64,000 nt of DNA from an uncultured Lachnospiraceae bacterium. Lineage in GTDB: Bacteria > Bacillota > Clostridia > Lachnospirales > Lachnospiraceae. A program made the translations under genes and the position numbers. The stretch is taken from the NCBI GenBank assembly GCA_946566685.1, contig CAMNXA010000004.1:1-64000 (forward strand), given 5' to 3'. Positions 1-64,000 of the stretch are shown in pieces. The notes below the pieces were generated by a model. That model was not told the origin of the DNA. It saw only the letters and a program-made list of their open reading frames with translations, and did no database searches. Position 1 is the stretch's first letter. Each line of letters opens with the position of its first letter.

Positions 1-24
1 CTTTTTCATGAAAAGAGGACATAT

Positions 25-816
25 ATGCTGTTTGCAATGAGCGACATTCACGGATATTTTGATGCGTTTATAAACAGAATTCATGACTTAAATGATTTAG
101 AAACTGTAAAAGCGGGCAAGGACAAGCTGATTCTGCTGGGTGATTACATAGACAGAGGGCCTGAAAGTTACAAAGTATTGCAAAAAGTCCATGACTTACA
201 GCAGAAGTGCGGCCCTGATAAAGTCATTGTCTTACGGGGCAACCATGAAGAATGGTTCCTGGAATTCCTGGAAAAGAAAAGCCGGAACTGGACTGGAGAA
301 GATGAGAACCTGAATACCAGCAGGACCTTTTTAAACATGGAGCAAGTAACGGAACTGAAGGAATTGGCAGTAAAGCAGCGTGCAGGGAAAGTGTATGAAT
401 TCATTCGCCAGTGTATAAAGGATAATCATAAGGAATTGCTGGCATGGATGAGACGGCTCCCCTATTATTATACGACAGACACACAGATTTTTGTGCATGC
501 AGGGGTTGACGAGGAAGCAGGTGACTGGTGGAATGTGGGCACGCCTGATTATTATTTTGTCAGTAAATATCCGCCAACAATAGGTGCGTTTTATATGGAC
601 ATCATAGCCGGACATACTGCCACTTCCTCTATTGTAAATGAGAGGGAATTTCATGATGTATGGCATGACAGATGGAGCCACTATTATATTGATGGTGGTG
701 TAGAAAGAAGCGGTATCATACCGGTACTGGTCTACGATGAGGAAGAAAAGAAGTACTATTCCCTGAAGGGGGATTTACAAAATGGGAACCTGGATAAGAT
801 AAGGAACAAGTATTAA
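25..816 (+). CDS. Metallophosphoesterase, PPP-like (paralogue 1)
   Basis: Predicted cytoplasmic calcineurin-like phosphoesterase of the bacterial Ser/Thr protein phosphatase type, 263 residues. The metal-binding motifs appear in the usual order: SDIHG (6-10), GDYIDRG (39-45), GNHEE (72-76), HAG (158-160) and GHT (196-198). An AGAGGAC ribosome site precedes the ATG. It is the first of three such genes within 4.5 kb (the others start at 3081 and 3891). They share motif order but differ in their middle parts, so they look like old paralogues, not fresh copies. The substrate cannot be read from sequence; phosphoproteins or dinucleoside polyphosphates (as in ApaH relatives) are both possible. The fold is clear and the exact role is unknown. 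Confidence 0.88.
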   Translation: MLFAMSDIHGYFDAFINRIHDLNDLETVKAGKDKLILLGDYIDRGPESYKVLQKVHDLQQKCGPDKVIVLRGNHEEWFLEFLEKKSRNWTGEDENLNTSRTFLNMEQVTELKELAVKQRAGKVYEFIRQCIKDNHKELLAWMRRLPYYYTTDTQIFVHAGVDEEAGDWWNVGTPDYYFVSKYPPTIGAFYMDIIAGHTATSSIVNEREFHDVWHDRWSHYYIDGGVERSGIIPVLVYDEEEKKYYSLKGDLQNGNLDKIRNKY

Positions 817-850
817 GAATAAAATACATAAATATGTAAAATAAGAGCGA

Positions 851-882
851 GAGGGTGGAAAAAACCGCCTTCTTGTTTTTTA
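851..882 (+). terminator. Intrinsic terminator after first phosphoesterase
   Basis: GAGGGTGG (851-858) and CCGCCTTC (865-872) pair over eight positions, two of them G-T, around a six-A loop, and are followed by a T-rich run (873-882). It separates the first phosphoesterase from the next gene. Confidence 0.7.
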
Positions 883-922
883 TTATATAAGAAAGTAAGC
901 GTACATAAAAAGGGAGGATTTT

Positions 923-1759
923 ATGAGCAAAGATAATATTTATAAGCCCATCATAAACAAAATAGAAGAGTGGATCTGGTATGACGACCATAAGCCTGCC
1001 GGAGAATATTACGATAATGTGGAAGCACATGAAGAATACCGCAGATGGCATGACAGGGATTGTGTCCTGACAGGAGGCTGTCTGGAAGCGGACACGATGT
1101 TCAGTCTCTGGCTGCCGCTCAGGCATACCATTGTCAGGATAAATGATATGGAGGTAATCCGGCAGGTGGGAAACATATACAGCAAATATGATTTCTTAAG
1201 GGAACTGATAAAGGGAAACAACCTGCAAAAGCTTCTGCCTGCATCCATGCCGATTACGGCAAAACTAAGCACATTATTTGCGCTTGGCATGGGAAGGGAG
1301 AATGTATTGATACTCCCGGACAGACAGCTGAATTCCCTGCGGGGAAGGGAACCTTATTGGGATTATGTGCCGGCTTTTTTGCGGGAATCTTTTCCGGGAG
1401 GAGAGTTTGCCTCTTATTGGGACAGTCCACAGGAGCATCTGGAATGGATCAGGCGAGAGCATTTTCAGGTATTTTTTGACGGGGATATCACACCGGAAAA
1501 TATCAGGGATTTAAGCGGTTCGGGGGATGTCAAGTGTTCCCTGGCACCGGAGGGCATAGAGGGCATGGAACGTATGCTGGATAATTATATCTGTATTCTG
1601 CGAGAGCGAAGAAAATATTTTACGGAAGAAGAACTGACTGCCGCGGGCGGAATGGATGTGATGTTTTGTAAAGACAAAAGAATACAAAAGTTCAGTGACC
1701 GCGTGGCGGGAGGGGAAAAGAAGGCGTTGGCACAGATAGCGGATGTGATGCGGGATTGA
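923..1759 (+). CDS. Hypothetical protein, 278 aa
   Basis: I do not recognise a family. The protein is soluble (no membrane segment or signal peptide) and rich in aromatic and acidic residues, with several Trp-containing patches such as EEWIWYDDH and YRRWHDRD near the N-terminus. A GGGAGGA ribosome site lies 8 bases before the ATG, and the reading frame is intact. It follows a terminator, so it probably starts its own transcript. Neighbours are phosphoesterases and decaying genes, and nothing points to a function. Confidence 0.7.
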   Translation: MSKDNIYKPIINKIEEWIWYDDHKPAGEYYDNVEAHEEYRRWHDRDCVLTGGCLEADTMFSLWLPLRHTIVRINDMEVIRQVGNIYSKYDFLRELIKGNNLQKLLPASMPITAKLSTLFALGMGRENVLILPDRQLNSLRGREPYWDYVPAFLRESFPGGEFASYWDSPQEHLEWIRREHFQVFFDGDITPENIRDLSGSGDVKCSLAPEGIEGMERMLDNYICILRERRKYFTEEELTAAGGMDVMFCKDKRIQKFSDRVAGGEKKALAQIADVMRD

Positions 1760-1789
1760 TGAAAACAGGTTTTGAGATAAGGAGTACAT

Positions 1790-2204
1790 ATGGAAAGACA
1801 ATTTACGACAGAGCATTTAATACTGCTTTCCGGTAATAATCAAAGGGACAATGATTCTTTTATGGAGATGCTGTGCAAAGACGGAGATTTCAGAATCTAT
1901 TCCGGTGTTGCGCCAACAGAAAAGAATATCCAGATGTTTCACAATTATTTTGAGGTAAACGAAAGCTGTTTTTATGCAATATTTGAAAAGGAAGAGCGGG
2001 AGCATTTCATTGGATATGTTGGGATTGGATACCACCATTTTGGAGAATGATCCGGCAGCCAGGGTTTTAGAAAAATGTGGATTTCTCAAGAACACAGGAA
2101 CGGTAGTTGCTTTTCAGATTTTAGTGGATCCGGAGGATGATGCGGTATATGGAAATGGTATTGCAGAGTATGTTCTGGAAAGGAGCAGTGTAATCTGCGG
2201 ATAA
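1790..2204 (+). pseudogene. GNAT N-acetyltransferase remnant (internal deletion, frameshift)
   Basis: Two pieces of one GNAT acetyltransferase sit in different frames. The first (1790-2050) starts with an AAGGAG ribosome site and reads MERQFTTEHLILL up to HFIGYVGIGYHHFGE, then stops. The second, read from about 2030 in another frame, carries the classical GNAT C-terminal motif NDPAARVLEKCGF and runs to 2204. In intact family members roughly 50 residues, including the acetyl-CoA loop (Q/RxxGxG/A), lie between these two parts. They are missing here. An out-of-frame internal deletion is the simplest reading, and the product cannot bind acetyl-CoA normally. Confidence 0.75.
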
Positions 2205-2247
2205 TGTATAAAGGAATGGGTTATATGGATGGGAAAGGAGTTTTAGC

Positions 2248-2817
2248 ATGGCGATTACATTTAAAGAATTAAAACAATACATATCGCGTGTAGTCCGTAT
2301 TTCCGTTTGCTTTACGGACGGACATTATGATAACTATACGCTTGTCTCGGATATACCGGAGGGAAAGTATGATGATTTTTATATTTATGGGGTGGGTATG
2401 ATAGATGTGGAGTTTCCGCTGGATGTTTATACAAAACCCTGTAATGAGATGCCGGAACGCATATCCTTGAGGGATGGCTATTTCATTGGATGTGGACTGG
2501 AGATTGTGGTGCAGGAGGAGCCGCGGGATATCAGGAGGCGCAATAATCGGCAAATGTGTTTTGGTGATCTGCGGGAGTATCTTCAGATGGGCCGGAATTT
2601 TTCAATCGTGAGGAAAGAAGACTGGTCATCGGAAGAATATGAGATGAGAACGGACATTCCGGAGGAATATAATAAGTTGTATGTGTATGGAATCGGTCTG
2701 GAAGATAATTTCGGGGATATTTCCATTCCTCAAAACAGGAGGTGTCCGGATTCATACCTGACCAAGAGAATGGTGATTGTACTGTCAGAAACGCCCAGAG
2801 GGGATATAAAGAATTGA
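2248..2817 (+). CDS. Hypothetical protein made of two copies of one domain
   Basis: 189 residues, soluble, family not recognised. The protein consists of two similar halves. FKELKQYI followed by SDIPEGKYDDFYIYGVGM (about residues 5-52) is matched by FGDLREYL followed by TDIPEEYNKLYVYGIGL (about residues 105-151). Each half ends in a hydrophobic strand (LEIVVQEEPR and MVIVLSETPR). The start is supported by GGGAAAGGAG upstream of the ATG. This is an internal duplication and fusion of a domain of about 90 residues. The YxYGxG(M/L) core may be a beta-hairpin packing motif. No catalytic motif is evident. Confidence 0.72.
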   Translation: MAITFKELKQYISRVVRISVCFTDGHYDNYTLVSDIPEGKYDDFYIYGVGMIDVEFPLDVYTKPCNEMPERISLRDGYFIGCGLEIVVQEEPRDIRRRNNRQMCFGDLREYLQMGRNFSIVRKEDWSSEEYEMRTDIPEEYNKLYVYGIGLEDNFGDISIPQNRRCPDSYLTKRMVIVLSETPRGDIKN

Positions 2818-2862
2818 CAGGAAGCTCAGAGAAATGATTTCGTGGGTGATGGGAGGAACATT

Positions 2863-3084
2863 ATGCAGAACGTGACTTTTGGGATGGGGGCTCCAGCGGC
2901 CGGAAAAACATATTTTATTGATACACATTATTCTGATAAGGATGTAGATATCTTAGATGTATATGATTATCAGCAACGCGCCTATAAAGAGGCAGAGTGG
3001 ATACAAAGCAGAAAGAAAGCCGAACAACAAAGAAAAGCACTTGTGAAAAGCCTGCTTCAGGACGAGGAGGAGACAAGCGTATGA
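2863..3084 (+). CDS. Short P-loop protein, probably a truncated AAA/kinase-like ATPase
   Basis: 73 residues from the ATG at 2863, which has GGGAGG ten bases upstream. It opens with a strand and a Walker A motif (TFGMGAPAAGKTYFID) and then passes quickly into a charged helix ending in KSLLQDEEETSV. No Walker B or lid region is present, and the length is far below any P-loop kinase or zeta-toxin-like protein. An ancestral gene has probably lost its middle. Its stop overlaps the start of the next phosphoesterase gene (ATGA at 3081-3084), so the two are translationally coupled. A P-loop protein coupled to a PPP phosphatase recalls the kinase-phosphatase pairing of Pnkp-type RNA repair, but that link is only a guess. 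Confidence 0.55.
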   Translation: MQNVTFGMGAPAAGKTYFIDTHYSDKDVDILDVYDYQQRAYKEAEWIQSRKKAEQQRKALVKSLLQDEEETSV

Positions 3085-3776
3085 GATACATTGTTTCTGA
3101 TATTCATGGATGCTATAATGAATATATAAGATTATTGGATAGGATTCAATTCTCCGGGGACGATACATTATATGTGCTGGGGGATATCGTAGACAGGGGT
3201 CCGGAACCGATCCGGGTACTGACGGACATTATGAAGCGCCCCAATGTGATACATATTATGGGAAATCATGATTATCTTATGTATACATTTATGAAAAAAC
3301 CTGCCGTAGAGATATCTGCGCAAAGCGATGATTATTTTCTGGCGTATCATCTTTGGTTACAGGATGGCGGTCAGGTTACGGTCCGACAATTTGAAGAGCT
3401 TCCCACGGATAAAAAGAAAGCGATACTTGGTTATCTGTTAGAAGCGTATTTATATGAAGTCATTGAATACAATGGGAAGAAATACATACTGGTACATGCA
3501 GGACTGGCCAATTTTGCTCCGGATAAAGCCCTGGAGGATTATGATATGTATGATTTCCTGGAAAAACGGACGGATTATGGTAAAAGATATTATCCTGATG
3601 AGAACACCTATCTGGTGACAGGGCATACGCCGACAATTTATATAGAAGGGTGGGAGAAACCAGAGGTTTACAGAAAGAATGGGCATATTGCGATTGACTG
3701 CGGCTGTGTGAATGGCGGAAGGCTGGCGGCGTTCTGCATTGAGACAGAAGAAGTGATGTATGTGGAAGGAAGATAA
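3081..3776 (+). CDS. Metallophosphoesterase, PPP-like (paralogue 2)
   Basis: 231 residues from the ATG at 3081, chosen because it overlaps the upstream stop (ATGA), has GAGGAGG about ten bases upstream and puts SDIHG at residues 6-10, as in the paralogues. Other motifs: GDIVDRG (34-40), GNHD (61-64), HAG (139-141) and GHT (181-183). All metal ligands expected of a PPP-type phosphoesterase are present, so it should be active. Substrate unknown. Longer upstream starts in this frame would run through the P-loop gene and are unlikely. Confidence 0.87.
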   Translation: MRYIVSDIHGCYNEYIRLLDRIQFSGDDTLYVLGDIVDRGPEPIRVLTDIMKRPNVIHIMGNHDYLMYTFMKKPAVEISAQSDDYFLAYHLWLQDGGQVTVRQFEELPTDKKKAILGYLLEAYLYEVIEYNGKKYILVHAGLANFAPDKALEDYDMYDFLEKRTDYGKRYYPDENTYLVTGHTPTIYIEGWEKPEVYRKNGHIAIDCGCVNGGRLAAFCIETEEVMYVEGR

Positions 3777-3890
3777 GAAGTCACTTGCTATCATTGGCTG
3801 AATGTTCTGGGAAATGTTTGCTACAAGTTCTTGAGGGTATTGGGTCTGATTGTAAAAAATATTGCAAAAAATGATAATAGAGGAATCGGG

Positions 3891-4556
3891 ATGCACTATG
3901 TGACGAGCGATATTCATAATGATAACGTGAAGTTTGAAAAGCTGCTGGGACGTTTGGCTTTGTCGGAAGATGACTGTCTGTATATTTTGGGAGATCTTTT
4001 TGACAGGACGGATTACAATCCGGATCCCGTGGGAGTATATTTTAATGTTTTAAAATTAGGAAATCGATGCAGGATGATAAGAGGAAATCATGATGACTGG
4101 CTGGCCAGGTATATTTTGAAATATTATAAAACACCGGGAAGAAAGCGAAAAAAGCTGGCAGCGTATGAGTATAATACTTTTGCGTTATTAACAGAACGCT
4201 TGACGCCTGTGGATATGATGCATCTGGCAGAGATGATCTTAGCATGGCCTGTGCAGGAAAGTATAGAAATAGAGAGTGTCAAGTATTTATTGGCGCATGC
4301 AATGACATCGCACCCGAACAAGGCGCAGGGGGATGATTATTATATGTGGGGTGAGGGTGATGAACAGGAATTCCTGAACAGTGGGATTGCTGGCTATATC
4401 TCTGTATGTGGGCATCAGAACCAGGGCGGTGGAACCATCTGGAAGAACAGGATAGGAAATGTTTATATCTGTGATTGTGGATCCGGTGATAAAACCGGCC
4501 GCCTGGGGTGCTTATGTCTGGAGACAAAAGAAGAAATTTATGCGGAAGAAAGATAA
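3891..4556 (+). CDS. Metallophosphoesterase, PPP-like (paralogue 3, divergent)
   Basis: 221 residues from the ATG at 3891, the start that aligns with its paralogues; a weak GAGGAATCGGG site precedes it. Motifs: SDIHN (6-10), GDLFDRT (34-40, where the usual final Gly is Thr), GNHD (65-68), a later LLAHA and a GHQNQGG in place of GHT. The metal ligands remain but the second motif and the C-terminal loop are altered, so its substrate may differ from the other two copies. A gap of about 115 bases separates it from paralogue 2. Confidence 0.82.
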   Translation: MHYVTSDIHNDNVKFEKLLGRLALSEDDCLYILGDLFDRTDYNPDPVGVYFNVLKLGNRCRMIRGNHDDWLARYILKYYKTPGRKRKKLAAYEYNTFALLTERLTPVDMMHLAEMILAWPVQESIEIESVKYLLAHAMTSHPNKAQGDDYYMWGEGDEQEFLNSGIAGYISVCGHQNQGGGTIWKNRIGNVYICDCGSGDKTGRLGCLCLETKEEIYAEER

Positions 4557-4601
4557 ATTTGGTGGCTTAAAACCTATTAAAAGCGAAAGGAAATATCATA
4601 C

Positions 4602-5957
4602 ATGCGGAATGCAAATTGGAAGAATATAACAACAAAATACAAAGCGTTACTGGGAGTGCTTCTTTTTTATATCCCATTTCATATATTTCTTTCTCCGACT
4701 TATTGGGATGATGCCACTTTTGCGCGGATTCTGGGGCAGTATCAAAATGACCTGTTTCAATATACACTGGACAGATATCTCACCTGGTCGTCCAGAATTA
4801 CAATCGAACTGGCGCTGCCCTTTTTGACAACCTGGCCGGCCTTTGTGTGGAAGCTTATGGATTTATTTATGATAGCCCTGCTATACTGCGATCTGGTTTG
4901 GTTATTGGAGCATTTGTTTGGCTTGCGGGAGAAGGGAATGTATCTGCTGACAGCGGTTTTGCTCTGTGCGTTTCCATTTTCGATTATGGCTCAGACCGGG
5001 TGGATTGCCACTACCACCAATTATCTGTGGGTAATTTCTCTGGGGCTTTATGCGATAAACAGGATGTTAAAGGCAGGATTATTGAAAGAAAACGTATCAA
5101 AAGGGGAGGTTTTGTGTGCGGCGTTATCCATTCTCTATTGTGCGAGTTTTGAATCGATGGCGGCGATTTTATTGTTGATAGAAACAGGACTGCTGCTCTA
5201 TTGCATCAAAAATAAAGAAAGATGTCCGGCGATAGTCTGGATCTGTCTGGGGTTGACAGTGATTTTTATGATTTATATTTTAGGCTGCCCGGGGAATCGT
5301 CTGCGTCCTGTCAATGATGCGAAAGATTGGATGCCGGAGTATTTTGAACTGAACTTTTTGGACAAGCTGCGTATGGGGATTCTCTCTTCTTACATGCATT
5401 TTGTCTCTCTTCCGAGTCCGGTATTTTTTATTTTGAACGTGGTAATATTCTTGTCATGGAAAGGGGAATCAGCAGGAAAGCGGGTGATAGCTGCAATACC
5501 TGTGCTCACAGATATGGTGTGGACGGGTTGGTTTATGGTGAATTATCTGCTGGGATGGCGTACTTTTACCTATCAAGTGCCGGCGCCGCTTCCGGAGAGA
5601 TGGACGGATAAGCTTGAGCAGGGACTTTTGCTGCTGACTGTGATAAGTTGGTTTGTTATTGTGCTCTATACACTGTTTCATAAGGGGAGGGACAATCAAA
5701 AACTGCCGGGAGCAGTGATATTGCTGCTTGCCTGTCTTCCGGAGATGGCGGTGGGTCTTACGCCGACAGTCATTGCCTCCATTTTACGGACGATGATTTA
5801 TTTGTATATGGCGATGATACTGCTTATTGTGGTGATGATAGAGACGGAGAAAGAAACATGGGCTGTCTTGGCGAAGCGGTTTATATGGGTTTGTATGGGA
5901 GCGGGCGTTTTCTTAAATGCCTGTCAGATTGCGAGGCATATTCTGCTATATGGCTAA
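4602..5957 (+). CDS. Polytopic membrane protein (DUF6056-like)
   Basis: 451 residues with about eleven hydrophobic segments. After the first helix comes an external loop with SPTYWDDATFARIL, then alternating helices to the C-terminus. The layout and the YWDDA motif resemble DUF6056 proteins, which are thought to be GT-C-like glycosyltransferases or carriers in surface glycan assembly. An AAAGGAAAT site sits upstream of the ATG. It follows phosphoesterase 3 by 45 bases and may share its transcript. No catalytic residue can be proven, and the family name is from memory of its sequence style. Confidence 0.65.
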   Translation: MRNANWKNITTKYKALLGVLLFYIPFHIFLSPTYWDDATFARILGQYQNDLFQYTLDRYLTWSSRITIELALPFLTTWPAFVWKLMDLFMIALLYCDLVWLLEHLFGLREKGMYLLTAVLLCAFPFSIMAQTGWIATTTNYLWVISLGLYAINRMLKAGLLKENVSKGEVLCAALSILYCASFESMAAILLLIETGLLLYCIKNKERCPAIVWICLGLTVIFMIYILGCPGNRLRPVNDAKDWMPEYFELNFLDKLRMGILSSYMHFVSLPSPVFFILNVVIFLSWKGESAGKRVIAAIPVLTDMVWTGWFMVNYLLGWRTFTYQVPAPLPERWTDKLEQGLLLLTVISWFVIVLYTLFHKGRDNQKLPGAVILLLACLPEMAVGLTPTVIASILRTMIYLYMAMILLIVVMIETEKETWAVLAKRFIWVCMGAGVFLNACQIARHILLYG

Positions 5958-5966
5958 AAGACGGGG

Positions 5967-5996
5967 TAGACAAGCATAAAATGGTAAGGTTATAAT
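5967..5996 (+). promoter_or_regulatory. Sigma-A type promoter for the NSS transporter
   Basis: TAGACA (5967-5972) and TATAAT (5991-5996) are separated by 18 bases, about 37 bases before the transporter start codon. One mismatch in the -35 box. Confidence 0.65.
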
Positions 5997-6032
5997 AGAA
6001 CGTAATATTATCAAAATTTGGAGGTTGTACTT

Positions 6033-7430
6033 ATGAGGGAAGCATCATCTGATAAAAAATCAGAAAAAAAGGCTGGAATGAGAGGAAAATTTTCCGGACG
6101 GATCGGTTATGTTCTGGCAGTTGCCGGTTCTGCGGTGGGGCTGGGTAATATCTGGCGATTCCCCTATCTGGCGGCGAAATACGGCGGGGGTATGTTTCTG
6201 TTGGTTTATCTGCTTTTGACGGTCACATTTGGATATGTGCTGATCGTATCGGAGACAGCTTTAGGGCGCATGACGAAAAAGGGCCCTGTGGGTGCATTTC
6301 ATTGTTTTGGAAAGGGTCTGCCGTTTCATTTTGGAGGCTGGATCAATGCGGTTGTACCCATGATCATTGTTCCGTATTATTGTGTCATTGGCGGCTGGGT
6401 TCTGAAATTTTTGATTGAGTATTTGTTTGGACATGCAGACATGCTGGCTGGGGATGGATATTTTCCTGAGTTCATCGCATCTTCCGGCAGTGTTGAGTTA
6501 TGGTTTTTATTATTTTCGTTTTTTGTCTTTGCCGTAATCCTGGCAGGTGTGGAACAGGGCGTGGAGCGAGTGACCAAGGTAATGATGCCGGTGCTGGTTG
6601 TCCTGGCTGTCTTTGTGGCAATTTATGTGATGACTCGTCCCGGTGCACTGGATGGTGTCAAATATTTCCTGATTCCAAACTTTAAGGATTTTTCCTGGAT
6701 GACGGTGGTGGCGGCCATGGGGCAGATGTTCTATTCCCTGTCGATTGCGATGGGTGTGCTTTATACCTATGGCTCCTATATCAGCAAGGATGTGGATATT
6801 GAAAAGAGTACTTCGCAGGTGGAGATTTTTGATACGGGGATTGCAATGTTGGGCGGCTTGATGATCATTCCGGCAGTTTTTGCTTTTTCCGGCGGGGATA
6901 TGGCTACTTTGAAGGCGGGCCCTTCGCTTACCTTTATTACGCTGCCGAAAATATTTGCCAATATGGGTGGCGGGACGATTATCGCGATCGCCTTTTTCCT
7001 GATGTTTTTGTTTGCGGCATTAACAAGCGCTATTTCGATCATGGAAGCGAGTGTGGCTACCTTGCAGGATGAACTGCATCTGAGCCGCTTTAAAAGTTGT
7101 CTGATTATGGTGATCGTGACCTTTGTCTTAGGCTCTGCCTCGGCACTTGGCTATGGAGTCTGGGATGGGATCAGGATTCTGGGTATGCAGTTTTTGGATT
7201 TCTTCGATTTCCTGACCAATTCGATCATGATGCCGATTGGGGCGCTGGCCACATGTTTCCTCATCTTGCGTGTGGTAGGATTTAAAAAGATTGAGGAGGA
7301 AGTGGAGATTTCTTCCGCATTTCACAGGAAAAAGCTGTATTACTTTTTCTTGAAATACCTGGCGCCAATCTGTATTGCCATTATACTGCTCAGTTCTATT
7401 GCTAATGTATTGGGGTGGATTTCACTGTAG
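6033..7430 (+). CDS. Neurotransmitter:sodium symporter (NSS) family transporter
   Basis: 465 residues with 11-12 membrane helices. Near the N-terminus it carries the NSS signature around the unwound first helix (GSAVGLGNIWRFPYLAAKY), which lines the sodium and substrate sites. Members import amino acids or related solutes with sodium (LeuT, MhsT, TnaT relatives). The ATG at 6033 was preferred over the upstream in-frame TTG because TTG overlaps the GGAGG ribosome site. It has its own promoter and is followed by an inverted repeat. Substrate not predictable; tryptophan or another hydrophobic amino acid is typical of the family. Confidence 0.92.
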   Translation: MREASSDKKSEKKAGMRGKFSGRIGYVLAVAGSAVGLGNIWRFPYLAAKYGGGMFLLVYLLLTVTFGYVLIVSETALGRMTKKGPVGAFHCFGKGLPFHFGGWINAVVPMIIVPYYCVIGGWVLKFLIEYLFGHADMLAGDGYFPEFIASSGSVELWFLLFSFFVFAVILAGVEQGVERVTKVMMPVLVVLAVFVAIYVMTRPGALDGVKYFLIPNFKDFSWMTVVAAMGQMFYSLSIAMGVLYTYGSYISKDVDIEKSTSQVEIFDTGIAMLGGLMIIPAVFAFSGGDMATLKAGPSLTFITLPKIFANMGGGTIIAIAFFLMFLFAALTSAISIMEASVATLQDELHLSRFKSCLIMVIVTFVLGSASALGYGVWDGIRILGMQFLDFFDFLTNSIMMPIGALATCFLILRVVGFKKIEEEVEISSAFHRKKLYYFFLKYLAPICIAIILLSSIANVLGWISL

Positions 7431-7462
7431 GTGGATATTATGTGTATGCTTCCTTCTACCTG

Positions 7463-7494
7463 AAACTATACAATTTCATCGGAATGTATAGTTT
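7463..7494 (+). terminator. Inverted repeat after the NSS gene, possible weak terminator
   Basis: AAACTATAC (7463-7471) and GTATAGTTT (7486-7494) pair perfectly over nine bases around a 14-base loop. The T-run after it is short, so termination would be weak. An operator is the alternative. Confidence 0.4.
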
Positions 7495-7565
7495 TGCCGT
7501 TCCAGTGATTGACAGGGTTTTAACACAGTGCTATATTTCTTGCTAAATGAAAGAGGTGTTTAGCA

Positions 7566-10067
7566 ATGAATGAACAAAAGGCAAAAAAGGGCGGCAATCA
7601 GGCAATGCTCAAGATCTGCGGGTTTATTGTGGATAAGCGCAATCTGTTTTTCCTGTTGTTTGGGATCTTGATCATTTTTTCAGCCATTTCCAGGAACTGG
7701 GTCAATGTGGAGAATTCTATGTCCCATTATCTGCCGGATTCTACAGAGACGAAGCAGGGTCTGGATCTGATGGAACAGGAATTTATTACATACGGTACCT
7801 GTAATATAATGGTTGCCAATGTGTCGTATGAACAGGCACAGACAATTGGGCGTAATCTGGAATTTATGCCGGGAATTTTTTCGGTGGATTATGATGATTC
7901 GGAGGAACATTATTATAATGGTTCCTCCTATTATAATGTCACTTTTGACTATGACGAGAAAGATGACCGGTGTCTGGAGGCGCTGGATCGTGTCAAGGAA
8001 GAACTGGATGGATATGATTATTATCTGTCCACAACATTGGGGGACATTGAGGCAGAACTGATCGCGGAGGAGATGAATATCATAGTTGTCCTGGTGGCCA
8101 TTGTAGTGGTGACGGTACTTTTGCTTACGTCACAGGCTTATGCGGAGGTGCCGGTGCTTCTGATCACGTTTGTGGCGGCGGCGATTTTGCAGATGGGAAC
8201 CAACTTTATTTTTGGGACGATTTCCTTTGTATCCAATTCGGTTACCGTGGTGTTACAGCTTGCACTGTCGGTGGATTATGCGATCATTCTTCTCAACAGG
8301 TATAAGGAGGAGCATGCGAATCTGGAATCCAGGGAAGCCATCATTATTGCTTTGAGCAAAGCAATCCCGGAAATCTGCGGCAGTTCCATGACGACAATAG
8401 GCGGTCTGATAGCCATGGGCTTTATGCAGTATAAGATGGGGCCGGATCTGTCCATGTGTCTGATCAAATCTATTTTTCTGGCACTGGGATCGGTGTTCCT
8501 GCTGATGCCGGGTGTGATCATGTTGTTTTCCAAGTGGATGGACAGTACAAAGCATAAAAACTTTATCCCGGATATACCGTTTGTGGGTAAGCTGGACTAT
8601 GCGACAAGGCATGTTGTGGCGCCGCTGTTTGTGGTAGTGATCGTGGGAGCCTATATGGTGTCTAAGGATTGTCCGTATGTGTTTGGCGATACAACGATTA
8701 CGCCGCCGATTCAGAACAGCATCCAGAAAACGGAGGAGATGCAGACAGAGAATTTTGGCGCCAGCAATATGGTAGCACTCATTGTACCGGCAGGAGATTA
8801 TGAGAAAGAGGCGAAACTCTTGGAAGATCTGGAGGCCTGTCCGGAAGTGGATTATACCATGGGGCTCACCAATATAGAGGCAATGGACGGTTATTGTCTG
8901 ACGGATAAGTTGACGCCCAGACAGTTCTCAGAGTTGATCGATCTGGATTATGAAGTGGCGGAACTGGTCTATGCGGCGTATGCTGTGAATGATGAAGATT
9001 ATGCGAAGGTGGTCAACGGGCTTCCGGAATATAAAGTGTCTCTGATCGACATGTTTATGTTCGTCTATGAAGAGGTGGAAGAGGGTTACGTTACGTTGGA
9101 TGATGAACTGCAAGATACTCTGGATGACGTTTACCGGCAGATGAATTTTGCCAAGAACCAGCTACAGGGAGAGAATTACAGCCGTATGCTGGTCTATCTG
9201 ACGCTTCCGGAGGAGAGCGCGGAGACTTTTGCCTTCCTCGATAAAATGCATGAGATTGCAGGGAAATATTATAGCGGCAAGGTTTTGGTCTGCGGAGAGT
9301 CGGTGAGCCAGTATGATCTGCAAAAAACCTTTGGACGGGATAATCTGGTGACCAATATACTGTCTATCCTGACTGTGCTTGTGGTACTGTTGTTTACTTT
9401 TAAATCTGCCGGGATGCCGGTACTTTTGATCGCGGTAATCCAGGGCTGTATCTGGCTTAACTTTTCGGTGCCGGCATTACAGCACGACAATATTTTCTTT
9501 ATGTCCTATCTGATTGTCAGCTCAATCCAGATGGGCGCCAATATTGACTATGCTATTGTCATTGCAGGCCGTTACATGGAACTGCGTGAGACCAACGGCA
9601 GGAGGCAGTCTATTATAGATGCCATGAATCAGGCTTTCCCGACAATTATTACTTCCGGAACCATGATGGTGGTGGCGGGGTTCCTGATTGGAAAGCTGAC
9701 TTCCAATGCAGCGATTTTTGGCATTGGAAAGTCCCTGGGACGAGGAACTTCGATTTCTATTTTAATAACCATGTTCGTTCTGCCGCAGATTCTTCTGGTG
9801 GGCGATAAGATTATAGAGAAGACAGCCTTTGTAATGAATATGCCGATCCGCACGAAGAATGCGACCGGGCTGATGAAAGTGGATGGCCTGGTGCGCGGCA
9901 GGATTGACGGTGTTGTGACCGGTACAATGAAAGCCATTGTCAGAGGTAATGTAAGCGCCTATGTGGAGGCCGGTGATGTGACGGAACTTTCAGAAGAAGA
10001 ATATCGTCAGATGGCAGACACGGTGTCTGCGGAATTGGCGAGCAGGGAGGTGGCGGACCATGAATAG
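7566..10067 (+). CDS. MMPL/RND-family exporter
   Basis: 833 residues with RND architecture: one helix near residues 25-45, a large outer loop, a five-helix block, a seventh helix, a second outer loop (about 380-595) and a final five-helix block ending near 755. Both helix blocks carry the repeat-related motif DYAI (VDYAIILLNRYKEE and IDYAIVIAGRYMEL), typical of the proton-relay helices of MMPL proteins. GAAAGAGGTG precedes the ATG. Its stop overlaps the start of the following surface-protein gene, so the two are coupled. This suggests that the exporter and the GLUG-repeat protein act together at the envelope. Substrate unknown; MMPL proteins commonly export lipids or peptides. Confidence 0.85.
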   Translation: MNEQKAKKGGNQAMLKICGFIVDKRNLFFLLFGILIIFSAISRNWVNVENSMSHYLPDSTETKQGLDLMEQEFITYGTCNIMVANVSYEQAQTIGRNLEFMPGIFSVDYDDSEEHYYNGSSYYNVTFDYDEKDDRCLEALDRVKEELDGYDYYLSTTLGDIEAELIAEEMNIIVVLVAIVVVTVLLLTSQAYAEVPVLLITFVAAAILQMGTNFIFGTISFVSNSVTVVLQLALSVDYAIILLNRYKEEHANLESREAIIIALSKAIPEICGSSMTTIGGLIAMGFMQYKMGPDLSMCLIKSIFLALGSVFLLMPGVIMLFSKWMDSTKHKNFIPDIPFVGKLDYATRHVVAPLFVVVIVGAYMVSKDCPYVFGDTTITPPIQNSIQKTEEMQTENFGASNMVALIVPAGDYEKEAKLLEDLEACPEVDYTMGLTNIEAMDGYCLTDKLTPRQFSELIDLDYEVAELVYAAYAVNDEDYAKVVNGLPEYKVSLIDMFMFVYEEVEEGYVTLDDELQDTLDDVYRQMNFAKNQLQGENYSRMLVYLTLPEESAETFAFLDKMHEIAGKYYSGKVLVCGESVSQYDLQKTFGRDNLVTNILSILTVLVVLLFTFKSAGMPVLLIAVIQGCIWLNFSVPALQHDNIFFMSYLIVSSIQMGANIDYAIVIAGRYMELRETNGRRQSIIDAMNQAFPTIITSGTMMVVAGFLIGKLTSNAAIFGIGKSLGRGTSISILITMFVLPQILLVGDKIIEKTAFVMNMPIRTKNATGLMKVDGLVRGRIDGVVTGTMKAIVRGNVSAYVEAGDVTELSEEEYRQMADTVSAELASREVADHE

Positions 10068-13000
10068 ATCGAACAAGTTCGATCGCGAGATCCGCTTTGC
10101 GGACTCGGATAGACGTAGAAATTTTAATTTCGAGATCTGCTTTGCGGACTCGGGTTTGTTTAGGAATTTTTTGAACCATAAATTTTTACAGCATCACAAG
10201 AGAAGGGTATCTTTGATGCTGGCGGTGTTATTGGGTATCATGCCGGTGATAAATGTCTGGGCGGAGGAAGATGAGACTACCGTGGAGGAGGAAGTCACCA
10301 GCGTGGAGGATGCCAATGAGACGATTGATTCTTATAATGATGAAGAGATAGAATGGGAAGAGGTACATATTAAAGATTTGGAAGGTTTGCGGACATTTTC
10401 CAGAAATTGCTGGCTGGATACCTGGTCCCAGAATAAAAAGGTGTATTTGGAGGAGGATATCGTCATCTCTGGCGGTGAGTTCGTGTCCATACCGACCTTT
10501 GGCGGATATTTTGACGGACAGGGACATACCATAAGCGGGCTGGCGATCCGGGATTCGGTGTCATATGTGGGATTGTTCTGCTATACGCAGCCTACGGCGG
10601 TTATCGCCAATCTGAAAGTGGAGGGGACGGTCAGGCCCGCCGGCAAACAGATGGTAGTAGGCGGTATTGTAGGGGATAACAGGGGTATACTGTTAAATTG
10701 CGCCTACGAGGGTATTGTAGAGGGCAACGACTATGTGGGCGGCATCGTGGGTATTAATGAACTCAGCGGCATCCTCATGGAGTGTAAAGTGAGCGGTACG
10801 ATCACGGGGGCGCATTACAGCGGCGGTATTGCAGGACATAATGTAGGCAATATTGTGGGCTGTCTTAATCAGGCAGATGTTAACATTTCTAACGAAGATA
10901 AGGGGAAGTCCCTGGAAGATATCAATCTGGAGGACTACAAGGCAGGACTTTTAAATCCGGAGGATAGTGACAAGGCAGAGAAGGCATCGGCTGTTCAGAG
11001 TAATGTGGATACGGGAGGCATTGCAGGACTTTCCACGGGTATTATACAGGGATGTAAAAATACCGGTACGATCGGCTATGAGCATGTGGGCTATAATGTG
11101 GGAGGCATTGCAGGCCGGCAGTCGGGTTATGTATATGCCTGCGAAAATACGGGTACTGTCTATGGACGTAAGGATGTGGGCGGTATTGTGGGGCAGGCGG
11201 AGCCTTATATTGCGGTGGATCTGTCAGAGGATATTGTGAGGCAGTTATCGGATCATATTGATGTGCTGCATGATCAGATCGGTAAGATGCTGGATGATGC
11301 GGGGAATGAATCCGACACGCTCTCCAACCGGCTGACGGTGATTCAGGACTTTGCTGATAAGGCGTTGGATGATACTTATTTTCTGGCCGATCAGACGGTG
11401 GAGTGGACAGATGGGATGGTGGATTCTGTCAATGAGGCGATCAATCGCTTTGATTATGTGATAGAGGAGACTTCCAAAAACGATGGTGTGATAGATCAGA
11501 GCAAGGATGCGGCCGGCAATGTGAGGGATGCAGCCAAGGAACTGGAAGATATGGTGGATTCCATGGATATCTACCAGTATATGACGCCGGAGGAACAGGA
11601 AGAATACAATGCGGCGAAAGATGCGATGAAGGAGGCATCGGAGAAGCACGCTGAGGATTATGCCGATTATATGAAGGCGTATAAGAATTATTGTATTGAT
11701 ACAAAACGAGTAGAGAGTGAATATTGGAATAACGATGACTTAAACGAACGGGATTTACGGCCGATCGTGGAAGAAGATGGTCTGGATAAGGAGTGGTCTG
11801 GCCCTAAAGGAAGCCCTAAAGACTATATAGGGGTTACAGAGTGGGTACACTGGCTGGGAGCTCCTGATGATATGGACAATGATGATACGGCCTCTTTTCC
11901 TGGAGAAGGCGAGCAGGGCGATCTGGATCAGAAACTGCTGGAAGATGCGGCACAGCTGATGAAGGAGGAGAGGGCTGATGCTGAGCAGGGAGCTTCTGAC
12001 TATGCCGATGAGCAGTATGCAGACCAAAATGGCGGTGATTATGCCAAGGATATGGAACAGTATCTGGAGACTATTTCCGATATCGCCACAAGACATACCG
12101 ATGAGATGACAGAGGATGCCAGGGAGAGTCTTAGTGATGCCATCGGTTCCGCCAAAGATGCCACGGAGAATCTGGAAACGGCAGGCAGTCAGGTTAAGAA
12201 TATTTTTGAAACACTGCGTGAAAAGGAAGACATTGCATTTCCACAGCTGGGAGGCGATTACCGCTCGGCAACGGGCAGTCTGAATTCTAATTTGAAGAGT
12301 ATTTCAGAGAATATGGGATACCTGAATGATGAGATGTCCTCTTCCAGCGATCTGCTGGGAGAAGATCTGACAGATATCAATGACCAGTTCAGTGAGATTA
12401 TGCTGTTATATACGGATGCGCTGGACGGCGTTCTGGATATGGATTATTCCGGTATCTATGAGGACAATTCTCAGGAAAACGCGGAGGAAAGCATCGATGC
12501 TACGATTGCAGACTGTGTAAATGGCGGCATTGTCAGGGCGGATATCAATGTGTCGGGTATTGCAGGCACGATGGCCATAGAATATGATTTCGATCTGGAA
12601 GGCGATGTGACAGGGATAGAGGACGCCAGAGCCAATTCCACCTTCCTGACGAAATGTGTTCTCAGGCAGAATGTCAATGACGGCGCTGTTACTGCACAAA
12701 AAAGTTATGCAGGCGGTATTGCCGGGCTTCAGGAAATGGGTACGATCTTGCGCTGTGAAAATTATGGCAGGATAGAAAGTGAGTCCGGTGACTATGTGGG
12801 TGGTATCGCGGGGCAGTCATTGTCCCATATCACCAATGGTTATGCCAAATGTATGGTATCCGGCGGAGAGTATGTAGCAGGGATTGCCGGCTATGGAAAC
12901 GGTATCGAGAACAGCATTGCCATGGTGAGGGTCAAAGAGGCGGCTGCTTTTTCCGGGGCGATCGCAGGCCAGGTGAATGACGAAGAAGATGTTTTGAATA

Positions 13001-13791
13001 ATTACTTCGTGTCAGAAGAGATTGCCGGTATCGACAGGATCAGTTACAGCGGTAAAGCGGAGCCTCTGGCATACAAAGATCTGCTGGAGATTGAAGGTCT
13101 GCCGGCAAGATTTCACATGATGCGTATTACATTTTATGCAGATGAGGAAGAGGTTTACAGTCTGGACTGCCCATATGGCAGCAGCCTGCGGGCGGAGCAG
13201 TATCCCAATATACCAGTGAAAGAAGGATTCTATGCTGACTGGGATATCAAGGAGATTGACAAAATTCTGTCAGACGAGGATGTGTCGGTAGAATATGTGC
13301 GTTATCTGACAACCCTGGCGGGAAGCCAGATGCGGGATAATGGACAGTCAGCGCTTCTGGTGGATGGCGCCTTCAAGGCAGGAGATCGATTGGAAGATAC
13401 AAAGTGTGATACTGTGGGAATCGTCATAGAAGACATGGAATCGGAAGAGATATTGGAACGCTGGCAGGTTGCCTTTCCTGAGGATGGCGGCGAGAAACAT
13501 CAAATCCGATACCAAGCGCCTGAGGGCCAGACTGAGGGAATCGTGATTTATGTAAGGAATGGCAGTGGATGGACAAAGGCCGAGTCGGAAACGATGGGCA
13601 TATATCACCTGTTTACCATCGATGGGAATGAGGCTGAGATCGTGGTTTGCAGTGTGCAGAGCGGGATTATGGATTATCTGGCCTATATCGTTATTGGCGG
13701 GGTGGCAGTTGTTGTTTTGCTTATAATAATCGTGATAAGGCGGAGAAGGAAAAAGAAGAAAAAACCGATTTCTGATACGGAAGAGGTGTAG
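10060..13791 (+). CDS. Surface-anchored GLUG-repeat protein, partner of MMPL exporter
   Basis: 1243 residues. Residues 1-40 are encoded by the REP-like repeat. A signal peptide follows (HHKRRV, hydrophobic stretch 51-67, likely cut after VWA at 68). A block of GLUG repeats (GGIVG-N-G-x-C type, about 195-385) precedes a long helical, coiled-coil-prone section (about 390-800), a second GLUG block (about 830-985), a beta-rich part, and a C-terminal membrane helix (about 1208-1230) with a tail of Arg/Lys. The shape resembles YhgE/Pip-like exporters' partners or adhesins. The ATG at 10060 has GGGAGGTGG upstream and overlaps the exporter stop. A TTG near 10171 may be the older start, before the repeat arrived. 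Confidence 0.75.
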   Translation: MNRSNKFDREIRFADSDRRRNFNFEICFADSGLFRNFLNHKFLQHHKRRVSLMLAVLLGIMPVINVWAEEDETTVEEEVTSVEDANETIDSYNDEEIEWEEVHIKDLEGLRTFSRNCWLDTWSQNKKVYLEEDIVISGGEFVSIPTFGGYFDGQGHTISGLAIRDSVSYVGLFCYTQPTAVIANLKVEGTVRPAGKQMVVGGIVGDNRGILLNCAYEGIVEGNDYVGGIVGINELSGILMECKVSGTITGAHYSGGIAGHNVGNIVGCLNQADVNISNEDKGKSLEDINLEDYKAGLLNPEDSDKAEKASAVQSNVDTGGIAGLSTGIIQGCKNTGTIGYEHVGYNVGGIAGRQSGYVYACENTGTVYGRKDVGGIVGQAEPYIAVDLSEDIVRQLSDHIDVLHDQIGKMLDDAGNESDTLSNRLTVIQDFADKALDDTYFLADQTVEWTDGMVDSVNEAINRFDYVIEETSKNDGVIDQSKDAAGNVRDAAKELEDMVDSMDIYQYMTPEEQEEYNAAKDAMKEASEKHAEDYADYMKAYKNYCIDTKRVESEYWNNDDLNERDLRPIVEEDGLDKEWSGPKGSPKDYIGVTEWVHWLGAPDDMDNDDTASFPGEGEQGDLDQKLLEDAAQLMKEERADAEQGASDYADEQYADQNGGDYAKDMEQYLETISDIATRHTDEMTEDARESLSDAIGSAKDATENLETAGSQVKNIFETLREKEDIAFPQLGGDYRSATGSLNSNLKSISENMGYLNDEMSSSSDLLGEDLTDINDQFSEIMLLYTDALDGVLDMDYSGIYEDNSQENAEESIDATIADCVNGGIVRADINVSGIAGTMAIEYDFDLEGDVTGIEDARANSTFLTKCVLRQNVNDGAVTAQKSYAGGIAGLQEMGTILRCENYGRIESESGDYVGGIAGQSLSHITNGYAKCMVSGGEYVAGIAGYGNGIENSIAMVRVKEAAAFSGAIAGQVNDEEDVLNNYFVSEEIAGIDRISYSGKAEPLAYKDLLEIEGLPARFHMMRITFYADEEEVYSLDCPYGSSLRAEQYPNIPVKEGFYADWDIKEIDKILSDEDVSVEYVRYLTTLAGSQMRDNGQSALLVDGAFKAGDRLEDTKCDTVGIVIEDMESEEILERWQVAFPEDGGEKHQIRYQAPEGQTEGIVIYVRNGSGWTKAESETMGIYHLFTIDGNEAEIVVCSVQSGIMDYLAYIVIGGVAVVVLLIIIVIRRRRKKKKKPISDTEEV
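10067..10152 (+). repeat. REP-like cluster of three hairpins inside a coding start
   Basis: Three palindromes follow one another at the gene start. GATCGAAC-AA-GTTCGATC spans 10067-10084. Two near-identical 22-base hairpins, each with 9-bp stems (CGAG, bulged A, TCCGC, loop TTT, GCGGA, CTCG), lie at 10086-10107 and 10131-10152, 45 bases apart. The second has one G-T pair. They are translated in frame as FDREIRFADS and NFEICFADS. This is the look of a REP/RAYT-type mobile repeat that landed at the junction of two coupled genes. Confidence 0.6.
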
Positions 13792-13835
13792 AAAATAATA
13801 AACGAAATAACGTTCTCTTGTGGGAGACTGTTATT

Positions 13836-13889
13836 AAGGGGCTGTTGCTCCGGTAGATTATTCATCTACTTTTGCAACAGCCCCTTTTA
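13836..13889. terminator. Bidirectional terminator between convergent operons
   Basis: AAGGGGCTGTTGC (13836-13848) pairs perfectly with GCAACAGCCCCTT (13874-13886), and an inner GTAGAT/ATCTAC stem closes the loop. T-rich sequence follows on the plus strand, and TTAATAAC follows on the minus strand. It ends the GLUG gene and, from the other side, the ion-pump operon whose last stop codon is four bases away. Confidence 0.8.
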
Positions 13890-16022
13890 TCACATTCCAA
13901 ACACATCCTTAATAAAGAGATACGCAACCGTCAGAATCAATCCAATGCAGAAGAGCAGCAGCCCAAAAGACATGCTTCTGGCGATCATCATGCTGTTCTC
14001 ACTGAGTTCCTCATAGAACAGGGCAAATTTATGATCATAATCCTGGGTTTTGGGGTGCTTCCGATGGATGGTCTGGTTGCCAATCCATTGGATGCACGTG
14101 GCAATCCAGGCACACATATGAGTAAGGGGAGTGCCCTGGGGTAATTCATGGGGCAGTTTACTGTCCCGAAAAATCGTTTTGCGAAGCGTTACCACAATGG
14201 TATCCACAAGGCTGTCTAGAAGCCGGCAGATTATGCCGAAGGTAAACGGCAGGATTCTTAGCAGAACGGGACGGTAAAGCAGTTCCTCCAGATCCATCCA
14301 ATGAGGAAGGCGATTATCATATATCCGGGCAGCGCTTTCCGAATCAGTCCGTCTCATCAACCAGTGTCTTACCACCACAAAGTAAAGCAGTCCCCCAATG
14401 ATCAAAGATACAGCGGCGCCCTTTAGGTTTGTCAGGGAGAAGTATGAAAATGCTTCCGGCAAAGAGGTTATTTGCAAAAATCCCTGTCCCATATCGGCAA
14501 TACCATTCATAATAAGGCCAGGGAAACATCCCATGAGCGGCAGCAGTGTTGCGCTCACAGCCAGGACAGAGGCGCTTGTTTTGTTCATATAGTGTCCGCA
14601 CATATTGTCGTACTTTTCCTGCACAGCCGGATCGCAGTTTTTTTCCAGGAAGAGACAGACATAGAGTTTGGTCATATAGGCAATGGTCAGTCCGCCGCTT
14701 GCGAGGAAGATCCATTCCACGCCTTTCATAAAAGAGGCGGGAAAAAGACCTGTGACTGCACCGGAGCGGATTAGGGTGATATGGGCTACGATACTTTCAT
14801 GGATCAAAGTCTTGCTGATATAACCATTCCAGAGAGGGATTCCGCCGATACCCAGGGCGCCCATCAGGAAAATGTAATGGAGCAGCGGCTTCTTGCGCCC
14901 AAAACCGCGGATTTCATTTAAGTCCAGCTTGTGTACATTCATAAAGACCACGCCCGCAGCCATGAAGAGAACCAGTTTGATCAGGGAATGATTCACCATA
15001 TGCAGCAGACTGCCGCGCATGGCTATGGCATTCTCTGTGCCAAGAAGGCCGGACATACCAACGCCTGTCAGGATGAAGCCAATCTGGGAGACCGAGGAGC
15101 AGGCCAGTGTTCTTTTTAAATCCACGGACAGTACTGCCAGCAGGGCGCCGACCACCATAGTGCATATACCAATGACTAAGATCAGGCCGCCCCAGAGGGA
15201 AGAGCCCAGGAAAAGGTAGGCTGTTAGAATGAGGATACCGTACATACCTGCTTTGGTCAGGATACCGGACAAAAGGGCGGATGCCGGAGCGGGAGCCACA
15301 GGATGAGCCTTGGGCAGCCAGATATGCAGGGGAAAGGCGCCGGCTTTGGCACCGAAACCGAACAGCAGACACAGGCCGGCAATCCAAAGCTGCGTAAGGC
15401 TGGCAGGATTGTTCCGAAAGAGAGCGGAAATGCCTGTCAGGTCACGGAAGAATAAGGTGCCTGTCACATCATACAGAAGGAAGATGCCCATCAACATCAC
15501 TAATCCGCCGATTACTGCCACGGCCAGATAGGTGCCGGCGGCTTGCAGGGAGTCCTTTTTCTCATCATGAGCCACCCAGACATAGGAGGTAAAGGACATT
15601 ATCTCGAAGAAGATAAAAGTAGTGAAGAAATCCGCCGAGAAAAATACCCCTTCCGTAGCCCCCAGCGTCAGGAGCAGGAACAGATAATACCGATTACGGT
15701 TGCGGTAATGTTTAAAATACTCCCTGGAAAAGAGGGTGCTCATAAACCACATAAAAGCGGCGACCGCACCATAGAGGCCCCGGAAACCGTCCAGGGTAAA
15801 ATGCAGTCCCATGCCGCAGACATAAGGAATTTCGATAAGAATCCCGGGGGCATCAGGGTTGACAACTGTCTGAATGGCCAGACAGAGGCATAGGATAAAG
15901 GTGATGCCGGTTATTGCATCAGCCAGGTAGTCTCTTGCAGTTTTATGTGAGTGCCCTACGGCATAGCATGGGATTGCCGCCGCCATGGGCAGAAAAATTG
16001 CACTGTAAAGTAATATACTCAT
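13890..16022 (-). CDS. NuoL/MbhH-like proton/cation antiporter subunit 4 (long form)
   Basis: 710 residues, the longest and last of four NuoL/M/N-type membrane subunits in this operon. It has about 14 antiporter helices followed by a C-terminal extension of about 200 residues with two more helices. The residues that carry protons in this family are visible: Glu in FIFFEIMSF (helix 5), Lys in FGAKAGAFPLHIWLPKAHP (helix 7/8 region) and Lys in YISKTLIHE (helix 12). A GAGGAAAAT site precedes the ATG. About 130 bases without a gene separate it from the preceding gene; I see nothing in that gap. It probably forms the distal pump of the membrane arm. Confidence 0.87.
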   Translation of the reverse strand: MSILLYSAIFLPMAAAIPCYAVGHSHKTARDYLADAITGITFILCLCLAIQTVVNPDAPGILIEIPYVCGMGLHFTLDGFRGLYGAVAAFMWFMSTLFSREYFKHYRNRNRYYLFLLLTLGATEGVFFSADFFTTFIFFEIMSFTSYVWVAHDEKKDSLQAAGTYLAVAVIGGLVMLMGIFLLYDVTGTLFFRDLTGISALFRNNPASLTQLWIAGLCLLFGFGAKAGAFPLHIWLPKAHPVAPAPASALLSGILTKAGMYGILILTAYLFLGSSLWGGLILVIGICTMVVGALLAVLSVDLKRTLACSSVSQIGFILTGVGMSGLLGTENAIAMRGSLLHMVNHSLIKLVLFMAAGVVFMNVHKLDLNEIRGFGRKKPLLHYIFLMGALGIGGIPLWNGYISKTLIHESIVAHITLIRSGAVTGLFPASFMKGVEWIFLASGGLTIAYMTKLYVCLFLEKNCDPAVQEKYDNMCGHYMNKTSASVLAVSATLLPLMGCFPGLIMNGIADMGQGFLQITSLPEAFSYFSLTNLKGAAVSLIIGGLLYFVVVRHWLMRRTDSESAARIYDNRLPHWMDLEELLYRPVLLRILPFTFGIICRLLDSLVDTIVVTLRKTIFRDSKLPHELPQGTPLTHMCAWIATCIQWIGNQTIHRKHPKTQDYDHKFALFYEELSENSMMIARSMSFGLLLFCIGLILTVAYLFIKDVFGM

Positions 16023-16153
16023 ATTTTCCTCGTTTCCGCGCTGCTTTGATTGAATTCAATATGCTCAGGTCGGCCAAAATTCTTTAAGCAGTACCTGGCT
16101 TGCTGCTTGTGAGAGCAAATTTGCGTCAGGCAGCACACAGACACAAAACCTGT

Positions 16154-17617
16154 TTAATAAGATCCGGCAGCCACATCATAAAAGAAATCTACGATTGGCT
16201 GGGAATGGATGCCAAACAAAATGATAAACACAGTAAATACAAAGAGCGGCAGCAGCATTTTCCAGTTGGGATCGTGCACATCCCGTATGGCACTGTCATC
16301 AAAATCCCTCCCGGGAAAGAAAGCGCGCACCACAATGGAGAGCATGTAGATTGCTGTCAATAATGCTGATATCAGCAGACAGGCAACACCTCCGTAGGCC
16401 AGGGGATTGTTACTGTCCACTGCCGCCTGGGCCAGGTTCCACTTGCTGATAAAGCCTGCCAGCCCCGGCACACCCATGAGGGCCAGGGCGGAAACCGTAA
16501 AGATTCCAAATACGCAGGGCATTTTATAACCCAGTCCATTTAATTCATGGACATAACGTTTGTCTGTCTGGTGCATGATGGCACCGGCGCAGAAGAAGGA
16601 AGAAATCTTCATTACGGCGTGAAATACCAGATGGGTAATGGCGCCCGCAAGCCCAAGCGGGGTCATGAGAACTGCCCCAAAAAGAATATAGGACAGATTG
16701 CTTATGGTGGAATATGCCAGCCTGCGTTTGATATGGGTTTCTTTCAGCGCGCGGCTGCAACCGTACACAATGGTAAACATTACTACGACCATAACGGTGG
16801 TCTGAGCCCAGGTGCCCCGCAGAAATTCTGTACCAAAACTGTAATAGGTCAGCCGGATAATGGCAAAAGCGCCTGATTTGACCACAGCTACCGCATGCAG
16901 AAGCGCCGTGACAGGGGTAGGAGCCACACCCGCCTGGGGAAGCCAGGAGTTAAAGGGGCAGACAGCAGCCTTGACGCCGAAGCCCATAAAAGCCATGACA
17001 TAGATCAACAGCAGGATGTTAGTCCGGTCTCCTATCTTTGCCAGATCCAACACACCGCCCAGGATAAAATCTGTGGTACTTCCGTATACGATGACCATGA
17101 TCAGACCGATGAAGGCAAAGGCGGCGCCGCCCAGAGAATAGTACAGGTATTTTCTACTGGCAAGGACGGCCTCCCGGGTCAGAGTGTGCATGACAAGGGG
17201 AACGGTGACCAAAGTCAGCAGTTCGTAGAAGAAATACATGGTCAGCAGATTAGCGGCAAAAGCAATGCCGAGCGTCACGCCATAGGTCATGGTATAAAAG
17301 AGAAAAAAGGTATTCTCATGCTTTTCTTTTGTCATATATTCAAAAGCATAGAGGGTGGCAAAAGGCCAAAGTCCGGAGACCAGGCCGGCAAAGACCATAC
17401 TCATGCCGTCTACCCGGAAACTGATATTTAAGTCGCCGGTGAAGTGGGCCAGCAGGAAGGTGCTCTCAGAATGGTGTAATAGCAGATACCATACCAGAAT
17501 GCTGTTTAAGATTACGGCGCCTTCCAGAAAAATCTCTTTGTGGCTTCTTTTGCGAAAGGGAAGCAATGGAACCAGAATCCCGGCAATAATGGGCAGTAAA
17601 ATAATGCAGATGATCAT
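16154..17617 (-). CDS. MrpD/MbhH-like antiporter subunit 3
   Basis: 487 residues from the ATG complementary to 17615-17617, which has an AAAGGAG site. About 14 helices. Key residues: Glu in FFYELLTLV, Lys in GFGVKAAVCPFNSWLP and Lys in GFISKWNLA. Member of the NuoL/M/N family that moves H+ or exchanges Na+ for H+ in Mrp antiporters and Mbh hydrogenases. Its start lies 16 bases downstream of the stop of antiporter subunit 2, so the two are part of one transcript. It differs too much from its three neighbours to be a recent duplicate. Confidence 0.87.
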   Translation of the reverse strand: MIICIILLPIIAGILVPLLPFRKRSHKEIFLEGAVILNSILVWYLLLHHSESTFLLAHFTGDLNISFRVDGMSMVFAGLVSGLWPFATLYAFEYMTKEKHENTFFLFYTMTYGVTLGIAFAANLLTMYFFYELLTLVTVPLVMHTLTREAVLASRKYLYYSLGGAAFAFIGLIMVIVYGSTTDFILGGVLDLAKIGDRTNILLLIYVMAFMGFGVKAAVCPFNSWLPQAGVAPTPVTALLHAVAVVKSGAFAIIRLTYYSFGTEFLRGTWAQTTVMVVVMFTIVYGCSRALKETHIKRRLAYSTISNLSYILFGAVLMTPLGLAGAITHLVFHAVMKISSFFCAGAIMHQTDKRYVHELNGLGYKMPCVFGIFTVSALALMGVPGLAGFISKWNLAQAAVDSNNPLAYGGVACLLISALLTAIYMLSIVVRAFFPGRDFDDSAIRDVHDPNWKMLLPLFVFTVFIILFGIHSQPIVDFFYDVAAGSY

Positions 17618-17633
17618 AACGGCTTCTCCTTTC

Positions 17634-19103
17634 TTATAATAGGGTGCTGACAAATTCCGTCAGGTAATCGGTGATGATATTGGGAAACAGACCGACTATA
17701 ACCGACAGTATTGTCATAAATAGAATCGGTATTGTCATAAGCCGCGCAGGTTCCCGTTTCTGTAATGTATTGTAATCATAGTCTGCGCCCGGGAAAAATC
17801 CCTGGATCGTAAGCGGCAGCAGATAGCCTGCGGTGAGCAGTGCGCTGATGAGCAGGACAATCGGGCCGATATAGCGGAAAATACCGATATCGCCTGCCAG
17901 TCCGCCGATAGCCAGATACCATTTGCTGACAAAACCGCCCGTGGGAGGGATGCCGATCAGTCCCAGGGATACAATGGTATAACACCACATGGTGAGAGGC
18001 ATTTCCTTACCGATGCCGCGTAGTTCATGTACTTTTGTCTTGCCGGTGGTGTAGATGATCGCGCCGGCAATCAGAAAGAGAGAGCCCTTGATGAAGCCGT
18101 GCGCCAGTACATGCAGGAGGCCGCCGGTGAAGGCGTCCGGATGCATCACTGCCAGCCCGAAAAGGATGTAGGAAAGCTGGCTTACCGTGGAGTAGGCGAG
18201 TCTTTTCTTCAGGACTGGCTCCCGATAGGCCAGCATGGAACCCATAAAGACTGTGACAAGCGCCAGCGTAAGCCATGCGGTCTGTACCCAGCTTCCCCGC
18301 AGAAAATCCGCACCAAATATATAGTAAATTACGCGAATCAGGGCCAGTACGCCGGCCTTGACAATGACGGCGGAAAGAGCGGCAGATGCCGGTGCAGGCG
18401 CCGCAGGATGGGCGGTGGGGAGCCAGGCGTGCATGGGAAACATACCGGCTTTCACACCGAAGCCCAGAATCATCACAAAGGCGATCAGCAACAGGAAACG
18501 ACCTTCCGGTGAGGCAGGAGAGACCTGTAAAACGCCGCCTGCCGTGAAAGTCAGGGTGTCGCAGTTATGATAGAGAAAATAAATGCCAAACAGGGAGGCA
18601 TAGGCACCGCACAGGGAGTAAAATAAATATTTTAACCCGGCCATGATCGCTTCCTTCGTGCCTGTGTGCAGCACCAGGGGGAGGGAGGAAAGCGTCAGCA
18701 ATTCAAAGAACAGATAAAAAGTGATCAGGTTTCCCGCAAAGCAGAGCGCATTTAACACACCAAACACCATCAAATAAAAACCATAGTAACGTTTTTCCTT
18801 CTGCTCATGCTTCATATAGACGAAAGCAAAAAGGCCTGCGCAAATAAAGACGATCACTGTCAGCAGAGAAAAGAGCACACTGATTTCATCAATCCGGAAA
18901 CAGATCGGCAGTGTCCTGGTCAGATAAAAAAGGGTAAGGCTCTGCCTGGCAAGTGTTAACGCGGATACCACCAGTGCACCGGTGATGACAAGACAGATTC
19001 CCGTGAATGCTGTGAGCAGCTTTCTTTCCGGTTCTTTTCGGTAGACCAGAAGACAGAGCCCGGCGAGGATTGGAAAAAGTATGGGTAAAAGAATCAGATA
19101 CAT
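17634..19103 (-). CDS. MrpD/MbhH-like antiporter subunit 2
   Basis: 489 residues, about 14 helices, NuoM/N type. Glu is present in YLFFELLTLSSLPLVLH, Lys in GFGVKAGMFPMHAWLPTAHP and Lys in GGFVSKWYLAIGG. These are the charged residues expected along the central axis of an active antiporter-like subunit. A GGAGGTGATGG site overlaps the start. It sits 12 bases after the preceding antiporter gene. The proline-rich AAPAPAS segment after HP is shared with subunit 4, which suggests these two are the closest pair among the four. Confidence 0.87.
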   Translation of the reverse strand: MYLILLPILFPILAGLCLLVYRKEPERKLLTAFTGICLVITGALVVSALTLARQSLTLFYLTRTLPICFRIDEISVLFSLLTVIVFICAGLFAFVYMKHEQKEKRYYGFYLMVFGVLNALCFAGNLITFYLFFELLTLSSLPLVLHTGTKEAIMAGLKYLFYSLCGAYASLFGIYFLYHNCDTLTFTAGGVLQVSPASPEGRFLLLIAFVMILGFGVKAGMFPMHAWLPTAHPAAPAPASAALSAVIVKAGVLALIRVIYYIFGADFLRGSWVQTAWLTLALVTVFMGSMLAYREPVLKKRLAYSTVSQLSYILFGLAVMHPDAFTGGLLHVLAHGFIKGSLFLIAGAIIYTTGKTKVHELRGIGKEMPLTMWCYTIVSLGLIGIPPTGGFVSKWYLAIGGLAGDIGIFRYIGPIVLLISALLTAGYLLPLTIQGFFPGADYDYNTLQKREPARLMTIPILFMTILSVIVGLFPNIITDYLTEFVSTLL

Positions 19104-19115
19104 GCCATCACCTCC

Positions 19116-20609
19116 TTATGCAAACATGGCGAGTCCCTGCTCGATCATATTCACGATCGGCTGGGAGCTGACGCCCAGAATGATGTTCAATACAATAAAG
19201 AATAGCAGTACTATTGCATGGACTTTCATATCTTTAAAAGTGATACAGGGGTACGAAGTATCACCCGTTGTGGCATAGATACGGATCACAGTCTTCATAA
19301 AATAGATAGCGTTCAGGACAGTGCTGATGCCTAACACGATCAGCGCTGCCAGCATCTTGCCCTCCACTTGAACAGCGGCCTGGGCAAACAGCAGTTTACT
19401 GATAAAGCCAGAGAACAACGGCACACCGACCATCGACAGGGATCCGGCAGTGAAGGCTACGCCAGCCCATTTATTACGGTATCCTGCGCCAGTCAGGTCG
19501 ATAAACTTGCGGCTGCCGCCGGACACCTCCGTCAGACCGATAGCGGCGATAAATAACAGAGATTTGGTGGCGGCATGGGACAGTATATGGAAAACGCTGG
19601 CCACCATGCCGGCCTGTGTACCCATACCAAAACCCATATAGATATAGCCGATCTGTGCCACGGAAGAATAGGCGATCATCCGGCGGATATCATTTTCCTT
19701 AATGGCGCTCAGGGAACCAAAGATCATCCCCAGCAGGCCGAAGACAAACAGCACGTCAATGATTCGAGTGTTGTTAAATATCTCAAAGCCGATGACGCGG
19801 TAAATGATTTTGATCAGCAGGAAAATATATCCCTTAGATACCAGGCTTGACAGGATTGCTGCTGAGGATACTGTGGAATATCCATAAGCATCCGGCAGCC
19901 AGGCATGAAAAGGAAACAGGGCGCTCTTAATACACAGACCGATACACATCAGGGCAACGGAGACGATCAGGGGAATCTGGTACTCTCCGCTTTGGATCAG
20001 AAGAGCCACGGATTCTTTGATATTGCTCATCAGAAGATGTCCGGTCAGATCGTACATGATACACAGACCAAACAGGAAAAGCCCGGAGCCCAGCAGGCTC
20101 ATGATCATATAGCGCACGGCGGCTTCAATGGTACGTCCCACCTGACGGATCATGATCAGACCGCAGGCAGAGATTGTATTGATCTCTACGAAGACATAAG
20201 CCGTAAACATATCATTGGTATAGACCAGCGCCAGCAGGGAACTTAAGAGCAGGTTGATCAGGATGTAGTACAGATTATGTTTGCTCTCTTCCACCTCGTC
20301 AAAGAGTTTGTGTGCGCCGCCGGCCATGGACAAGTACATGATGATACAGAAAAAAAGCGCCATGCCTGCTTCCAGGATACCGGCCCGGATCTCATTGCCC
20401 CAGGGGGCAGGGAAGTGTCCCATCCAATAGACGAAACTTTCGCCCGTACCAAGCAGATACAGCAGAAGGATTCCGGACATGACACCTACTGCGGCGATGA
20501 CTATCCGGTTCACCGCCTTGGCGGCCTTTTCAGGAAGCACGGAACATATGGTGCCTGAAAAGAGACTTATCAGGATGGAAAAAAACGGAAAGTTACAGAC
20601 AAAATCCAT
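19116..20609 (-). CDS. MrpD/MbhH-like antiporter subunit 1
   Basis: 497 residues, about 14 helices. Conserved charged residues: Glu in AYVFVEINTISACG, Lys in CIKSALFPFHAWLPDAYG and Lys in GFISKLLFAQ. The first base of its start codon directly abuts the stop codon of the MrpC-like gene (20610), which implies coupled translation. Its place right after MrpC matches mrpC-mrpD in Mrp operons and mbhG-mbhH in Mbh operons, so this is the best candidate for the true MrpD counterpart; the other three are additional pumps. Confidence 0.88.
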   Translation of the reverse strand: MDFVCNFPFFSILISLFSGTICSVLPEKAAKAVNRIVIAAVGVMSGILLLYLLGTGESFVYWMGHFPAPWGNEIRAGILEAGMALFFCIIMYLSMAGGAHKLFDEVEESKHNLYYILINLLLSSLLALVYTNDMFTAYVFVEINTISACGLIMIRQVGRTIEAAVRYMIMSLLGSGLFLFGLCIMYDLTGHLLMSNIKESVALLIQSGEYQIPLIVSVALMCIGLCIKSALFPFHAWLPDAYGYSTVSSAAILSSLVSKGYIFLLIKIIYRVIGFEIFNNTRIIDVLFVFGLLGMIFGSLSAIKENDIRRMIAYSSVAQIGYIYMGFGMGTQAGMVASVFHILSHAATKSLLFIAAIGLTEVSGGSRKFIDLTGAGYRNKWAGVAFTAGSLSMVGVPLFSGFISKLLFAQAAVQVEGKMLAALIVLGISTVLNAIYFMKTVIRIYATTGDTSYPCITFKDMKVHAIVLLFFIVLNIILGVSSQPIVNMIEQGLAMFA

Positions 20610-20984
20610 TTATCTTCCCTCCTTTTTGAGCTGCGCGGCAATCTCGTCCAAATCCAGTGAATGGTATCTGATATAGAGACGTATGGTCAAAGAAAGCATG
20701 AGCGCAGACACAGATACCGATACCACGATACCGGTCAGCACCAGGCCGCTGGGAATCGGATTGATATAGGCTTCCACGCTGGTTATGCCATCTGTGACGA
20801 TAGGTGCAGTCCTGCCGGCAATATATCCTTTTTCAGCCAGAAAGAGATAGATCGCGCTGTCCATAATATTTAAACCGATGATTTTTTTGATCAGGTTGGT
20901 CTGTAGGAGGAGGTTGGTGAAACCGATGCAGAATAAGATCGCGGCCACAGCCTCCCCATAATTTATCCAAAGATTTGGGCCCAT
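20610..20984 (-). CDS. mrpC: MrpC/MnhC/NuoK-like subunit
   Basis: 124 residues with three membrane helices, starting at the ATG complementary to 20982-20984 (AAAGGAGG site). The segment IIGLNIMDSAIYLFL with a membrane-embedded acidic residue is characteristic of MrpC/NuoK, which forms part of the ion channel between the pump subunits and the rest of the complex. An upstream in-frame ATG would overlap the MrpB-like gene deeply and lacks a ribosome site. The C-terminal tail is highly charged (DLDEIAAQLKKEGR). Confidence 0.88.
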   Translation of the reverse strand: MGPNLWINYGEAVAAILFCIGFTNLLLQTNLIKKIIGLNIMDSAIYLFLAEKGYIAGRTAPIVTDGITSVEAYINPIPSGLVLTGIVVSVSVSALMLSLTIRLYIRYHSLDLDEIAAQLKKEGR

Positions 20985-20985
20985 C

Positions 20986-21966
20986 TTAAAATCCTCCTTT
21001 GCGGAACATGGCATAAAATGCATACATCGTGCAGGCGACCACCAACCCCACAGCAATGTTGAGGGGCAGGATCAGTCCGCTCGAGAGAATCGCGCCGGGC
21101 GTTCCCTTGGGGATAATACTGTGCAGATGATTGGCGCCTGTATAAAAGGAGTAGCTTTTGGCCAGGCAATAGAAGGAAAGGGAAAAGAAACAGATCCATT
21201 TATAAGTCTTTTCCGTAAAGAACCGCTCTGTCTTGCTGAAACCAAAGGCGTTCAGATACAATATCAGCCCTGCGCCGATGACCGCGCCGCCAGAAAACCC
21301 GCCGCCGGGGCCAAGATGTCCGTTTAATATGATATAAATGCCAAAAATGATGATGATCGGAACCAGAAAAGATGCCACCAACTGTAAAATAGCGTCATTT
21401 TTCGGTTCGTAGATACGGTCATTGGGGTTCATGTCCCTGGTCAGTGGATTGGGCTCACCCTTCTTGTTCTTATCCAGACGGAGCATGATCAGAACCGTGA
21501 TTGTAGCCACAAAAAGGACATGGGACTCCCCCAGAGTATCAAAAGCCCTGTAATCCAGAATCATGCCGGCTACGATATTGACAGCGCCGGTCTCTTCCAG
21601 CCCGCTCTCGATATAACGTGCGGCTACTTCATTGTTCACAGGTTTTACGGCTGCACCGGTGGCAGGCAGATGAGAGATGGTCACTAAAAGCAGCGCCATC
21701 AGGAACAGGCAGAAGAGAATACTCGTAGCCTGGTACAGGCGGTGAAAAAGCCTCAGTTCCCGGTTGTGTGCCATGTCATAGACTTTATCCAGAATGGCAT
21801 CGTGCTCCTTTTCGTGACGAAGCTGCATTTCAGGATCAATCACATATTCTTCTTGCGGTTTCATCTCCACGTTGCCCAGATAAGGATCTTTTTCTCCCTG
21901 GAGCCAGCTGAAAAAATGAAAAGCAAATGTTTTATGATATTCCTCTGCGGGTTTTCTCTTACTCAT
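20986..21966 (-). CDS. MbhE-MrpB fusion subunit
   Basis: 326 residues. Residues 1-95 are a soluble, charged extension with no recognised motif. A helix near 100-120 and the following segment correspond to MbhE (the last part of long MrpA proteins), including LDYRAFDTLGESHVLF. The C-terminal half is a MnhB domain (ILNGHLGPGGGFSGGAVIGAG, four helices). So two subunits that are separate in Pyrococcus Mbh (E and F) are joined here. Its start overlaps the upstream DUF4040 gene by eight bases. The N-terminal extension is unusual and could bind a cytoplasmic partner. Confidence 0.85.
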   Translation of the reverse strand: MSKRKPAEEYHKTFAFHFFSWLQGEKDPYLGNVEMKPQEEYVIDPEMQLRHEKEHDAILDKVYDMAHNRELRLFHRLYQATSILFCLFLMALLLVTISHLPATGAAVKPVNNEVAARYIESGLEETGAVNIVAGMILDYRAFDTLGESHVLFVATITVLIMLRLDKNKKGEPNPLTRDMNPNDRIYEPKNDAILQLVASFLVPIIIIFGIYIILNGHLGPGGGFSGGAVIGAGLILYLNAFGFSKTERFFTEKTYKWICFFSLSFYCLAKSYSFYTGANHLHSIIPKGTPGAILSSGLILPLNIAVGLVVACTMYAFYAMFRKGGF

Positions 21967-22264
21967 CCTGGCCTCCTTTCTCAGGTGCAGGACACTGAGA
22001 AGCCTTCTGTTCTTCTGATTTTTCGGCTATGTTTATGGCATGTATTTTCTTGAGCGTCACAAAAAACAGGACGCTGGTGATACCCGCACCGACTGCTGCT
22101 TCCGTAATGGCAAGATCCGGAGATTCCAGACAAATCCATAATAAGGACATGACCAGACTGAAGGACATATAGATCAGGACGGAGTTCAACAGATTCTTGG
22201 AAAAACTGACAGAGACTGCACAGATGATCAAAAGCCCCATCAATATAATTTGAAAAACCGTCAT
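21959..22264 (-). CDS. DUF4040/MbhD-like subunit
   Basis: 101 residues, three helices. The sequence LESPDLAITEAAVGAGIT is the hallmark of the DUF4040 (MrpA C-terminal/MbhD) domain, whose conserved acidic residues sit beside the proton path. It is a separate small gene, as in archaeal Mbh, whereas in classical Mrp it is the tail of MrpA. It overlaps the MrpG-like gene by four bases. A short charged tail (KSEEQKASQCPAPEKGGQDE) is soluble. Confidence 0.87.
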   Translation of the reverse strand: MTVFQIILMGLLIICAVSVSFSKNLLNSVLIYMSFSLVMSLLWICLESPDLAITEAAVGAGITSVLFFVTLKKIHAINIAEKSEEQKASQCPAPEKGGQDE

Positions 22265-22656
22265 AACACATCCTCCTTTTCATCCTCTGCCGTTTTACGG
22301 CTGTCAAGTTCCTGTTCCAGGATACTGAGGTCTTTGTAAATTTCACAGTGCTCGGCCAGATTTTCATTGGTGGCAGTTTCCAGCCTCGCAAGCACATGAG
22401 AAGAGACCGGGGAGGCACACCATAAAAAAATGATGATCAACAGGATCTTTAAGGTAGTATAGTTGAAGCCGGAAAAGATCATCAATCCGATCAGGCAGGA
22501 AGTGATCCCCAGCGTATCGCCCATGGCGGCGGCGTGCATTCTGTTGAGCACATATTGAAAGTGAAAAACACCAAATAATTCGGTAAAAAAAATGACGATC
22601 CCGCAGAGCAAAAAAGCGCTGCCAACAATGATTTTGATCCACTCAAGCGTTTCCAT
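22261..22656 (-). CDS. mrpG: MrpG/MnhG-like subunit
   Basis: 131 residues from the ATG complementary to 22654-22656, chosen because AAGGGAGG lies just upstream and because longer frames would run through the MrpF-like gene. Three helices carry the MnhG motif HAAAMGDTLGITSCLIG. The C-terminal part (about 95-131) is an added soluble tail rich in Glu and Lys. It overlaps the MrpF-like gene by 14 bases and the DUF4040 gene by four, which is typical of a tightly coupled complex. Confidence 0.88.
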   Translation of the reverse strand: METLEWIKIIVGSAFLLCGIVIFFTELFGVFHFQYVLNRMHAAAMGDTLGITSCLIGLMIFSGFNYTTLKILLIIIFLWCASPVSSHVLARLETATNENLAEHCEIYKDLSILEQELDSRKTAEDEKEDVL

Positions 22657-22978
22657 CGGACAGACCTCCCTTATGTTCTTTTTCCTGTGAGGCTTTCTTT
22701 TCACGCTGCCTTTCCTCATAGATGCCGATATATACCTTGGAAAGAACAACAACAGATAAGAAGCTGATCATTGCATAGATCAGACAGATATCTACAAGAT
22801 ACCCCTGCTGTAACATCAGTGCAAGGACGGCAATCATGACCATGACCATGGTGCCCATCATATTGACAGCCATTAACCGGTCAGCAATCCGCGGGCCCCT
22901 TACGGCACGAATCAGACAGGCCAAAAGCATGAAGGATAATAAGATCAACATTGTAATATAGATCGTGTGATATACCAT
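22643..22978 (-). CDS. mrpF: MrpF/MnhF-like subunit
   Basis: 111 residues, three helices with the MnhF signature RGPRIADRLMAVNMMGT followed by DICLIYAMISFLS. The C-terminal tail is a charged helix (ERQREKKASQEKEHKGG). A GAAAGGAAGG-like site lies upstream. It begins one base after the stop of the MrpE-like gene. Together with E and G it forms the small-subunit block that links antiporter subunits in Mrp and Mbh complexes. Confidence 0.88.
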   Translation of the reverse strand: MVYHTIYITMLILLSFMLLACLIRAVRGPRIADRLMAVNMMGTMVMVMIAVLALMLQQGYLVDICLIYAMISFLSVVVLSKVYIGIYEERQREKKASQEKEHKGGLSDGNA

Positions 22979-22979
22979 G

Positions 22980-23444
22980 TCAGTCCTTCCTTTCTATTCT
23001 TTCCAGAAGTTGTACAAAAATAGAAGAATCAATCCCTCTGGCAAGTTCTTTATCGAGACAGTGTACCGTGTATATGTCATCCTCCAGGGAAATCGTAATC
23101 GTGCCCGGCGTCAGGGTGATGGAATTGGCCAGGATTACCCGTGCAAAAGTAGTGCGCAGATTCGTTTTAAAATGAACGACAGTCGGCTCCAGTTCATATT
23201 TGGCACTATAGATCATCTTAAAGACAGCGCCGTTCGCCTTTAAGATCTCAAGGATGAGCGTTATCAGATAGTGGATCAGAAGGGGAGCCTTTTGAAAGAA
23301 AAAAAGATCATACCGAAACTTATAATTCAGGAATTTACAGATAAACCAGTACATTGCCCCGGCAACAGCAACGCCGAAGAGGGCGATTTCGAGGGTAAAT
23401 TGGCCATTAAAAACAATCCAGATAAGGAAAAAAAGTATAAACAT
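22980..23444 (-). CDS. mrpE: MrpE/MnhE-like subunit, first gene of the ion-pump operon
   Basis: 154 residues with two N-terminal helices and a cytoplasmic domain containing TFARVILANSITLTPGTI, the MnhE signature. A TTCGGAGG site precedes the ATG. It is the first gene of a ten-gene minus-strand operon ordered E-F-G-DUF4040-B-C-D-D-D-D/A. That order matches mbhA to mbhH of archaeal membrane-bound hydrogenase, not the A-to-G order of Bacillus Mrp. A strong promoter lies about 60 bases upstream. Confidence 0.88.
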   Translation of the reverse strand: MFILFFLIWIVFNGQFTLEIALFGVAVAGAMYWFICKFLNYKFRYDLFFFQKAPLLIHYLITLILEILKANGAVFKMIYSAKYELEPTVVHFKTNLRTTFARVILANSITLTPGTITISLEDDIYTVHCLDKELARGIDSSIFVQLLERIERKD

Positions 23445-23501
23445 TTACATCTTCCTCCGAAAAAGTTTCTACCTATTAAAAAGGCATTAGTAACCGTAGC
23501 T

Positions 23502-23530
23502 ATTATGTACCTATTTTATAGAAGTGTCAA
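23502..23530 (-). promoter_or_regulatory. Promoter of the Mrp/Mbh-like operon
   Basis: On the minus strand TTGACA (23525-23530) and CATAAT (23502-23507) are 17 bases apart, one mismatch from consensus. It reads into the MrpE-like gene with a leader of about 50 bases. Confidence 0.75.
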
Positions 23531-23547
23531 GAACCAGCTGTTAATAC

Positions 23548-23576
23548 TTGTCATTCCGGGGAGAATCAGATAAAAT
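23548..23576 (+). promoter_or_regulatory. Promoter of the PanE-like gene, divergent from the ion-pump operon
   Basis: TTGTCA (23548-23553) and TAAAAT (23571-23576), spacing 17. The -35 boxes of the two divergent promoters lie only about 18 bases apart, so the operon and this gene could be co-regulated. Confidence 0.65.
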
Positions 23577-23608
23577 GTGAATGTAACGGCAGGCAGCAGG
23601 AGGTTTCT

Positions 23609-24529
23609 ATGAAATACTTAGTAATCGGTGCGGGTGGCACAGGCGGCAGTATCGGCGCCTATATGACAGAGGCAGGCAAAGATGTAACCCTCATCGCAAG
23701 GGGAGAACATTTAAAGAAGATGCAGGAAGAAGGTCTCAGGATGGAGACCACGAAAAAGGGGAACTATACCGTTTCTCCGGTGAAGGCTGTGGATATGGCG
23801 CATTATGAAGAACAGCCGGACATTATCTTCGTGTGTGTGAAAGGCTATTCCCTGGCAGACGTGGTACCTTTTATCAGGCGCGTGGCGAAGGAGACGACAA
23901 TCGTCATTCCGATTCTGAATATCTATGGTACCGGAAGCAGATTACAGAAGGAACTGCCGGAACTGCTGGTGACGGATGGATGTATTTATGTGGCGGCTGA
24001 GATGAAAGAACCGGGTACGATCTGGCAGAACGGGGATATCTTCCGCATTGTCTATGGCGTGAGGGAAAAGGAAGAACTCAGGCCGGAATTGTTTGAAGTG
24101 GCCAAAGATTTAAAGGAGAGCGGCATTGAGGGTGTACTGTCGGATCATATCAGACGGGATGCCTTGCAGAAATTTGCCTATGTGTCGCCCATGGCGGCCT
24201 GTGGTCTCTATTATCATGTTTCTGCCGGGGAAGTACAGAAGACCGGGGATCCCAGGGATATGTTTGTGAAGCTGATGAGAGAGGTGGATGCATTGGCGGT
24301 GGCAATGGATGTTCCCTTCCTGATAGATATCGTGACCACCAACCTGCAAATTCTGGATTCCCTGAATCCTACGGCGAGTACATCCATGCAAAGGGATATC
24401 TATGCAGGCAAGCCTTCTGAAATTGATGGCCTGATCTATGAAGTAGTGAGGATGGGTAAAAAGTACGGCGTGCCTACCCCCACCTATGAGATGGTGGAGA
24501 AAAAGGCGCGGGAAGACGGATTAAAATAG
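23609..24529 (+). CDS. panE: Ketopantoate reductase family (PanE/ApbA) oxidoreductase
   Basis: 306 residues. An N-terminal NAD(P)-binding fold opens with IGAGGTGGSIGAYM, followed by the helical PanE C-terminal domain, where NPTASTSMQRDIYAGKPSEIDGL includes the Ser-Met-x-x-Asp/Glu-type active-site stretch. PanE reduces 2-dehydropantoate to pantoate with NADPH in coenzyme A synthesis. No other pantothenate gene is nearby, and PanE paralogues with other substrates are common, so the symbol is tentative. GGAGG lies 7 bases before the ATG. Confidence 0.8.
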   Translation: MKYLVIGAGGTGGSIGAYMTEAGKDVTLIARGEHLKKMQEEGLRMETTKKGNYTVSPVKAVDMAHYEEQPDIIFVCVKGYSLADVVPFIRRVAKETTIVIPILNIYGTGSRLQKELPELLVTDGCIYVAAEMKEPGTIWQNGDIFRIVYGVREKEELRPELFEVAKDLKESGIEGVLSDHIRRDALQKFAYVSPMAACGLYYHVSAGEVQKTGDPRDMFVKLMREVDALAVAMDVPFLIDIVTTNLQILDSLNPTASTSMQRDIYAGKPSEIDGLIYEVVRMGKKYGVPTPTYEMVEKKAREDGLK

Positions 24530-24553
24530 AATCCAGATTGGAGTGAAGGAGAA

Positions 24554-24763
24554 ATGGCAGAAAATACAGAGAGAAAATTTAAGGACAGATACCTGGCGGG
24601 GGAGATAGCGTTTGAGGAGATTGACGATTACAGCCAGGACTGGGGATTCAGCGAAACGCCCGTGACCCTGCGGGAATACCTTGGACTCAACGAGGAAGAG
24701 GAGGATGCCTGGGTGAGTGTGGGCGATGAGGCGCTGAAGGAGCTGTTAGACCGGCAGAAATAA
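24554..24763 (+). CDS. Small acidic hypothetical protein
   Basis: 69 residues, strongly acidic, no membrane segment, family not recognised. AAGGAG precedes the ATG. It follows the PanE-like gene by 24 bases and is probably in the same transcript. It ends five bases from the convergent DUF2461 gene with no terminator hairpin visible between them. Confidence 0.62.
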   Translation: MAENTERKFKDRYLAGEIAFEEIDDYSQDWGFSETPVTLREYLGLNEEEEDAWVSVGDEALKELLDRQK

Positions 24764-24768
24764 AACTT

Positions 24769-25452
24769 TCATCTAACAGGCATTTGAAAGTCAACAAGGG
24801 CTTTGTTCAGATAATCATTAAAAGGTTTCATGATCTGGAAAAGTTCTACTGCCTTTGTGAGAAACATTTCTGCATTTTTCACTTCTTCATCTTTCAGCGG
24901 GTATTCCAGATACCAGCTCTTAAATTTCAGGTAGTCCGCCTGAGGATGTTCCTTCTCATATCCGGCAGGAACATTTTTTAGAGCTGTTCCCTTTACCGTA
25001 AAACATTTCTCAAAATCCGGCTGGTGGATAATCTTTTCCCATTCCCTGCCGTTTTGAGCGATATAATCCCGTACCATCATCGTAGCATCCTTAAACATAT
25101 CTGCAAACAATCCGCCGCCCAAAAAAGATTGATCGCCCGGCTTTAACATCAGATAATAGCCGACAGGAACCGGCAGTTTCCCCTTGGAGGAGATATGGGC
25201 ACGGAACGCAGGATTATATGGCGATTTGTCATGGCTAAAACGGGTGTCCCTTACGATTTTAAACGTAAGGTCTTTGGGATTGTTATGCAGAATGCTATCG
25301 TCAAATTTCCCGATTTCCAGGATCAATGTCTGCAATAGATCTTCAAATGCAGCGTTTGCCTCTTTATAATCATTCTTGTTTGCATGATACCATTCACGGT
25401 TATTATTCATGCTTAGTGATGATAAATAGTCAAGAATTAATTGTGTATTCAT
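24769..25452 (-). CDS. DUF2461 family protein
   Basis: 227 residues, soluble. It shows the DUF2461 (TIGR02453) pattern: NNREWYHANKNDYKEA near the N-terminus, then RFSHDKSPYNPAFRAHIS and YYLMLKPGDQSFLGGGLF. The family is widespread and its biochemical role is unknown. AAAGGAGATGACAGACT precedes the ATG. It lies 15 bases after the sigma-factor gene on the same strand, so the two are co-transcribed. Confidence 0.85.
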   Translation of the reverse strand: MNTQLILDYLSSLSMNNNREWYHANKNDYKEANAAFEDLLQTLILEIGKFDDSILHNNPKDLTFKIVRDTRFSHDKSPYNPAFRAHISSKGKLPVPVGYYLMLKPGDQSFLGGGLFADMFKDATMMVRDYIAQNGREWEKIIHQPDFEKCFTVKGTALKNVPAGYEKEHPQADYLKFKSWYLEYPLKDEEVKNAEMFLTKAVELFQIMKPFNDYLNKALVDFQMPVR

Positions 25453-25467
25453 AGTCTGTCATCTCCT

Positions 25468-26319
25468 TTACGATTTTCGGACGATAGAAAACTGTGTGGA
25501 AGCTAAAAATTCCTGTACAAAAGACTTTATGTGTTCGGAAGACTGGTAGGTTTTGCAGAATGAAAAGTCCTGCGATAAAGCGTCAATCTCTTCCATGGCG
25601 TTTTTGACATCCATCATAGTCTGCAAAGGAATTTCCGCAGCAGAAGTGTAATCCAACTGCAACGGGTTCAGCCTGTGGTTCTGTATCGCATAATTCACTC
25701 TGTCTTTGCATTTACATTTGCCACCGCCATATTCCCCACAGTATGCACTTAAGAAGTCTGCCATTTTTTTACGAATCCGTGAGAGCCGCTTGCGATACGC
25801 TTCCGGGGTCATGTCCAAAATATCTCCCGCAATCCGGCTGTCAATCTGAAACATGGTACCCAATATGAAAATGCACCTGCTCTCCATATCAAGACATTGT
25901 AACATCACATTTGTACAGGACATCTTCAGCTCCTCGGCTAAAATATCTCTTTCCACATTTTGCGTTAGGTCTGGCACGTCTTGTATTTCTCCGTTTTCTA
26001 TGTCATTTCCATAATATTCAAAACTCAATGGATAGTGGGCAAACATATGCTTTTTGTAATTCTTCAGGTGATTGGATGCAATCCGAAATACCCATGTGGT
26101 AAATGAACTGTCACCTCTGAAAGATGAAAGATGCGTGATCACTTTTAGCAGAATATCCTGCGTGGCATCTTCCGCATCTGCAAATGTGCCGAGCATCCGC
26201 AAAGATAAATTAAAGACAATATCCTGCACACCCACAATGAGCGTTTCAAGGGATTCTTTATCCCCTGAGGTGGCTTTGTCAATTAAAACCTGTAATTCCT
26301 CATTCGTTTGTTTGAGCAT
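25468..26319 (-). CDS. Sigma-70 family (ECF-like) RNA polymerase sigma factor
   Basis: 283 residues. Region 2 is clear (GTFADAEDATQDILLKV and SFTTWVFRIASNHL), which binds core polymerase and the -10 element. A helix-turn-helix-like region 4 follows (RIAGDILDMTPEAYRKRLSRIRKKM, about 165-190). It has a C-terminal extension of about 90 residues beginning with YGGGKCKCKD, whose paired cysteines could bind metal. No anti-sigma gene is adjacent; the extension may play that part. GGGAGG lies 8 bases before the ATG. Confidence 0.85.
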   Translation of the reverse strand: MLKQTNEELQVLIDKATSGDKESLETLIVGVQDIVFNLSLRMLGTFADAEDATQDILLKVITHLSSFRGDSSFTTWVFRIASNHLKNYKKHMFAHYPLSFEYYGNDIENGEIQDVPDLTQNVERDILAEELKMSCTNVMLQCLDMESRCIFILGTMFQIDSRIAGDILDMTPEAYRKRLSRIRKKMADFLSAYCGEYGGGKCKCKDRVNYAIQNHRLNPLQLDYTSAAEIPLQTMMDVKNAMEEIDALSQDFSFCKTYQSSEHIKSFVQEFLASTQFSIVRKS

Positions 26320-26430
26320 AAATTGTACCTCCCTATTTAATTAGACAACGCCCCCTTGTCTTTGTGACAGGAAAGGAGTAAATTTATCTTTGCATTGTTG
26401 CCCTTCACTTTCTCATGTGAAATCAGGTTT

Positions 26431-26459
26431 ATTATAGCAGGATTGCCGTTAACTCACAA
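26431..26459 (-). promoter_or_regulatory. Promoter of the sigma factor-DUF2461 operon
   Basis: Minus-strand TTGTGA (26454-26459), 17-base spacer, TATAAT (26431-26436). It lies downstream of the ABC permease stop, giving the sigma gene its own start about 110 bases upstream of the ATG. Confidence 0.65.
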
Positions 26460-26513
26460 ATATTTCCGGATGGTATTGCTGCTCCCCTTGATCGGACTGT
26501 GATTCCTGGGTGA

Positions 26514-27251
26514 CTAATTGGCAGAGATCTCCCGCCTGCGCAAATATAGGATTGCCAGGGCAGCAAAGATGATAATATAACCAAGGGAATTGATCATAAG
26601 AGTCGGCACATCCACTTCCAGGTTGGGATTGTTGGCGCGCATCCCCATACAATAGATAGAATAAGGATAGTCCAGCCCGTGATCCCGGTTCGTCATCATA
26701 AGCCCCAGGACTCCTCCCAGGAGGGCAATACCAATGGGGATGGCGAAAGAGCGGATGATCAGGGAAAACAAAAGCTGCACACAACAGATCACGACCGTGC
26801 CAACAACACCGCAGAGAAACCACTCCAGTGCTTTTGAGGGGAAGGGACTCTGGATACCGGCGAATTTGCCGCATACATAGAATAACAAAAAAATCCATGC
26901 ATTCCCCAGTATTGCCATAAACACAGCTTGTGTCAATTTTCCCAGATAAAGGCTGACAAGCGGCACAGGAGCGGTCAGGAAACTGTTCCAGTTGTGATGG
27001 GTGTGTTCCAGACGCCAGAGATAAGAGCAGTAAGTGCCAATCAGCGCAGGCATAAAGAAATAACATAAGAAGAGGGAATGCTGACTCCACAGACTGTACC
27101 ATTCCGACTTCAGGATGCCGATATTCATTCTGTAATTGACGGTTCCAAAGAAAGCGGATATGATCGGCAGGGCGAAGAACGCCAGCCATACCGGGCTTCG
27201 CTTCAGTTTTAATCGTTCGGCCTTGACGGCCCTTGAATAAGATGTTTTCAT
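26514..27251 (-). CDS. ABC-2 type permease, lantibiotic-immunity (LanG/MutG-like)
   Basis: 245 residues with six helices. It starts with AVKAERLKLKRSPVWLAFF, the typical opening of MutG/LanG-like ABC permeases that remove antimicrobial peptides from the membrane. The 240-250 residue size also fits. AGGAGGAAAC precedes the ATG. Last gene of a three-gene operon (ATPase, permease, permease). Confidence 0.83.
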   Translation of the reverse strand: MKTSYSRAVKAERLKLKRSPVWLAFFALPIISAFFGTVNYRMNIGILKSEWYSLWSQHSLFLCYFFMPALIGTYCSYLWRLEHTHHNWNSFLTAPVPLVSLYLGKLTQAVFMAILGNAWIFLLFYVCGKFAGIQSPFPSKALEWFLCGVVGTVVICCVQLLFSLIIRSFAIPIGIALLGGVLGLMMTNRDHGLDYPYSIYCMGMRANNPNLEVDVPTLMINSLGYIIIFAALAILYLRRREISAN

Positions 27252-27267
27252 GTATGTTTCCTCCTAG

Positions 27268-28020
27268 TTAGACTTCTTTGTGTGTAAATGCGATTCTGCC
27301 TGTCACATAAAAGACAAGGATCCATATAAAGACCATTCCGATGGCGCAATATTCTATCACGGAATATTCCCTGTAAAAATATGTCACCACCCGGGTCTCG
27401 ATGTTCCAGTCCATCCCCACCAGTGCACGGGATAGAAAGCCGCCCCAGGGCAGGAAAGAATACATTTTGATGTACATCAGTATCAATCCCAGAAGCGAAC
27501 CGCACAGTCCCACCACCAGAGGGATCATCTGGTTAAAGAAAAGCAGGGATAGATTCAGCTGTAGCAAATACAGGGAAAGGCAGCAGGCAAAGTTAAAGAC
27601 CAGAGCCAGCGCATAATAGTGCATATCCGGATTCCCCAGATAGTGACGACAGAATCCTAGAACCAGTAAAAAGGCTATCTGTCCAATGGAGATGGCGGCC
27701 ACAAAAAGCAGGCCGCAGACTACCTTGGCGTCAAAAAGAATGGCCGGCCGGCGCAGTGTCTTAAGCTGCTTGTAAGTATTGCCCTTGTGTTCCAGGTCGC
27801 TGAGGCGAGAGGCCAGTACCGACATGAAGGTAGGCATCATAATCACATTGAGCAGAGGCAGCATATAGAGCAGGTTGATCCAGCCCTGAGCAAGCTCTTT
27901 TTCATCAGGACTTTTCGTAGCCCAGAGAAACCATGCAAACTGTACGCTGATCAGGGCAAACATGGTCAGGCCGATTTTTCTTCTCTTAATCTTTTGAAAT
28001 TCTGTTCGCAGTGTGATCAT
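27268..28020 (-). CDS. ABC-2 type permease, lantibiotic-immunity (LanE/MutE-like)
   Basis: 250 residues, six helices, opening with TLRTEFQKIKRRKIGLTMF, the LanE/MutE/CprB type. The gene overlaps the upstream ATPase stop by four bases and is followed after 16 bases by the second permease. The two permeases are about 250 residues each and differ strongly, consistent with a heterodimeric channel as in LanFEG and CprABC. Confidence 0.83.
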   Translation of the reverse strand: MITLRTEFQKIKRRKIGLTMFALISVQFAWFLWATKSPDEKELAQGWINLLYMLPLLNVIMMPTFMSVLASRLSDLEHKGNTYKQLKTLRRPAILFDAKVVCGLLFVAAISIGQIAFLLVLGFCRHYLGNPDMHYYALALVFNFACCLSLYLLQLNLSLLFFNQMIPLVVGLCGSLLGLILMYIKMYSFLPWGGFLSRALVGMDWNIETRVVTYFYREYSVIEYCAIGMVFIWILVFYVTGRIAFTHKEV

Positions 28021-28937
28021 AAACTACTCTCCTTTCCGGTCAGAGATAAGAAAATATCTTCCAGACTTGTCTCTCGCTTTTCTATGCGGTAGAGAGATAT
28101 ATTCTGAGCGATAAGCCGCCTGCACAGATTCGCTATATAAGAGTCATCCATCATGGGAAACAGCAGATAATCCTCTTCCTGTGATATGTCAATCCCGTCC
28201 TGACGAAGCAGGTCGGCGGCAATCGCCGCATGGCTGACACGCAGTGCAATCTGGGATCTGGCATGGGCGTGAAGGGATTCCAGGGTGTTTTGATAGACCA
28301 ATTCACCTTTGCGGATAATCCCTACATGGTCAGCCATCTGATCGATCTCACTGAGCAGATGGGAGGAGACCAGGACAGTCATACCATAGGCGGAAGGCAG
28401 AGAACAGATCAGTTCCCGCATCTCCTGAATACCGGCGGGATCCAGACCATTTGTGGGTTCGTCCAGAATCAAAAGTCTGGGAAAGCCCAGCAGGGCGGAG
28501 GCCAGACCGAGGCGCTGTTTCATACCGAGAGAATAGTGATTGACCAGTTTATGGCGGGCACTGTCCAAACGGACAATTTTTAATACCTCATCAATATCTT
28601 TCGTGGAACAGCCTTTGAGAGTCTGGATAATACGCAGATTTTCCTCTCCGCTCAGATGCCCGTAGTAGCTGGGGGATTCAATCAGCGAACCGGTCTGTGA
28701 GAGGAGCTTGATGCGGTTTTTTTCATTGACAGGTATTCCAAAAAGCGTAATATTCCCCTCAGTAGGTCTGGCCAGACCGAGGATCATTTTTAGCGTGGTA
28801 GATTTGCCGGCGCCGTTAGGGCCCAAGAAGCCGTAGATGGCGCCGGACGTTACCTGCATGTTGACGGCATTGACACAGCGGACTTTGCCGTACTGTTTTG
28901 TGAGATTATGGGTTTCTACCAGATTTTGTGCTGACAT
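28017..28937 (-). CDS. ABC transporter ATPase, LanF/BcrA-like
   Basis: 306 residues. Walker A (GFLGPNGAGKSTTLKMI), Q-loop (LSQTGSLIESPSYYG), signature (YSLGMKQRLGLA), Walker B (LLILDEPTNGLDP) and the H-loop (SSHLL) are all present. A C-terminal domain follows from about 225, ending in ETSLEDIFLSLTG, as in bacitracin and lantibiotic exporters. With the two permeases and the two-component genes at 31202-33240 it forms a CprABC-CprKR-like peptide-resistance module, now split by an inserted cassette. Confidence 0.92.
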   Translation of the reverse strand: MSAQNLVETHNLTKQYGKVRCVNAVNMQVTSGAIYGFLGPNGAGKSTTLKMILGLARPTEGNITLFGIPVNEKNRIKLLSQTGSLIESPSYYGHLSGEENLRIIQTLKGCSTKDIDEVLKIVRLDSARHKLVNHYSLGMKQRLGLASALLGFPRLLILDEPTNGLDPAGIQEMRELICSLPSAYGMTVLVSSHLLSEIDQMADHVGIIRKGELVYQNTLESLHAHARSQIALRVSHAAIAADLLRQDGIDISQEEDYLLFPMMDDSYIANLCRRLIAQNISLYRIEKRETSLEDIFLSLTGKESSL

Positions 28938-29026
28938 GGTGTATCATCCTTTCCTGTGTTGTTGTCAAAGCTTTGCGGGCTTTGATAAATTCAGGATACA
29001 GGGGTTGACTTACGTGATGATGAAGA

Positions 29027-29049
29027 TGAGATTACATTTACCTTAAGAA
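29027..29049 (+). repeat. Left 23-bp direct repeat of the cassette
   Basis: Begins TGAGATTACA and ends CCTTAAGAA. Identical to 31052-31074. It lies upstream of the ABC operon. Confidence 0.85.
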
Positions 29050-29065
29050 ATATTTTGTATTTTCA

Positions 29066-29094
29066 TTGCTTTTTGAATGAAAAGTCTATATAAT
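29066..29094 (+). promoter_or_regulatory. Promoter of the AAA/RloB-like cassette
   Basis: TTGCTT (29066-29071), 17-base spacer, TATAAT (29089-29094), about 80 bases before the AAA gene. Confidence 0.6.
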
Positions 29095-29105
29095 ACAGAT
29101 AAAAT

Positions 29106-29132
29106 AAAAATATTACATTTTGTAATATTTTT
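29106..29132 (+). promoter_or_regulatory. Perfect palindrome at the predicted transcription start
   Basis: AAAAATATTAC (29106-29116) and GTAATATTTTT (29122-29132) pair over 11 bases around a 5-base loop, about 12 bases after the -10 box. The position fits an operator for a repressor or a leader hairpin at the very 5' end of the message. Confidence 0.45.
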
Positions 29133-29173
29133 ATAAAAATTGTAAATAATATTGTTTAAAATGAGGTATCAAA

Positions 29174-30511
29174 ATGATAAATCAAATTTATCTTTTAAAT
29201 ATCACGGTTTCTGGGGTGAAGTGCATTAAAGAGGACGTGCGTCTGGATTTCTATAAAAAAACGATTGATAAGAATTTTAATCCGGAGAAATACAGGGTAA
29301 AAGCCATTTATGGTGAGAATGGTTCCGGGAAATCTGCGCTTATAACAGCGGTGAAGATTTTTCAGAATTTGATGATGCGTACCAATTATCTGATGGAATC
29401 GCAGACACAGGGATTTTTAGATGAAATCATCAATAAATCAACAGGCACATTACGATTTACGTGTGAAATTCTTATTGTAACAGATAAGGAGCAGATTGTC
29501 TTTAATTACTCGTTTTGTTTAGGGAAAAACAATAATGCATTATATGAAATTCAATCTGAAAAATTAAAAGCTAAAAATGGCAATTATCCAAACAATAAGT
29601 ATCAGATACTTTTTGAATGTAAAGAAGGAGAGTTGATTTATATTTCCTGTAATGAGCAGGCCAAAGAAGTCATAGAAAAGGTGACAACGAATTTATTATC
29701 CATGCAGTCATTTATCTATTTATATGTTACCAATATAAAAAAAGTTGCAGTGGAGGGGGAAAAGTTTCTTGATAAGGATTTTTTCCTTTATATGTTAATG
29801 TTTTCTTTTACACCCATGTTCATGAAGATATATATTCCGGCGGAGGATCAACATGAATTGTATTTTCTCAGAAGGAGTTTAAAGGAAGAAGGCATCAAGC
29901 AGAAAGAACTTATGGAAAAACTTTTTGCATTTGAAGAAAGATGGAATGTATATTCCAGTGTAAATCAAAAATATGTACTTAAGGAGTATTATGATAAATA
30001 TAAGCAGAAAGTAGGCCAGTTAACACAATTTATTAAAATTTTCAAACCAGGTTTGGTATCCATAGATATTGATGCCAAGGAAAATGGCGAAGAATATGTA
30101 TGTGACCTGAATCTCAATTATGGTGACTATGTAATTAATAAAGAATTTGAGAGTACAGGGATTAAGAAACTGATCAGGCTCTTTGATTGCTTTGAATCCG
30201 CCAGTACGGGCGGGATTGTGTTTGTCGATGAGATGGATGCAAATTTAAATGATATATATCTGTGCAAGCTGATTGAATATTTCATGTATTATGGCAAAGG
30301 GCAGTTATGTTTTACCACACATAATCTGGATCCCATGAGCGTATTAAAAGACAACAGAAACTCCATAGATTTCTTATCCAGCGATAATCATCTGATTTCA
30401 TGGACATCCAGAGGGAATGCATCGCCGGAAAACTGCTACAAGAATGGGATGATCGAAGATTCACCATTCAATATAGATGCAACGGATTTTGTGGGAATTT
30501 TTGGGGAGTAG
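29174..30511 (+). CDS. AAA (ABC-type) ATPase of a putative defence pair
   Basis: 445 residues. Walker A is IYGENGSGKS (45-54). The Walker B region IVFVDEMDANLND has its catalytic Asp-Glu near 352-353, and FTTHN (about 379-383) is the switch His. This is the ATP-binding-cassette-like AAA15/AAA21 type found in OLD, RloA, AbiEii-independent and PARIS AriA proteins. The long helical insert (about 205-295) between the motifs is normal for them. GAGG lies upstream of the ATG. It is followed after six bases by the RloB/TOPRIM-like gene. Base composition is clearly more AT-rich than the flanking exporter and regulator genes. Confidence 0.78.
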   Translation: MINQIYLLNITVSGVKCIKEDVRLDFYKKTIDKNFNPEKYRVKAIYGENGSGKSALITAVKIFQNLMMRTNYLMESQTQGFLDEIINKSTGTLRFTCEILIVTDKEQIVFNYSFCLGKNNNALYEIQSEKLKAKNGNYPNNKYQILFECKEGELIYISCNEQAKEVIEKVTTNLLSMQSFIYLYVTNIKKVAVEGEKFLDKDFFLYMLMFSFTPMFMKIYIPAEDQHELYFLRRSLKEEGIKQKELMEKLFAFEERWNVYSSVNQKYVLKEYYDKYKQKVGQLTQFIKIFKPGLVSIDIDAKENGEEYVCDLNLNYGDYVINKEFESTGIKKLIRLFDCFESASTGGIVFVDEMDANLNDIYLCKLIEYFMYYGKGQLCFTTHNLDPMSVLKDNRNSIDFLSSDNHLISWTSRGNASPENCYKNGMIEDSPFNIDATDFVGIFGE

Positions 30512-30517
30512 CAGAGT

Positions 30518-31030
30518 ATGGCGATACAAATGATATTGTGTCTGGAAACAAATAAGAGGGCAAATACTGACTATATTTATATTAAAGAAACCCTGGATTA
30601 TCTGTACCAGAAAAGCAATCAGATCAAAATCAGCATAGTGTATATGAATACGAAATCGAAATACTGTTCCGGTGGTGTTTTGAAAGAAATCAGCCGGAAG
30701 ACGAAAGACTATGTACATGGAGAAACCAAGGTTATTTATTGCATTGATACAGATGCGTATGAGAAGAATACCAAACATGCCAAAGAATTTAATGATATTC
30801 AACAATTCTGCAAAGAAAATGGTTATGATCTGATCTGGTTTTGTCATGACGTGGAGGAGGTCTTTTGGGGGAAGAAGGTTCCAGATTCTGCCAAAGTGCA
30901 GGAAGCGGAGGCATTTAGAAGAAAAAAGAAGATTGCAGAAATGTCTGCGAAAGGATTATCAAGCCAGACAATGAAGACATGCCGAAGTAATATTTTAAAT
31001 GTGTTGGATAAATACCTGACAAGAAAATAG
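30518..31030 (+). CDS. RloB/TOPRIM-like putative effector nuclease
   Basis: 170 residues. The order of acidic motifs resembles TOPRIM and RloB proteins: an early Glu (E10, MILCLETNK), a strand ending in Asp-x-Asp (VIYCIDTDAY, D77 and D79), then WFCHDVEEVF (D111, E113, E114) in the position of the RloB NPxFE motif. The C-terminal part is a basic helix pair. In RloAB, PARIS and OLD-type systems the partner ATPase senses infection and the TOPRIM-like subunit cuts nucleic acid (in PARIS, tRNA). The assignment rests on motif order and pairing, not on strong sequence identity. Confidence 0.6.
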   Translation: MAIQMILCLETNKRANTDYIYIKETLDYLYQKSNQIKISIVYMNTKSKYCSGGVLKEISRKTKDYVHGETKVIYCIDTDAYEKNTKHAKEFNDIQQFCKENGYDLIWFCHDVEEVFWGKKVPDSAKVQEAEAFRRKKKIAEMSAKGLSSQTMKTCRSNILNVLDKYLTRK

Positions 31031-31051
31031 CACCGTTTAAGGTGCTTTTTT
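31029..31051 (+). terminator. Terminator of the cassette
   Basis: AGCACC (31029-31034), loop GTTTAA, GGTGCT (31041-31046), then a T-run that ends exactly where the right direct repeat begins. The stem overlaps the stop codon of the RloB-like gene. Confidence 0.8.
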
Positions 31052-31074
31052 TGAGATTACATTTACCTTAAGAA
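31052..31074 (+). repeat. Right 23-bp direct repeat of the cassette
   Basis: Identical to 29027-29049. It ends 13 bases upstream of a poor -35 box of the two-component operon, so it may also be, or contain, the response-regulator binding site. Confidence 0.85.
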
Positions 31075-31087
31075 GCAGCCGCATATC

Positions 31088-31116
31088 TTTTCCGGAAATG
31101 TGGTAAGTAATATAAT
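31088..31116 (+). promoter_or_regulatory. Two-component operon promoter with weak -35
   Basis: TTTTCC (31088-31093), 17-base spacer, TATAAT (31111-31116). The poor -35 and the repeat just upstream suggest an activator-dependent promoter. Confidence 0.5.
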
Positions 31117-31201
31117 AATAGATAAGGGAGTATTTGTGAAATGGTAAGTGATGAGCAGTATGGCTTTATCTTTTTCTTAACAGAAAGGCGGGAACATCCG
31201 G

Positions 31202-31927
31202 ATGCATATTAATGAATATAAAATCTTATTAGTAGATGATGAGAAGACGCTGCGGGAAATGGTGTGCGGCTTTTTACAGCGGGCGGGTTTCCATAAAGTG
31301 ATCACAGCGGCGGATTGCAGGGAGGCCAGGGAACGGTTTCATAAAGAAGCGCCACACCTGGTTCTTCTGGATGTGATGCTGCCGGATGGAGATGGGTTCT
31401 CTCTTTTTGAAGACTTGCAAAAAGATTCGGAAGTACCAGTTATATTCCTTTCCGCGCGGGATGAGGACGAGAACAGACTGCGGGGCCTGGGGCTTGGGGC
31501 AGATGATTATATCACAAAGCCCTTCCTGCCAGAGGAGCTGATCTTGCGGGTTAAGGCTGTGTTGAAGCGCGTATATCGGGCGAAGGATATGCGGGAGGAA
31601 GAGCTAGTCGTACTGGGTGCGTGTCGAGTGGATATGGGAAGCGGGGTAGTATATTGGCACAGAGAAGCAGACATCAGTATAGAAGAAACGGATACGGAAG
31701 TTACTCTTACGGCAAAGGAGTATGCCATCTTACAGAAACTGGCACAGGAAAGAGGACGGATCGTGACCATTGATGCCCTGTGTGATGCGGTCTGGCAGGA
31801 AGAAAATTATGGCTATGAAAACACACTGATCGTCCATATCCGCAGACTGCGGGAAAAGATAGAAGAGGATCCCTCTCATCCGAAATACCTTCTGACGGTG
31901 AGAGGATTGGGATATCGGTTGATTTGA
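31202..31927 (+). CDS. OmpR/PhoB-family response regulator
   Basis: 241 residues. Receiver domain (1-120) with acidic pocket VDDEKT, phospho-acceptor Asp in LVLLDVMLPDGDG, Ser in FLSARD and Lys in YITKPF. A winged-helix DNA-binding domain follows (about 140-240, LTAKEYAILQKLAQ and TVRGLGYRL). AAAGGCGGGAA is the likely ribosome site. With the kinase gene 68 bases downstream it forms a two-component system. Its position facing an ABC exporter of the LanFEG/Cpr type suggests sensing of cell-envelope antimicrobial peptides. Confidence 0.93.
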   Translation: MHINEYKILLVDDEKTLREMVCGFLQRAGFHKVITAADCREARERFHKEAPHLVLLDVMLPDGDGFSLFEDLQKDSEVPVIFLSARDEDENRLRGLGLGADDYITKPFLPEELILRVKAVLKRVYRAKDMREEELVVLGACRVDMGSGVVYWHREADISIEETDTEVTLTAKEYAILQKLAQERGRIVTIDALCDAVWQEENYGYENTLIVHIRRLREKIEEDPSHPKYLLTVRGLGYRLI

Positions 31928-31995
31928 GGTGAACACTTAATTCTCAATTGACAATTTGGGGTTGTGGCGTAGAGTGCAGTGAGAGGAAAAGGCAA

Positions 31996-33240
31996 ATGAG
32001 TCTGAAATATAATTATAAAAAAACTATCAGATTATTTCTATATGGAGTCGCCGTACTGGTCATGATCATTTTGCTGGTGGGTGTATTGAACCTTGTCTTT
32101 TTGTTCGTGGGAACTTTTGCGTATATAAATATGGATACGAATTATATTTACGGCGGAACGGTCATGGAGGCCCTTACACTTACTGAAAATGGTTATGTGC
32201 TTTCTGAAGAAATGGAGCAGGAGTTTGCCGAGCAGAATCAGTGGGCGATGCTCTTGGACGAAACTGGACAGGTAATATGGAGTATACGAAAACCGGAGGA
32301 ACTGAAAGAAATTTACACGCAGTCAGATATTGCCCGGATGACGCGTTATTATCTAAATGGCTATCCCGTGCAGCTTCGCGTGTGGGAAGACCGGATCATG
32401 GTGGTGGGGCTGCAAAAGGATGCTGTCTGGAAATATAATTTGGAGTTTCCCATTGCCTGGATGGAGTTTATCAAGAGAATATGGTGGTATTATTTTTTGA
32501 TCAACTTTACCTGGATTGTGGTGCTGGCTTTCTTTTTTACCAGGCGTTATACCAGAAAAAGAGAACAGGCGAGGATTGAGTGGATTTCGGGCGTTTCTCA
32601 TGATATCCGCACTCCTTTATCTGTGGTGATGGGTTATGCGGACACATTGGAGCATGATGAAGAACTGTCGGCAGAGACAAGGCAGCAGGCGGCCATGATC
32701 CGGCACCAGAGTGTGGTGATGAAGGAACTGATCGCGGATTTGAACCTTACGTCCCAGCTGGAATATTCCATGCAGACGCCCAGACGGGAGAAGGTTCGTC
32801 CGGCTGAAGTCATCAGAAATATAGCGGCAGAGTTTTTGAATGATTCTTTACCGGAACAACTGGAGATTGACGCGCAGATTGCACCGGGCGCAGAGGGTGT
32901 GTGTGTGAAGGCGGACAGACAGCTTTTCATGCGGATATTCCGTAATCTGATCAATAACAGCCTTAAACACAGCGGACAGGAAGATATAGTTAAGATTCAG
33001 ATATCCATGTGGCAAGAGAAAGGGAAGTGCCGTATCCGCTATGCAGATAATGGCGTTGGTTATTCCGAAGAGATCCTGCGCGGATTGTGCAGCAGGAAGA
33101 AAGATACATCGGGAAATGCTATTCATGGATTGCAGATTGTGAAGAAGATTATCCTGGCACATGGCGGGAAGATTCGGTTTGGAAACTGTGAGGAGGGTGG
33201 GAGTTATTGCTTGATGGAGATTCGCCGGGAGAGAGGGTGA
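31996..33240 (+). CDS. Sensor histidine kinase
   Basis: 414 residues from the ATG at 31996, which has GAGAGGAAAAGG upstream; a longer in-frame start at 31948 adds 16 residues without membrane character. Two membrane helices (about 14-36 and 160-180) enclose an extracytoplasmic sensor of about 120 residues. HisKA domain with the phosphorylated His in SGVSHDIRTPLSVVMG. HATPase domain with the N-box NLINNSLKH, DNGVGY and HGLQIVKK. No HAMP domain is obvious. Probable partner of the upstream regulator. A leftward promoter in the invertible segment would transcribe antisense to its 3' half. Confidence 0.92.
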   Translation: MSLKYNYKKTIRLFLYGVAVLVMIILLVGVLNLVFLFVGTFAYINMDTNYIYGGTVMEALTLTENGYVLSEEMEQEFAEQNQWAMLLDETGQVIWSIRKPEELKEIYTQSDIARMTRYYLNGYPVQLRVWEDRIMVVGLQKDAVWKYNLEFPIAWMEFIKRIWWYYFLINFTWIVVLAFFFTRRYTRKREQARIEWISGVSHDIRTPLSVVMGYADTLEHDEELSAETRQQAAMIRHQSVVMKELIADLNLTSQLEYSMQTPRREKVRPAEVIRNIAAEFLNDSLPEQLEIDAQIAPGAEGVCVKADRQLFMRIFRNLINNSLKHSGQEDIVKIQISMWQEKGKCRIRYADNGVGYSEEILRGLCSRKKDTSGNAIHGLQIVKKIILAHGGKIRFGNCEEGGSYCLMEIRRERG

Positions 33241-33261
33241 ATTGGGGTGGGTATTAATTTT

Positions 33262-33298
33262 ACCGTCATATGGGGGAATCCCTGTATGGCGGTTTTTT
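33262..33298 (+). terminator. Terminator of the two-component operon
   Basis: ACCGTCATA (33262-33270) pairs with TATGGCGGT (33285-33293, one wobble), then a T-run. It is T-rich on the plus strand only, so it should not stop leftward transcription. It lies just outside the left end of the invertible segment. Confidence 0.75.
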
Positions 33299-33309
33299 AG
33301 ACAAAAAAC

Positions 33310-33335
33310 ATTCGCAGAATTAGGTATTCTGCGAA
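33310..33335 (+). repeat. Left recombinase core-like site
   Basis: After an A, arm TTCGCAGAA, spacer TTAGGTA, arm TTCTGCGAA. Nine-base inverted arms around a 7-base asymmetric spacer. No T-run follows, so it is not a terminator. Confidence 0.8.
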
Positions 33336-33395
33336 AAATAATAACATTCAAAATGAGTTCCTTGTGAACTGTCTGTAACGTATCTATCGTCAATA

Positions 33396-33424
33396 ATTAT
33401 ACTTTACGTAACCCCTTTTGTCAA
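33396..33424 (-). promoter_or_regulatory. Consensus promoter pointing left inside the invertible segment
   Basis: On the minus strand a perfect TTGACA (33419-33424), 17-base spacer and perfect TATAAT (33396-33401). In the present orientation it fires out through the left repeat toward the 3' end of the kinase gene. After inversion it would sit at about 34656-34684, reading rightward into the TnpB-like gene. Confidence 0.8.
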
Positions 33425-33534
33425 TTTCATGGTCTTAACTGATTGCCATTGTCTTAAGGAAATGTCTTCCATGATTAAACACTATGTAAAATTTTGTCGC
33501 AGTTTATACTATTAAATAACATCAATATTATATT

Positions 33535-33556
33535 TATGGTCAAAAAAGTGGTCAGA
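33535..33556 (+). promoter_or_regulatory. Paired direct repeats, possible recombinase arm site (left)
   Basis: TATGGTCA, six bases, TGGTCAGA: the hexamer TGGTCA occurs twice at a 12-base period. The same arrangement recurs at 34681-34702. Tn916-type integrases bind paired direct repeats with their N-terminal domain. Confidence 0.5.
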
Positions 33557-33570
33557 AAGGAGATTTATGC

Positions 33571-34710
33571 ATGTCCAGAAGAGGCGATAATATTAGGAAA
33601 CGGGTAGACGGAAGATGGGAAGGAAGATATCAGATTATATCTGCAACTGGTGAAAAAAAGTATCAGTCGGTTTATGGAAAGTCCTATGGCGAGGTAAAAG
33701 AAAAACTTTCCAATAAGATGTATACGATAAAGAATTCCTCTTTATCACATAGGGGTGAGTCAGATACAAACGCAGTAATGTTATGTGATGGCATCAGGTT
33801 CTGCACTGTTATGGAAGAATGGCTTAATAAAGTAGAAGAAACCAGAAAATACTCTACATATGTTAAATATAAAAATATTTATCAATGCCATATCCAATCT
33901 TTGTTTTTCGATGATATTTTTACTCAGATAACAAATGATTATATTCAAGACAAGGTTACTGCACTGGATGTCTCTGATTCCACCAGACATAGTGTGTTGG
34001 CAGTCATTCGTCAGACACTTCGTTATGCAGAAGAACGGTATGGTTATTCGATTACGCTTATCACAAATAAATCCACTCGTAAGAAAACCAGTTCCGTAGA
34101 AATCATGAACCGGACAGAGCAGGCCAGGCTCATGCAATTTTTACATCAGGACATGAATATCTCCAAGGCAGGTATATTTCTATGCCTGTCTACAGGACTT
34201 CGATTGGGGGAAGTATGCGCCTTACAGTGGACAGACATCGATGCAGAACAAAAACTGCTCCATGTAAACAGAACCGTACAGAGAATCGAAAATAAAGACG
34301 GGTTTACAAAAACAATCCTTTTAGAATCATCTCCTAAAAGTGTATTCTCTAATCGAGAAATTCCCATGCCAGATAATTTACTGCCGCTCCTTATGGAATT
34401 TAAAAGAGCGGGACAAAAATATGTTCTTTGTATGGATAAACCCATGGAGCCGCGAACATACCAGAATCATTTCAAAAAATATCTGAAAATCATAAATGCA
34501 CCAAACTATAATTTTCATACATTGCGACATACCTTTGCTACAAACTGTGTTGACAGTGGCATGGATATTAAGAGCCTTAGTGAAATCCTGGGGCACTCTG
34601 ATGTGCAGATCACGTTAAACAGATATGTACATCCAAGTATGGATACCAAAAGGAAATATATGAATGCCCTCTCGGCAGATTATGGTCAGTTATGTGGTCA
34701 GACAAAATGA
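33571..34710 (+). CDS. Tyrosine recombinase (Tn916 Int-like) inside the invertible segment
   Basis: 379 residues. The N-terminal segment (IRKRVDGRWEGRYQI, about 8-22) resembles the arm-binding domain of Tn916-type integrases. A SAM-like core-binding domain spans about 75-165. The catalytic domain has all expected residues: R211 (STGLRLGEV), K256 (SPKS), H316-x-x-R319 (FHTLRH), H342 (LGHSD) and Y352 (RYVHPS), so the enzyme looks active. AAGGAG lies 8 bases before the ATG. No excisionase, relaxase or other conjugation gene is nearby, so it does not belong to a complete Tn916-like element. Its gene lies between inverted core-like sites, as Hin lies within its own invertible segment. Confidence 0.9.
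   Translation: MSRRGDNIRKRVDGRWEGRYQIISATGEKKYQSVYGKSYGEVKEKLSNKMYTIKNSSLSHRGESDTNAVMLCDGIRFCTVMEEWLNKVEETRKYSTYVKYKNIYQCHIQSLFFDDIFTQITNDYIQDKVTALDVSDSTRHSVLAVIRQTLRYAEERYGYSITLITNKSTRKKTSSVEIMNRTEQARLMQFLHQDMNISKAGIFLCLSTGLRLGEVCALQWTDIDAEQKLLHVNRTVQRIENKDGFTKTILLESSPKSVFSNREIPMPDNLLPLLMEFKRAGQKYVLCMDKPMEPRTYQNHFKKYLKIINAPNYNFHTLRHTFATNCVDSGMDIKSLSEILGHSDVQITLNRYVHPSMDTKRKYMNALSADYGQLCGQTK
34681..34702 (+). promoter_or_regulatory. Paired direct repeats, possible recombinase arm site (right)
   Basis: TATGGTCA, six bases, TGGTCAGA, identical in plan to 33535-33556 although it lies within the last codons of the recombinase gene (Y-G-Q-L-C-G-Q-T). The 12-base period is kept. Confidence 0.5.
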
Positions 34711-34744
34711 AAACCCCGCAAATAAAGGCATAAACATTATAACA

Positions 34745-34770
34745 TTCGCAGAATACCTAATTCTGCGAAT
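34745..34770 (-). repeat. Right recombinase core-like site, inverted
   Basis: Arm TTCGCAGAA, spacer TACCTAA, arm TTCTGCGAA, then T. This is the exact reverse complement of 33310-33335. The asymmetric spacer shows that the two sites are in inverted orientation. Confidence 0.8.
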
Positions 34771-34807
34771 ATCCATCCAATAAGACGGGAGAACAAAATA
34801 CAGCAAT

Positions 34808-36112
34808 ATGCCGCCCAGTACCATATGCAAGACAGTTCATCAATATAACAGGGAACCTATTTCAGAACCGGATATGAAGAAACTGGTGGAGATTGCAAAA
34901 GACTATAGCGAAGTCAAGAATTACGTCTATCAGCGCTATGGCGGCATTAAAAGCCTGCCTAAAATATATCCCGGCTATACAGTACAAAATGAGATGACGG
35001 GCAGTGGGCTGCGGGCAAGACTTGGACTACCATCAGTTTACTTTTATCTGGCTGTATTTGATGCCTTGGGTGACATTAAGAATCAGTGGACACAGATCAA
35101 AAGCAGGATAGAGAAGGGCATTCGCGAAAATGAGAACCTGACACCGGAAGACAGACATTATTTGCGGTTTGTCATGAAGCAGAGCCGATGCTTTGAGAGC
35201 ATTCTTCTTGAGAAAGAAATGATCCTTTCGGACGAATGGAAAAAACCTCTTGAGGAATTGCAAAGGGATGTGGATGAAAAACGCCTGCATCAATACCTAC
35301 GAAGACAGGTGCGAAGACATCTGAAAAAACTGCATACAGATACCGTGGATAGGTTTTCCGTATCCGCGCAGGCTTATCGCTATGAGGAGCATGGAATTTA
35401 TCTGGCTATAAAAGAGAAGAGAAAACGCATATTTATACCGCTTACAGATAATAACCAGTATACCAGCCAGCTAAACATCTGTATTTTTCCGAAGGAAAGA
35501 AATCTTATTATTCATGTGCCAGTGGAGACAAGGATAAAGCAGAATGATAATTACCAGAATGCAGTGGGACTGGCAGTGGGAATCCACACTATGTTTGTGA
35601 CGGATCAGGGCAATATTTACGGGGAAAGATACAGTGACTACCAATATGCGTTGTCCGATTATGTCAGGGAAGGGAATATCAGATACAGCAGAAATAGAGC
35701 AAACAATCCTGGCAGGAAAAAGTATACCGCAGGCAAACGCCGATTAGAGGCTGCTCTGCACACCTATATTAACGCCGAGATCAATCGATTGTTACAGACC
35801 GAACGACCGGCCGTTATCTATCTTCCCAAATTGCCGCAGTCCTCTAAAGCAGGCGTTAACAAAAAGATCAACAATTCCGTCAGTATGTGGCAGAGAGGAT
35901 ATATAAGAGACCGACTGACACAAAAATGCAGAGAACAGTCCATTGAGTTGGTGGAGGTATTCGGCAAAGATATCAGTAATGAATGCAGCCAATGCGGGAC
36001 TATAGGCAAAAAGACAAAAAATATTTTTGTCTGCAATGCATGCGGTGCAAGACTGCCGGAGCGGGAAAACACCGCAAAAAATGCCCTCAAAAGAGGACAG
36101 GTGAATCAATAG
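34808..36112 (+). CDS. TnpB-like protein with degenerate RuvC site (candidate nuclease-dead RNA-guided regulator)
   Basis: 434 residues with a TnpB/OrfB fold: a helical N-terminal part (1-190), a beta-rich middle, RuvC-like segments and a zinc ribbon (C393-x-x-C396 and C409-x-x-C412). By my alignment the three RuvC acidic residues are replaced. The GxDxG segment reads GLAVGI (Asp to A256), the IxxExL segment reads IYLPKL (Glu to P340), and the DRDxNAA segment reads ERENTAKNA (Asp to E420). The rest is intact, so this is not simple decay. Nuclease-dead TnpB relatives (TldRs) act as RNA-guided repressors. No TnpA is present. A GGGAG site lies rather far (about 15 bases) upstream, and no promoter is visible between the right core site and the gene. 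Confidence 0.8.
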   Translation: MPPSTICKTVHQYNREPISEPDMKKLVEIAKDYSEVKNYVYQRYGGIKSLPKIYPGYTVQNEMTGSGLRARLGLPSVYFYLAVFDALGDIKNQWTQIKSRIEKGIRENENLTPEDRHYLRFVMKQSRCFESILLEKEMILSDEWKKPLEELQRDVDEKRLHQYLRRQVRRHLKKLHTDTVDRFSVSAQAYRYEEHGIYLAIKEKRKRIFIPLTDNNQYTSQLNICIFPKERNLIIHVPVETRIKQNDNYQNAVGLAVGIHTMFVTDQGNIYGERYSDYQYALSDYVREGNIRYSRNRANNPGRKKYTAGKRRLEAALHTYINAEINRLLQTERPAVIYLPKLPQSSKAGVNKKINNSVSMWQRGYIRDRLTQKCREQSIELVEVFGKDISNECSQCGTIGKKTKNIFVCNACGARLPERENTAKNALKRGQVNQ

Positions 36113-36224
36113 TTCATCATGAAAAATTTCATAGATAAATAATGTCTGTGGATATTATTTCACCTAAACCGGAATACCGGGAGCAGGACTGTGAAAAATT
36201 TCTTTTGATAAAAACAAACACGGC

Positions 36225-36345
36225 ATTAGAAGCTGGCAAAAGCCAGGTATTGGGTATGCCAAGACCTATGGGAACTCCCCGTGCGGGAGATGTACCGGGA
36301 GCGAAGCGGAATTTCCGCATTACTCGCCAAAGAGTAACCAATATG
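36225..36345 (+). ncRNA. Candidate omega RNA (reRNA)-like structured region 3' of the TnpB-like gene
   Basis: The 282-base gap after the TnpB-like gene has no credible ORF but is dense in short hairpins: CTGGC-AAAA-GCCAG (36233-36246), TTGG-GTATG-CCAA, CTCCC-CGTGC-GGGAG (36275-36289), GCGG-AATTT-CCGC (36306-36318) and TTACTC-GCCAAA-GAGTAA (36320-36337). In TnpB systems the guide RNA scaffold lies exactly here, at and beyond the 3' end of the gene, with the guide following it. Upstream, an imperfect direct repeat (GAAAAATTTC at 36121-36130 and 36193-36202) precedes the scaffold. The RNA ends are not known. Confidence 0.5.
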
Positions 36346-36394
36346 CCTTATTATACAAGCAAATTGAATCGAGCGGCACAGCGGGAAACGGAAG

Positions 36395-37768
36395 GTGGAC
36401 GCGGTGGAAAGATATAAGAAAAAAGACATGTTACAGACAGTAGACATACTGATCAGGGCAAACGATGCCGTCACAAGAACTGCCGCTTCCAACCCACAGG
36501 GGGCAGGGGAGGCACTTGTGCAGTGCCAGGAGTCTGCAATCGTACTGGGAACCTACATAGATACCTTGGACGAAAAGTATGCCCCTCTGGTGGGAACACT
36601 TGAAGATTATTGTGAAAACATTTATCAGATGAGTGAGAATCTGACAGATGAGAACCTTTGCAGAAAGATATCCAAGAAGATTCAGAAACAGCTGACGAGC
36701 CTGCATAACGGTATCAAATATGGTATGCCGGAAGACAGGAAGGAAGTTGTGTTTCTTCCATATAAAGCATCCATGTGGGATTCTCTGGAGAGTGTATGGA
36801 AGGCGGCGGATGATGATGAGAATGCAGATGCTTATGTGATTCCGATTCCTTACTTTGATAAGAACCCGGATGGCAGTTTTAGGGAAGAGCATTACGAGGG
36901 GGATTTGTATCCGGAGTATGTGCCAATCACTCGATATGATGCGTATGATCTTGAGACTCGCAGGCCGGATGTGATCTATATTCATAATCCTTATGATGAG
37001 TGTAATCATGTGACCAGTGTGCACCCCTATTTTTATTCGAAAAATCTGAGAAACTTTACAGATAAATTAGTGTATATTCCTTATTTCATTTTAAAGGAGA
37101 TTGAACCGGACGATCAGGAGGCTATCAATGGCATAAAGCATTTTTGCTTTATGCCGGGGACAATTTATGCAGACCGGGTGATTGTGCAGTCGGAAAAGAT
37201 GCGTCAGATATATATCAATGAATATATTAAGGCGGCAAAGGAAATAGGATTGTCCGGGGAGCATGTGGATCGGAAATTCCTAGAAAAAAAGTTTCTGGGG
37301 CTTGGTTCGCCGAAGATTGATAAGGTGCTGAATACGAGAAAGGAAGATTTGGAGATTCCGGCGGAGTGGATGAAAATTATTGAGAGGCCGGATGGGAGTT
37401 GGAAGAAGATAGTTTTTTATAATACTAGTGTGAGTGCGCTTCTACAGCATGATGAGAAGATGCTTAGGAAGATGGAGTCAGTGTTGGGGATTTTCAAGGA
37501 AAATCAGGAAGATGTCGTGCTTTTGTGGAGACCGCATCCGCTGATTCAGGCAACGATTGAATCTATGAGACCACAGTTGTGGGAAGCGTATCGGAAGATA
37601 AGGGATAGATATATTGAGGAAGGCTGGGGAATTTATGATGATACGGCTGATATGGATCGGGCAATTGTGCTTTCCGATGCATATTTTGGAGATGTAAGCA
37701 GCGTAGTGCAGTTGTATCAGCAGACGGGAAAAGTGGCGATGATACAAAATACGAATACAATAGTATGA
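36395..37768 (+). CDS. CDP-glycerol glycerophosphotransferase-like protein, first gene of the glycan locus
   Basis: 457 residues from a GTG start with GGGAAACGGAAG upstream; an ATG at 36428 is the alternative. N-terminal helical part (1-115), then a GT-B-like fold typical of TagF/TagB-like transferases: VFLPYKASMWDSLESVW, VPIPYFDKNPDGS, DVIYIHNPYDECN and, near the C-terminus, VVLLWRPHPL and LSDAYFGDVSSVVQLY. Enzymes of this group add glycerol phosphate or related polyols to wall or surface polymers. It ends soon after the last motif, shorter than some relatives. First in a 27-kb plus-strand run of glycan genes, directly after the RNA-like region. Confidence 0.75.
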   Translation: MDAVERYKKKDMLQTVDILIRANDAVTRTAASNPQGAGEALVQCQESAIVLGTYIDTLDEKYAPLVGTLEDYCENIYQMSENLTDENLCRKISKKIQKQLTSLHNGIKYGMPEDRKEVVFLPYKASMWDSLESVWKAADDDENADAYVIPIPYFDKNPDGSFREEHYEGDLYPEYVPITRYDAYDLETRRPDVIYIHNPYDECNHVTSVHPYFYSKNLRNFTDKLVYIPYFILKEIEPDDQEAINGIKHFCFMPGTIYADRVIVQSEKMRQIYINEYIKAAKEIGLSGEHVDRKFLEKKFLGLGSPKIDKVLNTRKEDLEIPAEWMKIIERPDGSWKKIVFYNTSVSALLQHDEKMLRKMESVLGIFKENQEDVVLLWRPHPLIQATIESMRPQLWEAYRKIRDRYIEEGWGIYDDTADMDRAIVLSDAYFGDVSSVVQLYQQTGKVAMIQNTNTIV

Positions 37769-37819
37769 ATTAAACAAGTTTAATAAGAACGTTAATTCTT
37801 AGAAATGGGTATGGCCGAA

Positions 37820-38797
37820 ATGAAAATATTGGTAACCGGTGCAGATGGTTTTATAGGTAGCCATTTGACAGAAGAACTAGTCAAAAGAGGATATCAGGTA
37901 AAAGCTTTTGTATATTATAATTCATTCAATAATTGGGGCTGGCTTGATACAGTACCTAAAGAAGTTATGCATAATGTAGAAATCTTTCAAGGGGATATTC
38001 GTGATCCGAATGGTGTAGAAAATGCGGTCAAAGGAGTTGATGCCATCTTTCATTTGGCAGCGTTGATTGCAATACCGTTCAGTTATCATTCACCTGATAC
38101 ATACGTAGATACTAACATAAAAGGTACCTTAAATATTTTACAGGCAGCAAGAAAGAATAATATTGGCAGGGTGCTTATAACATCCACCTCAGAAGTTTAT
38201 GGTACGGCGCAATATGTCCCAATTGATGAAAAACATCCTTTTCAGGGACAATCTCCATACTCAGCGACTAAAATAGGCGCGGATAGACTTGCTGAAAGTT
38301 TTTATCGTTCCTTTGAATTACCGGTAACGATTGTAAGACCCTTTAATACATATGGACCAAGGCAGTCGGCAAGAGCAGTAATTCCTACGATTATTACGCA
38401 GTTGCTGGCAGGAAATACAACAATAAATCTTGGTATTTTAACGACCACAAGGGATTTTAATTATGTATTAGACACAGTTAATGGCTTTATATCGATTTAC
38501 GAGTCTGATAAAACGATTGGAGAAGAAATCAATATAGCAACACAGAAAGAAATCTCCATAGGACAACTTGCGGAAGAGCTGATCAGGCAGATTAATCCAA
38601 ATGCAAGAATCTGCTGCGATAAAGAGAGATTAAGGCCAAATAAAAGTGAAGTAAACAGATTGCTTGGATGCAATAAAAAAATAATGCAACTGACGGATTG
38701 GAGACCGCAATATTCTCTGGAAGAAGGATTGAAAAATACAATAGATTTCTTTAGTAAAAATATGGATAAGTATAAAACAGATATATATAACTTATAA
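37820..38797 (+). CDS. legB: NAD-dependent 4,6-dehydratase, LegB-like
   Basis: 325 residues, extended short-chain dehydrogenase fold. Nucleotide-binding GADGFIGSHL is at the N-terminus, catalytic region STSEVYG and PYSATKIGAD (Tyr-x-x-x-Lys). The best match in style is LegB, which makes the 4-keto-6-deoxy amino sugar that begins legionaminic acid synthesis. Starts at 37805 and 37811 are also in frame and no ribosome site is clear; 37820 puts MKILVTG at the N-terminus as in the family. The next genes supply guanylyltransferase, synthase, epimerase and CMP transfer. The aminotransferase LegC that normally follows LegB is absent from the window. Confidence 0.82.
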   Translation: MKILVTGADGFIGSHLTEELVKRGYQVKAFVYYNSFNNWGWLDTVPKEVMHNVEIFQGDIRDPNGVENAVKGVDAIFHLAALIAIPFSYHSPDTYVDTNIKGTLNILQAARKNNIGRVLITSTSEVYGTAQYVPIDEKHPFQGQSPYSATKIGADRLAESFYRSFELPVTIVRPFNTYGPRQSARAVIPTIITQLLAGNTTINLGILTTTRDFNYVLDTVNGFISIYESDKTIGEEINIATQKEISIGQLAEELIRQINPNARICCDKERLRPNKSEVNRLLGCNKKIMQLTDWRPQYSLEEGLKNTIDFFSKNMDKYKTDIYNL

Positions 38798-38817
38798 CAG
38801 ATGGAAGCCTTTCAAAT

Positions 38818-39855
38818 ATGAATGACATATATATAGAAGAAAACGAGAGTATATTAGATGCAATGCGGCAGCTTAATAAAAATGCCAGAAAAATATTGTT
38901 TGTACATAAAGAGGGCAAATTAAAGGCATCACTTACAGATGGAGATATCCGAAGATGGATATTGAAAAAAGGTGATCTACAGATGCCTGTGAAATGTATG
39001 GCGAATTATCAGCCTAGATTTTTGCCTGAAGAACAGGCGGATTTGGCTGTGCGTATTATGAAAGAGTATGAGATTGACGCGATTCCTATTTTGGATGATA
39101 AAGGGGTAATTAAAAGAGTCATTTTTTCAAATGAGAGTAAGCAGGAACATAATCTATTCCCACGAGCAGTTCCAGTTGTGATTATGGCAGGGGGAATGGG
39201 GACAAGACTTTCACCTTATACAAATATTTTGCCAAAACCTCTGATTCCCATTGGAGATTATCCAATTGTTGAGCATATTATTGACCGCTTCTGTACATAT
39301 GGATGTAAACAGTTTTATATGACAGTTAATTATAAACGAAATATGATCAAGGCCTATTTTGATGAACTGGACAAGACATATCAATTGGATTTTATAACAG
39401 AGGAAAAGCAGCTTGGGACTGGAGGCGGAATAAGTTTATTAAAAGGGAAAATAAAACATACGTTTATTTTGAGTAACTGCGACATTCTAATCGATGATGA
39501 TCTGACAAAGGCATATGAGCAACATGTTGAAGCAGGAAACATAATCACCATGGTATGTTCTTTAAAAAATTTCACAATTCCATATGGAATAGTAAATATA
39601 GGGGAAGACGGAATAATTCAATCTATACAGGAAAAGCCAAACGTTTCTTTTTTTACCAATACGGGATGTTATTTCGTGGAGCCAGAAGTAATAAATGATC
39701 TGAAATATAATGAGCCTATTGATTTCCCGGAAATTATTGAAAAGTATATGAAAAATAATAAACGGATTGGAATTTATCCAATTAGTGAAGAGGCGTGGCT
39801 TGATATGGGACAAATTGACGAATTGGAAAAAATGAAAGTTAAACTGGGGTGCTAA
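38818..39855 (+). CDS. ptmE: CBS-domain nucleotidyltransferase, PtmE-like (glucosamine-1-phosphate guanylyltransferase)
   Basis: 345 residues. Two CBS motifs (about 1-115) precede a sugar-phosphate nucleotidyltransferase domain with VVIMAGGMGTRLSPYT, then LPKPLIPIGD and the metal-binding SNCDILIDDD. This fusion is the layout of PtmE, which makes GDP-glucosamine for the GDP-linked legionaminic acid route of Campylobacter. It follows LegB by 20 bases. The CBS part probably senses a nucleotide. The exact sugar and nucleotide are inferred from architecture and neighbours. Confidence 0.83.
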   Translation: MNDIYIEENESILDAMRQLNKNARKILFVHKEGKLKASLTDGDIRRWILKKGDLQMPVKCMANYQPRFLPEEQADLAVRIMKEYEIDAIPILDDKGVIKRVIFSNESKQEHNLFPRAVPVVIMAGGMGTRLSPYTNILPKPLIPIGDYPIVEHIIDRFCTYGCKQFYMTVNYKRNMIKAYFDELDKTYQLDFITEEKQLGTGGGISLLKGKIKHTFILSNCDILIDDDLTKAYEQHVEAGNIITMVCSLKNFTIPYGIVNIGEDGIIQSIQEKPNVSFFTNTGCYFVEPEVINDLKYNEPIDFPEIIEKYMKNNKRIGIYPISEEAWLDMGQIDELEKMKVKLGC

Positions 39856-39861
39856 TGAATA

Positions 39862-40497
39862 ATGGAGGACATCATTTTACTTGGACTTGGCGGACACGCG
39901 CATAGTGTTGTGGACAGCATTGAACGGAATGGTAAATATAACATTATAGGTTTTTTAGATAAGGAGGAAATGCTAAGGAAACGTTTTAAAGATTACTGTG
40001 TACTGGGTACAGATGATGAATTGCAAAAATACTTTAATAAAGGGATAAAAAATGCTTTTGTAACGATAGGCTTTATGGGTCAGGGAACTATAAGAAACAG
40101 ATTATATCAGAGATTAAGAGCGCTTGGGTATAAACTGCCTAATATTTTTGACAATACGGCGGTCATTTCTGAAAATGCGGAATTTGAAGACGGAATCTTT
40201 GTTGGAAAAAATGCAGTGGTTAATGCAAATGCCAAAATTGAAAAAATGTGCATTATAAATACTGGTACAATTGTGGAACATGATTGTACTGTAGGCCAGT
40301 TTTCTCATGTGTCTGTAGGAAGTGTAATATGCGGGAATGTCTTAGTTAAAGAGCAGACGCTAATAGGAGCAAATGCCACAATAATTCAGGGAAAAATTAT
40401 AGGAAGAAACTGCATTATAGGAGCAGGCGCAATAGTAACAAAGGATATTCAGGATAATGTAACGCAGTATGGAATGGTGGAAAAATATAGAATATAG
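39862..40497 (+). CDS. NeuD/LegH-type sugar O- or N-acetyltransferase
   Basis: 211 residues. An N-terminal PglD-like Rossmann domain (ILLGLGGHAHSVVDSIE) is followed by left-handed beta-helix hexapeptide repeats (about 100-200, e.g. VGKNAVVNANAKI and IGRNCIIGAGAIV). Family members acetylate an amino sugar or sialic acid using acetyl-CoA. In a legionaminic pathway this would be LegH; in a sialic acid pathway NeuD. Six bases separate it from the preceding gene and 12 from the synthase gene. Confidence 0.85.
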   Translation: MEDIILLGLGGHAHSVVDSIERNGKYNIIGFLDKEEMLRKRFKDYCVLGTDDELQKYFNKGIKNAFVTIGFMGQGTIRNRLYQRLRALGYKLPNIFDNTAVISENAEFEDGIFVGKNAVVNANAKIEKMCIINTGTIVEHDCTVGQFSHVSVGSVICGNVLVKEQTLIGANATIIQGKIIGRNCIIGAGAIVTKDIQDNVTQYGMVEKYRI

Positions 40498-40509
40498 AGG
40501 TTTGCTAAA

Positions 40510-41502
40510 ATGAGTGGTGTGTTTGTAATAGCAGAGGCGGGAGTAAACCATAATGGAAACATATATTTGGCAAAGCAGCTAATAGATGCAGCTAGTGAAG
40601 CCGGGGCAGATGCAGTCAAATTTCAGACCTTTCAGGCAGATAAGTTAGTGTGTAAGGCAGCTAAAAAAGCTGATTATCAAATGAAAACAACAAATAGAGA
40701 AGAAACACAGTATGAGATGATTAAAAAACTGGAACTAACGCATCAGATGCATGGCGAGTTGATGGAATATTGTGAAAAGAAAAAAATCATGTTTTTGTCA
40801 TCTCCGTTTGATATAGAAAGCATAAAGTTCTTAGCAAAATTAGGAGTACAGATATTTAAGGTACCATCAGGGGAGATAACAGACCTTCCGTATCTGCGTG
40901 AAATAGCCAAATTACGGAAAAAGGTGTTTATTTCAACAGGAATGAGCAATTTGAACGAAGTAAAAGAGGCAGTTAGTGTGCTTAAAAATAATGGAACAGA
41001 TGATATTACACTGTTGCAGTGTAACACGCAATATCCAACGCTAATGTCTGATGTGAATTTATTGGCAATGGTAACAATGAGGGAAGAAACCGGGCTGGCG
41101 GTGGGATATTCAGATCATACACAGGGAATAGAAATACCCATTGCGGCAGTAGCACTTGGTGCAAAAGTAATAGAGAAGCATTTTACATTAGATAAAAACA
41201 TGGAGGGGCCAGATCATAAGGCAAGCCTTGAACCATATGAACTGAAACAGATGGTTGCGGGGATCAGAAAAACAGAACTTGCGTTAGGCAATGGCATAAA
41301 GCAGCTATCTGAGTCGGAAAAAGCTAATGTTGAGGTGGCACGAAAGAGTATTGTCGCATCAATGCAGATAAAAAAGGGTGAATTATTTACGGAAGCAAAT
41401 ATAACTACGAAACGGCCAGGTAATGGAATAAGCCCTATGCAGTGGGATGAGATTTTGGGAACAATAGCCTGCAGGGATTATGAAATGGATGAATTGATAT
41501 GA
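40510..41502 (+). CDS. neuB: N-acetylneuraminate/legionaminate synthase (NeuB/LegI)
   Basis: 330 residues. TIM-barrel part with AEAGVNHNGNIYLAKQLIDAA, DAVKFQTFQADKLV, PSGEITDLPYL and VGYSDHTQGI, then KHFTLDKNMEGPDHKASLEP. A C-terminal SAF (antifreeze-like) domain follows (about 275-330). It condenses phosphoenolpyruvate with a 6-carbon amino sugar to give a nonulosonic acid. All hallmark segments are present and the length is normal. Its last four bases overlap the next gene (ATGA), so translation is coupled with the epimerase. Confidence 0.93.
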   Translation: MSGVFVIAEAGVNHNGNIYLAKQLIDAASEAGADAVKFQTFQADKLVCKAAKKADYQMKTTNREETQYEMIKKLELTHQMHGELMEYCEKKKIMFLSSPFDIESIKFLAKLGVQIFKVPSGEITDLPYLREIAKLRKKVFISTGMSNLNEVKEAVSVLKNNGTDDITLLQCNTQYPTLMSDVNLLAMVTMREETGLAVGYSDHTQGIEIPIAAVALGAKVIEKHFTLDKNMEGPDHKASLEPYELKQMVAGIRKTELALGNGIKQLSESEKANVEVARKSIVASMQIKKGELFTEANITTKRPGNGISPMQWDEILGTIACRDYEMDELI

Positions 41503-42683
41503 AAAGAATAGTAGTTTTTAGTGGAAATCGAGCAGATTTTGGAATTCTATTTCCATTGTTATATAGTCTGCATCGCTGTTATCAGTTGGAATTAATCCTT
41601 TCGGGGGCCCATGTATTAAAAAAATGGGAAACCAGGAAGGATGTCCGGAGACAGTTAAAAAATAGTGGTATAAATTGCCATATTACAGAAATCTCTTTAG
41701 AAGAGGATAAAGCTGTATATCAAAAATGTTTAAGCAAAATTTATTCAGAAACAATAAAATTTTTTGAAGTCAATACTGATATTCAAATGGCAATCGTATT
41801 GGGAGACCGGATCGAGGCAGCGGGCTTTGCACTGGGTGTTTATTATAGTCAGATACCATTGTTGCATTTATGCGGAGGGGATGTAGCAGAAGTTAATCAT
41901 TTTGACAATAACATCAGACATTGCATTTCAAAATTGGCAGATTATCACTTTGTCTCTAATGAGAGAAGCAGGAATGTATTATTGCAAATGGGAGAGGAGT
42001 CACAAAGAGTAATTAACATAGGAAATTTGAGTTATGACTATGACAGGCTGGGTCTTCTTACATCAGTCAAAGAGTTAGAGGAAACCTACGGAATTGCAAA
42101 AAGAGATGTAGTTGTAATCTATACATATCATCCAATGTGCGACAGGACAAAAGAAGAAAACTACAGAGATTTTAAATGCGGATTGGAAGCTTCTATAGAC
42201 AGTGAAACTGCCAAGGTTATCGTAACATATCCGAATAATGATCCAGGATATGAATTAATTCTAGATTATATTAATTCTTTTGAGAATAATAAAAAAGTAT
42301 TTTGTATTAATTCGTTAGGGACGTGTCAATATCTGTCATTTATGAAAAATTGCAAGACAATTATTGTGGGAAATTCCAGCAGTGGATTATTAGAAACGGC
42401 TTTGTACTGTGTACCTGTACTGAACATTGGTAAACGTCAAAATGGAAGGGTTCGAGGGTGCAATGTTACGGATGTGCCGCCAGAATATCATGAAATAAAG
42501 GTTGTTTTAGATTATACAGTTCAAAATTATGATGAACTGCAGAATGAATATCGACAAACAAAATATATATTTGGTGATGGAAGTGCTGCCATTCGAGCAA
42601 AGGAAAGCATCGATGGCATAATGGAATTAACAAAAGACGAGAGACTTTTTAAAAAGTTTATTGAGAGAGATTGGAAAGACTGA
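41499..42683 (+). CDS. neuC: UDP-sugar 2-epimerase, hydrolysing (NeuC/LegG)
   Basis: 394 residues, GT-B-like epimerase fold. Markers: RADFGILFPLL near the N-terminus, ALGDRIE-like VLGDRIEAAG, LHLCGGDV and the nucleotide-binding end VGNSSSGLLETALYCVP with NIGKRQNGRVRG. It releases the 2-epimerised amino sugar (ManNAc or the diNAc-bacillosamine-derived analogue), the substrate of the NeuB-type synthase just upstream. A separate fragment with the same C-terminal motif lies at 45982-46098, showing that a second copy once existed in the locus. Confidence 0.9.
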   Translation: MKRIVVFSGNRADFGILFPLLYSLHRCYQLELILSGAHVLKKWETRKDVRRQLKNSGINCHITEISLEEDKAVYQKCLSKIYSETIKFFEVNTDIQMAIVLGDRIEAAGFALGVYYSQIPLLHLCGGDVAEVNHFDNNIRHCISKLADYHFVSNERSRNVLLQMGEESQRVINIGNLSYDYDRLGLLTSVKELEETYGIAKRDVVVIYTYHPMCDRTKEENYRDFKCGLEASIDSETAKVIVTYPNNDPGYELILDYINSFENNKKVFCINSLGTCQYLSFMKNCKTIIVGNSSSGLLETALYCVPVLNIGKRQNGRVRGCNVTDVPPEYHEIKVVLDYTVQNYDELQNEYRQTKYIFGDGSAAIRAKESIDGIMELTKDERLFKKFIERDWKD

Positions 42684-42684
42684 T

Positions 42685-43650
42685 ATGAAAATTTGTGTTA
42701 TCGGCTTGGGTTCCATGGGTAGAAGAAGAATCAGACTGATAAAGCAACTTTATAAAAAAGCGACAATTATAGGAATTGACAAAAATGCTGACAGAGTAAG
42801 ATATGTGGCTGATGAATACAAAATAAATTGCTTTCCTGCATTGTCTGATATCCCAAAAGGATTTGATTGCGCGTTTGTATGCACGTCACCACAATCTCAC
42901 GCATCAATTATTAAAGAGTGCCTTGAAAATAATCTTCACATTTTTTCGGAAATTAATTTAATGGATGAATTGTATGATGAAAATATAAAACTCGCCAAAC
43001 AAAGAAAAAGAGTGCTGTTTCTCTCATCTACCGCACTGTATAAGCAGGAGATGCAGATTATTAATAGAAAAATAAAAGAGAACGGGAGACCATGTGTATA
43101 TCAGTATCATGTGGGACAATACCTTCCGGATTGGCATCCATGGGATGATCTGAAGGATTTTTTTGTAAGCAATAGAAATACGAATGGATGTCGGGAACTA
43201 TTATCCATCGAGTTACCGTGGATATGGTATACCTTTGGGGAAATAAAAACAGTACATGTATTAAAGACAAAGTTAACTGATTTAGAAATAGACTTTCCGG
43301 ATACCTATCTCGTTCAGATAGAACACCAAAATAGAAATTTTGGCAATTTGGCAATAGATGTTGTGAGTAGACAGGCAGTGAGGAAATTAGAAATTTTCAA
43401 TGAAGATATATATATCAGATGGGATGGTACACCGGAAACTTTATATGAAAAAAATATTATCTCCGGGGTGTTAGACCAAATTCCTGCGGGAGAGTATATT
43501 CGTGAAAACGGATACAGTGAATCTGTTAACGAATATGCATATATGAAGGAGATAGAGGATTTTTTTTACGTGATAAATGGAAAGGAACCTTTGTATTCTT
43601 TTGAGAAGGATAAAAAAATCATAGCTGTAATTGATGAAATTGAAAGATAA
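42685..43650 (+). CDS. Gfo/Idh/MocA-type oxidoreductase, EKP motif lost
   Basis: 321 residues from the ATG at 42685, two bases after the preceding stop. N-terminal dinucleotide-binding GLGSMGRRRIRL, then an alpha/beta domain of the Gfo/Idh/MocA family. The family's catalytic EKP motif reads EIN (IFSEINLMDE) here, so the Lys is missing. A DWHPWDD segment (about 155-161) may contribute to a different site. It may be catalytically altered or have a partner role. The next gene is a second member that keeps EKP. Confidence 0.8.
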   Translation: MKICVIGLGSMGRRRIRLIKQLYKKATIIGIDKNADRVRYVADEYKINCFPALSDIPKGFDCAFVCTSPQSHASIIKECLENNLHIFSEINLMDELYDENIKLAKQRKRVLFLSSTALYKQEMQIINRKIKENGRPCVYQYHVGQYLPDWHPWDDLKDFFVSNRNTNGCRELLSIELPWIWYTFGEIKTVHVLKTKLTDLEIDFPDTYLVQIEHQNRNFGNLAIDVVSRQAVRKLEIFNEDIYIRWDGTPETLYEKNIISGVLDQIPAGEYIRENGYSESVNEYAYMKEIEDFFYVINGKEPLYSFEKDKKIIAVIDEIER

Positions 43651-43659
43651 GGTGGCGTT

Positions 43660-44592
43660 TTGAAAGTCTGTATTATAGGTCTTGGATCTATTGGAAAAAG
43701 ACATTTAAAAAATTTGACTGCGATATTGACGGAGCGCGGCAGCAGGTATCAGATTGATGCGCTGAGGCATACTCATGAAACTTTGCCGGAGGATATAAGC
43801 CGCTTAATATGTCATCAGTATTATAGTTTTGAAAATTTGCCAAATGACTATGATGTTATATTTATCACAAATCCAACTTTATATCATTATGACACCATAA
43901 AACATGTGATTGCTAAGACCAGACACATGTTTATAGAGAAGCCGGTCTTCGATTCGCTTAATTACGATTTAGATACATTGCCTTTAAGTGGGGAAGGTGT
44001 GTACTACGTAGCCTGTCCATTAAGACACAAAAGCATAATAAAGTATGTAAAGCAAAACATTATAGCAGAGGAGAAAATTTTGTCATCCAGAATAATATCC
44101 ACGTCTTATCTGCCATCATGGAGAAAGGATATGGATTACAGAGGGATATATTCTGCAAAAAGATTCATGGGAGGAGGTGTGAGCAAAGATTTAATACATG
44201 AATGGGATTATGCAATATATCTGTTTGGAAGGCCTTTAAAATCAGAGCATATGCAAGGTCATGTATCTGATCTGGAAATAGACAGTGAAGATGTATCCAT
44301 ATACATAGCACAATATCAGGACATGTTTTTGGAAATACATTTGGACTATATCGGGCATAAAACAGAACGCATTTTACAGATGTTTACGAACGATAGGCGG
44401 ATTGATGTGGATTTAGTTTCTAATACGATATATAAGTATCAAAATAATGAGTTAGTAGAGAAAAAGCAATTTGAAGCAGAAGATTTCTACCTTCAGGAAA
44501 TGCAATATTTTTTAGATTGTATAGATAAAGGGCGGGAAAATATAAATACCATAGCAAATGCTTATGACACATTAAAAGTTGCATTAATGTAA
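43660..44592 (+). CDS. Gfo/Idh/MocA-type oxidoreductase, EKP motif intact
   Basis: 310 residues starting at TTG with AAGGTGG upstream; MKVCIIGLGSIGKRHLKN then aligns with the family start. The catalytic EKP is present (FIEKPVFDS). Later GGVSKDLIHEWDY is the usual His/Asp-containing active-site stretch. Members oxidise or reduce sugars with NAD(P). Lying between the epimerase and the CMP transferase, it probably tailors the nonulosonic acid or a precursor, in tandem with the neighbour that lacks EKP. Confidence 0.85.
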   Translation: MKVCIIGLGSIGKRHLKNLTAILTERGSRYQIDALRHTHETLPEDISRLICHQYYSFENLPNDYDVIFITNPTLYHYDTIKHVIAKTRHMFIEKPVFDSLNYDLDTLPLSGEGVYYVACPLRHKSIIKYVKQNIIAEEKILSSRIISTSYLPSWRKDMDYRGIYSAKRFMGGGVSKDLIHEWDYAIYLFGRPLKSEHMQGHVSDLEIDSEDVSIYIAQYQDMFLEIHLDYIGHKTERILQMFTNDRRIDVDLVSNTIYKYQNNELVEKKQFEAEDFYLQEMQYFLDCIDKGRENINTIANAYDTLKVALM

Positions 44593-44602
44593 GGAGCGGG
44601 TA

Positions 44603-45355
44603 ATGAATATATTATTTACAATATGTGCGAGGGCGGGTTCTAAAGGCATTGCAGGGAAAAATGTAAGAACCTTCTGTGGACAGCCGCTTGTATATTATAC
44701 CTTGGAAATATATGAGAAATATCTAAAAAAATATGAAAGCAGTCAAAACAGAATTAATTTAGCAGTAAATACAGATAGTGATAAATTATTACAGCAGATT
44801 GAGTGTAAAAAAATAGAATTTCTTTTTATAGAAAGAGATGACAATCTTGCAGGAGATATTGTTGCAAAGGGAGATGTTATCCGGGATACCTGGATAAAGG
44901 CAGGAAGAATTAAGCAATGCGAATATGATTTAGCAGTTGATTTGGACATTACTGCTCCGTTAAGGAATCTGGAAGATGTTGTGGGAACAATCAATAAAGT
45001 GGTTTTAAATGATAAATGCAATTTTGCTTACAGTGTTGTGGAATCAAGAAGAAGTCCATATTTTAATATGGTCTGTAAAAATGAAGAGGGCTTTTATGAC
45101 AGAGTAATTCAATCTGATTATACGGCAAGACAGCAAGCGCCAGAGTGCTTTGATATGAATGCATCAATATACGTTTATGACAGAAGTTATCTGCTGGATA
45201 TGAGAAAAGAAAACAGATTTGCATTGATTTGGAAGATGCAGGATAGTGTTGTGTTGGACATTGATAATGAAAAGGATTTTGAGATTATGGAAATACTGAC
45301 CAGATACTATTGGGAGAAAGGGAGATATTTGGATATCAGGAGTTATGAAAGCTGA
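44603..45355 (+). CDS. neuA: CMP-nonulosonic acid synthetase (NeuA/LegF)
   Basis: 250 residues. The cytidylyltransferase signature ARAGSKGIAGKNVRTFCGQP lies at the N-terminus, with later DLDITAPLRNLEDV and the Mg-binding VLDIDNEKDF. It activates a sialic- or legionaminic-type acid with CTP, the last cytoplasmic step before transfer. AAGGAGCGGG precedes the ATG. It overlaps the next acetyltransferase gene by 11 bases. Confidence 0.92.
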   Translation: MNILFTICARAGSKGIAGKNVRTFCGQPLVYYTLEIYEKYLKKYESSQNRINLAVNTDSDKLLQQIECKKIEFLFIERDDNLAGDIVAKGDVIRDTWIKAGRIKQCEYDLAVDLDITAPLRNLEDVVGTINKVVLNDKCNFAYSVVESRRSPYFNMVCKNEEGFYDRVIQSDYTARQQAPECFDMNASIYVYDRSYLLDMRKENRFALIWKMQDSVVLDIDNEKDFEIMEILTRYYWEKGRYLDIRSYES

Positions 45356-45953
45356 AATATTAATGGTTCATCAATTAAAAAATAATTTTTTGCTCTCTGA
45401 GAAGGAAGAAGAAGTTATTTTTCAAGGGAATCTGTTAAAAGAGGCGGAGAATAAGACAGTCAACGCTTTAGCAGGTTTTGATAATAAATATTATGATAAG
45501 CATCTAAATCCTTATAACAGTGTAATGTATTGTAATTATCTCTATTGGGTCAGTCGTTTATTATATGGTATTGGGGCGGTAAATATTGCTGATAAAGTAT
45601 ATTATCTGAATAAGATGCTTCATTCAATCGAACTTTTTTATGAGGTAATTCTACCAGAAGTATGGTCTTGTGAGCATCCCATAGGTTCCGTTATGGGGCG
45701 TGCAGAATATGGAAATTATTTTTTCTTTTATCAGGGATGTACTGTTGGTGGGAGCAGACATCAAGGAAAACTATTTTACCCAGTTATCGGAGAACATGTG
45801 ACTATGTTTTCGGGAGCAAAAATATTAGGAAATTCTAAGATTGGAAATAATGTCATTTTAGCTGCAAATACATATGTGATCAATGGTAATGTGCCTGACA
45901 ATAGTATTGTTTTTGGACAGAGCCCTGATATAGTGATTAAATCAAGATCTTAA
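45345..45953 (+). CDS. Serine acetyltransferase-like hexapeptide acyltransferase
   Basis: 202 residues. A helical N-terminal half resembling CysE leads into a short left-handed beta-helix (about 115-195) with GNYFFFYQGCTVGGSRHQGK, VTMFSGAKILG and IGNNVILAANTYV. Such CysE-like proteins in glycan loci acetylate sugars, probably not serine. The start lies inside the neuA-like gene. A pseudogene fragment follows within 30 bases. Confidence 0.78.
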   Translation: MKAEILMVHQLKNNFLLSEKEEEVIFQGNLLKEAENKTVNALAGFDNKYYDKHLNPYNSVMYCNYLYWVSRLLYGIGAVNIADKVYYLNKMLHSIELFYEVILPEVWSCEHPIGSVMGRAEYGNYFFFYQGCTVGGSRHQGKLFYPVIGEHVTMFSGAKILGNSKIGNNVILAANTYVINGNVPDNSIVFGQSPDIVIKSRS

Positions 45954-45981
45954 TGGAGACCAACTGTGAAAAGTCAAGCCT

Positions 45982-46098
45982 AAATTAGTAAAAAATACCT
46001 CCAGCGGTATTGTAGAAGCACCATCGTTCTGTATTCCGATAGTGAACCTTGGGAGCAGACTGAAGGGGCGTGTAAGAGGAAAAGCATTATCATGGTAA
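45982..46098 (+). pseudogene. Remnant of a second NeuC/LegG epimerase
   Basis: Read in frame from 45982, the gap between two acetyltransferase genes encodes LVKNTSSGIVEAPSFCIP followed by IVNLGSRLKGRVRGKA, then a stop. This matches the nucleotide-binding end of hydrolysing UDP-sugar 2-epimerases (compare NSSSGLLETALYCVP and NIGKRQNGRVRG in the intact gene at 41499). Only about 38 codons survive, with no start. The residue differences from the intact copy suggest a different source, not a recent partial duplication. Confidence 0.72.
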
Positions 46099-46985
46099 AT
46101 CAAATAAAAAGGTGTATTGAACAAAAACTGGATGAAGGCTTCAGAAAATTCATTATTTTCCCTTTTGGTGATGTGGGAATGAAGGTGAAATCCATATTAA
46201 ATAATGTATATGGTATATCAGAAGAATACATATTGGATAATCGTTTGTGCAGATACAATCCCCAAATAAAAGAATTGGCATTTTGCAGGGAAATAGACTG
46301 CGGGCAGTATTGTGTTATTTTAGCCTGTTCCAATAGCGCTATATATGAAACATTAAGAAATGATATTCTGCAATATTTTGAAAAAAGATCCATAGCTGAA
46401 TTTTTTGAAGATAGACAAGAAGAAGCCGAATTTCCAACAAAAATAGGAAAATACAGCTATGGTCCAATCTGCAAAAACCATTATTATATAGAATCGATTG
46501 GAGCGTTTTGCAGTTTTGCGGCAGGTGTCAATGTCGAAGGCAATCATCAAATGAAATATATTACTACCCATCCAATGCTTGAAGCCGGGTGTACATTCGA
46601 AAAATTCGTGAACTATAGCGAATTTGAGGGGGCTCCCTGGTATTTTGAAGGCGTACAGCCCAAAGAAGAGTACATGGTAAAGCACAGAAGGATACATATT
46701 GGAAATGATGTGTGGTTTGGCCAGAATGTATTGGTGGTAAATTACGCCAATATCGGCAATGGCGTGATTGCTGGAGCCGGAGCAGTTATCACAAAGGATG
46801 TTCCGGATTATGCAGTTGTAGTCGGAGTTCCGGCAAGAATAATCAAATATAGATATTCACCAGATGAAATCGAGCAATTAAATCGAATTGCATGGTGGGA
46901 TTGGACGGATGAGGCGATAAGGGAAAGATATGAGGATTTCTATTTACCAATTGATAAATTTATAGAAAAGTATGGAAGTAAGTAA
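46092..46985 (+). CDS. Hexapeptide acetyltransferase with N-terminal Rossmann-like domain
   Basis: 297 residues. The N-terminal part (about 15-100, FRKFIIFPFGDVGMKV, ILDN, CVILACSNSAIYETL) is one example of the small Rossmann-like domain that recurs through this locus. A CatB/maltose acetyltransferase-like beta-helix follows (about 120-250) with HIGNDVWFGQNVLV and IGNGVIAGAGAVITKDVP, ending WWDWTDEAIRE. It probably acetylates a sugar of the surface glycan. The ATG lies inside the end of the epimerase remnant, so that remnant may have supplied the present upstream sequence. Confidence 0.83.
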   Translation: MVNQIKRCIEQKLDEGFRKFIIFPFGDVGMKVKSILNNVYGISEEYILDNRLCRYNPQIKELAFCREIDCGQYCVILACSNSAIYETLRNDILQYFEKRSIAEFFEDRQEEAEFPTKIGKYSYGPICKNHYYIESIGAFCSFAAGVNVEGNHQMKYITTHPMLEAGCTFEKFVNYSEFEGAPWYFEGVQPKEEYMVKHRRIHIGNDVWFGQNVLVVNYANIGNGVIAGAGAVITKDVPDYAVVVGVPARIIKYRYSPDEIEQLNRIAWWDWTDEAIRERYEDFYLPIDKFIEKYGSK

Positions 46986-47042
46986 ATGATTTTGAGTATA
47001 TAAAATTTCAAATGAAAAGGTTATATAAGGAGAGAGGAAGAA

Positions 47043-48146
47043 ATGAAGATTTGTAAGAAATGCATCATGATGGATACCAGACCCCGACTGCAGTTTGATG
47101 AAAATGGAGTATGCGCGGCATGTGAATGGAATGAAATGAAGAAAGAACAGATTGATTGGGAATCGAGGTATAAGGAATTACAGGACTTATGTGCAAAGAT
47201 TCGAGGTAAACAACGATACGATTGTATCGTCCCTGTCAGTGGTGGAAAGGATTCAACGTATGTGGCTGATAAGATGAAAAATGAGTTTGGATTAAATGTG
47301 CTTACAGTTACAATAACGCCGCCATTGGAAACGCAACTCATTCAGGAGAATTTAAAGAGGTTTTTGGATTATGGATACGATAATATTAAGATTACGCCTA
47401 ATCCAAAGATTGCACGAGAAATTAATAAGTTTGGATTTGTCGAACAGGGTCGTCCAATGTTAAGCTGGACATCGTGTTTAAATTCAGTAATGTTCCGTTT
47501 GGCTGTTGATTTTAAGATTCCTCTTATTATGTTTGGAGAGGAGGGAGAAACAGAATATGGGGGACTGACTGAAATGAGGTTTGTCCCATATTACGACATG
47601 GATTTTGCAATAAAAATCTACGTAGAAGGTAATGACCCAAGAAGCTTCGTTCAAAAAGATTATTCAGAAGGGGAAATGAGTCTCTGGCTGTTTCCATCCA
47701 GACAGGAGATTAAAGAAGCGGATTTCAAGGTTGCGCATTGGTCTTATTATGAGAACTGGGATCCATATGTGCATTATCAATTTGCAAGTAAAAATTATGG
47801 AATGCAAATTCATCAGGGAAGAAATACAGGAACGTATACGGATTTTGGACAGCTTGATACGCCTTTATATGAACTGCATACCTATATGATGTATTTGAAA
47901 TTTGGGTTTGGACGAGCACTTCAGGATGCTTGTATTGACATAAGGGCAGGAAGATTGACTCGTGAAAAGGCTGTTGATATTGTAACGAAGTATGATGGGG
48001 AATATCCTGAAGAAAATATTCCGGTATTTCTTGATTATTATGAGATGGACAAAAAAGAGTTTGATACAGTGCTGGACAGGCATGTTAATAAAGATCTTTT
48101 TAAAAAGGTAGATGGAATTTGGAGACCTACATTTACAATTGCGTAG
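47043..48146 (+). CDS. N-acetyl sugar amidotransferase (WbpG/PseA-like)
   Basis: 367 residues. Two N-terminal Cys pairs (C4-x-x-C7 and C24-x-x-C27, possibly zinc) precede an ATP-pyrophosphatase (PP-loop) motif VPVSGGKDSTYVADKM and then FGEEGETEYGG. This is the pattern of enzymes that convert an N-acetyl group of a sugar to an acetamidino group, seen on pseudaminic, legionaminic and mannuronic sugars. In many organisms WbpG works with HisH/HisF-like subunits; neither is in this window. GGAGAGAGG lies just before the ATG. Confidence 0.88.
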   Translation: MKICKKCIMMDTRPRLQFDENGVCAACEWNEMKKEQIDWESRYKELQDLCAKIRGKQRYDCIVPVSGGKDSTYVADKMKNEFGLNVLTVTITPPLETQLIQENLKRFLDYGYDNIKITPNPKIAREINKFGFVEQGRPMLSWTSCLNSVMFRLAVDFKIPLIMFGEEGETEYGGLTEMRFVPYYDMDFAIKIYVEGNDPRSFVQKDYSEGEMSLWLFPSRQEIKEADFKVAHWSYYENWDPYVHYQFASKNYGMQIHQGRNTGTYTDFGQLDTPLYELHTYMMYLKFGFGRALQDACIDIRAGRLTREKAVDIVTKYDGEYPEENIPVFLDYYEMDKKEFDTVLDRHVNKDLFKKVDGIWRPTFTIA

Positions 48147-48208
48147 TACATGGGGAAAATAGAAAATTATTCTCTTGGAACAAAACAGCATAAAGGGGTA
48201 GATAGAAA

Positions 48209-49615
48209 TTGAAAAAGATAATGTTTCTGTATCATGTGAAAGAAAGAGAATATGAAATAATCTCTCTGATATCGCAGCAAATTAGAAAGATTTGTCCTGG
48301 GGCTGAGATTAGGAGTGGAGAATTCTACTCCAGTATTCTGGAGACAATACATTTTATGCCAGATGTTATTGTCTCTATTCCGCCAAGAGATTTTTATGCC
48401 TCTAATTATCTTACAGTGTTAAAGATAGTGACTGGAGCAGTTGTAATCAGTATGAGTACGGAAGGGTATTACGTTTTTACACCTGAAGAGGTTAAGACGG
48501 TAATTGGTTATAATACTTATGCAAAAGAGTTGGTTGATTATTACTTAATGTGGGGAGAAAAAACCAGGAATATATTAGGTGAAGCTTTATATGAAAGCGG
48601 TAAGGTGTCAAGTAAAAACAGAGTCAAATCAACCGGATATGTATGGTATGAAAAGGATAAAGTAATCAATAGTTTTAAAAAATACAATATTTATGAAGCC
48701 TTGCAGAAATGGCAGGGGCAGTATAAGAAGAATATTCTTATTATCACAGGTTTCTTGATTGCAGACAGAAGTATAACGGATTACCAGGCACTAGGATACT
48801 TTGGTGACGATAAACCCCTTCATGAAAGATCTGCTCTGGAAATTGCAAAGGCGCAAGAATCAATTACGGCAGAGTATCAGTTCAGGGAAAAATATATCAA
48901 TATGATTATTTCTCTGGCAAAAAATAATCCGGATATGGGAATCGTGGTAAAACTGCATCCTATTGAAATAGAAAAAAGGGTCAGATGCTACAATCAATTA
49001 TCAGATTATCCCAACATATTTCTAATAAGACAATCAGTTCCTGTTGGAATGATATTAGGTTGTGTTGACACGATGATACATTATAATTCGACCTGTAACT
49101 GGGAGGCATATATTTATGATATACCGACAATACAGATGTATGACAGCGGGAAAACGACCAGTTATAAGTTTGACTGGCAGAAAATGGGGGATTCCACATA
49201 TGTTATAGATATTTGTAATTTTCAGGAGCTGGATCAAAGGATTAAAAATGGAGCCGTATTTAAAAAATCCCAATCCGTAGAGAAGACATTATCAGATTTA
49301 TACAACTGGAAATCTGGAAAACCATATAAGGCAATAGAAAAGAACGCATATTATATTTCGGCTGCTAAAAGCTGTCAGCAATTAAAATATAAAGACGAGA
49401 AAGTGTCAGATGCAATAAACAGTAAGCAGGGAAGAAACGTTACTAATCTGTTGCTCAATGATATTTGGAAGAGTTCAAGCTGTTTTAAAGGTATTATAAA
49501 AGATATATACGCTTTATATAAGATATTTAAATGTGTTTTATTAAACAAAACTGCTTGCTTCAATATACCGCTTGTTTCTGGGAAGGAAGCACGTGAAATA
49601 AATAGGAAGGCATGA
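48209..49615 (+). CDS. Surface carbohydrate biosynthesis protein, GT-B-like
   Basis: 468 residues beginning at TTG with AAAGGGG upstream. It resembles a group of capsule-locus proteins with a GT-B-like C-terminal part: KNILIITGFLIAD, GIVVKLHPIE, PVGMILGCVDTMIHYNSTCNWEAY and IPTIQMYDSG. The middle motif HYNSTCNWEA is where related enzymes bind the nucleotide-linked donor. The last 110 residues are basic and without a recognisable motif. Probably a transferase for a nonulosonic acid or polyol phosphate; substrate unknown. It overlaps the next gene by four bases. Confidence 0.68.
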   Translation: MKKIMFLYHVKEREYEIISLISQQIRKICPGAEIRSGEFYSSILETIHFMPDVIVSIPPRDFYASNYLTVLKIVTGAVVISMSTEGYYVFTPEEVKTVIGYNTYAKELVDYYLMWGEKTRNILGEALYESGKVSSKNRVKSTGYVWYEKDKVINSFKKYNIYEALQKWQGQYKKNILIITGFLIADRSITDYQALGYFGDDKPLHERSALEIAKAQESITAEYQFREKYINMIISLAKNNPDMGIVVKLHPIEIEKRVRCYNQLSDYPNIFLIRQSVPVGMILGCVDTMIHYNSTCNWEAYIYDIPTIQMYDSGKTTSYKFDWQKMGDSTYVIDICNFQELDQRIKNGAVFKKSQSVEKTLSDLYNWKSGKPYKAIEKNAYYISAAKSCQQLKYKDEKVSDAINSKQGRNVTNLLLNDIWKSSSCFKGIIKDIYALYKIFKCVLLNKTACFNIPLVSGKEAREINRKA

Positions 49616-50769
49616 TGGAATATAATTTGATGTCAACAGAAAACATGAAAAAAAATATACTTTGGACTGGCACCATTGTAAAGGCAGAAGAAAATATTTG
49701 GATTTCTCTGTTGGAATGTAATGGGTTAGTTAAAGTGGATACAAGTACCAGAACAGCATATTTTGTTGATTGTTTTAAAAATGAAAAAAATGAATATCAG
49801 TTACATTCACAGATTTTGTGTTATGAAAATAAACTCTTTTTTGTACCATGGAACGCACATAACATTGCGATATATGACTTAAAGGAAAATATTATGCGCC
49901 AGGTTATGGAATATAGATGCGATAAATCACGATATTCGGGTGGTGTCGTAAATGGAAAATATTTATATCTGGTATCATCTGATTTCGGTCGGGTGGTGCA
50001 GGTAGATATGGATTTGGAAAAAGTAATTGATATATATGAAATGAATAAGATTTTAGACAAGGATCTTTGGTATTTAGTACCTCCAATTAGAATAAATAAC
50101 ACAATATTAACAATATCGGAAAAAAAGGATTTGACATGGGCGTTTGATTTAGAAAAGCAGACATATAGTCAATGGGAGTATATGTTTGATTTTGCAACAG
50201 AATTAATAGCAGGATGTAAGGGCTGTCAGTGTATCTGGATTATTGGGAATGATGGTACATTGTATTTATTATCGGAAAAGGGAGAATGTAAAGAGCGGTA
50301 TGATATTTCAGCAATTATGCATCAGGTTATGGGGGAGTTTAAAATTGAATTTTTAAGATGTATTTGCTTTCACAGTGTTTTGATCATTATTTTCTATGAT
50401 AAGAATTGCATAGTGAAGATTCCTCTTGTAGGGAATGTGCCAGATTTTGGGAACTGTAAATATATATATTTTGATCCTGCTTTTTTCCCTCTTTTTCTGG
50501 GTGATTATGAGGATTTAATTGTCATGTCAGATGATCGTCTCGTGATTCATAATGATGTGGAAGAAAGGGAAATATTATTTGATTTTGATATTAACTTTGT
50601 AGAAGATATGAGAATCAAGAAAGGAAATATGATAAAGGAGATACCCATGTATGGGGTGGATTTGAGCAGATTTGTAAACTATATATGTGATTTTCGGGGT
50701 AGTTTATTAACCGAGTATAGTAATGTCAATATAGATGCAGGTAAAAGAATTTATGAGATGACAATATAG
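49612..50769 (+). CDS. Hypothetical protein, probable beta-propeller
   Basis: 385 residues, cytoplasmic. I recognise no family, but the sequence is built of short repeated strands with aromatic and Asp ends (NGLVKVDTSTRTAYFV, HNIAIYDLKENIMRQV, GRVVQVDMDLEKVIDIYE, DLTWAFDLEKQTYSQW), which suggests a beta-propeller of about 5-7 blades. It starts within the stop of the previous gene (ATGA). Proteins of this kind occur as accessory factors in glycan loci; its role is unknown. Confidence 0.62.
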   Translation: MMEYNLMSTENMKKNILWTGTIVKAEENIWISLLECNGLVKVDTSTRTAYFVDCFKNEKNEYQLHSQILCYENKLFFVPWNAHNIAIYDLKENIMRQVMEYRCDKSRYSGGVVNGKYLYLVSSDFGRVVQVDMDLEKVIDIYEMNKILDKDLWYLVPPIRINNTILTISEKKDLTWAFDLEKQTYSQWEYMFDFATELIAGCKGCQCIWIIGNDGTLYLLSEKGECKERYDISAIMHQVMGEFKIEFLRCICFHSVLIIIFYDKNCIVKIPLVGNVPDFGNCKYIYFDPAFFPLFLGDYEDLIVMSDDRLVIHNDVEEREILFDFDINFVEDMRIKKGNMIKEIPMYGVDLSRFVNYICDFRGSLLTEYSNVNIDAGKRIYEMTI

Positions 50770-50824
50770 AATTACTAAAAATGGGTATAGGAATATTCCA
50801 GTTAATTGAAAGGGAGACAATTTA

Positions 50825-51745
50825 GTGTATATGAAAAAGATTATATTATTTGGGACTGGTAAATATGGAGAATTATTTATTGCAAACAATAGAGATTTAT
50901 TACATGAAAATTGGTTCTTTTGCGATAATGACACGGAAAAGCAAGGAAAAGTCATTCATAAATTAAAAGTTTTATCCTTTGATAATATAAAGAATTTATA
51001 TGAAAAAGGGGAACTTGGAAGAATTATTATAACATTGACTAAGTTAGATGAAGTCCTGGAACAATGTATACAGAATGGAATTCCATTGCACTGTATCTAT
51101 TATTATGATGCCGTAACCAATGCCATAAAGAAAGCAACAGAAATGTATTCTTATTCCGTACATTCACAAGATGGGGAAGAGATGTTTTTGAGGGAATTTT
51201 TTGGAGATAAAAAGGATGGCTTTTATGTTGATGTGGGCGCTTATCATCCTATGCGTTTTTCCAATACGCAATGGGCATATACAAGGGGATGGCGCGGAAT
51301 TAATATTGAACCTAATGTTGATGGATATAAGAAATTTATATGGACAAGAACTCTCGATATCAATTTGAACTGTGGGATATCAGAAACCGGCGGCGAATTA
51401 TCCTATTATACATTTGAGGAAGGTGCACTTAATACCTTTTGTGAAGATCTGGCAGATGCAGCATCCATTAAAGGAACACAGCTTATAGCTACAAGGCGTT
51501 TGGATTCCATTTTTGAGGAATATCATGTGACAAAGATAGATTTTTTGGATATTGATGTGGAAGGATCTGAGATGCGTGTATTGAACTCTAATAATTGGGA
51601 TATATACAGGCCTACAATTGTTTTGATTGAACAGAAAATGAATATGGAAGATGTTATAAACTCAGCGGTTCATACTTATATGAAGCAAAAGGGGTATCAG
51701 GCTGTAAGTAAGTACAACAGGACTGTAATCTATCAGGACATCTGA
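50825..51745 (+). CDS. FkbM-family methyltransferase with N-terminal Rossmann-like domain
   Basis: 306 residues from a GTG with GGGAG about nine bases upstream (ATG at 50831 is the alternative). Residues 3-95 form the recurring small Rossmann-like domain (KIILFGTGKYGELF, CDND, IIITLTKLDEV). The FkbM methyltransferase domain follows (about 130-300): GFYVDVGAYHPMRFSNT, GINIEPNVDGY and IDFLDIDVEGSEMRVL. It would O-methylate a glycan sugar. The fusion order is the reverse of that in the neighbouring GT2 gene. Confidence 0.86.
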   Translation: MYMKKIILFGTGKYGELFIANNRDLLHENWFFCDNDTEKQGKVIHKLKVLSFDNIKNLYEKGELGRIIITLTKLDEVLEQCIQNGIPLHCIYYYDAVTNAIKKATEMYSYSVHSQDGEEMFLREFFGDKKDGFYVDVGAYHPMRFSNTQWAYTRGWRGINIEPNVDGYKKFIWTRTLDINLNCGISETGGELSYYTFEEGALNTFCEDLADAASIKGTQLIATRRLDSIFEEYHVTKIDFLDIDVEGSEMRVLNSNNWDIYRPTIVLIEQKMNMEDVINSAVHTYMKQKGYQAVSKYNRTVIYQDI

Positions 51746-51811
51746 TAGTTACACACAAATAAATAATGTTTGGAATAAAAATTGTATTTTGATATCAAAG
51801 AAGGGTACTAA

Positions 51812-52954
51812 ATGAAAACAGGAATAGCTGTATTCGCATACAATCGAGGTATACATTTACAAAAAACACTGGAAGGCCTAAAGAAAAATGATGGGGTGGA
51901 AGAACTCTATATTTTTCATGACGGTCTGAAATCGGAGAAAGACAGAATCGGGTGGGAAGCATCCCGGAAAGTCATAGAAGATATTGACTGGTGTAAGGTA
52001 AATTATTTTCCAGCAGAAAAAAATAAAGGACTGGCACGTTCAATCATAGATGGAATTAATTATGTATTAGCAGAAAATAATGCAGTGATAGTCTTGGAAG
52101 ATGATTGTGTACCGACACCCAATTTCCTTCGTTTTATGAGACAGTGTTTTGAAAAATATCAGGATAATAAGCGAGTATATAGTATAGGAGGATTTGGCTG
52201 GCCGATTAATGTGACTAAGAATCAGTATGATATCTATTTTACAGGCCGTATCTCTTCCTGGGGATGGGGTACATGGAAAGACAGATGGGAACAATATGCG
52301 ATTGATAACGATATCCTAAACAGAATAAAGAATGACAAGGAAAAATCTATTTGTCTGGCGGCATGGGGAAGCGATTTGGAAGGACAGTTTATTGACCGGA
52401 TGAATGGAAAAAATGATTCATGGGCGGTCTATTGGGCTTTGAAGGTAATAGAAGAAGGTGGATTGTGCGTTGCGCCGTATGTTTCCCTTATTGAAAATAT
52501 AGGGTTCGATGGTACAGGCGTTAATTGTGGGGAAACAGACAGATTTGCGGTCGATTTAGCAATAGGTAAGAAAGAAAAATATGCGCTTCCTGACGAGGCG
52601 GTGGCTGCAGAAAATATTAAGAAGGCATGGATTGGATTTTTTGGTAATTATACGAATTACAATACGGACGAGTCAAAACCACACGTAATCATCTATGGAT
52701 TGGGACACTTTTTTATAAAAAATGAAAAATACATATGTGATAACTATTATATTGAGGCTTTTGTGGACAGGGTAAAAGAGGGATATTTTGCAGGCAGAAA
52801 AGTTATCAGGGCAGGAGAGATTGCAGGATATCCGTATGAAAAGATTATAATCATGCTCCAGGATATAGAGGAATGCCGGCGTGTGGCAGAGATGCTTACA
52901 TATGAGTATGATATCCCGCAGGATAGAATAAGGATAGGCAGTGAGATATTGTGA
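51812..52954 (+). CDS. Glycosyltransferase (GT2/GNT-I-like) with C-terminal Rossmann-like domain
   Basis: 380 residues. GT-A domain: GIAVFAYNRGIHLQKTLEGL at the N-terminus, VIVLEDDCVPTPNFLRFM with the metal-binding Glu-Asp-Asp, and SSWGWGTWKDRWEQY, a motif of sugar transferases in capsule loci. The C-terminal 90 residues (HVIIYGLGHFF, EAFVDR, IIIMLQDIEECRRV) are another copy of the recurring small Rossmann-like domain. It starts after a 66-base gap and precedes the split Rossmann-methyltransferase gene by 30 bases. Confidence 0.85.
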   Translation: MKTGIAVFAYNRGIHLQKTLEGLKKNDGVEELYIFHDGLKSEKDRIGWEASRKVIEDIDWCKVNYFPAEKNKGLARSIIDGINYVLAENNAVIVLEDDCVPTPNFLRFMRQCFEKYQDNKRVYSIGGFGWPINVTKNQYDIYFTGRISSWGWGTWKDRWEQYAIDNDILNRIKNDKEKSICLAAWGSDLEGQFIDRMNGKNDSWAVYWALKVIEEGGLCVAPYVSLIENIGFDGTGVNCGETDRFAVDLAIGKKEKYALPDEAVAAENIKKAWIGFFGNYTNYNTDESKPHVIIYGLGHFFIKNEKYICDNYYIEAFVDRVKEGYFAGRKVIRAGEIAGYPYEKIIIMLQDIEECRRVAEMLTYEYDIPQDRIRIGSEIL

Positions 52955-52984
52955 TGCGGAAGGGAAAGTCGGGAGAGATTAAAA

Positions 52985-53323
52985 ATGGATAAGAAGAGGG
53001 TATATGTTTTTGGCTGCGGCCGGTACTTTCAAAATAAGCAGTCCGGTATCTTAGAAAATTATGATATCGAAGCGGTTCTGGATAATCACAAAGAGGGCGA
53101 AATTGAGCTGTTAGATGGAAAGACGATTCCAGTCCTTAAGCCTGCTGAAGCAATGTGCGACATTCCCATTGTGATTATGGTTTGTGATTTTTACACAGTA
53201 TGGGAGGAATTGAAGAAATTATCAGTTGATTCTTCGAGGATTGTTTTTCCCAATGTATTTATACCATATACATATGAAGAGAAAATCATCAATGACGAGG
53301 ACGGCAGATTCTGTATTCTGTAA
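52985..53323 (+). CDS. Rossmann-like domain protein, N-terminal half of a stop-split fusion gene
   Basis: 112 residues (RVYVFGCGRYFQN, EAVLDNH, IPIVIMVCDFYTVWEEL), a copy of the locus's recurring Rossmann-like domain. The frame continues past the TAA at 53321-53323 without interruption (GDIYYEDKTRKYRID onward) into the methyltransferase half ending at 54058, and both halves are in the same frame. The gene at 63450 shows the same two parts joined as one protein. So a single nonsense codon splits an ancestral fusion. Whether the half is still useful is unknown. Confidence 0.7.
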   Translation: MDKKRVYVFGCGRYFQNKQSGILENYDIEAVLDNHKEGEIELLDGKTIPVLKPAEAMCDIPIVIMVCDFYTVWEELKKLSVDSSRIVFPNVFIPYTYEEKIINDEDGRFCIL

Positions 53324-53401
53324 GGTGATATCTATTACGAGGATAAGACCAGAAAATACAGGATAGATTCAGCACAGATACTTCAGAACCTTTCCAAGCA
53401 A

Positions 53402-54058
53402 TTGGAGAGGGATCGTGCGGACGCCTCCTTTTTGGTGAAGCGGGCATCTGTCAATCCGTTGAACAGGGAGTTTGGGTTTCCCAGAGGAACGCCTGTGGAC
53501 AGATATTATATAGAAAATTGGCTCAATCAGAATAGAAAACTGATTAGGGGAGATGTTTTGGAGATTGCTGAGGATACCTACACGAAACGATTTGGCGTAG
53601 AGAGGGCGGTATCCCATATACTGCATGTGAATCTGGAAAAGGAAGGGGTTATTAAGGGCAACCTTGAGACAGGAGAGGGAATACCTCAGGATGCCGTGGA
53701 CTGTATTATATTATCACAGACGCTTCCCTTTATCTATGACTGTAAACAGGTCATCGCCAATCTGTATAAGATGTTGCGGAAAGGTGGGACAGCCCTGGTT
53801 ACTACTGGGGGAATTACACAAATCTCAAGATATGATATGGATCAGTGGGGACATTTCTGGAGCTTTACAACGGCATCTCTGAAAAGACTGATTGAAGAGT
53901 CGGCGTTTGGGGAAAATTATGCGATGTCCGTATACGGCAATGTAAAGACAGCCTGTGCGCTGTTGTATGGGGTGGCGGCGGAGGAACTGAAGGAAGAAGA
54001 ATTAGGGTATTCGGATGTGGACTATCCGGTATCAATTTGTGTGATTTTGAGGAAATAG
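53402..54058 (+). CDS. SAM-dependent methyltransferase-like, C-terminal half of a stop-split fusion gene
   Basis: 218 residues counted from an in-frame TTG, but no ribosome site supports that start. The region is in frame with the preceding 112-residue ORF. It contains FGFPRGTPVDRYYIE, which is also found in the gene at 63450, then a degenerate methyltransferase fold (GDVLEIAEDTY, DCIILSQTLPFIYDCKQVIANLYKMLRKGGTALVTT). Similar proteins act on sugars or on glycan carriers. Without re-initiation or read-through of the TAA this half would not be made. Confidence 0.65.
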   Translation: MERDRADASFLVKRASVNPLNREFGFPRGTPVDRYYIENWLNQNRKLIRGDVLEIAEDTYTKRFGVERAVSHILHVNLEKEGVIKGNLETGEGIPQDAVDCIILSQTLPFIYDCKQVIANLYKMLRKGGTALVTTGGITQISRYDMDQWGHFWSFTTASLKRLIEESAFGENYAMSVYGNVKTACALLYGVAAEELKEEELGYSDVDYPVSICVILRK

Positions 54059-54087
54059 TATTCAGATTAATAGGAGGAATTTACGAT

Positions 54088-54993
54088 ATGGGAAGGGTGC
54101 TGACGCTGTTATATCATAGAGTGAGGCCATATGAAAGAGATGTGCAGCTGCTGTCTGTTACGCCGGAACATTTTGAGCAACAGATGGGCTGGTTAAAAGA
54201 GAACTATAATATGATAGGATTTGCGGATGACTGGAAAAGCGTGGAAGGAGAAGCTGTCTGTGTTACATTTGATGATGGTTACAGGGATAATTTTCTTATA
54301 GCGGCACCTATTCTGAATAAACTGCAAATTCCGGCTACTGTTTTTGTGACGACTGAAAACATTGATACAGAACGGGAAATGTGGTGGGATGAATTGGAAA
54401 GAAACCTTCTGGTTGATAAGAAATATCAGAAGACATTTCATTTATCCGATGAATTATTTGAATGTACTTGGGATGTAGGCACTTTTGAACAGAGAGAAGA
54501 TTTATATAATACGATGCATTGGCTGATGAAGCTGACAGGTACTGAGAAGAGAAATGAATGGATGTGGCAGCTACAGGAATGGAATGGATATACAGAGAAT
54601 GGGCGGGTAGAAAATGCATGCGCCATGACAAAAGATTTAGAGAGCATAGATATATCTCAGATTGAGATTGGGGTACATACAGTGAGTCATCCTGTATTAT
54701 CAAAATTGTCGATAGAAGAACAGCAGAATGAAATACAGATGGCTAAACGAAAACTGGAGGAAATTTTAGGGAGGCAGGTTTTAACGATGTCCTATCCATT
54801 TGGAAGCGTTTCAGACTATAACGAAGATACGATCAGCGTGTGTAAAAGTTTAGGATTTTCTAAGGCGGCGGCTAACATACCGGGGATATGGAAGCCAAAT
54901 GATGATTTATATCAGGTTCCACGACAAATTGTAAGAGATTGGGATTTGCAGCAGTTTCAGAAACAGATAAAAATATTTTGGGAAGGGAAATAG
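54088..54993 (+). CDS. Polysaccharide deacetylase (NodB/CE4 family)
   Basis: 301 residues from the ATG at 54088 with TAGGAGG upstream. CE4 motif 1 is VCVTFDDGYRDNF (catalytic and metal Asp pair). Motif 2 is GVHTVSHPVLSKL (His-x-x-x-His). A later LTMSYPFGSVSDYN corresponds to motif 3. No signal peptide is present, so it acts inside the cell, probably on a lipid-linked or nucleotide-linked sugar during glycan assembly. It follows the split methyltransferase gene by 29 bases. Confidence 0.88.
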   Translation: MGRVLTLLYHRVRPYERDVQLLSVTPEHFEQQMGWLKENYNMIGFADDWKSVEGEAVCVTFDDGYRDNFLIAAPILNKLQIPATVFVTTENIDTEREMWWDELERNLLVDKKYQKTFHLSDELFECTWDVGTFEQREDLYNTMHWLMKLTGTEKRNEWMWQLQEWNGYTENGRVENACAMTKDLESIDISQIEIGVHTVSHPVLSKLSIEEQQNEIQMAKRKLEEILGRQVLTMSYPFGSVSDYNEDTISVCKSLGFSKAAANIPGIWKPNDDLYQVPRQIVRDWDLQQFQKQIKIFWEGK

Positions 54994-54997
54994 GGAG

Positions 54998-55330
54998 ATG
55001 ATATATATTGGGAGCCTGAATTATGATGAGCAGTTAAGGAAAGCGAAAGGAATTATTATTTTTGGCGGTGGTTCCATGTTGGGGCGTTTATTGGAAAGAA
55101 TGGAACAAATGAAACTGGCAGATAAAATCGTAGCGGTATGTGATAACAGTATTTCATTACAGAAGCAGGGGGAAATATCGGCGATACCTGTATTGAGCCC
55201 TGATTATGCCTGTGAGAAATACAGGGATATGGATTTTATTGTGTACAATCGCTATTTTATGGAAATTTGTGAACAGCTGCAGAAATGTTGCGTTACGAGA
55301 ACCCATCTGATAAGGCAGGGAAGCTTATGA
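54998..55330 (+). CDS. Stand-alone Rossmann-like domain protein
   Basis: 110 residues: AKGIIIFGGGSMLGRLLERM, KIVAVCDNS and MDFIVYNRYFMEICEQL. It is a free-standing copy of the small Rossmann-like domain found fused to transferases in this locus. GGGAGATGAT overlaps the start. It overlaps the following GT4 gene by four bases (ATGA), so the two proteins are probably made together and may form a complex that mimics the fusions. Confidence 0.68.
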   Translation: MIYIGSLNYDEQLRKAKGIIIFGGGSMLGRLLERMEQMKLADKIVAVCDNSISLQKQGEISAIPVLSPDYACEKYRDMDFIVYNRYFMEICEQLQKCCVTRTHLIRQGSL

Positions 55331-56607
55331 AAAAAATAATGTGGCTTTGTAATACACCGCTCCCGGAGATTCGGCTGGAATTTGGGGTAAAAATATGCGG
55401 TGAAGGATGGCTTCAGGGAATATCAGATCAGCTTCGGGAACAGAAAGATATAGAGCTGCATTATGTATTTCCACAGAGTAAAAATACGAAACTATACCAT
55501 ACAACTATAAATAATATATCTTTCTGGGGATTTTATAGTAATGGTGGGAAGGGTTATGAATTTTCGGGGGATAGGCAACAAACAATCAATAGTATTATAA
55601 GAAAAATTCAGCCTGATATAATTCATATATTTGGAACAGAGTTTGCCCATTCATTAGAATGTATGCGGACAGTGCGAGATAAAAGAGATGTTATAGTATC
55701 TACACAGGGGCTGATTTCGGAACTGGCAAAGGTTTATATGGAAGGAATTCCATTAATAAATTGCATTTTTGGACGTTCGGATTCCGGCGGTTGGAACAGC
55801 CTGTTATCTCAAAAATACCAGTTTTACAGAAGAGGAAAGAATGAAAAAGAAATATTGAAGAAAGCGGTAAATGTCATTGGAAGAACAGATTGGGATAAAA
55901 AGTGTATCAAAGCAATAAATCCCGGATGCCAATATTTTTACTGTAGTGAAACAATGAGAGAACCGTTTTATGAAGGAAGGTGGAATATAGACAGGGTTGA
56001 AAGATATTCAATTTATATTTCACAGGCCAATTATCCAATAAAAGGACTGCATATTTTTATAAAGGCATTTCGCAAAGTCCTGCAGCAGTATCCACAGGCA
56101 GTTGCATATGTGGCTGGGAAAAGGAAATTTTTGCAGTCAGGAGATGGATATGGTCGCTATATACAGAAATTATTGAAGAAATATGAAATGACGGAAAAGA
56201 TTATTTTTCTAGGGATTCTTTCTGCTGAACAGGTGAAAGCGAGGATGCTCAAGGTGCATGTAATGGTTATGCCATCTTTACTGGAAAATTCGCCCAACTC
56301 TATTGGGGAAGCAATTTTGTTGGGGACACCGGTTGTAGCAGCAGATGTAGGAGGAATTCCAAGTCTGATACAGCATGGCAAAGAGGGGATTTTATATTCG
56401 GGTCATAAGGTCAGTAGTCTGGCTAGGGGGATAGAATACATATTTGAAAACGATGATGCAGTCAGAAGGATATCATTCAGGGCGAGAAAAAGAGCCAGAC
56501 AGTTATATGATCGGGAACAGAATTTGAACCAGTTAATCAGTATATATGAAAAAGTAACTGACCAAAAAAATTTTCATTTTAGCAAGGAGAAAAAGGGAAA
56601 TGAATAA
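55327..56607 (+). CDS. Glycosyltransferase family 4
   Basis: 426 residues from the ATG in the ATGA overlap at 55327. GT-B fold: donor-side motif VMPSLLENSPNSIGEAILLG with the family's Glu-x7-Glu arrangement, then TPVVAADVGGIPSLI. The N-terminal domain begins KKIMWLCNTPLPEIR and includes a helical insert with SGGWNSLLSQKYQFYRRG. It transfers a hexose or similar sugar to the growing glycan on the cytoplasmic face. Linkage and sugar not predictable. It overlaps the next gene by eight bases. Confidence 0.9.
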   Translation: MKKIMWLCNTPLPEIRLEFGVKICGEGWLQGISDQLREQKDIELHYVFPQSKNTKLYHTTINNISFWGFYSNGGKGYEFSGDRQQTINSIIRKIQPDIIHIFGTEFAHSLECMRTVRDKRDVIVSTQGLISELAKVYMEGIPLINCIFGRSDSGGWNSLLSQKYQFYRRGKNEKEILKKAVNVIGRTDWDKKCIKAINPGCQYFYCSETMREPFYEGRWNIDRVERYSIYISQANYPIKGLHIFIKAFRKVLQQYPQAVAYVAGKRKFLQSGDGYGRYIQKLLKKYEMTEKIIFLGILSAEQVKARMLKVHVMVMPSLLENSPNSIGEAILLGTPVVAADVGGIPSLIQHGKEGILYSGHKVSSLARGIEYIFENDDAVRRISFRARKRARQLYDREQNLNQLISIYEKVTDQKNFHFSKEKKGNE

Positions 56608-57076
56608 GGGAATGATTTCAGTTTTATCAGCATTGACAGGAGCAGTATTGGGAGCAGGTATTGTAAGTAAGACTATAAAAGAAGAAAAGGAAAGAATAAA
56701 GGCCATGTCGGATAAACATTTGGCACTTTTTCTCATGATGAATCAGTGGGTCAAGGCAAAGCAGGAAGGCAAAAATCTGTCAGAGTATTTTAAGAGAAAC
56801 GGATATCAGAAGATTGCAGTCTATGGAATGAGTTATGCAGGAGAGACGTTGATTGATGAACTAAAAGATACGGAAATTGATGTGGCATACGGAATTGACA
56901 GAAATGCAGATACAATCTACTCACGATTAAATATCTTTTCAATGGAGGACAATCTGGACAAGGTTGATGCAATCGTGGTTACAGCAATTACTTTTTTTGA
57001 TGAAATAGAGGAAAAACTTTCAGAAAAAGTAGATTGCCCAATTATTTCGCTGGAAGATGTTTTGTATGAGGTTTAG
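56600..57076 (+). CDS. Membrane-anchored Rossmann-like domain protein
   Basis: 158 residues: a hydrophobic N-terminal segment (about 5-23, SVLSALTGAVLGAGIVS), a linker helix, then YQKIAVYGMSYAGETLIDEL, YGIDRNAD and VDAIVVTAITFFDEIEEKL. The C-terminal 100 residues match the C-terminal domain of the PIG-L-type deacetylase at 62370 (QIAVYGYAELGQLLCREL, VDAVVVTAVYYFDEIKEEL). So the same module is free and membrane-anchored here and fused there. Role unknown; it could dock enzymes at the membrane or bind a nucleotide sugar. Confidence 0.68.
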   Translation: MNKGMISVLSALTGAVLGAGIVSKTIKEEKERIKAMSDKHLALFLMMNQWVKAKQEGKNLSEYFKRNGYQKIAVYGMSYAGETLIDELKDTEIDVAYGIDRNADTIYSRLNIFSMEDNLDKVDAIVVTAITFFDEIEEKLSEKVDCPIISLEDVLYEV

Positions 57077-57121
57077 CAGACATATTCATGAAATGGGTTT
57101 TTCAATACCAGGAGATAAAAG

Positions 57122-58210
57122 ATGAGTATAAAAGTATCTGTCATTACCCCCTGTTTAAACAGTGAGAAGACTATACGGGATACCATAAAAAGTATCTTGA
57201 AGCAAACCTATGAAAATATAGAATATATCCTTGTGGATGGCGGTTCTACTGATCAGACAGTAGAGATTATTGAAGAATACCGCCCAATGTTCGGTGACCG
57301 GTTACAGTACATTAGTGAAAAGGATCAGGGTATTTATGATGCCATGAACAAGGGGATTTCCCGTGCATCAGGTGATGTGATTGGAATTATAAACAGCGAT
57401 GATTGGTATGAGGCGGATGCAGTAGAGAAGGTAGTAAACTGTTTTGAAAAGAGTAATGCTGACGTAGTATTTGGAGAAATCTGGTTAATTGATTCAAATG
57501 GGAACAAAAGGAGTTGTACAAGAAATTCGATTCTTCCACCACATCCGGCTATGTTTGTGAAGCGGAATGCTTATCGGAAATATGGAGTGTTTGATATCAG
57601 TTATGCAATAGCGGCTGACTATGAACTGACTTTACGCCTCTTGAGCAAGGGAGCTGCCTTTGAGCGCATAGACTGTATTTTATCTAATTTTAGAACGACT
57701 GGCATTAGTAGCATCAAAAAAAGGGAATGTATAGAAGAGACATATCAAATTCAACTGGAATATGTGGGTCGATGTCCCAGTGAAATATTAAACAGAGATA
57801 TAGCGGAGGAATTGTACAACAGAAGCAGATTGTTGTATACCAGCCGATATGATCCGGAAATGATAATAGAAGTATTGAAGCGCACGTTTTTCAAATTGAG
57901 TAGAGGAATTGTTATTTTCGGAACAGGAAATTGGGGAAGAGAATTACATACAGTATTGAGAAACTGTAATATTGAGATTCCTTTTTTTGTTGACAATGAT
58001 AGTAAAAAATGGGGATTTGAGTGGGAGGGAAGCAAAATTTTTTCTCCAGAAATATTAAGAGATTATGATGGACCTGTACTTATTGCCGTGAAGCAGTTCC
58101 AAAAAGAACTTCGTGAACAAGTTTATAGGTATACAAAAGGGAATCCGTCTGTGGATGTATATGATAGATTGTGGGAAGCGGTAATCAGAGATTCAGCGAG
58201 GCGCAGTTAA
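57122..58210 (+). CDS. Glycosyltransferase family 2 with C-terminal Rossmann-like domain
   Basis: 362 residues. GT-A domain with SVITPCLNSEKTIRDTI, ILVDGGSTDQTVEII, EKDQGIYDAMNKGI and metal-binding INSDDWYE. These are the features of WcaA/EpsE-like GT2 enzymes. The last 100 residues hold the recurring module (GIVIFGTGNWGRELHTVL, FFVDND, VLIAVKQFQKELREQV). GGAGATAAAAG precedes the ATG. Confidence 0.88.
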   Translation: MSIKVSVITPCLNSEKTIRDTIKSILKQTYENIEYILVDGGSTDQTVEIIEEYRPMFGDRLQYISEKDQGIYDAMNKGISRASGDVIGIINSDDWYEADAVEKVVNCFEKSNADVVFGEIWLIDSNGNKRSCTRNSILPPHPAMFVKRNAYRKYGVFDISYAIAADYELTLRLLSKGAAFERIDCILSNFRTTGISSIKKRECIEETYQIQLEYVGRCPSEILNRDIAEELYNRSRLLYTSRYDPEMIIEVLKRTFFKLSRGIVIFGTGNWGRELHTVLRNCNIEIPFFVDNDSKKWGFEWEGSKIFSPEILRDYDGPVLIAVKQFQKELREQVYRYTKGNPSVDVYDRLWEAVIRDSARRS

Positions 58211-58257
58211 AAACACGCTATTGGACATAGTAATTAAATATAAGTTTGGAGAAAGAC

Positions 58258-59514
58258 ATGAGACTTTATTTTTGGGGAAATGGTAAGGGATATCAGAAAG
58301 CTTTGCGCAACTATATTAGGACGGAAGAAATAAGTGGCTTTATTGATAATGATCCGAAATATTTCGGACAATATTTTGATGGAAAGACGATATTCCGATT
58401 TAAGGATGTGCGGGATGATTTTGATTATATCATAGTCACGGTCATAAACTATGCAGCAATTGAATATCAGCTCCGCAAACATGAAATCAATATGGATAAA
58501 GTTATTTTCTATTTTGACGGTGCACAGAATGAGAAAAAGATAGGAGCCTTTTTTGACTTAAAAGGTTGGAAGATTGATATTCTGGAAACGCGTCTGGAAG
58601 AGCTGGAAAGAATGGCAGGCATCCGTCTGAATAATGTGGGATATGAGGTGGCAGATAAAATACAGCAAAGTGGGTATCAATTTCCGATCATACACAGCGG
58701 GGAAGAGGCAGTAAACCGCATTATAAATGAAAAATGTTCCCTGATCCGATTTGGAGATGGTGAATTTGAACTGATGGCGGGGAATGACCGTGTCAATTTT
58801 CAAAAGTATGACAAAGATTTGGGAAGCCGGTTAAAAGAGGTTATACAGACAGAACAGGAAAATATTTTGATTGGCATTGCCGATAATTATGGGAATCTGG
58901 ATTTGTACTCTGAGGAAATAGCAGACGGAATACGTGGATATATGACAGAGGAAACTAGGGCGAGGCATCTTTCGCTGCTGAGATTGGACAAGGTTTACTA
59001 TAATGCGTATCTGTTTAAATGTTACTATCCATACAAAGACAAATCGGGGACGGCGAGGCGTGTAGCTTTCGTAAAAAGAATCTGGCAGGACAGAGACGTT
59101 ATTTTAATTGAGGGAGCGCAGACAAGAACAGGGCAGGGTAATGATTTGCTTGACAACGTAAAATCGCTCAAACGAATCCTCTGCCCGACAAAAAATGCGT
59201 ATGCAAAGTATCAGGAAATATTGGATACGGCGAAAGTCCTGATAAGGGATGAGTTGGTTTTATGTGTCCTGGGGCCGACCGGGAAGGTGCTTGCTTATGA
59301 TCTGATTAACAGCGGGCACCAGGTGGTTGATATGGGGCAGATGGATATGGATTATGAATGGTATCTTGCGGGTGTGGGGAAAAAGGTGCCTAACCCCACA
59401 AAGTATGTTTCACAGCTCCCGCCTGCGGAAGTGGAGGAAGTGGATGATGAAATATACCACAGCCAGATTATTGCCCTTATTGAAAGTACTATTGACGAAG
59501 ATATTTTTAAATGA
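58258..59514 (+). CDS. GT-D fold glycosyltransferase (SP_1767/DUF1792 family) with N-terminal Rossmann-like domain
   Basis: 418 residues from the ATG at 58258 (GGAG seven bases upstream; the in-frame TTG at 58246 overlaps it). Residues 1-105 are the recurring module (LYFWGNGKGYQKAL, FIDNDPKYFG, YIIVTVINYAAIEYQL). The second domain has CSLIRFGDGEFELMAG, the signature of the GT-D family typified by pneumococcal GlyE/SP_1767, which adds glucose to serine-rich surface proteins, and later VLCVLGPTGKVLAYDL. It may extend an O-glycan or capsule unit. Confidence 0.82.
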   Translation: MRLYFWGNGKGYQKALRNYIRTEEISGFIDNDPKYFGQYFDGKTIFRFKDVRDDFDYIIVTVINYAAIEYQLRKHEINMDKVIFYFDGAQNEKKIGAFFDLKGWKIDILETRLEELERMAGIRLNNVGYEVADKIQQSGYQFPIIHSGEEAVNRIINEKCSLIRFGDGEFELMAGNDRVNFQKYDKDLGSRLKEVIQTEQENILIGIADNYGNLDLYSEEIADGIRGYMTEETRARHLSLLRLDKVYYNAYLFKCYYPYKDKSGTARRVAFVKRIWQDRDVILIEGAQTRTGQGNDLLDNVKSLKRILCPTKNAYAKYQEILDTAKVLIRDELVLCVLGPTGKVLAYDLINSGHQVVDMGQMDMDYEWYLAGVGKKVPNPTKYVSQLPPAEVEEVDDEIYHSQIIALIESTIDEDIFK

Positions 59515-59574
59515 GTTTTTATTGAAACTGTGAAGACATGGAACAGTTATATTAGAGTATAATGAGGAATTTAT

Positions 59575-61242
59575 ATGAAAGAAAAAATAGGGAACGTAGT
59601 TTTGGATGATTTTTTTTATACAGGCGAGGACAGCTATTCAGATGGGGATATCGAGGATGTCATTTTGGAGGCATTTCGGGATGGTACGAATGAGCAGCTG
59701 TTGAGGAGCAGTAGGCAGTGGGCTGTTTTGTATCACCTTTCGGATATCAGGGAAAATATTCTGGAATGGTATCCGTTTGATTCGGATGCCAGCCTTTTGG
59801 AAATCGGTTCCGGTTGTGGAGCACTGACCGGGTTATTCAGCAGAAAAGTGAAAAGAGTAACATGCATTGAACTTTCAAAGAAGCGTTCACTAATCAATGC
59901 GGAACGCAACCGGGAACGAAATAATATAGAAATAAAAGTAGGAAATTTTAAAGATATTAAGATAGAGGAAAAATATGATTATATTACCCTGATTGGTGTA
60001 TGGGAATATGCAGGTTTATATGTTGGCGGTGACGAACCTTATATTTTCATGTTGCAAAAGATTAAAGGATATTTAAAGCCTGGTGGAAAAATAATAGTAG
60101 CCATTGAAAATAAAATGGGGTTGAAGTATTTTAACGGGGCGCCGGAGGATCATACGGCAAATATGTATAGCAGCATCAATGATTATGTTGGGGAAAAAGC
60201 AGCGAGAACCTTTTCCAAGCCCGAAATTGTGAAAATCTTGGATGAGGTGGGTATAAAAGATGTGGCATTTTATTATCCGGCTTCGGACTATAAACTGCCG
60301 GATGTGATTTACAGTGAGGATATGCTGCCGAAGGCCGGTGACATCAGGTATTACAAAAGAGATTATGCGGATTGCCGTATTTATAATTTTAATGACGCGG
60401 CGGCTTTTGACCAGATATGTACGGACTCCATGTTTGATTATTTTTCCAACTCGTTTCTGTTTATATGCGGAGAAAAGGAGATACAGGTTCCTTTTTCGCG
60501 CTATAACAGGCTGAGAAAAAAGCAGTACAGGATGAAAACCTGTATAGTAGCAGGTGATGGAGGCGGACGGGTGATAAAATCAGCGCTACATAAGGACGCT
60601 GTATGTCATATTGAGATATTATTGCAGAATGAAAAGAAATGGAAGGGAATTTTGCCGGGAATTGATTATGTTAGTGGAGAGATTATAAATGGGCAGTATC
60701 AGACAGCCTATATAGACGGCATGAATCTGGACGCATCTTTTTACCGCTACAGACATTCGGCAGAGGTCATGGCCGAAAAAATAAGGAGTCTGATACAGGA
60801 ACATTTACTGCCTGAAGAGGGACAAAAGATTCCTTTTACTATGACAGAGGAATTTGCACGCGTATTTGGGAATCAGGCACCTGATGGGGAGTACAGTCTG
60901 CCGGTCACAAACGCGGATTTAATCTTTTCCAATTTTAAAATAGACCGGAGCGGCAGACTTGTGAATTTTGATTATGAATGGATTTTTGACTTTCCCATTC
61001 CGTATGAATATGTTCTGTGGAGGGCAGTGTATCAGTTATATGACAAGTTTGCGGCTTATCTGCTGCCGCAGATGTCCAAAGAAGAGTTTGTGACAAAAGC
61101 AGGAATCAAGAGAGAGAATCTTCAGATTTATGAGAAAATGGAAAGAAAATTTGGTGAATATGTGTGTGGGATAAACGGGGAGGAAAAATATATCAACCAT
61201 TATGAAAAAAGCGTATTCACGCAGACGATACAATTCAAGTGA
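59575..61242 (+). CDS. Large bifunctional SAM-dependent methyltransferase
   Basis: 555 residues. A class I methyltransferase domain (about 55-215) has ASLLEIGSGCGALTGLFS as SAM motif I, VTCIELSKKRSLI, YITLIGVWEYAG and LKPGGKIIVAIENKMG. A C-terminal part of about 300 residues includes NADLIFSNFKIDRSGRLVNF then DYEWIFDFPIP, which resembles the metal-binding end of kinase-like phosphotransferases (Asp-x-Glu). The combination suggests methyl and phosphate transfer on one glycan terminus, a common capping device; the second activity is inference. It starts 60 bases after the GT-D gene. Confidence 0.75.
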   Translation: MKEKIGNVVLDDFFYTGEDSYSDGDIEDVILEAFRDGTNEQLLRSSRQWAVLYHLSDIRENILEWYPFDSDASLLEIGSGCGALTGLFSRKVKRVTCIELSKKRSLINAERNRERNNIEIKVGNFKDIKIEEKYDYITLIGVWEYAGLYVGGDEPYIFMLQKIKGYLKPGGKIIVAIENKMGLKYFNGAPEDHTANMYSSINDYVGEKAARTFSKPEIVKILDEVGIKDVAFYYPASDYKLPDVIYSEDMLPKAGDIRYYKRDYADCRIYNFNDAAAFDQICTDSMFDYFSNSFLFICGEKEIQVPFSRYNRLRKKQYRMKTCIVAGDGGGRVIKSALHKDAVCHIEILLQNEKKWKGILPGIDYVSGEIINGQYQTAYIDGMNLDASFYRYRHSAEVMAEKIRSLIQEHLLPEEGQKIPFTMTEEFARVFGNQAPDGEYSLPVTNADLIFSNFKIDRSGRLVNFDYEWIFDFPIPYEYVLWRAVYQLYDKFAAYLLPQMSKEEFVTKAGIKRENLQIYEKMERKFGEYVCGINGEEKYINHYEKSVFTQTIQFK

Positions 61243-61320
61243 CAGATAGTCTGTGTGGAGAGTTAAGAACTATCCTAAACTAACTTACCATATTTCTTAG
61301 GTTGACGGAACGAGGTTATC

Positions 61321-62319
61321 ATGAAAAATGATGTGATTGATCTAGTACTCCCCTGGGTAGACAGCCGGGATCCGTTATGGCAGGCGGAGAAAAATAAATA
61401 TGATACGGAACACAAGGCATCTGATGTCCGTTATGAATCCTGGGATAATCTGCAATATCTTTTCCGAGGGATTGAGGCATACATGCCGTGGGTACATAAG
61501 GTTTTTTTCATCACATGGGGACACATTCCGGAGTGGCTGAATACTTCCTGTGACAGACTGGCAGTTGTCAAGCATGAGGAGTATATCCCTGAGGACTTTC
61601 TGCCGACCTTTAATTCCAATGTAATAGAGATGAATTATTTTCGAATCAAGGAATTAAGCGAGAACTTCATCCTGTTTAACGATGATTTATTTCCTGTACA
61701 GCCAATACCGGAGACGTACTATTTTCGGGACAACCTGCCCTGTGAGGAGGCGGTCGAGACACACTTTATATTGAAGGCTGACAAGGGAATGGATCTGCAG
61801 ATGAATTATGCCTGCGTAAATAATATGGTTCTGCTAAATCGTAATTTTGATAAGAGGAATGTCATTGAAAAGAACCGGGACAAGTGGTTCTCACCGGTTT
61901 ATGGGGAGCGCTTGAAGCAGAATCATAACCTGGAGTTTTGGAATAACTTTGAATCGTTCGTATATCCTCATGAGGCGATGCCTATGAAAAAATCAGTGTT
62001 ACGGGAAATCTGGGAGAAGGAACCGGAAGCGCTTGCGACAGCATCGTATAATAAATTTCGCGCTTATTCGGATGTGACACAGAGGCTGATTACGATGTGG
62101 CAGATTTGTTCCGGAAATTTTGTGCCGCATAAGTATCGGGGAAAGATGTTTCTTATCGATGAGAGCAACTATCGGGAAGTGGCGAAAGCTATCGGGAATC
62201 AAGAGTACCCGATTGTCAGTCTGAACGAAACGGGCGAGGGAGATTTTGTGCTAATCAAAACGGAAATCAACAGGGCGCTTGCTGAACTTTTTCCTCAAAA
62301 ATCTGCTTTTGAAATATGA
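61321..62319 (+). CDS. Stealth-family sugar-phosphate transferase
   Basis: 332 residues. Stealth conserved regions appear in order: CR1 IDLVLPWVDSRDPLW (6-20), CR2 from LQYLFRGIEAYMPWVHKVFF through TFNSNVIEMNYFRI to FILFNDDLFP (Asn-Asp-Asp), CR3 FWNNFESFVYPHEAMPMKKS, and CR4-like elements near the C-terminus. These proteins transfer hexose-1-phosphate from a nucleotide sugar to build phosphodiester-linked capsule. ACGAGG lies upstream. The last bases overlap an ATG of the PIG-L frame. Confidence 0.9.
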   Translation: MKNDVIDLVLPWVDSRDPLWQAEKNKYDTEHKASDVRYESWDNLQYLFRGIEAYMPWVHKVFFITWGHIPEWLNTSCDRLAVVKHEEYIPEDFLPTFNSNVIEMNYFRIKELSENFILFNDDLFPVQPIPETYYFRDNLPCEEAVETHFILKADKGMDLQMNYACVNNMVLLNRNFDKRNVIEKNRDKWFSPVYGERLKQNHNLEFWNNFESFVYPHEAMPMKKSVLREIWEKEPEALATASYNKFRAYSDVTQRLITMWQICSGNFVPHKYRGKMFLIDESNYREVAKAIGNQEYPIVSLNETGEGDFVLIKTEINRALAELFPQKSAFEI

Positions 62320-62369
62320 CTTCCGTGGCGAGGGAAGTGGCGTGTAAATATTTTGGAATGGAGATTATC

Positions 62370-63413
62370 ATGCAGGCATTGACAATCAGGGACAACGACA
62401 GGCTGCTTATTGTGGCACCCCACCCGGATGACGAATGTATCGGGCCAGGCGGGATTCTTGCATTGTACCCACAGCTTTGCAAGGTGGTTGTGCTTACAGA
62501 TGGAAGGCAGGGGCAGGGGGATACGCCTCCTGAGCTTGAAAAACAGATAAGAAAACGGGAATTTATCAGCGGGATGCAGGAAGCGGGTATCAGGGACTAC
62601 GAAATGCTGGATTATGAGGACGGCAGTCTGATGCAGCATACGGATTGTCTTGCAAATATGAATCTGAGTTTTTTCACTAAGATTTTTGTGACAGGGATAC
62701 ATGACAATCATCCTGATCATACGGCGGCATGTATGAGCGTGCAGAAGGCGTTAAAAAAACAGGAAATTACCGATGTGGAAATATATCTGTATGAGGTGCA
62801 TACCCCACTGCTGGAAGCAACGCATACGTTAGATATTACGCAGGTTTTGGAAAAAAAGATGAATCTGATCAGACATCATCAGTCGCAGCTGACAAGCCTC
62901 CCATATGATAAGATGGCCAAATCTCTTGCAGAGTATAGGGCTTTGCAGAACCGGGCGGATGGATGTTATTTTGAAACCTATGCTTGTATGAGACCGGGTG
63001 ACAATCTGGAGAGCGGTACGGTAGAACTGGAAAAGAAATGGCAGAAAAGCGTATTGTTCTACTGGATACTGACAAAGTGGATGGATTGGAAGATTAGGGG
63101 CAAATGTGTTGCTGATGCGCTGTTGAAACAGAATTTTCGTCAAATAGCGGTATACGGTTATGCAGAACTGGGACAGCTGCTTTGCCGTGAACTTGCGGAT
63201 ACAAAGGCAGAGGTATCCTATGTATTGGATAAAAGAGTAAAAGACACAGGAATAACAGGGCTGTCAGTATACATTCCACAAAACGGACTGTCCCATGTGG
63301 ATGCTGTGGTCGTAACGGCGGTTTACTATTTTGATGAGATCAAAGAGGAACTGTCGCAGATGGGATATCGGAATATTATTTCTTTCAGGACACTTCTGGA
63401 GGCGGACGAGTGA
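62370..63413 (+). CDS. PIG-L (LmbE-like) deacetylase with C-terminal Rossmann-like domain
   Basis: 347 residues from the ATG at 62370, chosen for the TGGAG site seven bases upstream; the ATG at 62316 overlaps the Stealth stop but lacks a ribosome site. The zinc motif LLIVAPHPDDECIGPGG and the later HPDHTAA give the PIG-L ligands, so it probably removes an acetyl group from an N-acetyl sugar. The C-terminal 110 residues repeat the locus's Rossmann-like module and are closest to the protein at 56600. A linker WMDWKIRGKCVADALL joins them. Confidence 0.87.
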   Translation: MQALTIRDNDRLLIVAPHPDDECIGPGGILALYPQLCKVVVLTDGRQGQGDTPPELEKQIRKREFISGMQEAGIRDYEMLDYEDGSLMQHTDCLANMNLSFFTKIFVTGIHDNHPDHTAACMSVQKALKKQEITDVEIYLYEVHTPLLEATHTLDITQVLEKKMNLIRHHQSQLTSLPYDKMAKSLAEYRALQNRADGCYFETYACMRPGDNLESGTVELEKKWQKSVLFYWILTKWMDWKIRGKCVADALLKQNFRQIAVYGYAELGQLLCRELADTKAEVSYVLDKRVKDTGITGLSVYIPQNGLSHVDAVVVTAVYYFDEIKEELSQMGYRNIISFRTLLEADE

Positions 63414-63449
63414 GCGCGGAAATGCAAAGTGGGGCAGTGAGGGGCGATT

Positions 63450-64000
63450 ATGAAAAACATTATTGTTTTTGGAACAGGAAAGTATTTTGAATGTAAAAAG
63501 GAAACGCTGGAAACAAAATATCATATTATAAAATTTCTTGATAACAGAGTGGAGAAGGGAAAAAGGGAGTTGTATCAGGATGGGGATATAGAAGTGGTCA
63601 ATCCTGACGATTTAAATAGAGACGATGATACTCCTATATTTCTGATGTCGGTACATTTTGTGAGTATGTGGAGACAGCTTTGCCGGATAGGTATATCAGC
63701 GGAACGGATTCAGTTTCCTTATATGGAGAAACCATATTTTGAAAATGATGATGCTCTGTGCCATTATCTGAGCCATATTACATTTTTGGAAGATTATTTT
63801 TCATGTGTTCGGGAAGACGGTATGGCGATAGAAATCAGGAATGAAGATGAATGGCGCGGTCTGCTGCGGGATGCTTACCGAAGCCGTTATCCGTTAATTC
63901 ATTCTATTGCGGAGATGAAGACAGAGCCTGTCAGCCGGCAGTTTGGAACGGAGAGAGGGACTCCGGTTGATCGGTATTATATCGAAAAAATTCTGGAAGA
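63450..64000 (+). CDS. Rossmann-like domain/methyltransferase fusion, partial (runs off the window)
   Basis: First 183 codons of a gene that continues beyond the window. The N-terminal 105 residues are the recurring module (NIIVFGTGKYFECK, KFLDNR, PIFLMSVHFVSMWRQL). A linker follows, then FGTERGTPVDRYYIE, the same motif as in the split gene at 53402. So the missing part is expected to be a methyltransferase-like domain. This gene is the unbroken counterpart of the stop-split pair at 52985-54058. GAGGGGCG precedes the ATG. Confidence 0.8.
   Translation, partial: MKNIIVFGTGKYFECKKETLETKYHIIKFLDNRVEKGKRELYQDGDIEVVNPDDLNRDDDTPIFLMSVHFVSMWRQLCRIGISAERIQFPYMEKPYFENDDALCHYLSHITFLEDYFSCVREDGMAIEIRNEDEWRGLLRDAYRSRYPLIHSIAEMKTEPVSRQFGTERGTPVDRYYIEKILE

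Follow-up and report, generated by a model that had tools for sequence, protein, structure and literature searches.

A probable promoter inverton carrying its own tyrosine recombinase upstream of a nuclease-dead TnpB-like gene and a surface-glycan cluster in an uncultured Lachnospiraceae bacterium

Overview of the locus

Analysis of a 64,000-nt stretch of DNA from an uncultured Lachnospiraceae bacterium (hereafter the window) indicates that a 1.4-kb segment bounded by inverted crossover sites is very probably a promoter inverton. The segment carries its own tyrosine recombinase and would drive a TnpB-like gene without RuvC catalytic residues (dTnpB), a conserved structured RNA and a surface-glycan cluster. 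The features of the locus are listed in Table 1. We describe below the sites and the content of the segment, the genes that it would control, their recurrence in related genomes and the evidence that the segment is found in both orientations.

Table 1. Positions of the features of the inverton locus in the window
Feature	Position	Strand	Remarks
Response regulator and histidine kinase genes, left flank	31202-33240	+	Locus marker common to L047, L057, L058 and L059
Terminator-like hairpin and T run, between kinase gene and left site	33262-33293	+	Consensus match only
Left crossover site	33311-33335		TTCGCAGAA-TTAGGTA-TTCTGCGAA; within 26-nt inverted repeat starting at 33310
Perfect sigma-A-type promoter TTGACA-N17-TATAAT	33424 to 33396	-	Inside segment, divergent from recombinase
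Paired GGTCA motif near promoter end	33534-33556	+	Proposed arm-type recombinase site
Tyrosine recombinase, 379 aa	33571-34710	+	Pfam Phage_integrase 2.5e-27
Second paired GGTCA motif	34680-34702	+	87 nt from other segment end
Right crossover site	34745-34769		TTCGCAGAA-TACCTAA-TTCTGCGAA; within 26-nt inverted repeat ending at 34770
TnpB-like protein without RuvC catalytic residues (dTnpB)	34808-36112	+	First gene downstream of segment
Conserved structured RNA, omegaRNA-like	36220-36353	+	Conservation starts right after dTnpB stop (36113)
Conserved RNA 3' end ATATGCCTTATTA	36341-36353	+	Around/after end of CCAA pseudoknot strand; candidate guide
Protein G	36395-37768	+	No Pfam family; weakly GT-B-like fold (pLDDT 70.5, TM-scores 0.3-0.4)
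Surface-glycan biosynthesis cluster	37805-62319	+ (all genes)	Some genes without family match

Crossover sites and content of the segment

The two ends of the segment are 26-nt repeats that were claimed in a sequence-only reading of this DNA to be exact reverse complements; this proved correct on checking, with 1,409 nt between them, and the layout claimed for the sites, with 9-nt arms on both sides of a 7-nt centre, is present at both. A chance repeat was rejected, since the longest exact inverted repeat with copies less than 6 kb apart measured 26 nt in the window compared with 14-16 nt in 12 dinucleotide shuffles of it. The exact 9-7-9 motif occurs solely at these two places in the own genome assembly (3.9 Mb in 115 contigs, 94.8% complete). 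When up to two mismatches were allowed, the site was found in 14 of 61 genomes (the own genome and 60 relatives), whereas a reversed control pattern was found in two of the 61, with one match each.

To compare the centres among loci, site pairs were picked by their arms only, and the centres were not used in the selection. Exact reverse-complement centres were found in 32 of the 38 pairs and direct centres in none, and each of the remaining six pairs includes one site with four mismatches. The 32 pairs contain 25 distinct 7-nt centres. A centre that varies across loci and matches inside each locus is what strand exchange needing overlap homology demands. As in promoter invertons, the recombination sites of the window are inverted and their centres are identical in inverted orientation.

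The recombinase gene is the only gene recognised between the sites, in agreement with the earlier claim of a lone intact tyrosine recombinase. The R, K, HxxR, H and Y motifs, which we take to be the active-site residues of tyrosine recombinases, were all found in the protein, and among solved chains it is closest to the Int protein of 6en0 (E 7e-14), presumably the Tn1549 Int. The Pfam and 6en0 matches assign the enzyme to the tyrosine class, and a relative of Hin was consequently rejected, as the enzyme is not a serine invertase of the Hin/Gin kind. Other frames of at least 30 aa inside the segment overlap the recombinase gene, are shorter than 42 aa and lie in the non-coding ends, or enter from outside on the minus strand (32848-33393, 181 aa; 34690-34830, 46 aa). 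The position that had been predicted for the recombinase gene in the flipped state (33370-34509, minus strand) is arithmetically right. The recombinase was detected at E 1e-60 or better in 13 of the 61 genomes (own and 60 relatives). No relatives of it were found in the viral contigs, and 44 records of a phage GenBank collection match it with a best identity of 40%.

Two paired GGTCA motifs were also identified, one near the promoter end of the segment and one near the other end. The paired motif is present in 27 of 30 segments and in none of 600 base-shuffled ones, and in 18 of the 30 segments one pair lies 83-87 nt from a segment end. Tn916-type integrases use arm-type sites in addition to core-type sites, and by analogy we propose that the GGTCA pairs may be arm-type recombinase sites. 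Shorter segments of about 0.4 kb, one of them on contig C1 of the own genome, are free of the recombinase and retain both sites and the promoter; where the sites are similar and GGTCA motifs are present, inversion probably depends on a recombinase acting in trans. Additional genes are present in some segments or remnants, such as a gene of the Uma2 family (L047), a similar frame (L058) and a repeated frame (L060), as if the segment were collecting cargo.

Promoter and flanking regions

The perfect promoter inside the segment is the only one on both strands of the 64-kb window, where 0.025 would be expected, while weaker promoter-like matches nearby are at chance level (eight compared with 9.4 in shuffles). 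Near one end of the segment, the promoter is perfect in 21 of 31 segments and has one mismatch in two of them; the other eight have neither a perfect nor a one-mismatch copy near an end. Sixteen of those 23 promoter-bearing segments have a recombinase gene or part of one, and the promoter diverges from it in all 16. By consensus, the promoter thus reads outward, as in promoter invertons. In the window it points away from position 34808, and the downstream genes would therefore be OFF.

On the minus strand, the left site matches the consensus of a terminator-like hairpin, the T's of which lie outside the segment. Together with the hairpin that follows the kinase gene, this predicted terminator would insulate the switch, both from the kinase genes and in the OFF state. 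To the left of these genes (29174-31030), an AAA-ATPase gene with an AbiLi-like profile match (8.7e-37) is followed by a small gene that fits no family of Pfam or PADLOC; the two, next to the switch, may form an abortive-infection pair.

Genes and RNA downstream of the segment

The dTnpB protein contains a Cas12f1-like TNB domain according to Pfam and scores 51 bits against the NCBIfam guided_TnpB model (cut-off 100). A profile built from 14 dTnpB relatives matched Cas12f, Fanzor and TnpB chains, mostly in the C-terminal part (best 2.4e-8). The AlphaFold model is poor (pLDDT 55), and its 13 fold matches with E ≤0.001 all belong to the Cas12f/TnpB/Fanzor superfamily, with TM-scores of only 0.2-0.3. 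The label Cas12f given by PADLOC was taken as superfamily similarity only.

The RuvC-I aspartate is absent in all 43 dTnpB sequences, which have A, S, H, Y or N instead, and the RuvC-III (last) aspartate, placed by alignments, is replaced by R, K or A in all 42 aligned dTnpBs. There is also no glutamate at residues 337-343 of dTnpB. We take these three positions to be those of the TnpB catalytic residues. The four zinc-ribbon cysteines are retained in 42 of the 42 aligned sequences. This combination of TnpB homology with lost RuvC catalytic residues is that of a TldR. With an E limit of 1e-30, the gene was found in 24 of 77 genomes of the genus and nine of 299 of the family; its sole match in the phage GenBank collection is a distant transposase-like gene of one phage, represented by two records.

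The structured RNA was analysed in 20 of the 28 distinct aligned RNAs (those of L083, L121 and L125 were trimmed; those of L043, L081, L084, L085, L118, L119, L122 and L123 were left out). The 20 sequences support a structure of 28 pairs in which 98.4% of the cells are paired, with 82 double-change cells compared with 24.9 in shuffles and 5-18 when the partner was slid. The pseudoknot strands TTGG/CCAA are invariant in this set. In distant loci the strands change together, as judged by eye: ATCGG/CCGAT in L124, TTAG/CTAA in L087 and L129-L131, AATAG/CTATT in L086 and GCTT/AAGC in L133 and L134. By the same inspection L079 misfits and the group of L051, L132 and L135 fits poorly. A search of Rfam returned no credible family (best E 1.1, below gathering scores). 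We infer that this covarying RNA is a guide RNA bound by dTnpB.

The candidate position of the guide in the window is ATGCCTTATTA, the conserved end after the pseudoknot strand. Comparison of the RNA 3' end with loci of the same genome, carried out for part of the rows and with uncertain guide boundaries, revealed no convincing target. Neither did a search of the own genome with the 13-mer of the RNA end (up to one mismatch), which returned 13 places compared with six for a control pattern: the three exact places are the RNA itself and two inside genes, and two of the one-mismatch places fall in the second dTnpB locus. Within 9 kb on either side of 43 loci, the RNA end gave scattered matches of 10-11 out of 12 with no consistent place, and no target was found at six loci of the Flagellin_N family. 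For the other RNA group, six genomes yielded 16 matches (control pattern, 0) and no target; seven are the RNAs themselves and the remaining nine all lie within stop-free frames of 127-1004 codons. As no guide target was found, RNA-guided repression by dTnpB is something that we infer. A small tyrosine-recombinase-like frame (L149, 379-960) was noted by manual reading upstream of a flagellin gene of the own genome.

The RNA is followed by protein G, which has two matches in the own genome, both adjoining dTnpB, and by the glycan cluster. The latter encodes LegB, a nucleotidyltransferase, NeuB, a UDP-GlcNAc 2-epimerase, oxidoreductases, a cytidylyltransferase, methyl- and glycosyltransferases, a polysaccharide deacetylase and a Stealth protein.

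Recurrence of the module

A survey of 44 dTnpB loci, which leaves out two L088 fragments, G394:C20, G395:C10 and G384:C1, showed a tyrosine-type site pair upstream of the gene in 28, a single site in six, only a short inverted repeat in four and neither in six. For two of the 28, L133 and L134, the pair is found ahead of G, which puts it about 1.5 kb upstream of dTnpB. Three of the six single sites lie close to the end of a contig; those of L077 and L082 match poorly, L082 having a short repeat as well, and L085 has one good site and a recombinase, a search for the partner site having recognised none. Of the six loci with neither, L121 is cut off by a contig end within a site, and L122 is preceded by a serine recombinase gene.

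Serine recombinase genes also lie near two of the short-repeat loci (L127 and L157), and these three are the only ones of the 44 with such a gene upstream of dTnpB; none was found within 4 kb upstream of L081, L082 and L128. The short-repeat test was positive in the tyrosine-type loci L126 and L129 too, and a single short repeat is therefore weak evidence. L157 is a piece of a predicted viral contig. In its stretch 4111-11213, a serine invertase gene and a 28-nt inverted repeat with 139 nt between its arms are followed by dTnpB, G, a cytidylyltransferase-oxidoreductase gene and a glycerophosphodiesterase-like gene, the genes being named from reading the translations. Judged by this gene content, L157 is a putative phage version of the dTnpB module, and the invertible promoters in front of dTnpB probably belong to two recombinase classes, tyrosine and serine. 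That the same dTnpB is preceded by invertible stretches of the tyrosine type and, apparently, also of the serine type suggests selection for stochastic expression. Tyrosine-type invertons were also observed immediately before G, cytidylyltransferase and GDPD-like genes in L037 and L038, where the stretch examined has no dTnpB match and the switch would act on these genes alone.

Evidence for both orientations

The sequence-only reading had proposed that the segment inverts and that related genomes be searched for the other orientation, and it counted a lack of flipped relatives against inversion. Flipped segments were found in L057, L058 and L126. The histidine-kinase flank of L057 is 85% identical to that of the window at the nucleotide level over 1,286 nt, and its recombinase gene 86.5%, and the segment is inverted relative to the flank. 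The same kinase flank is present in L058, where the segment is likewise flipped, in L059, which has the orientation of the window, and in L047, which is in the other state and has no recombinase. The L126 segment aligns with that of the window at 80% identity across 1,468 columns, both sites included, and has the opposite orientation to the next gene.

We also asked how orientation is distributed on the dTnpB tree, using 26 rows labelled ON (9) or OFF (17). The ON label needs eight changes, and 327 of 500 shuffles were as low (mean 7.9). The promoter labels rest on consensus; for L079, L085, L087, L124 and L131 the label comes solely from the orientation of the recombinase and for L129 from manual reading, while L043, L059 (same locus as L116), L133 and L134 were omitted. 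ON/OFF changes as frequent as in shuffles indicate that the state is not inherited over these distances.

In addition, the own genome and 60 relatives together contain 17 exact sites, and five of these (four in G034, one in G025) are no more than 2 bp away from a contig end. We read this as the branching of assemblies when both orientations are present in a sample; repeated sites within one genome could also break contigs. Both orientations are thus documented between species, and inside one population only indirectly, through the contig ends. The reverse-complement centres, the flipped relatives, the lack of phylogenetic signal in orientation and the contig ends at sites together make inversion of the segment well supported at the level of sequence comparison. 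This part of the earlier reading stands; it had overlooked the promoter, the GGTCA pairs, the dead TnpB, the RNA and the glycan genes.

Proposed mechanism and alternative interpretations

According to our proposal, the recombinase would bind at the 9-nt arms and at the GGTCA pairs, and strand exchange in the 7-nt centre would invert the segment. As the segment lies in the window, the promoter would read left and leave the downstream genes OFF; after inversion, it would read through the right site and turn ON dTnpB, the structured RNA and the surface-glycan cluster. The switch would be reversible, since the recombinase gene is intact in either state. In the least certain step, dTnpB and its RNA would act as a TldR, an RNA-guided repressor of a competing locus, while the own glycan cluster is ON. 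This is, in our view, the most likely role of dTnpB. The complete scheme, a phase-variable RNA-guided coat switch in which the glycan cluster is ON and a competing surface locus is silenced, so that coats are swapped and not added, is put forward tentatively, and we would sooner expect it to need revision than to hold in full.

The strongest alternative accepts the inverton and denies dTnpB an RNA-guided role, making it a decaying transposon passenger or a structural RNA-binding protein; we give this a substantial chance, if short of an even one. It agrees with the guide searches, which found no target, and with the variation at the RNA end, where the first five positions are, by eye, more variable than positions 6-12, the opposite of a seed. 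Against this alternative, dTnpB retains a long open frame and the zinc cysteines down to 34% identity, a covarying RNA follows the gene in the main group, and the module is also found, next to another kind of invertase, in a predicted viral contig.

We consider it improbable that the segment is a fossil that inverted in the past and is now fixed in the species. Decay does occur in relatives: in L057 and L058 the far site is lost or degenerate and the adjoining dTnpB lost or truncated, so that both may be locked, and in L043 the recombinase and dTnpB genes are both broken. In contrast, the window has identical sites, an intact recombinase gene, a promoter of perfect consensus and both GGTCA pairs, and ON and OFF states are scattered over the dTnpB tree.

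Slightly less probable still is a minimal mobile element, in which an integrase of the Tn916/Tn1549 type lies between its own terminal repeats and the segment inserts and excises with no inversion. Consistent with mobility, the best solved relative of the recombinase is a transposon Int, and the segment of L126, 80% identical including the sites, precedes a dTnpB that is only 53% identical, which implies movement of segments, or their exchange, from one locus to another. A single site with one mismatch was also found in G052, a genome of another family (L017), where no partner or recombinase was recognised. Insertion, however, needs no match of both outer arms, and centres in direct orientation were never seen among the 38 pairs. 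Moreover, no clean empty locus with a single core was recognised among the 44 dTnpB loci, recombinase-free segments keep both sites and the promoter, and the non-coding ends have no recognised excisionase gene or plus-strand frame above 41 aa. A full conjugative transposon was rejected, as the sites are inverted and, as had been claimed, no excisionase or conjugation genes of the Tn916/Tn1549 kind were recognised between the ends.

The promoter inverton that we favour would connect the study of site-specific phase variation with that of domesticated TnpB regulators. The coat of the cell and an RNA-guided regulator are probably switched in concert, and a single flip would, provided that dTnpB represses under RNA guidance, change the surface that a gut commensal displays and, with it, what is silenced. 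Recombinase, 25-bp sites and paired motifs all fit into 1.4 kb, and this self-contained tyrosine system is compact enough for work in laboratory strains.

Comparison with known systems

In the part of the literature covered, we found no report joining a tyrosine-recombinase inverton, a dead TnpB and a glycan cluster; earlier TldR/TnpB surveys may mention the clade. The integrases of Tn916 and Tn1549 resemble the recombinase of the window in sequence and, by analogy, in the use of core and arm sites, whereas those elements differ from it in their conjugation and excision genes, none of which is recognised inside the segment, and in having direct sites where those of the window are inverted.

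The Hin switch of Salmonella shares with the window an invertase gene inside an invertible promoter segment. Hin is a serine recombinase, and a protein repressor, which is not RNA-guided, silences the alternative gene. The window differs from Hin in recombinase class and in its sites. In the haloviruses phiCh1, phiH1 and ChaoS9, the tyrosine recombinase Int1 lies inside an invertible tail-fibre region; this module swaps tail-fibre coding sequence, with no promoter switch before a dead TnpB (PMC6471424).

Promoter invertons are known from the RecV switches of C. difficile (PMC5903667) and from an inverton catalogue of gut strains (PMC11892184). These papers describe short inverted repeats, invertible stretches adjoining surface or regulatory genes and tyrosine recombinases, as in the window (PMC5903667, PMC11892184). 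The recombinase in most cases lies close to its switch and only now and then inside it, with Hin named as the example (PMC5903667). The window differs from these gut invertons in the recombinase inside the segment, in the conserved paired motifs and in a first controlled gene that is a dead TnpB with its RNA.

The closest published parallel is found in the csrA-linked TldRs of gut Firmicutes, where hin lies upstream and promoter inversions span about 120 bp (PMC13418256). In both cases an invertible promoter precedes a nuclease-dead TnpB regulator in gut Firmicutes, and several loci can occur per genome in one strain (PMC13418256). The csrA-tldR system uses a serine invertase and a FliA-dependent promoter, involves csrA and flagellin, and has guide targets that were shown (PMC13418256). 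The window, in contrast, has a tyrosine recombinase inside a 1.4-kb segment, a sigma-A-like promoter, a glycan cluster and target searches that were negative.
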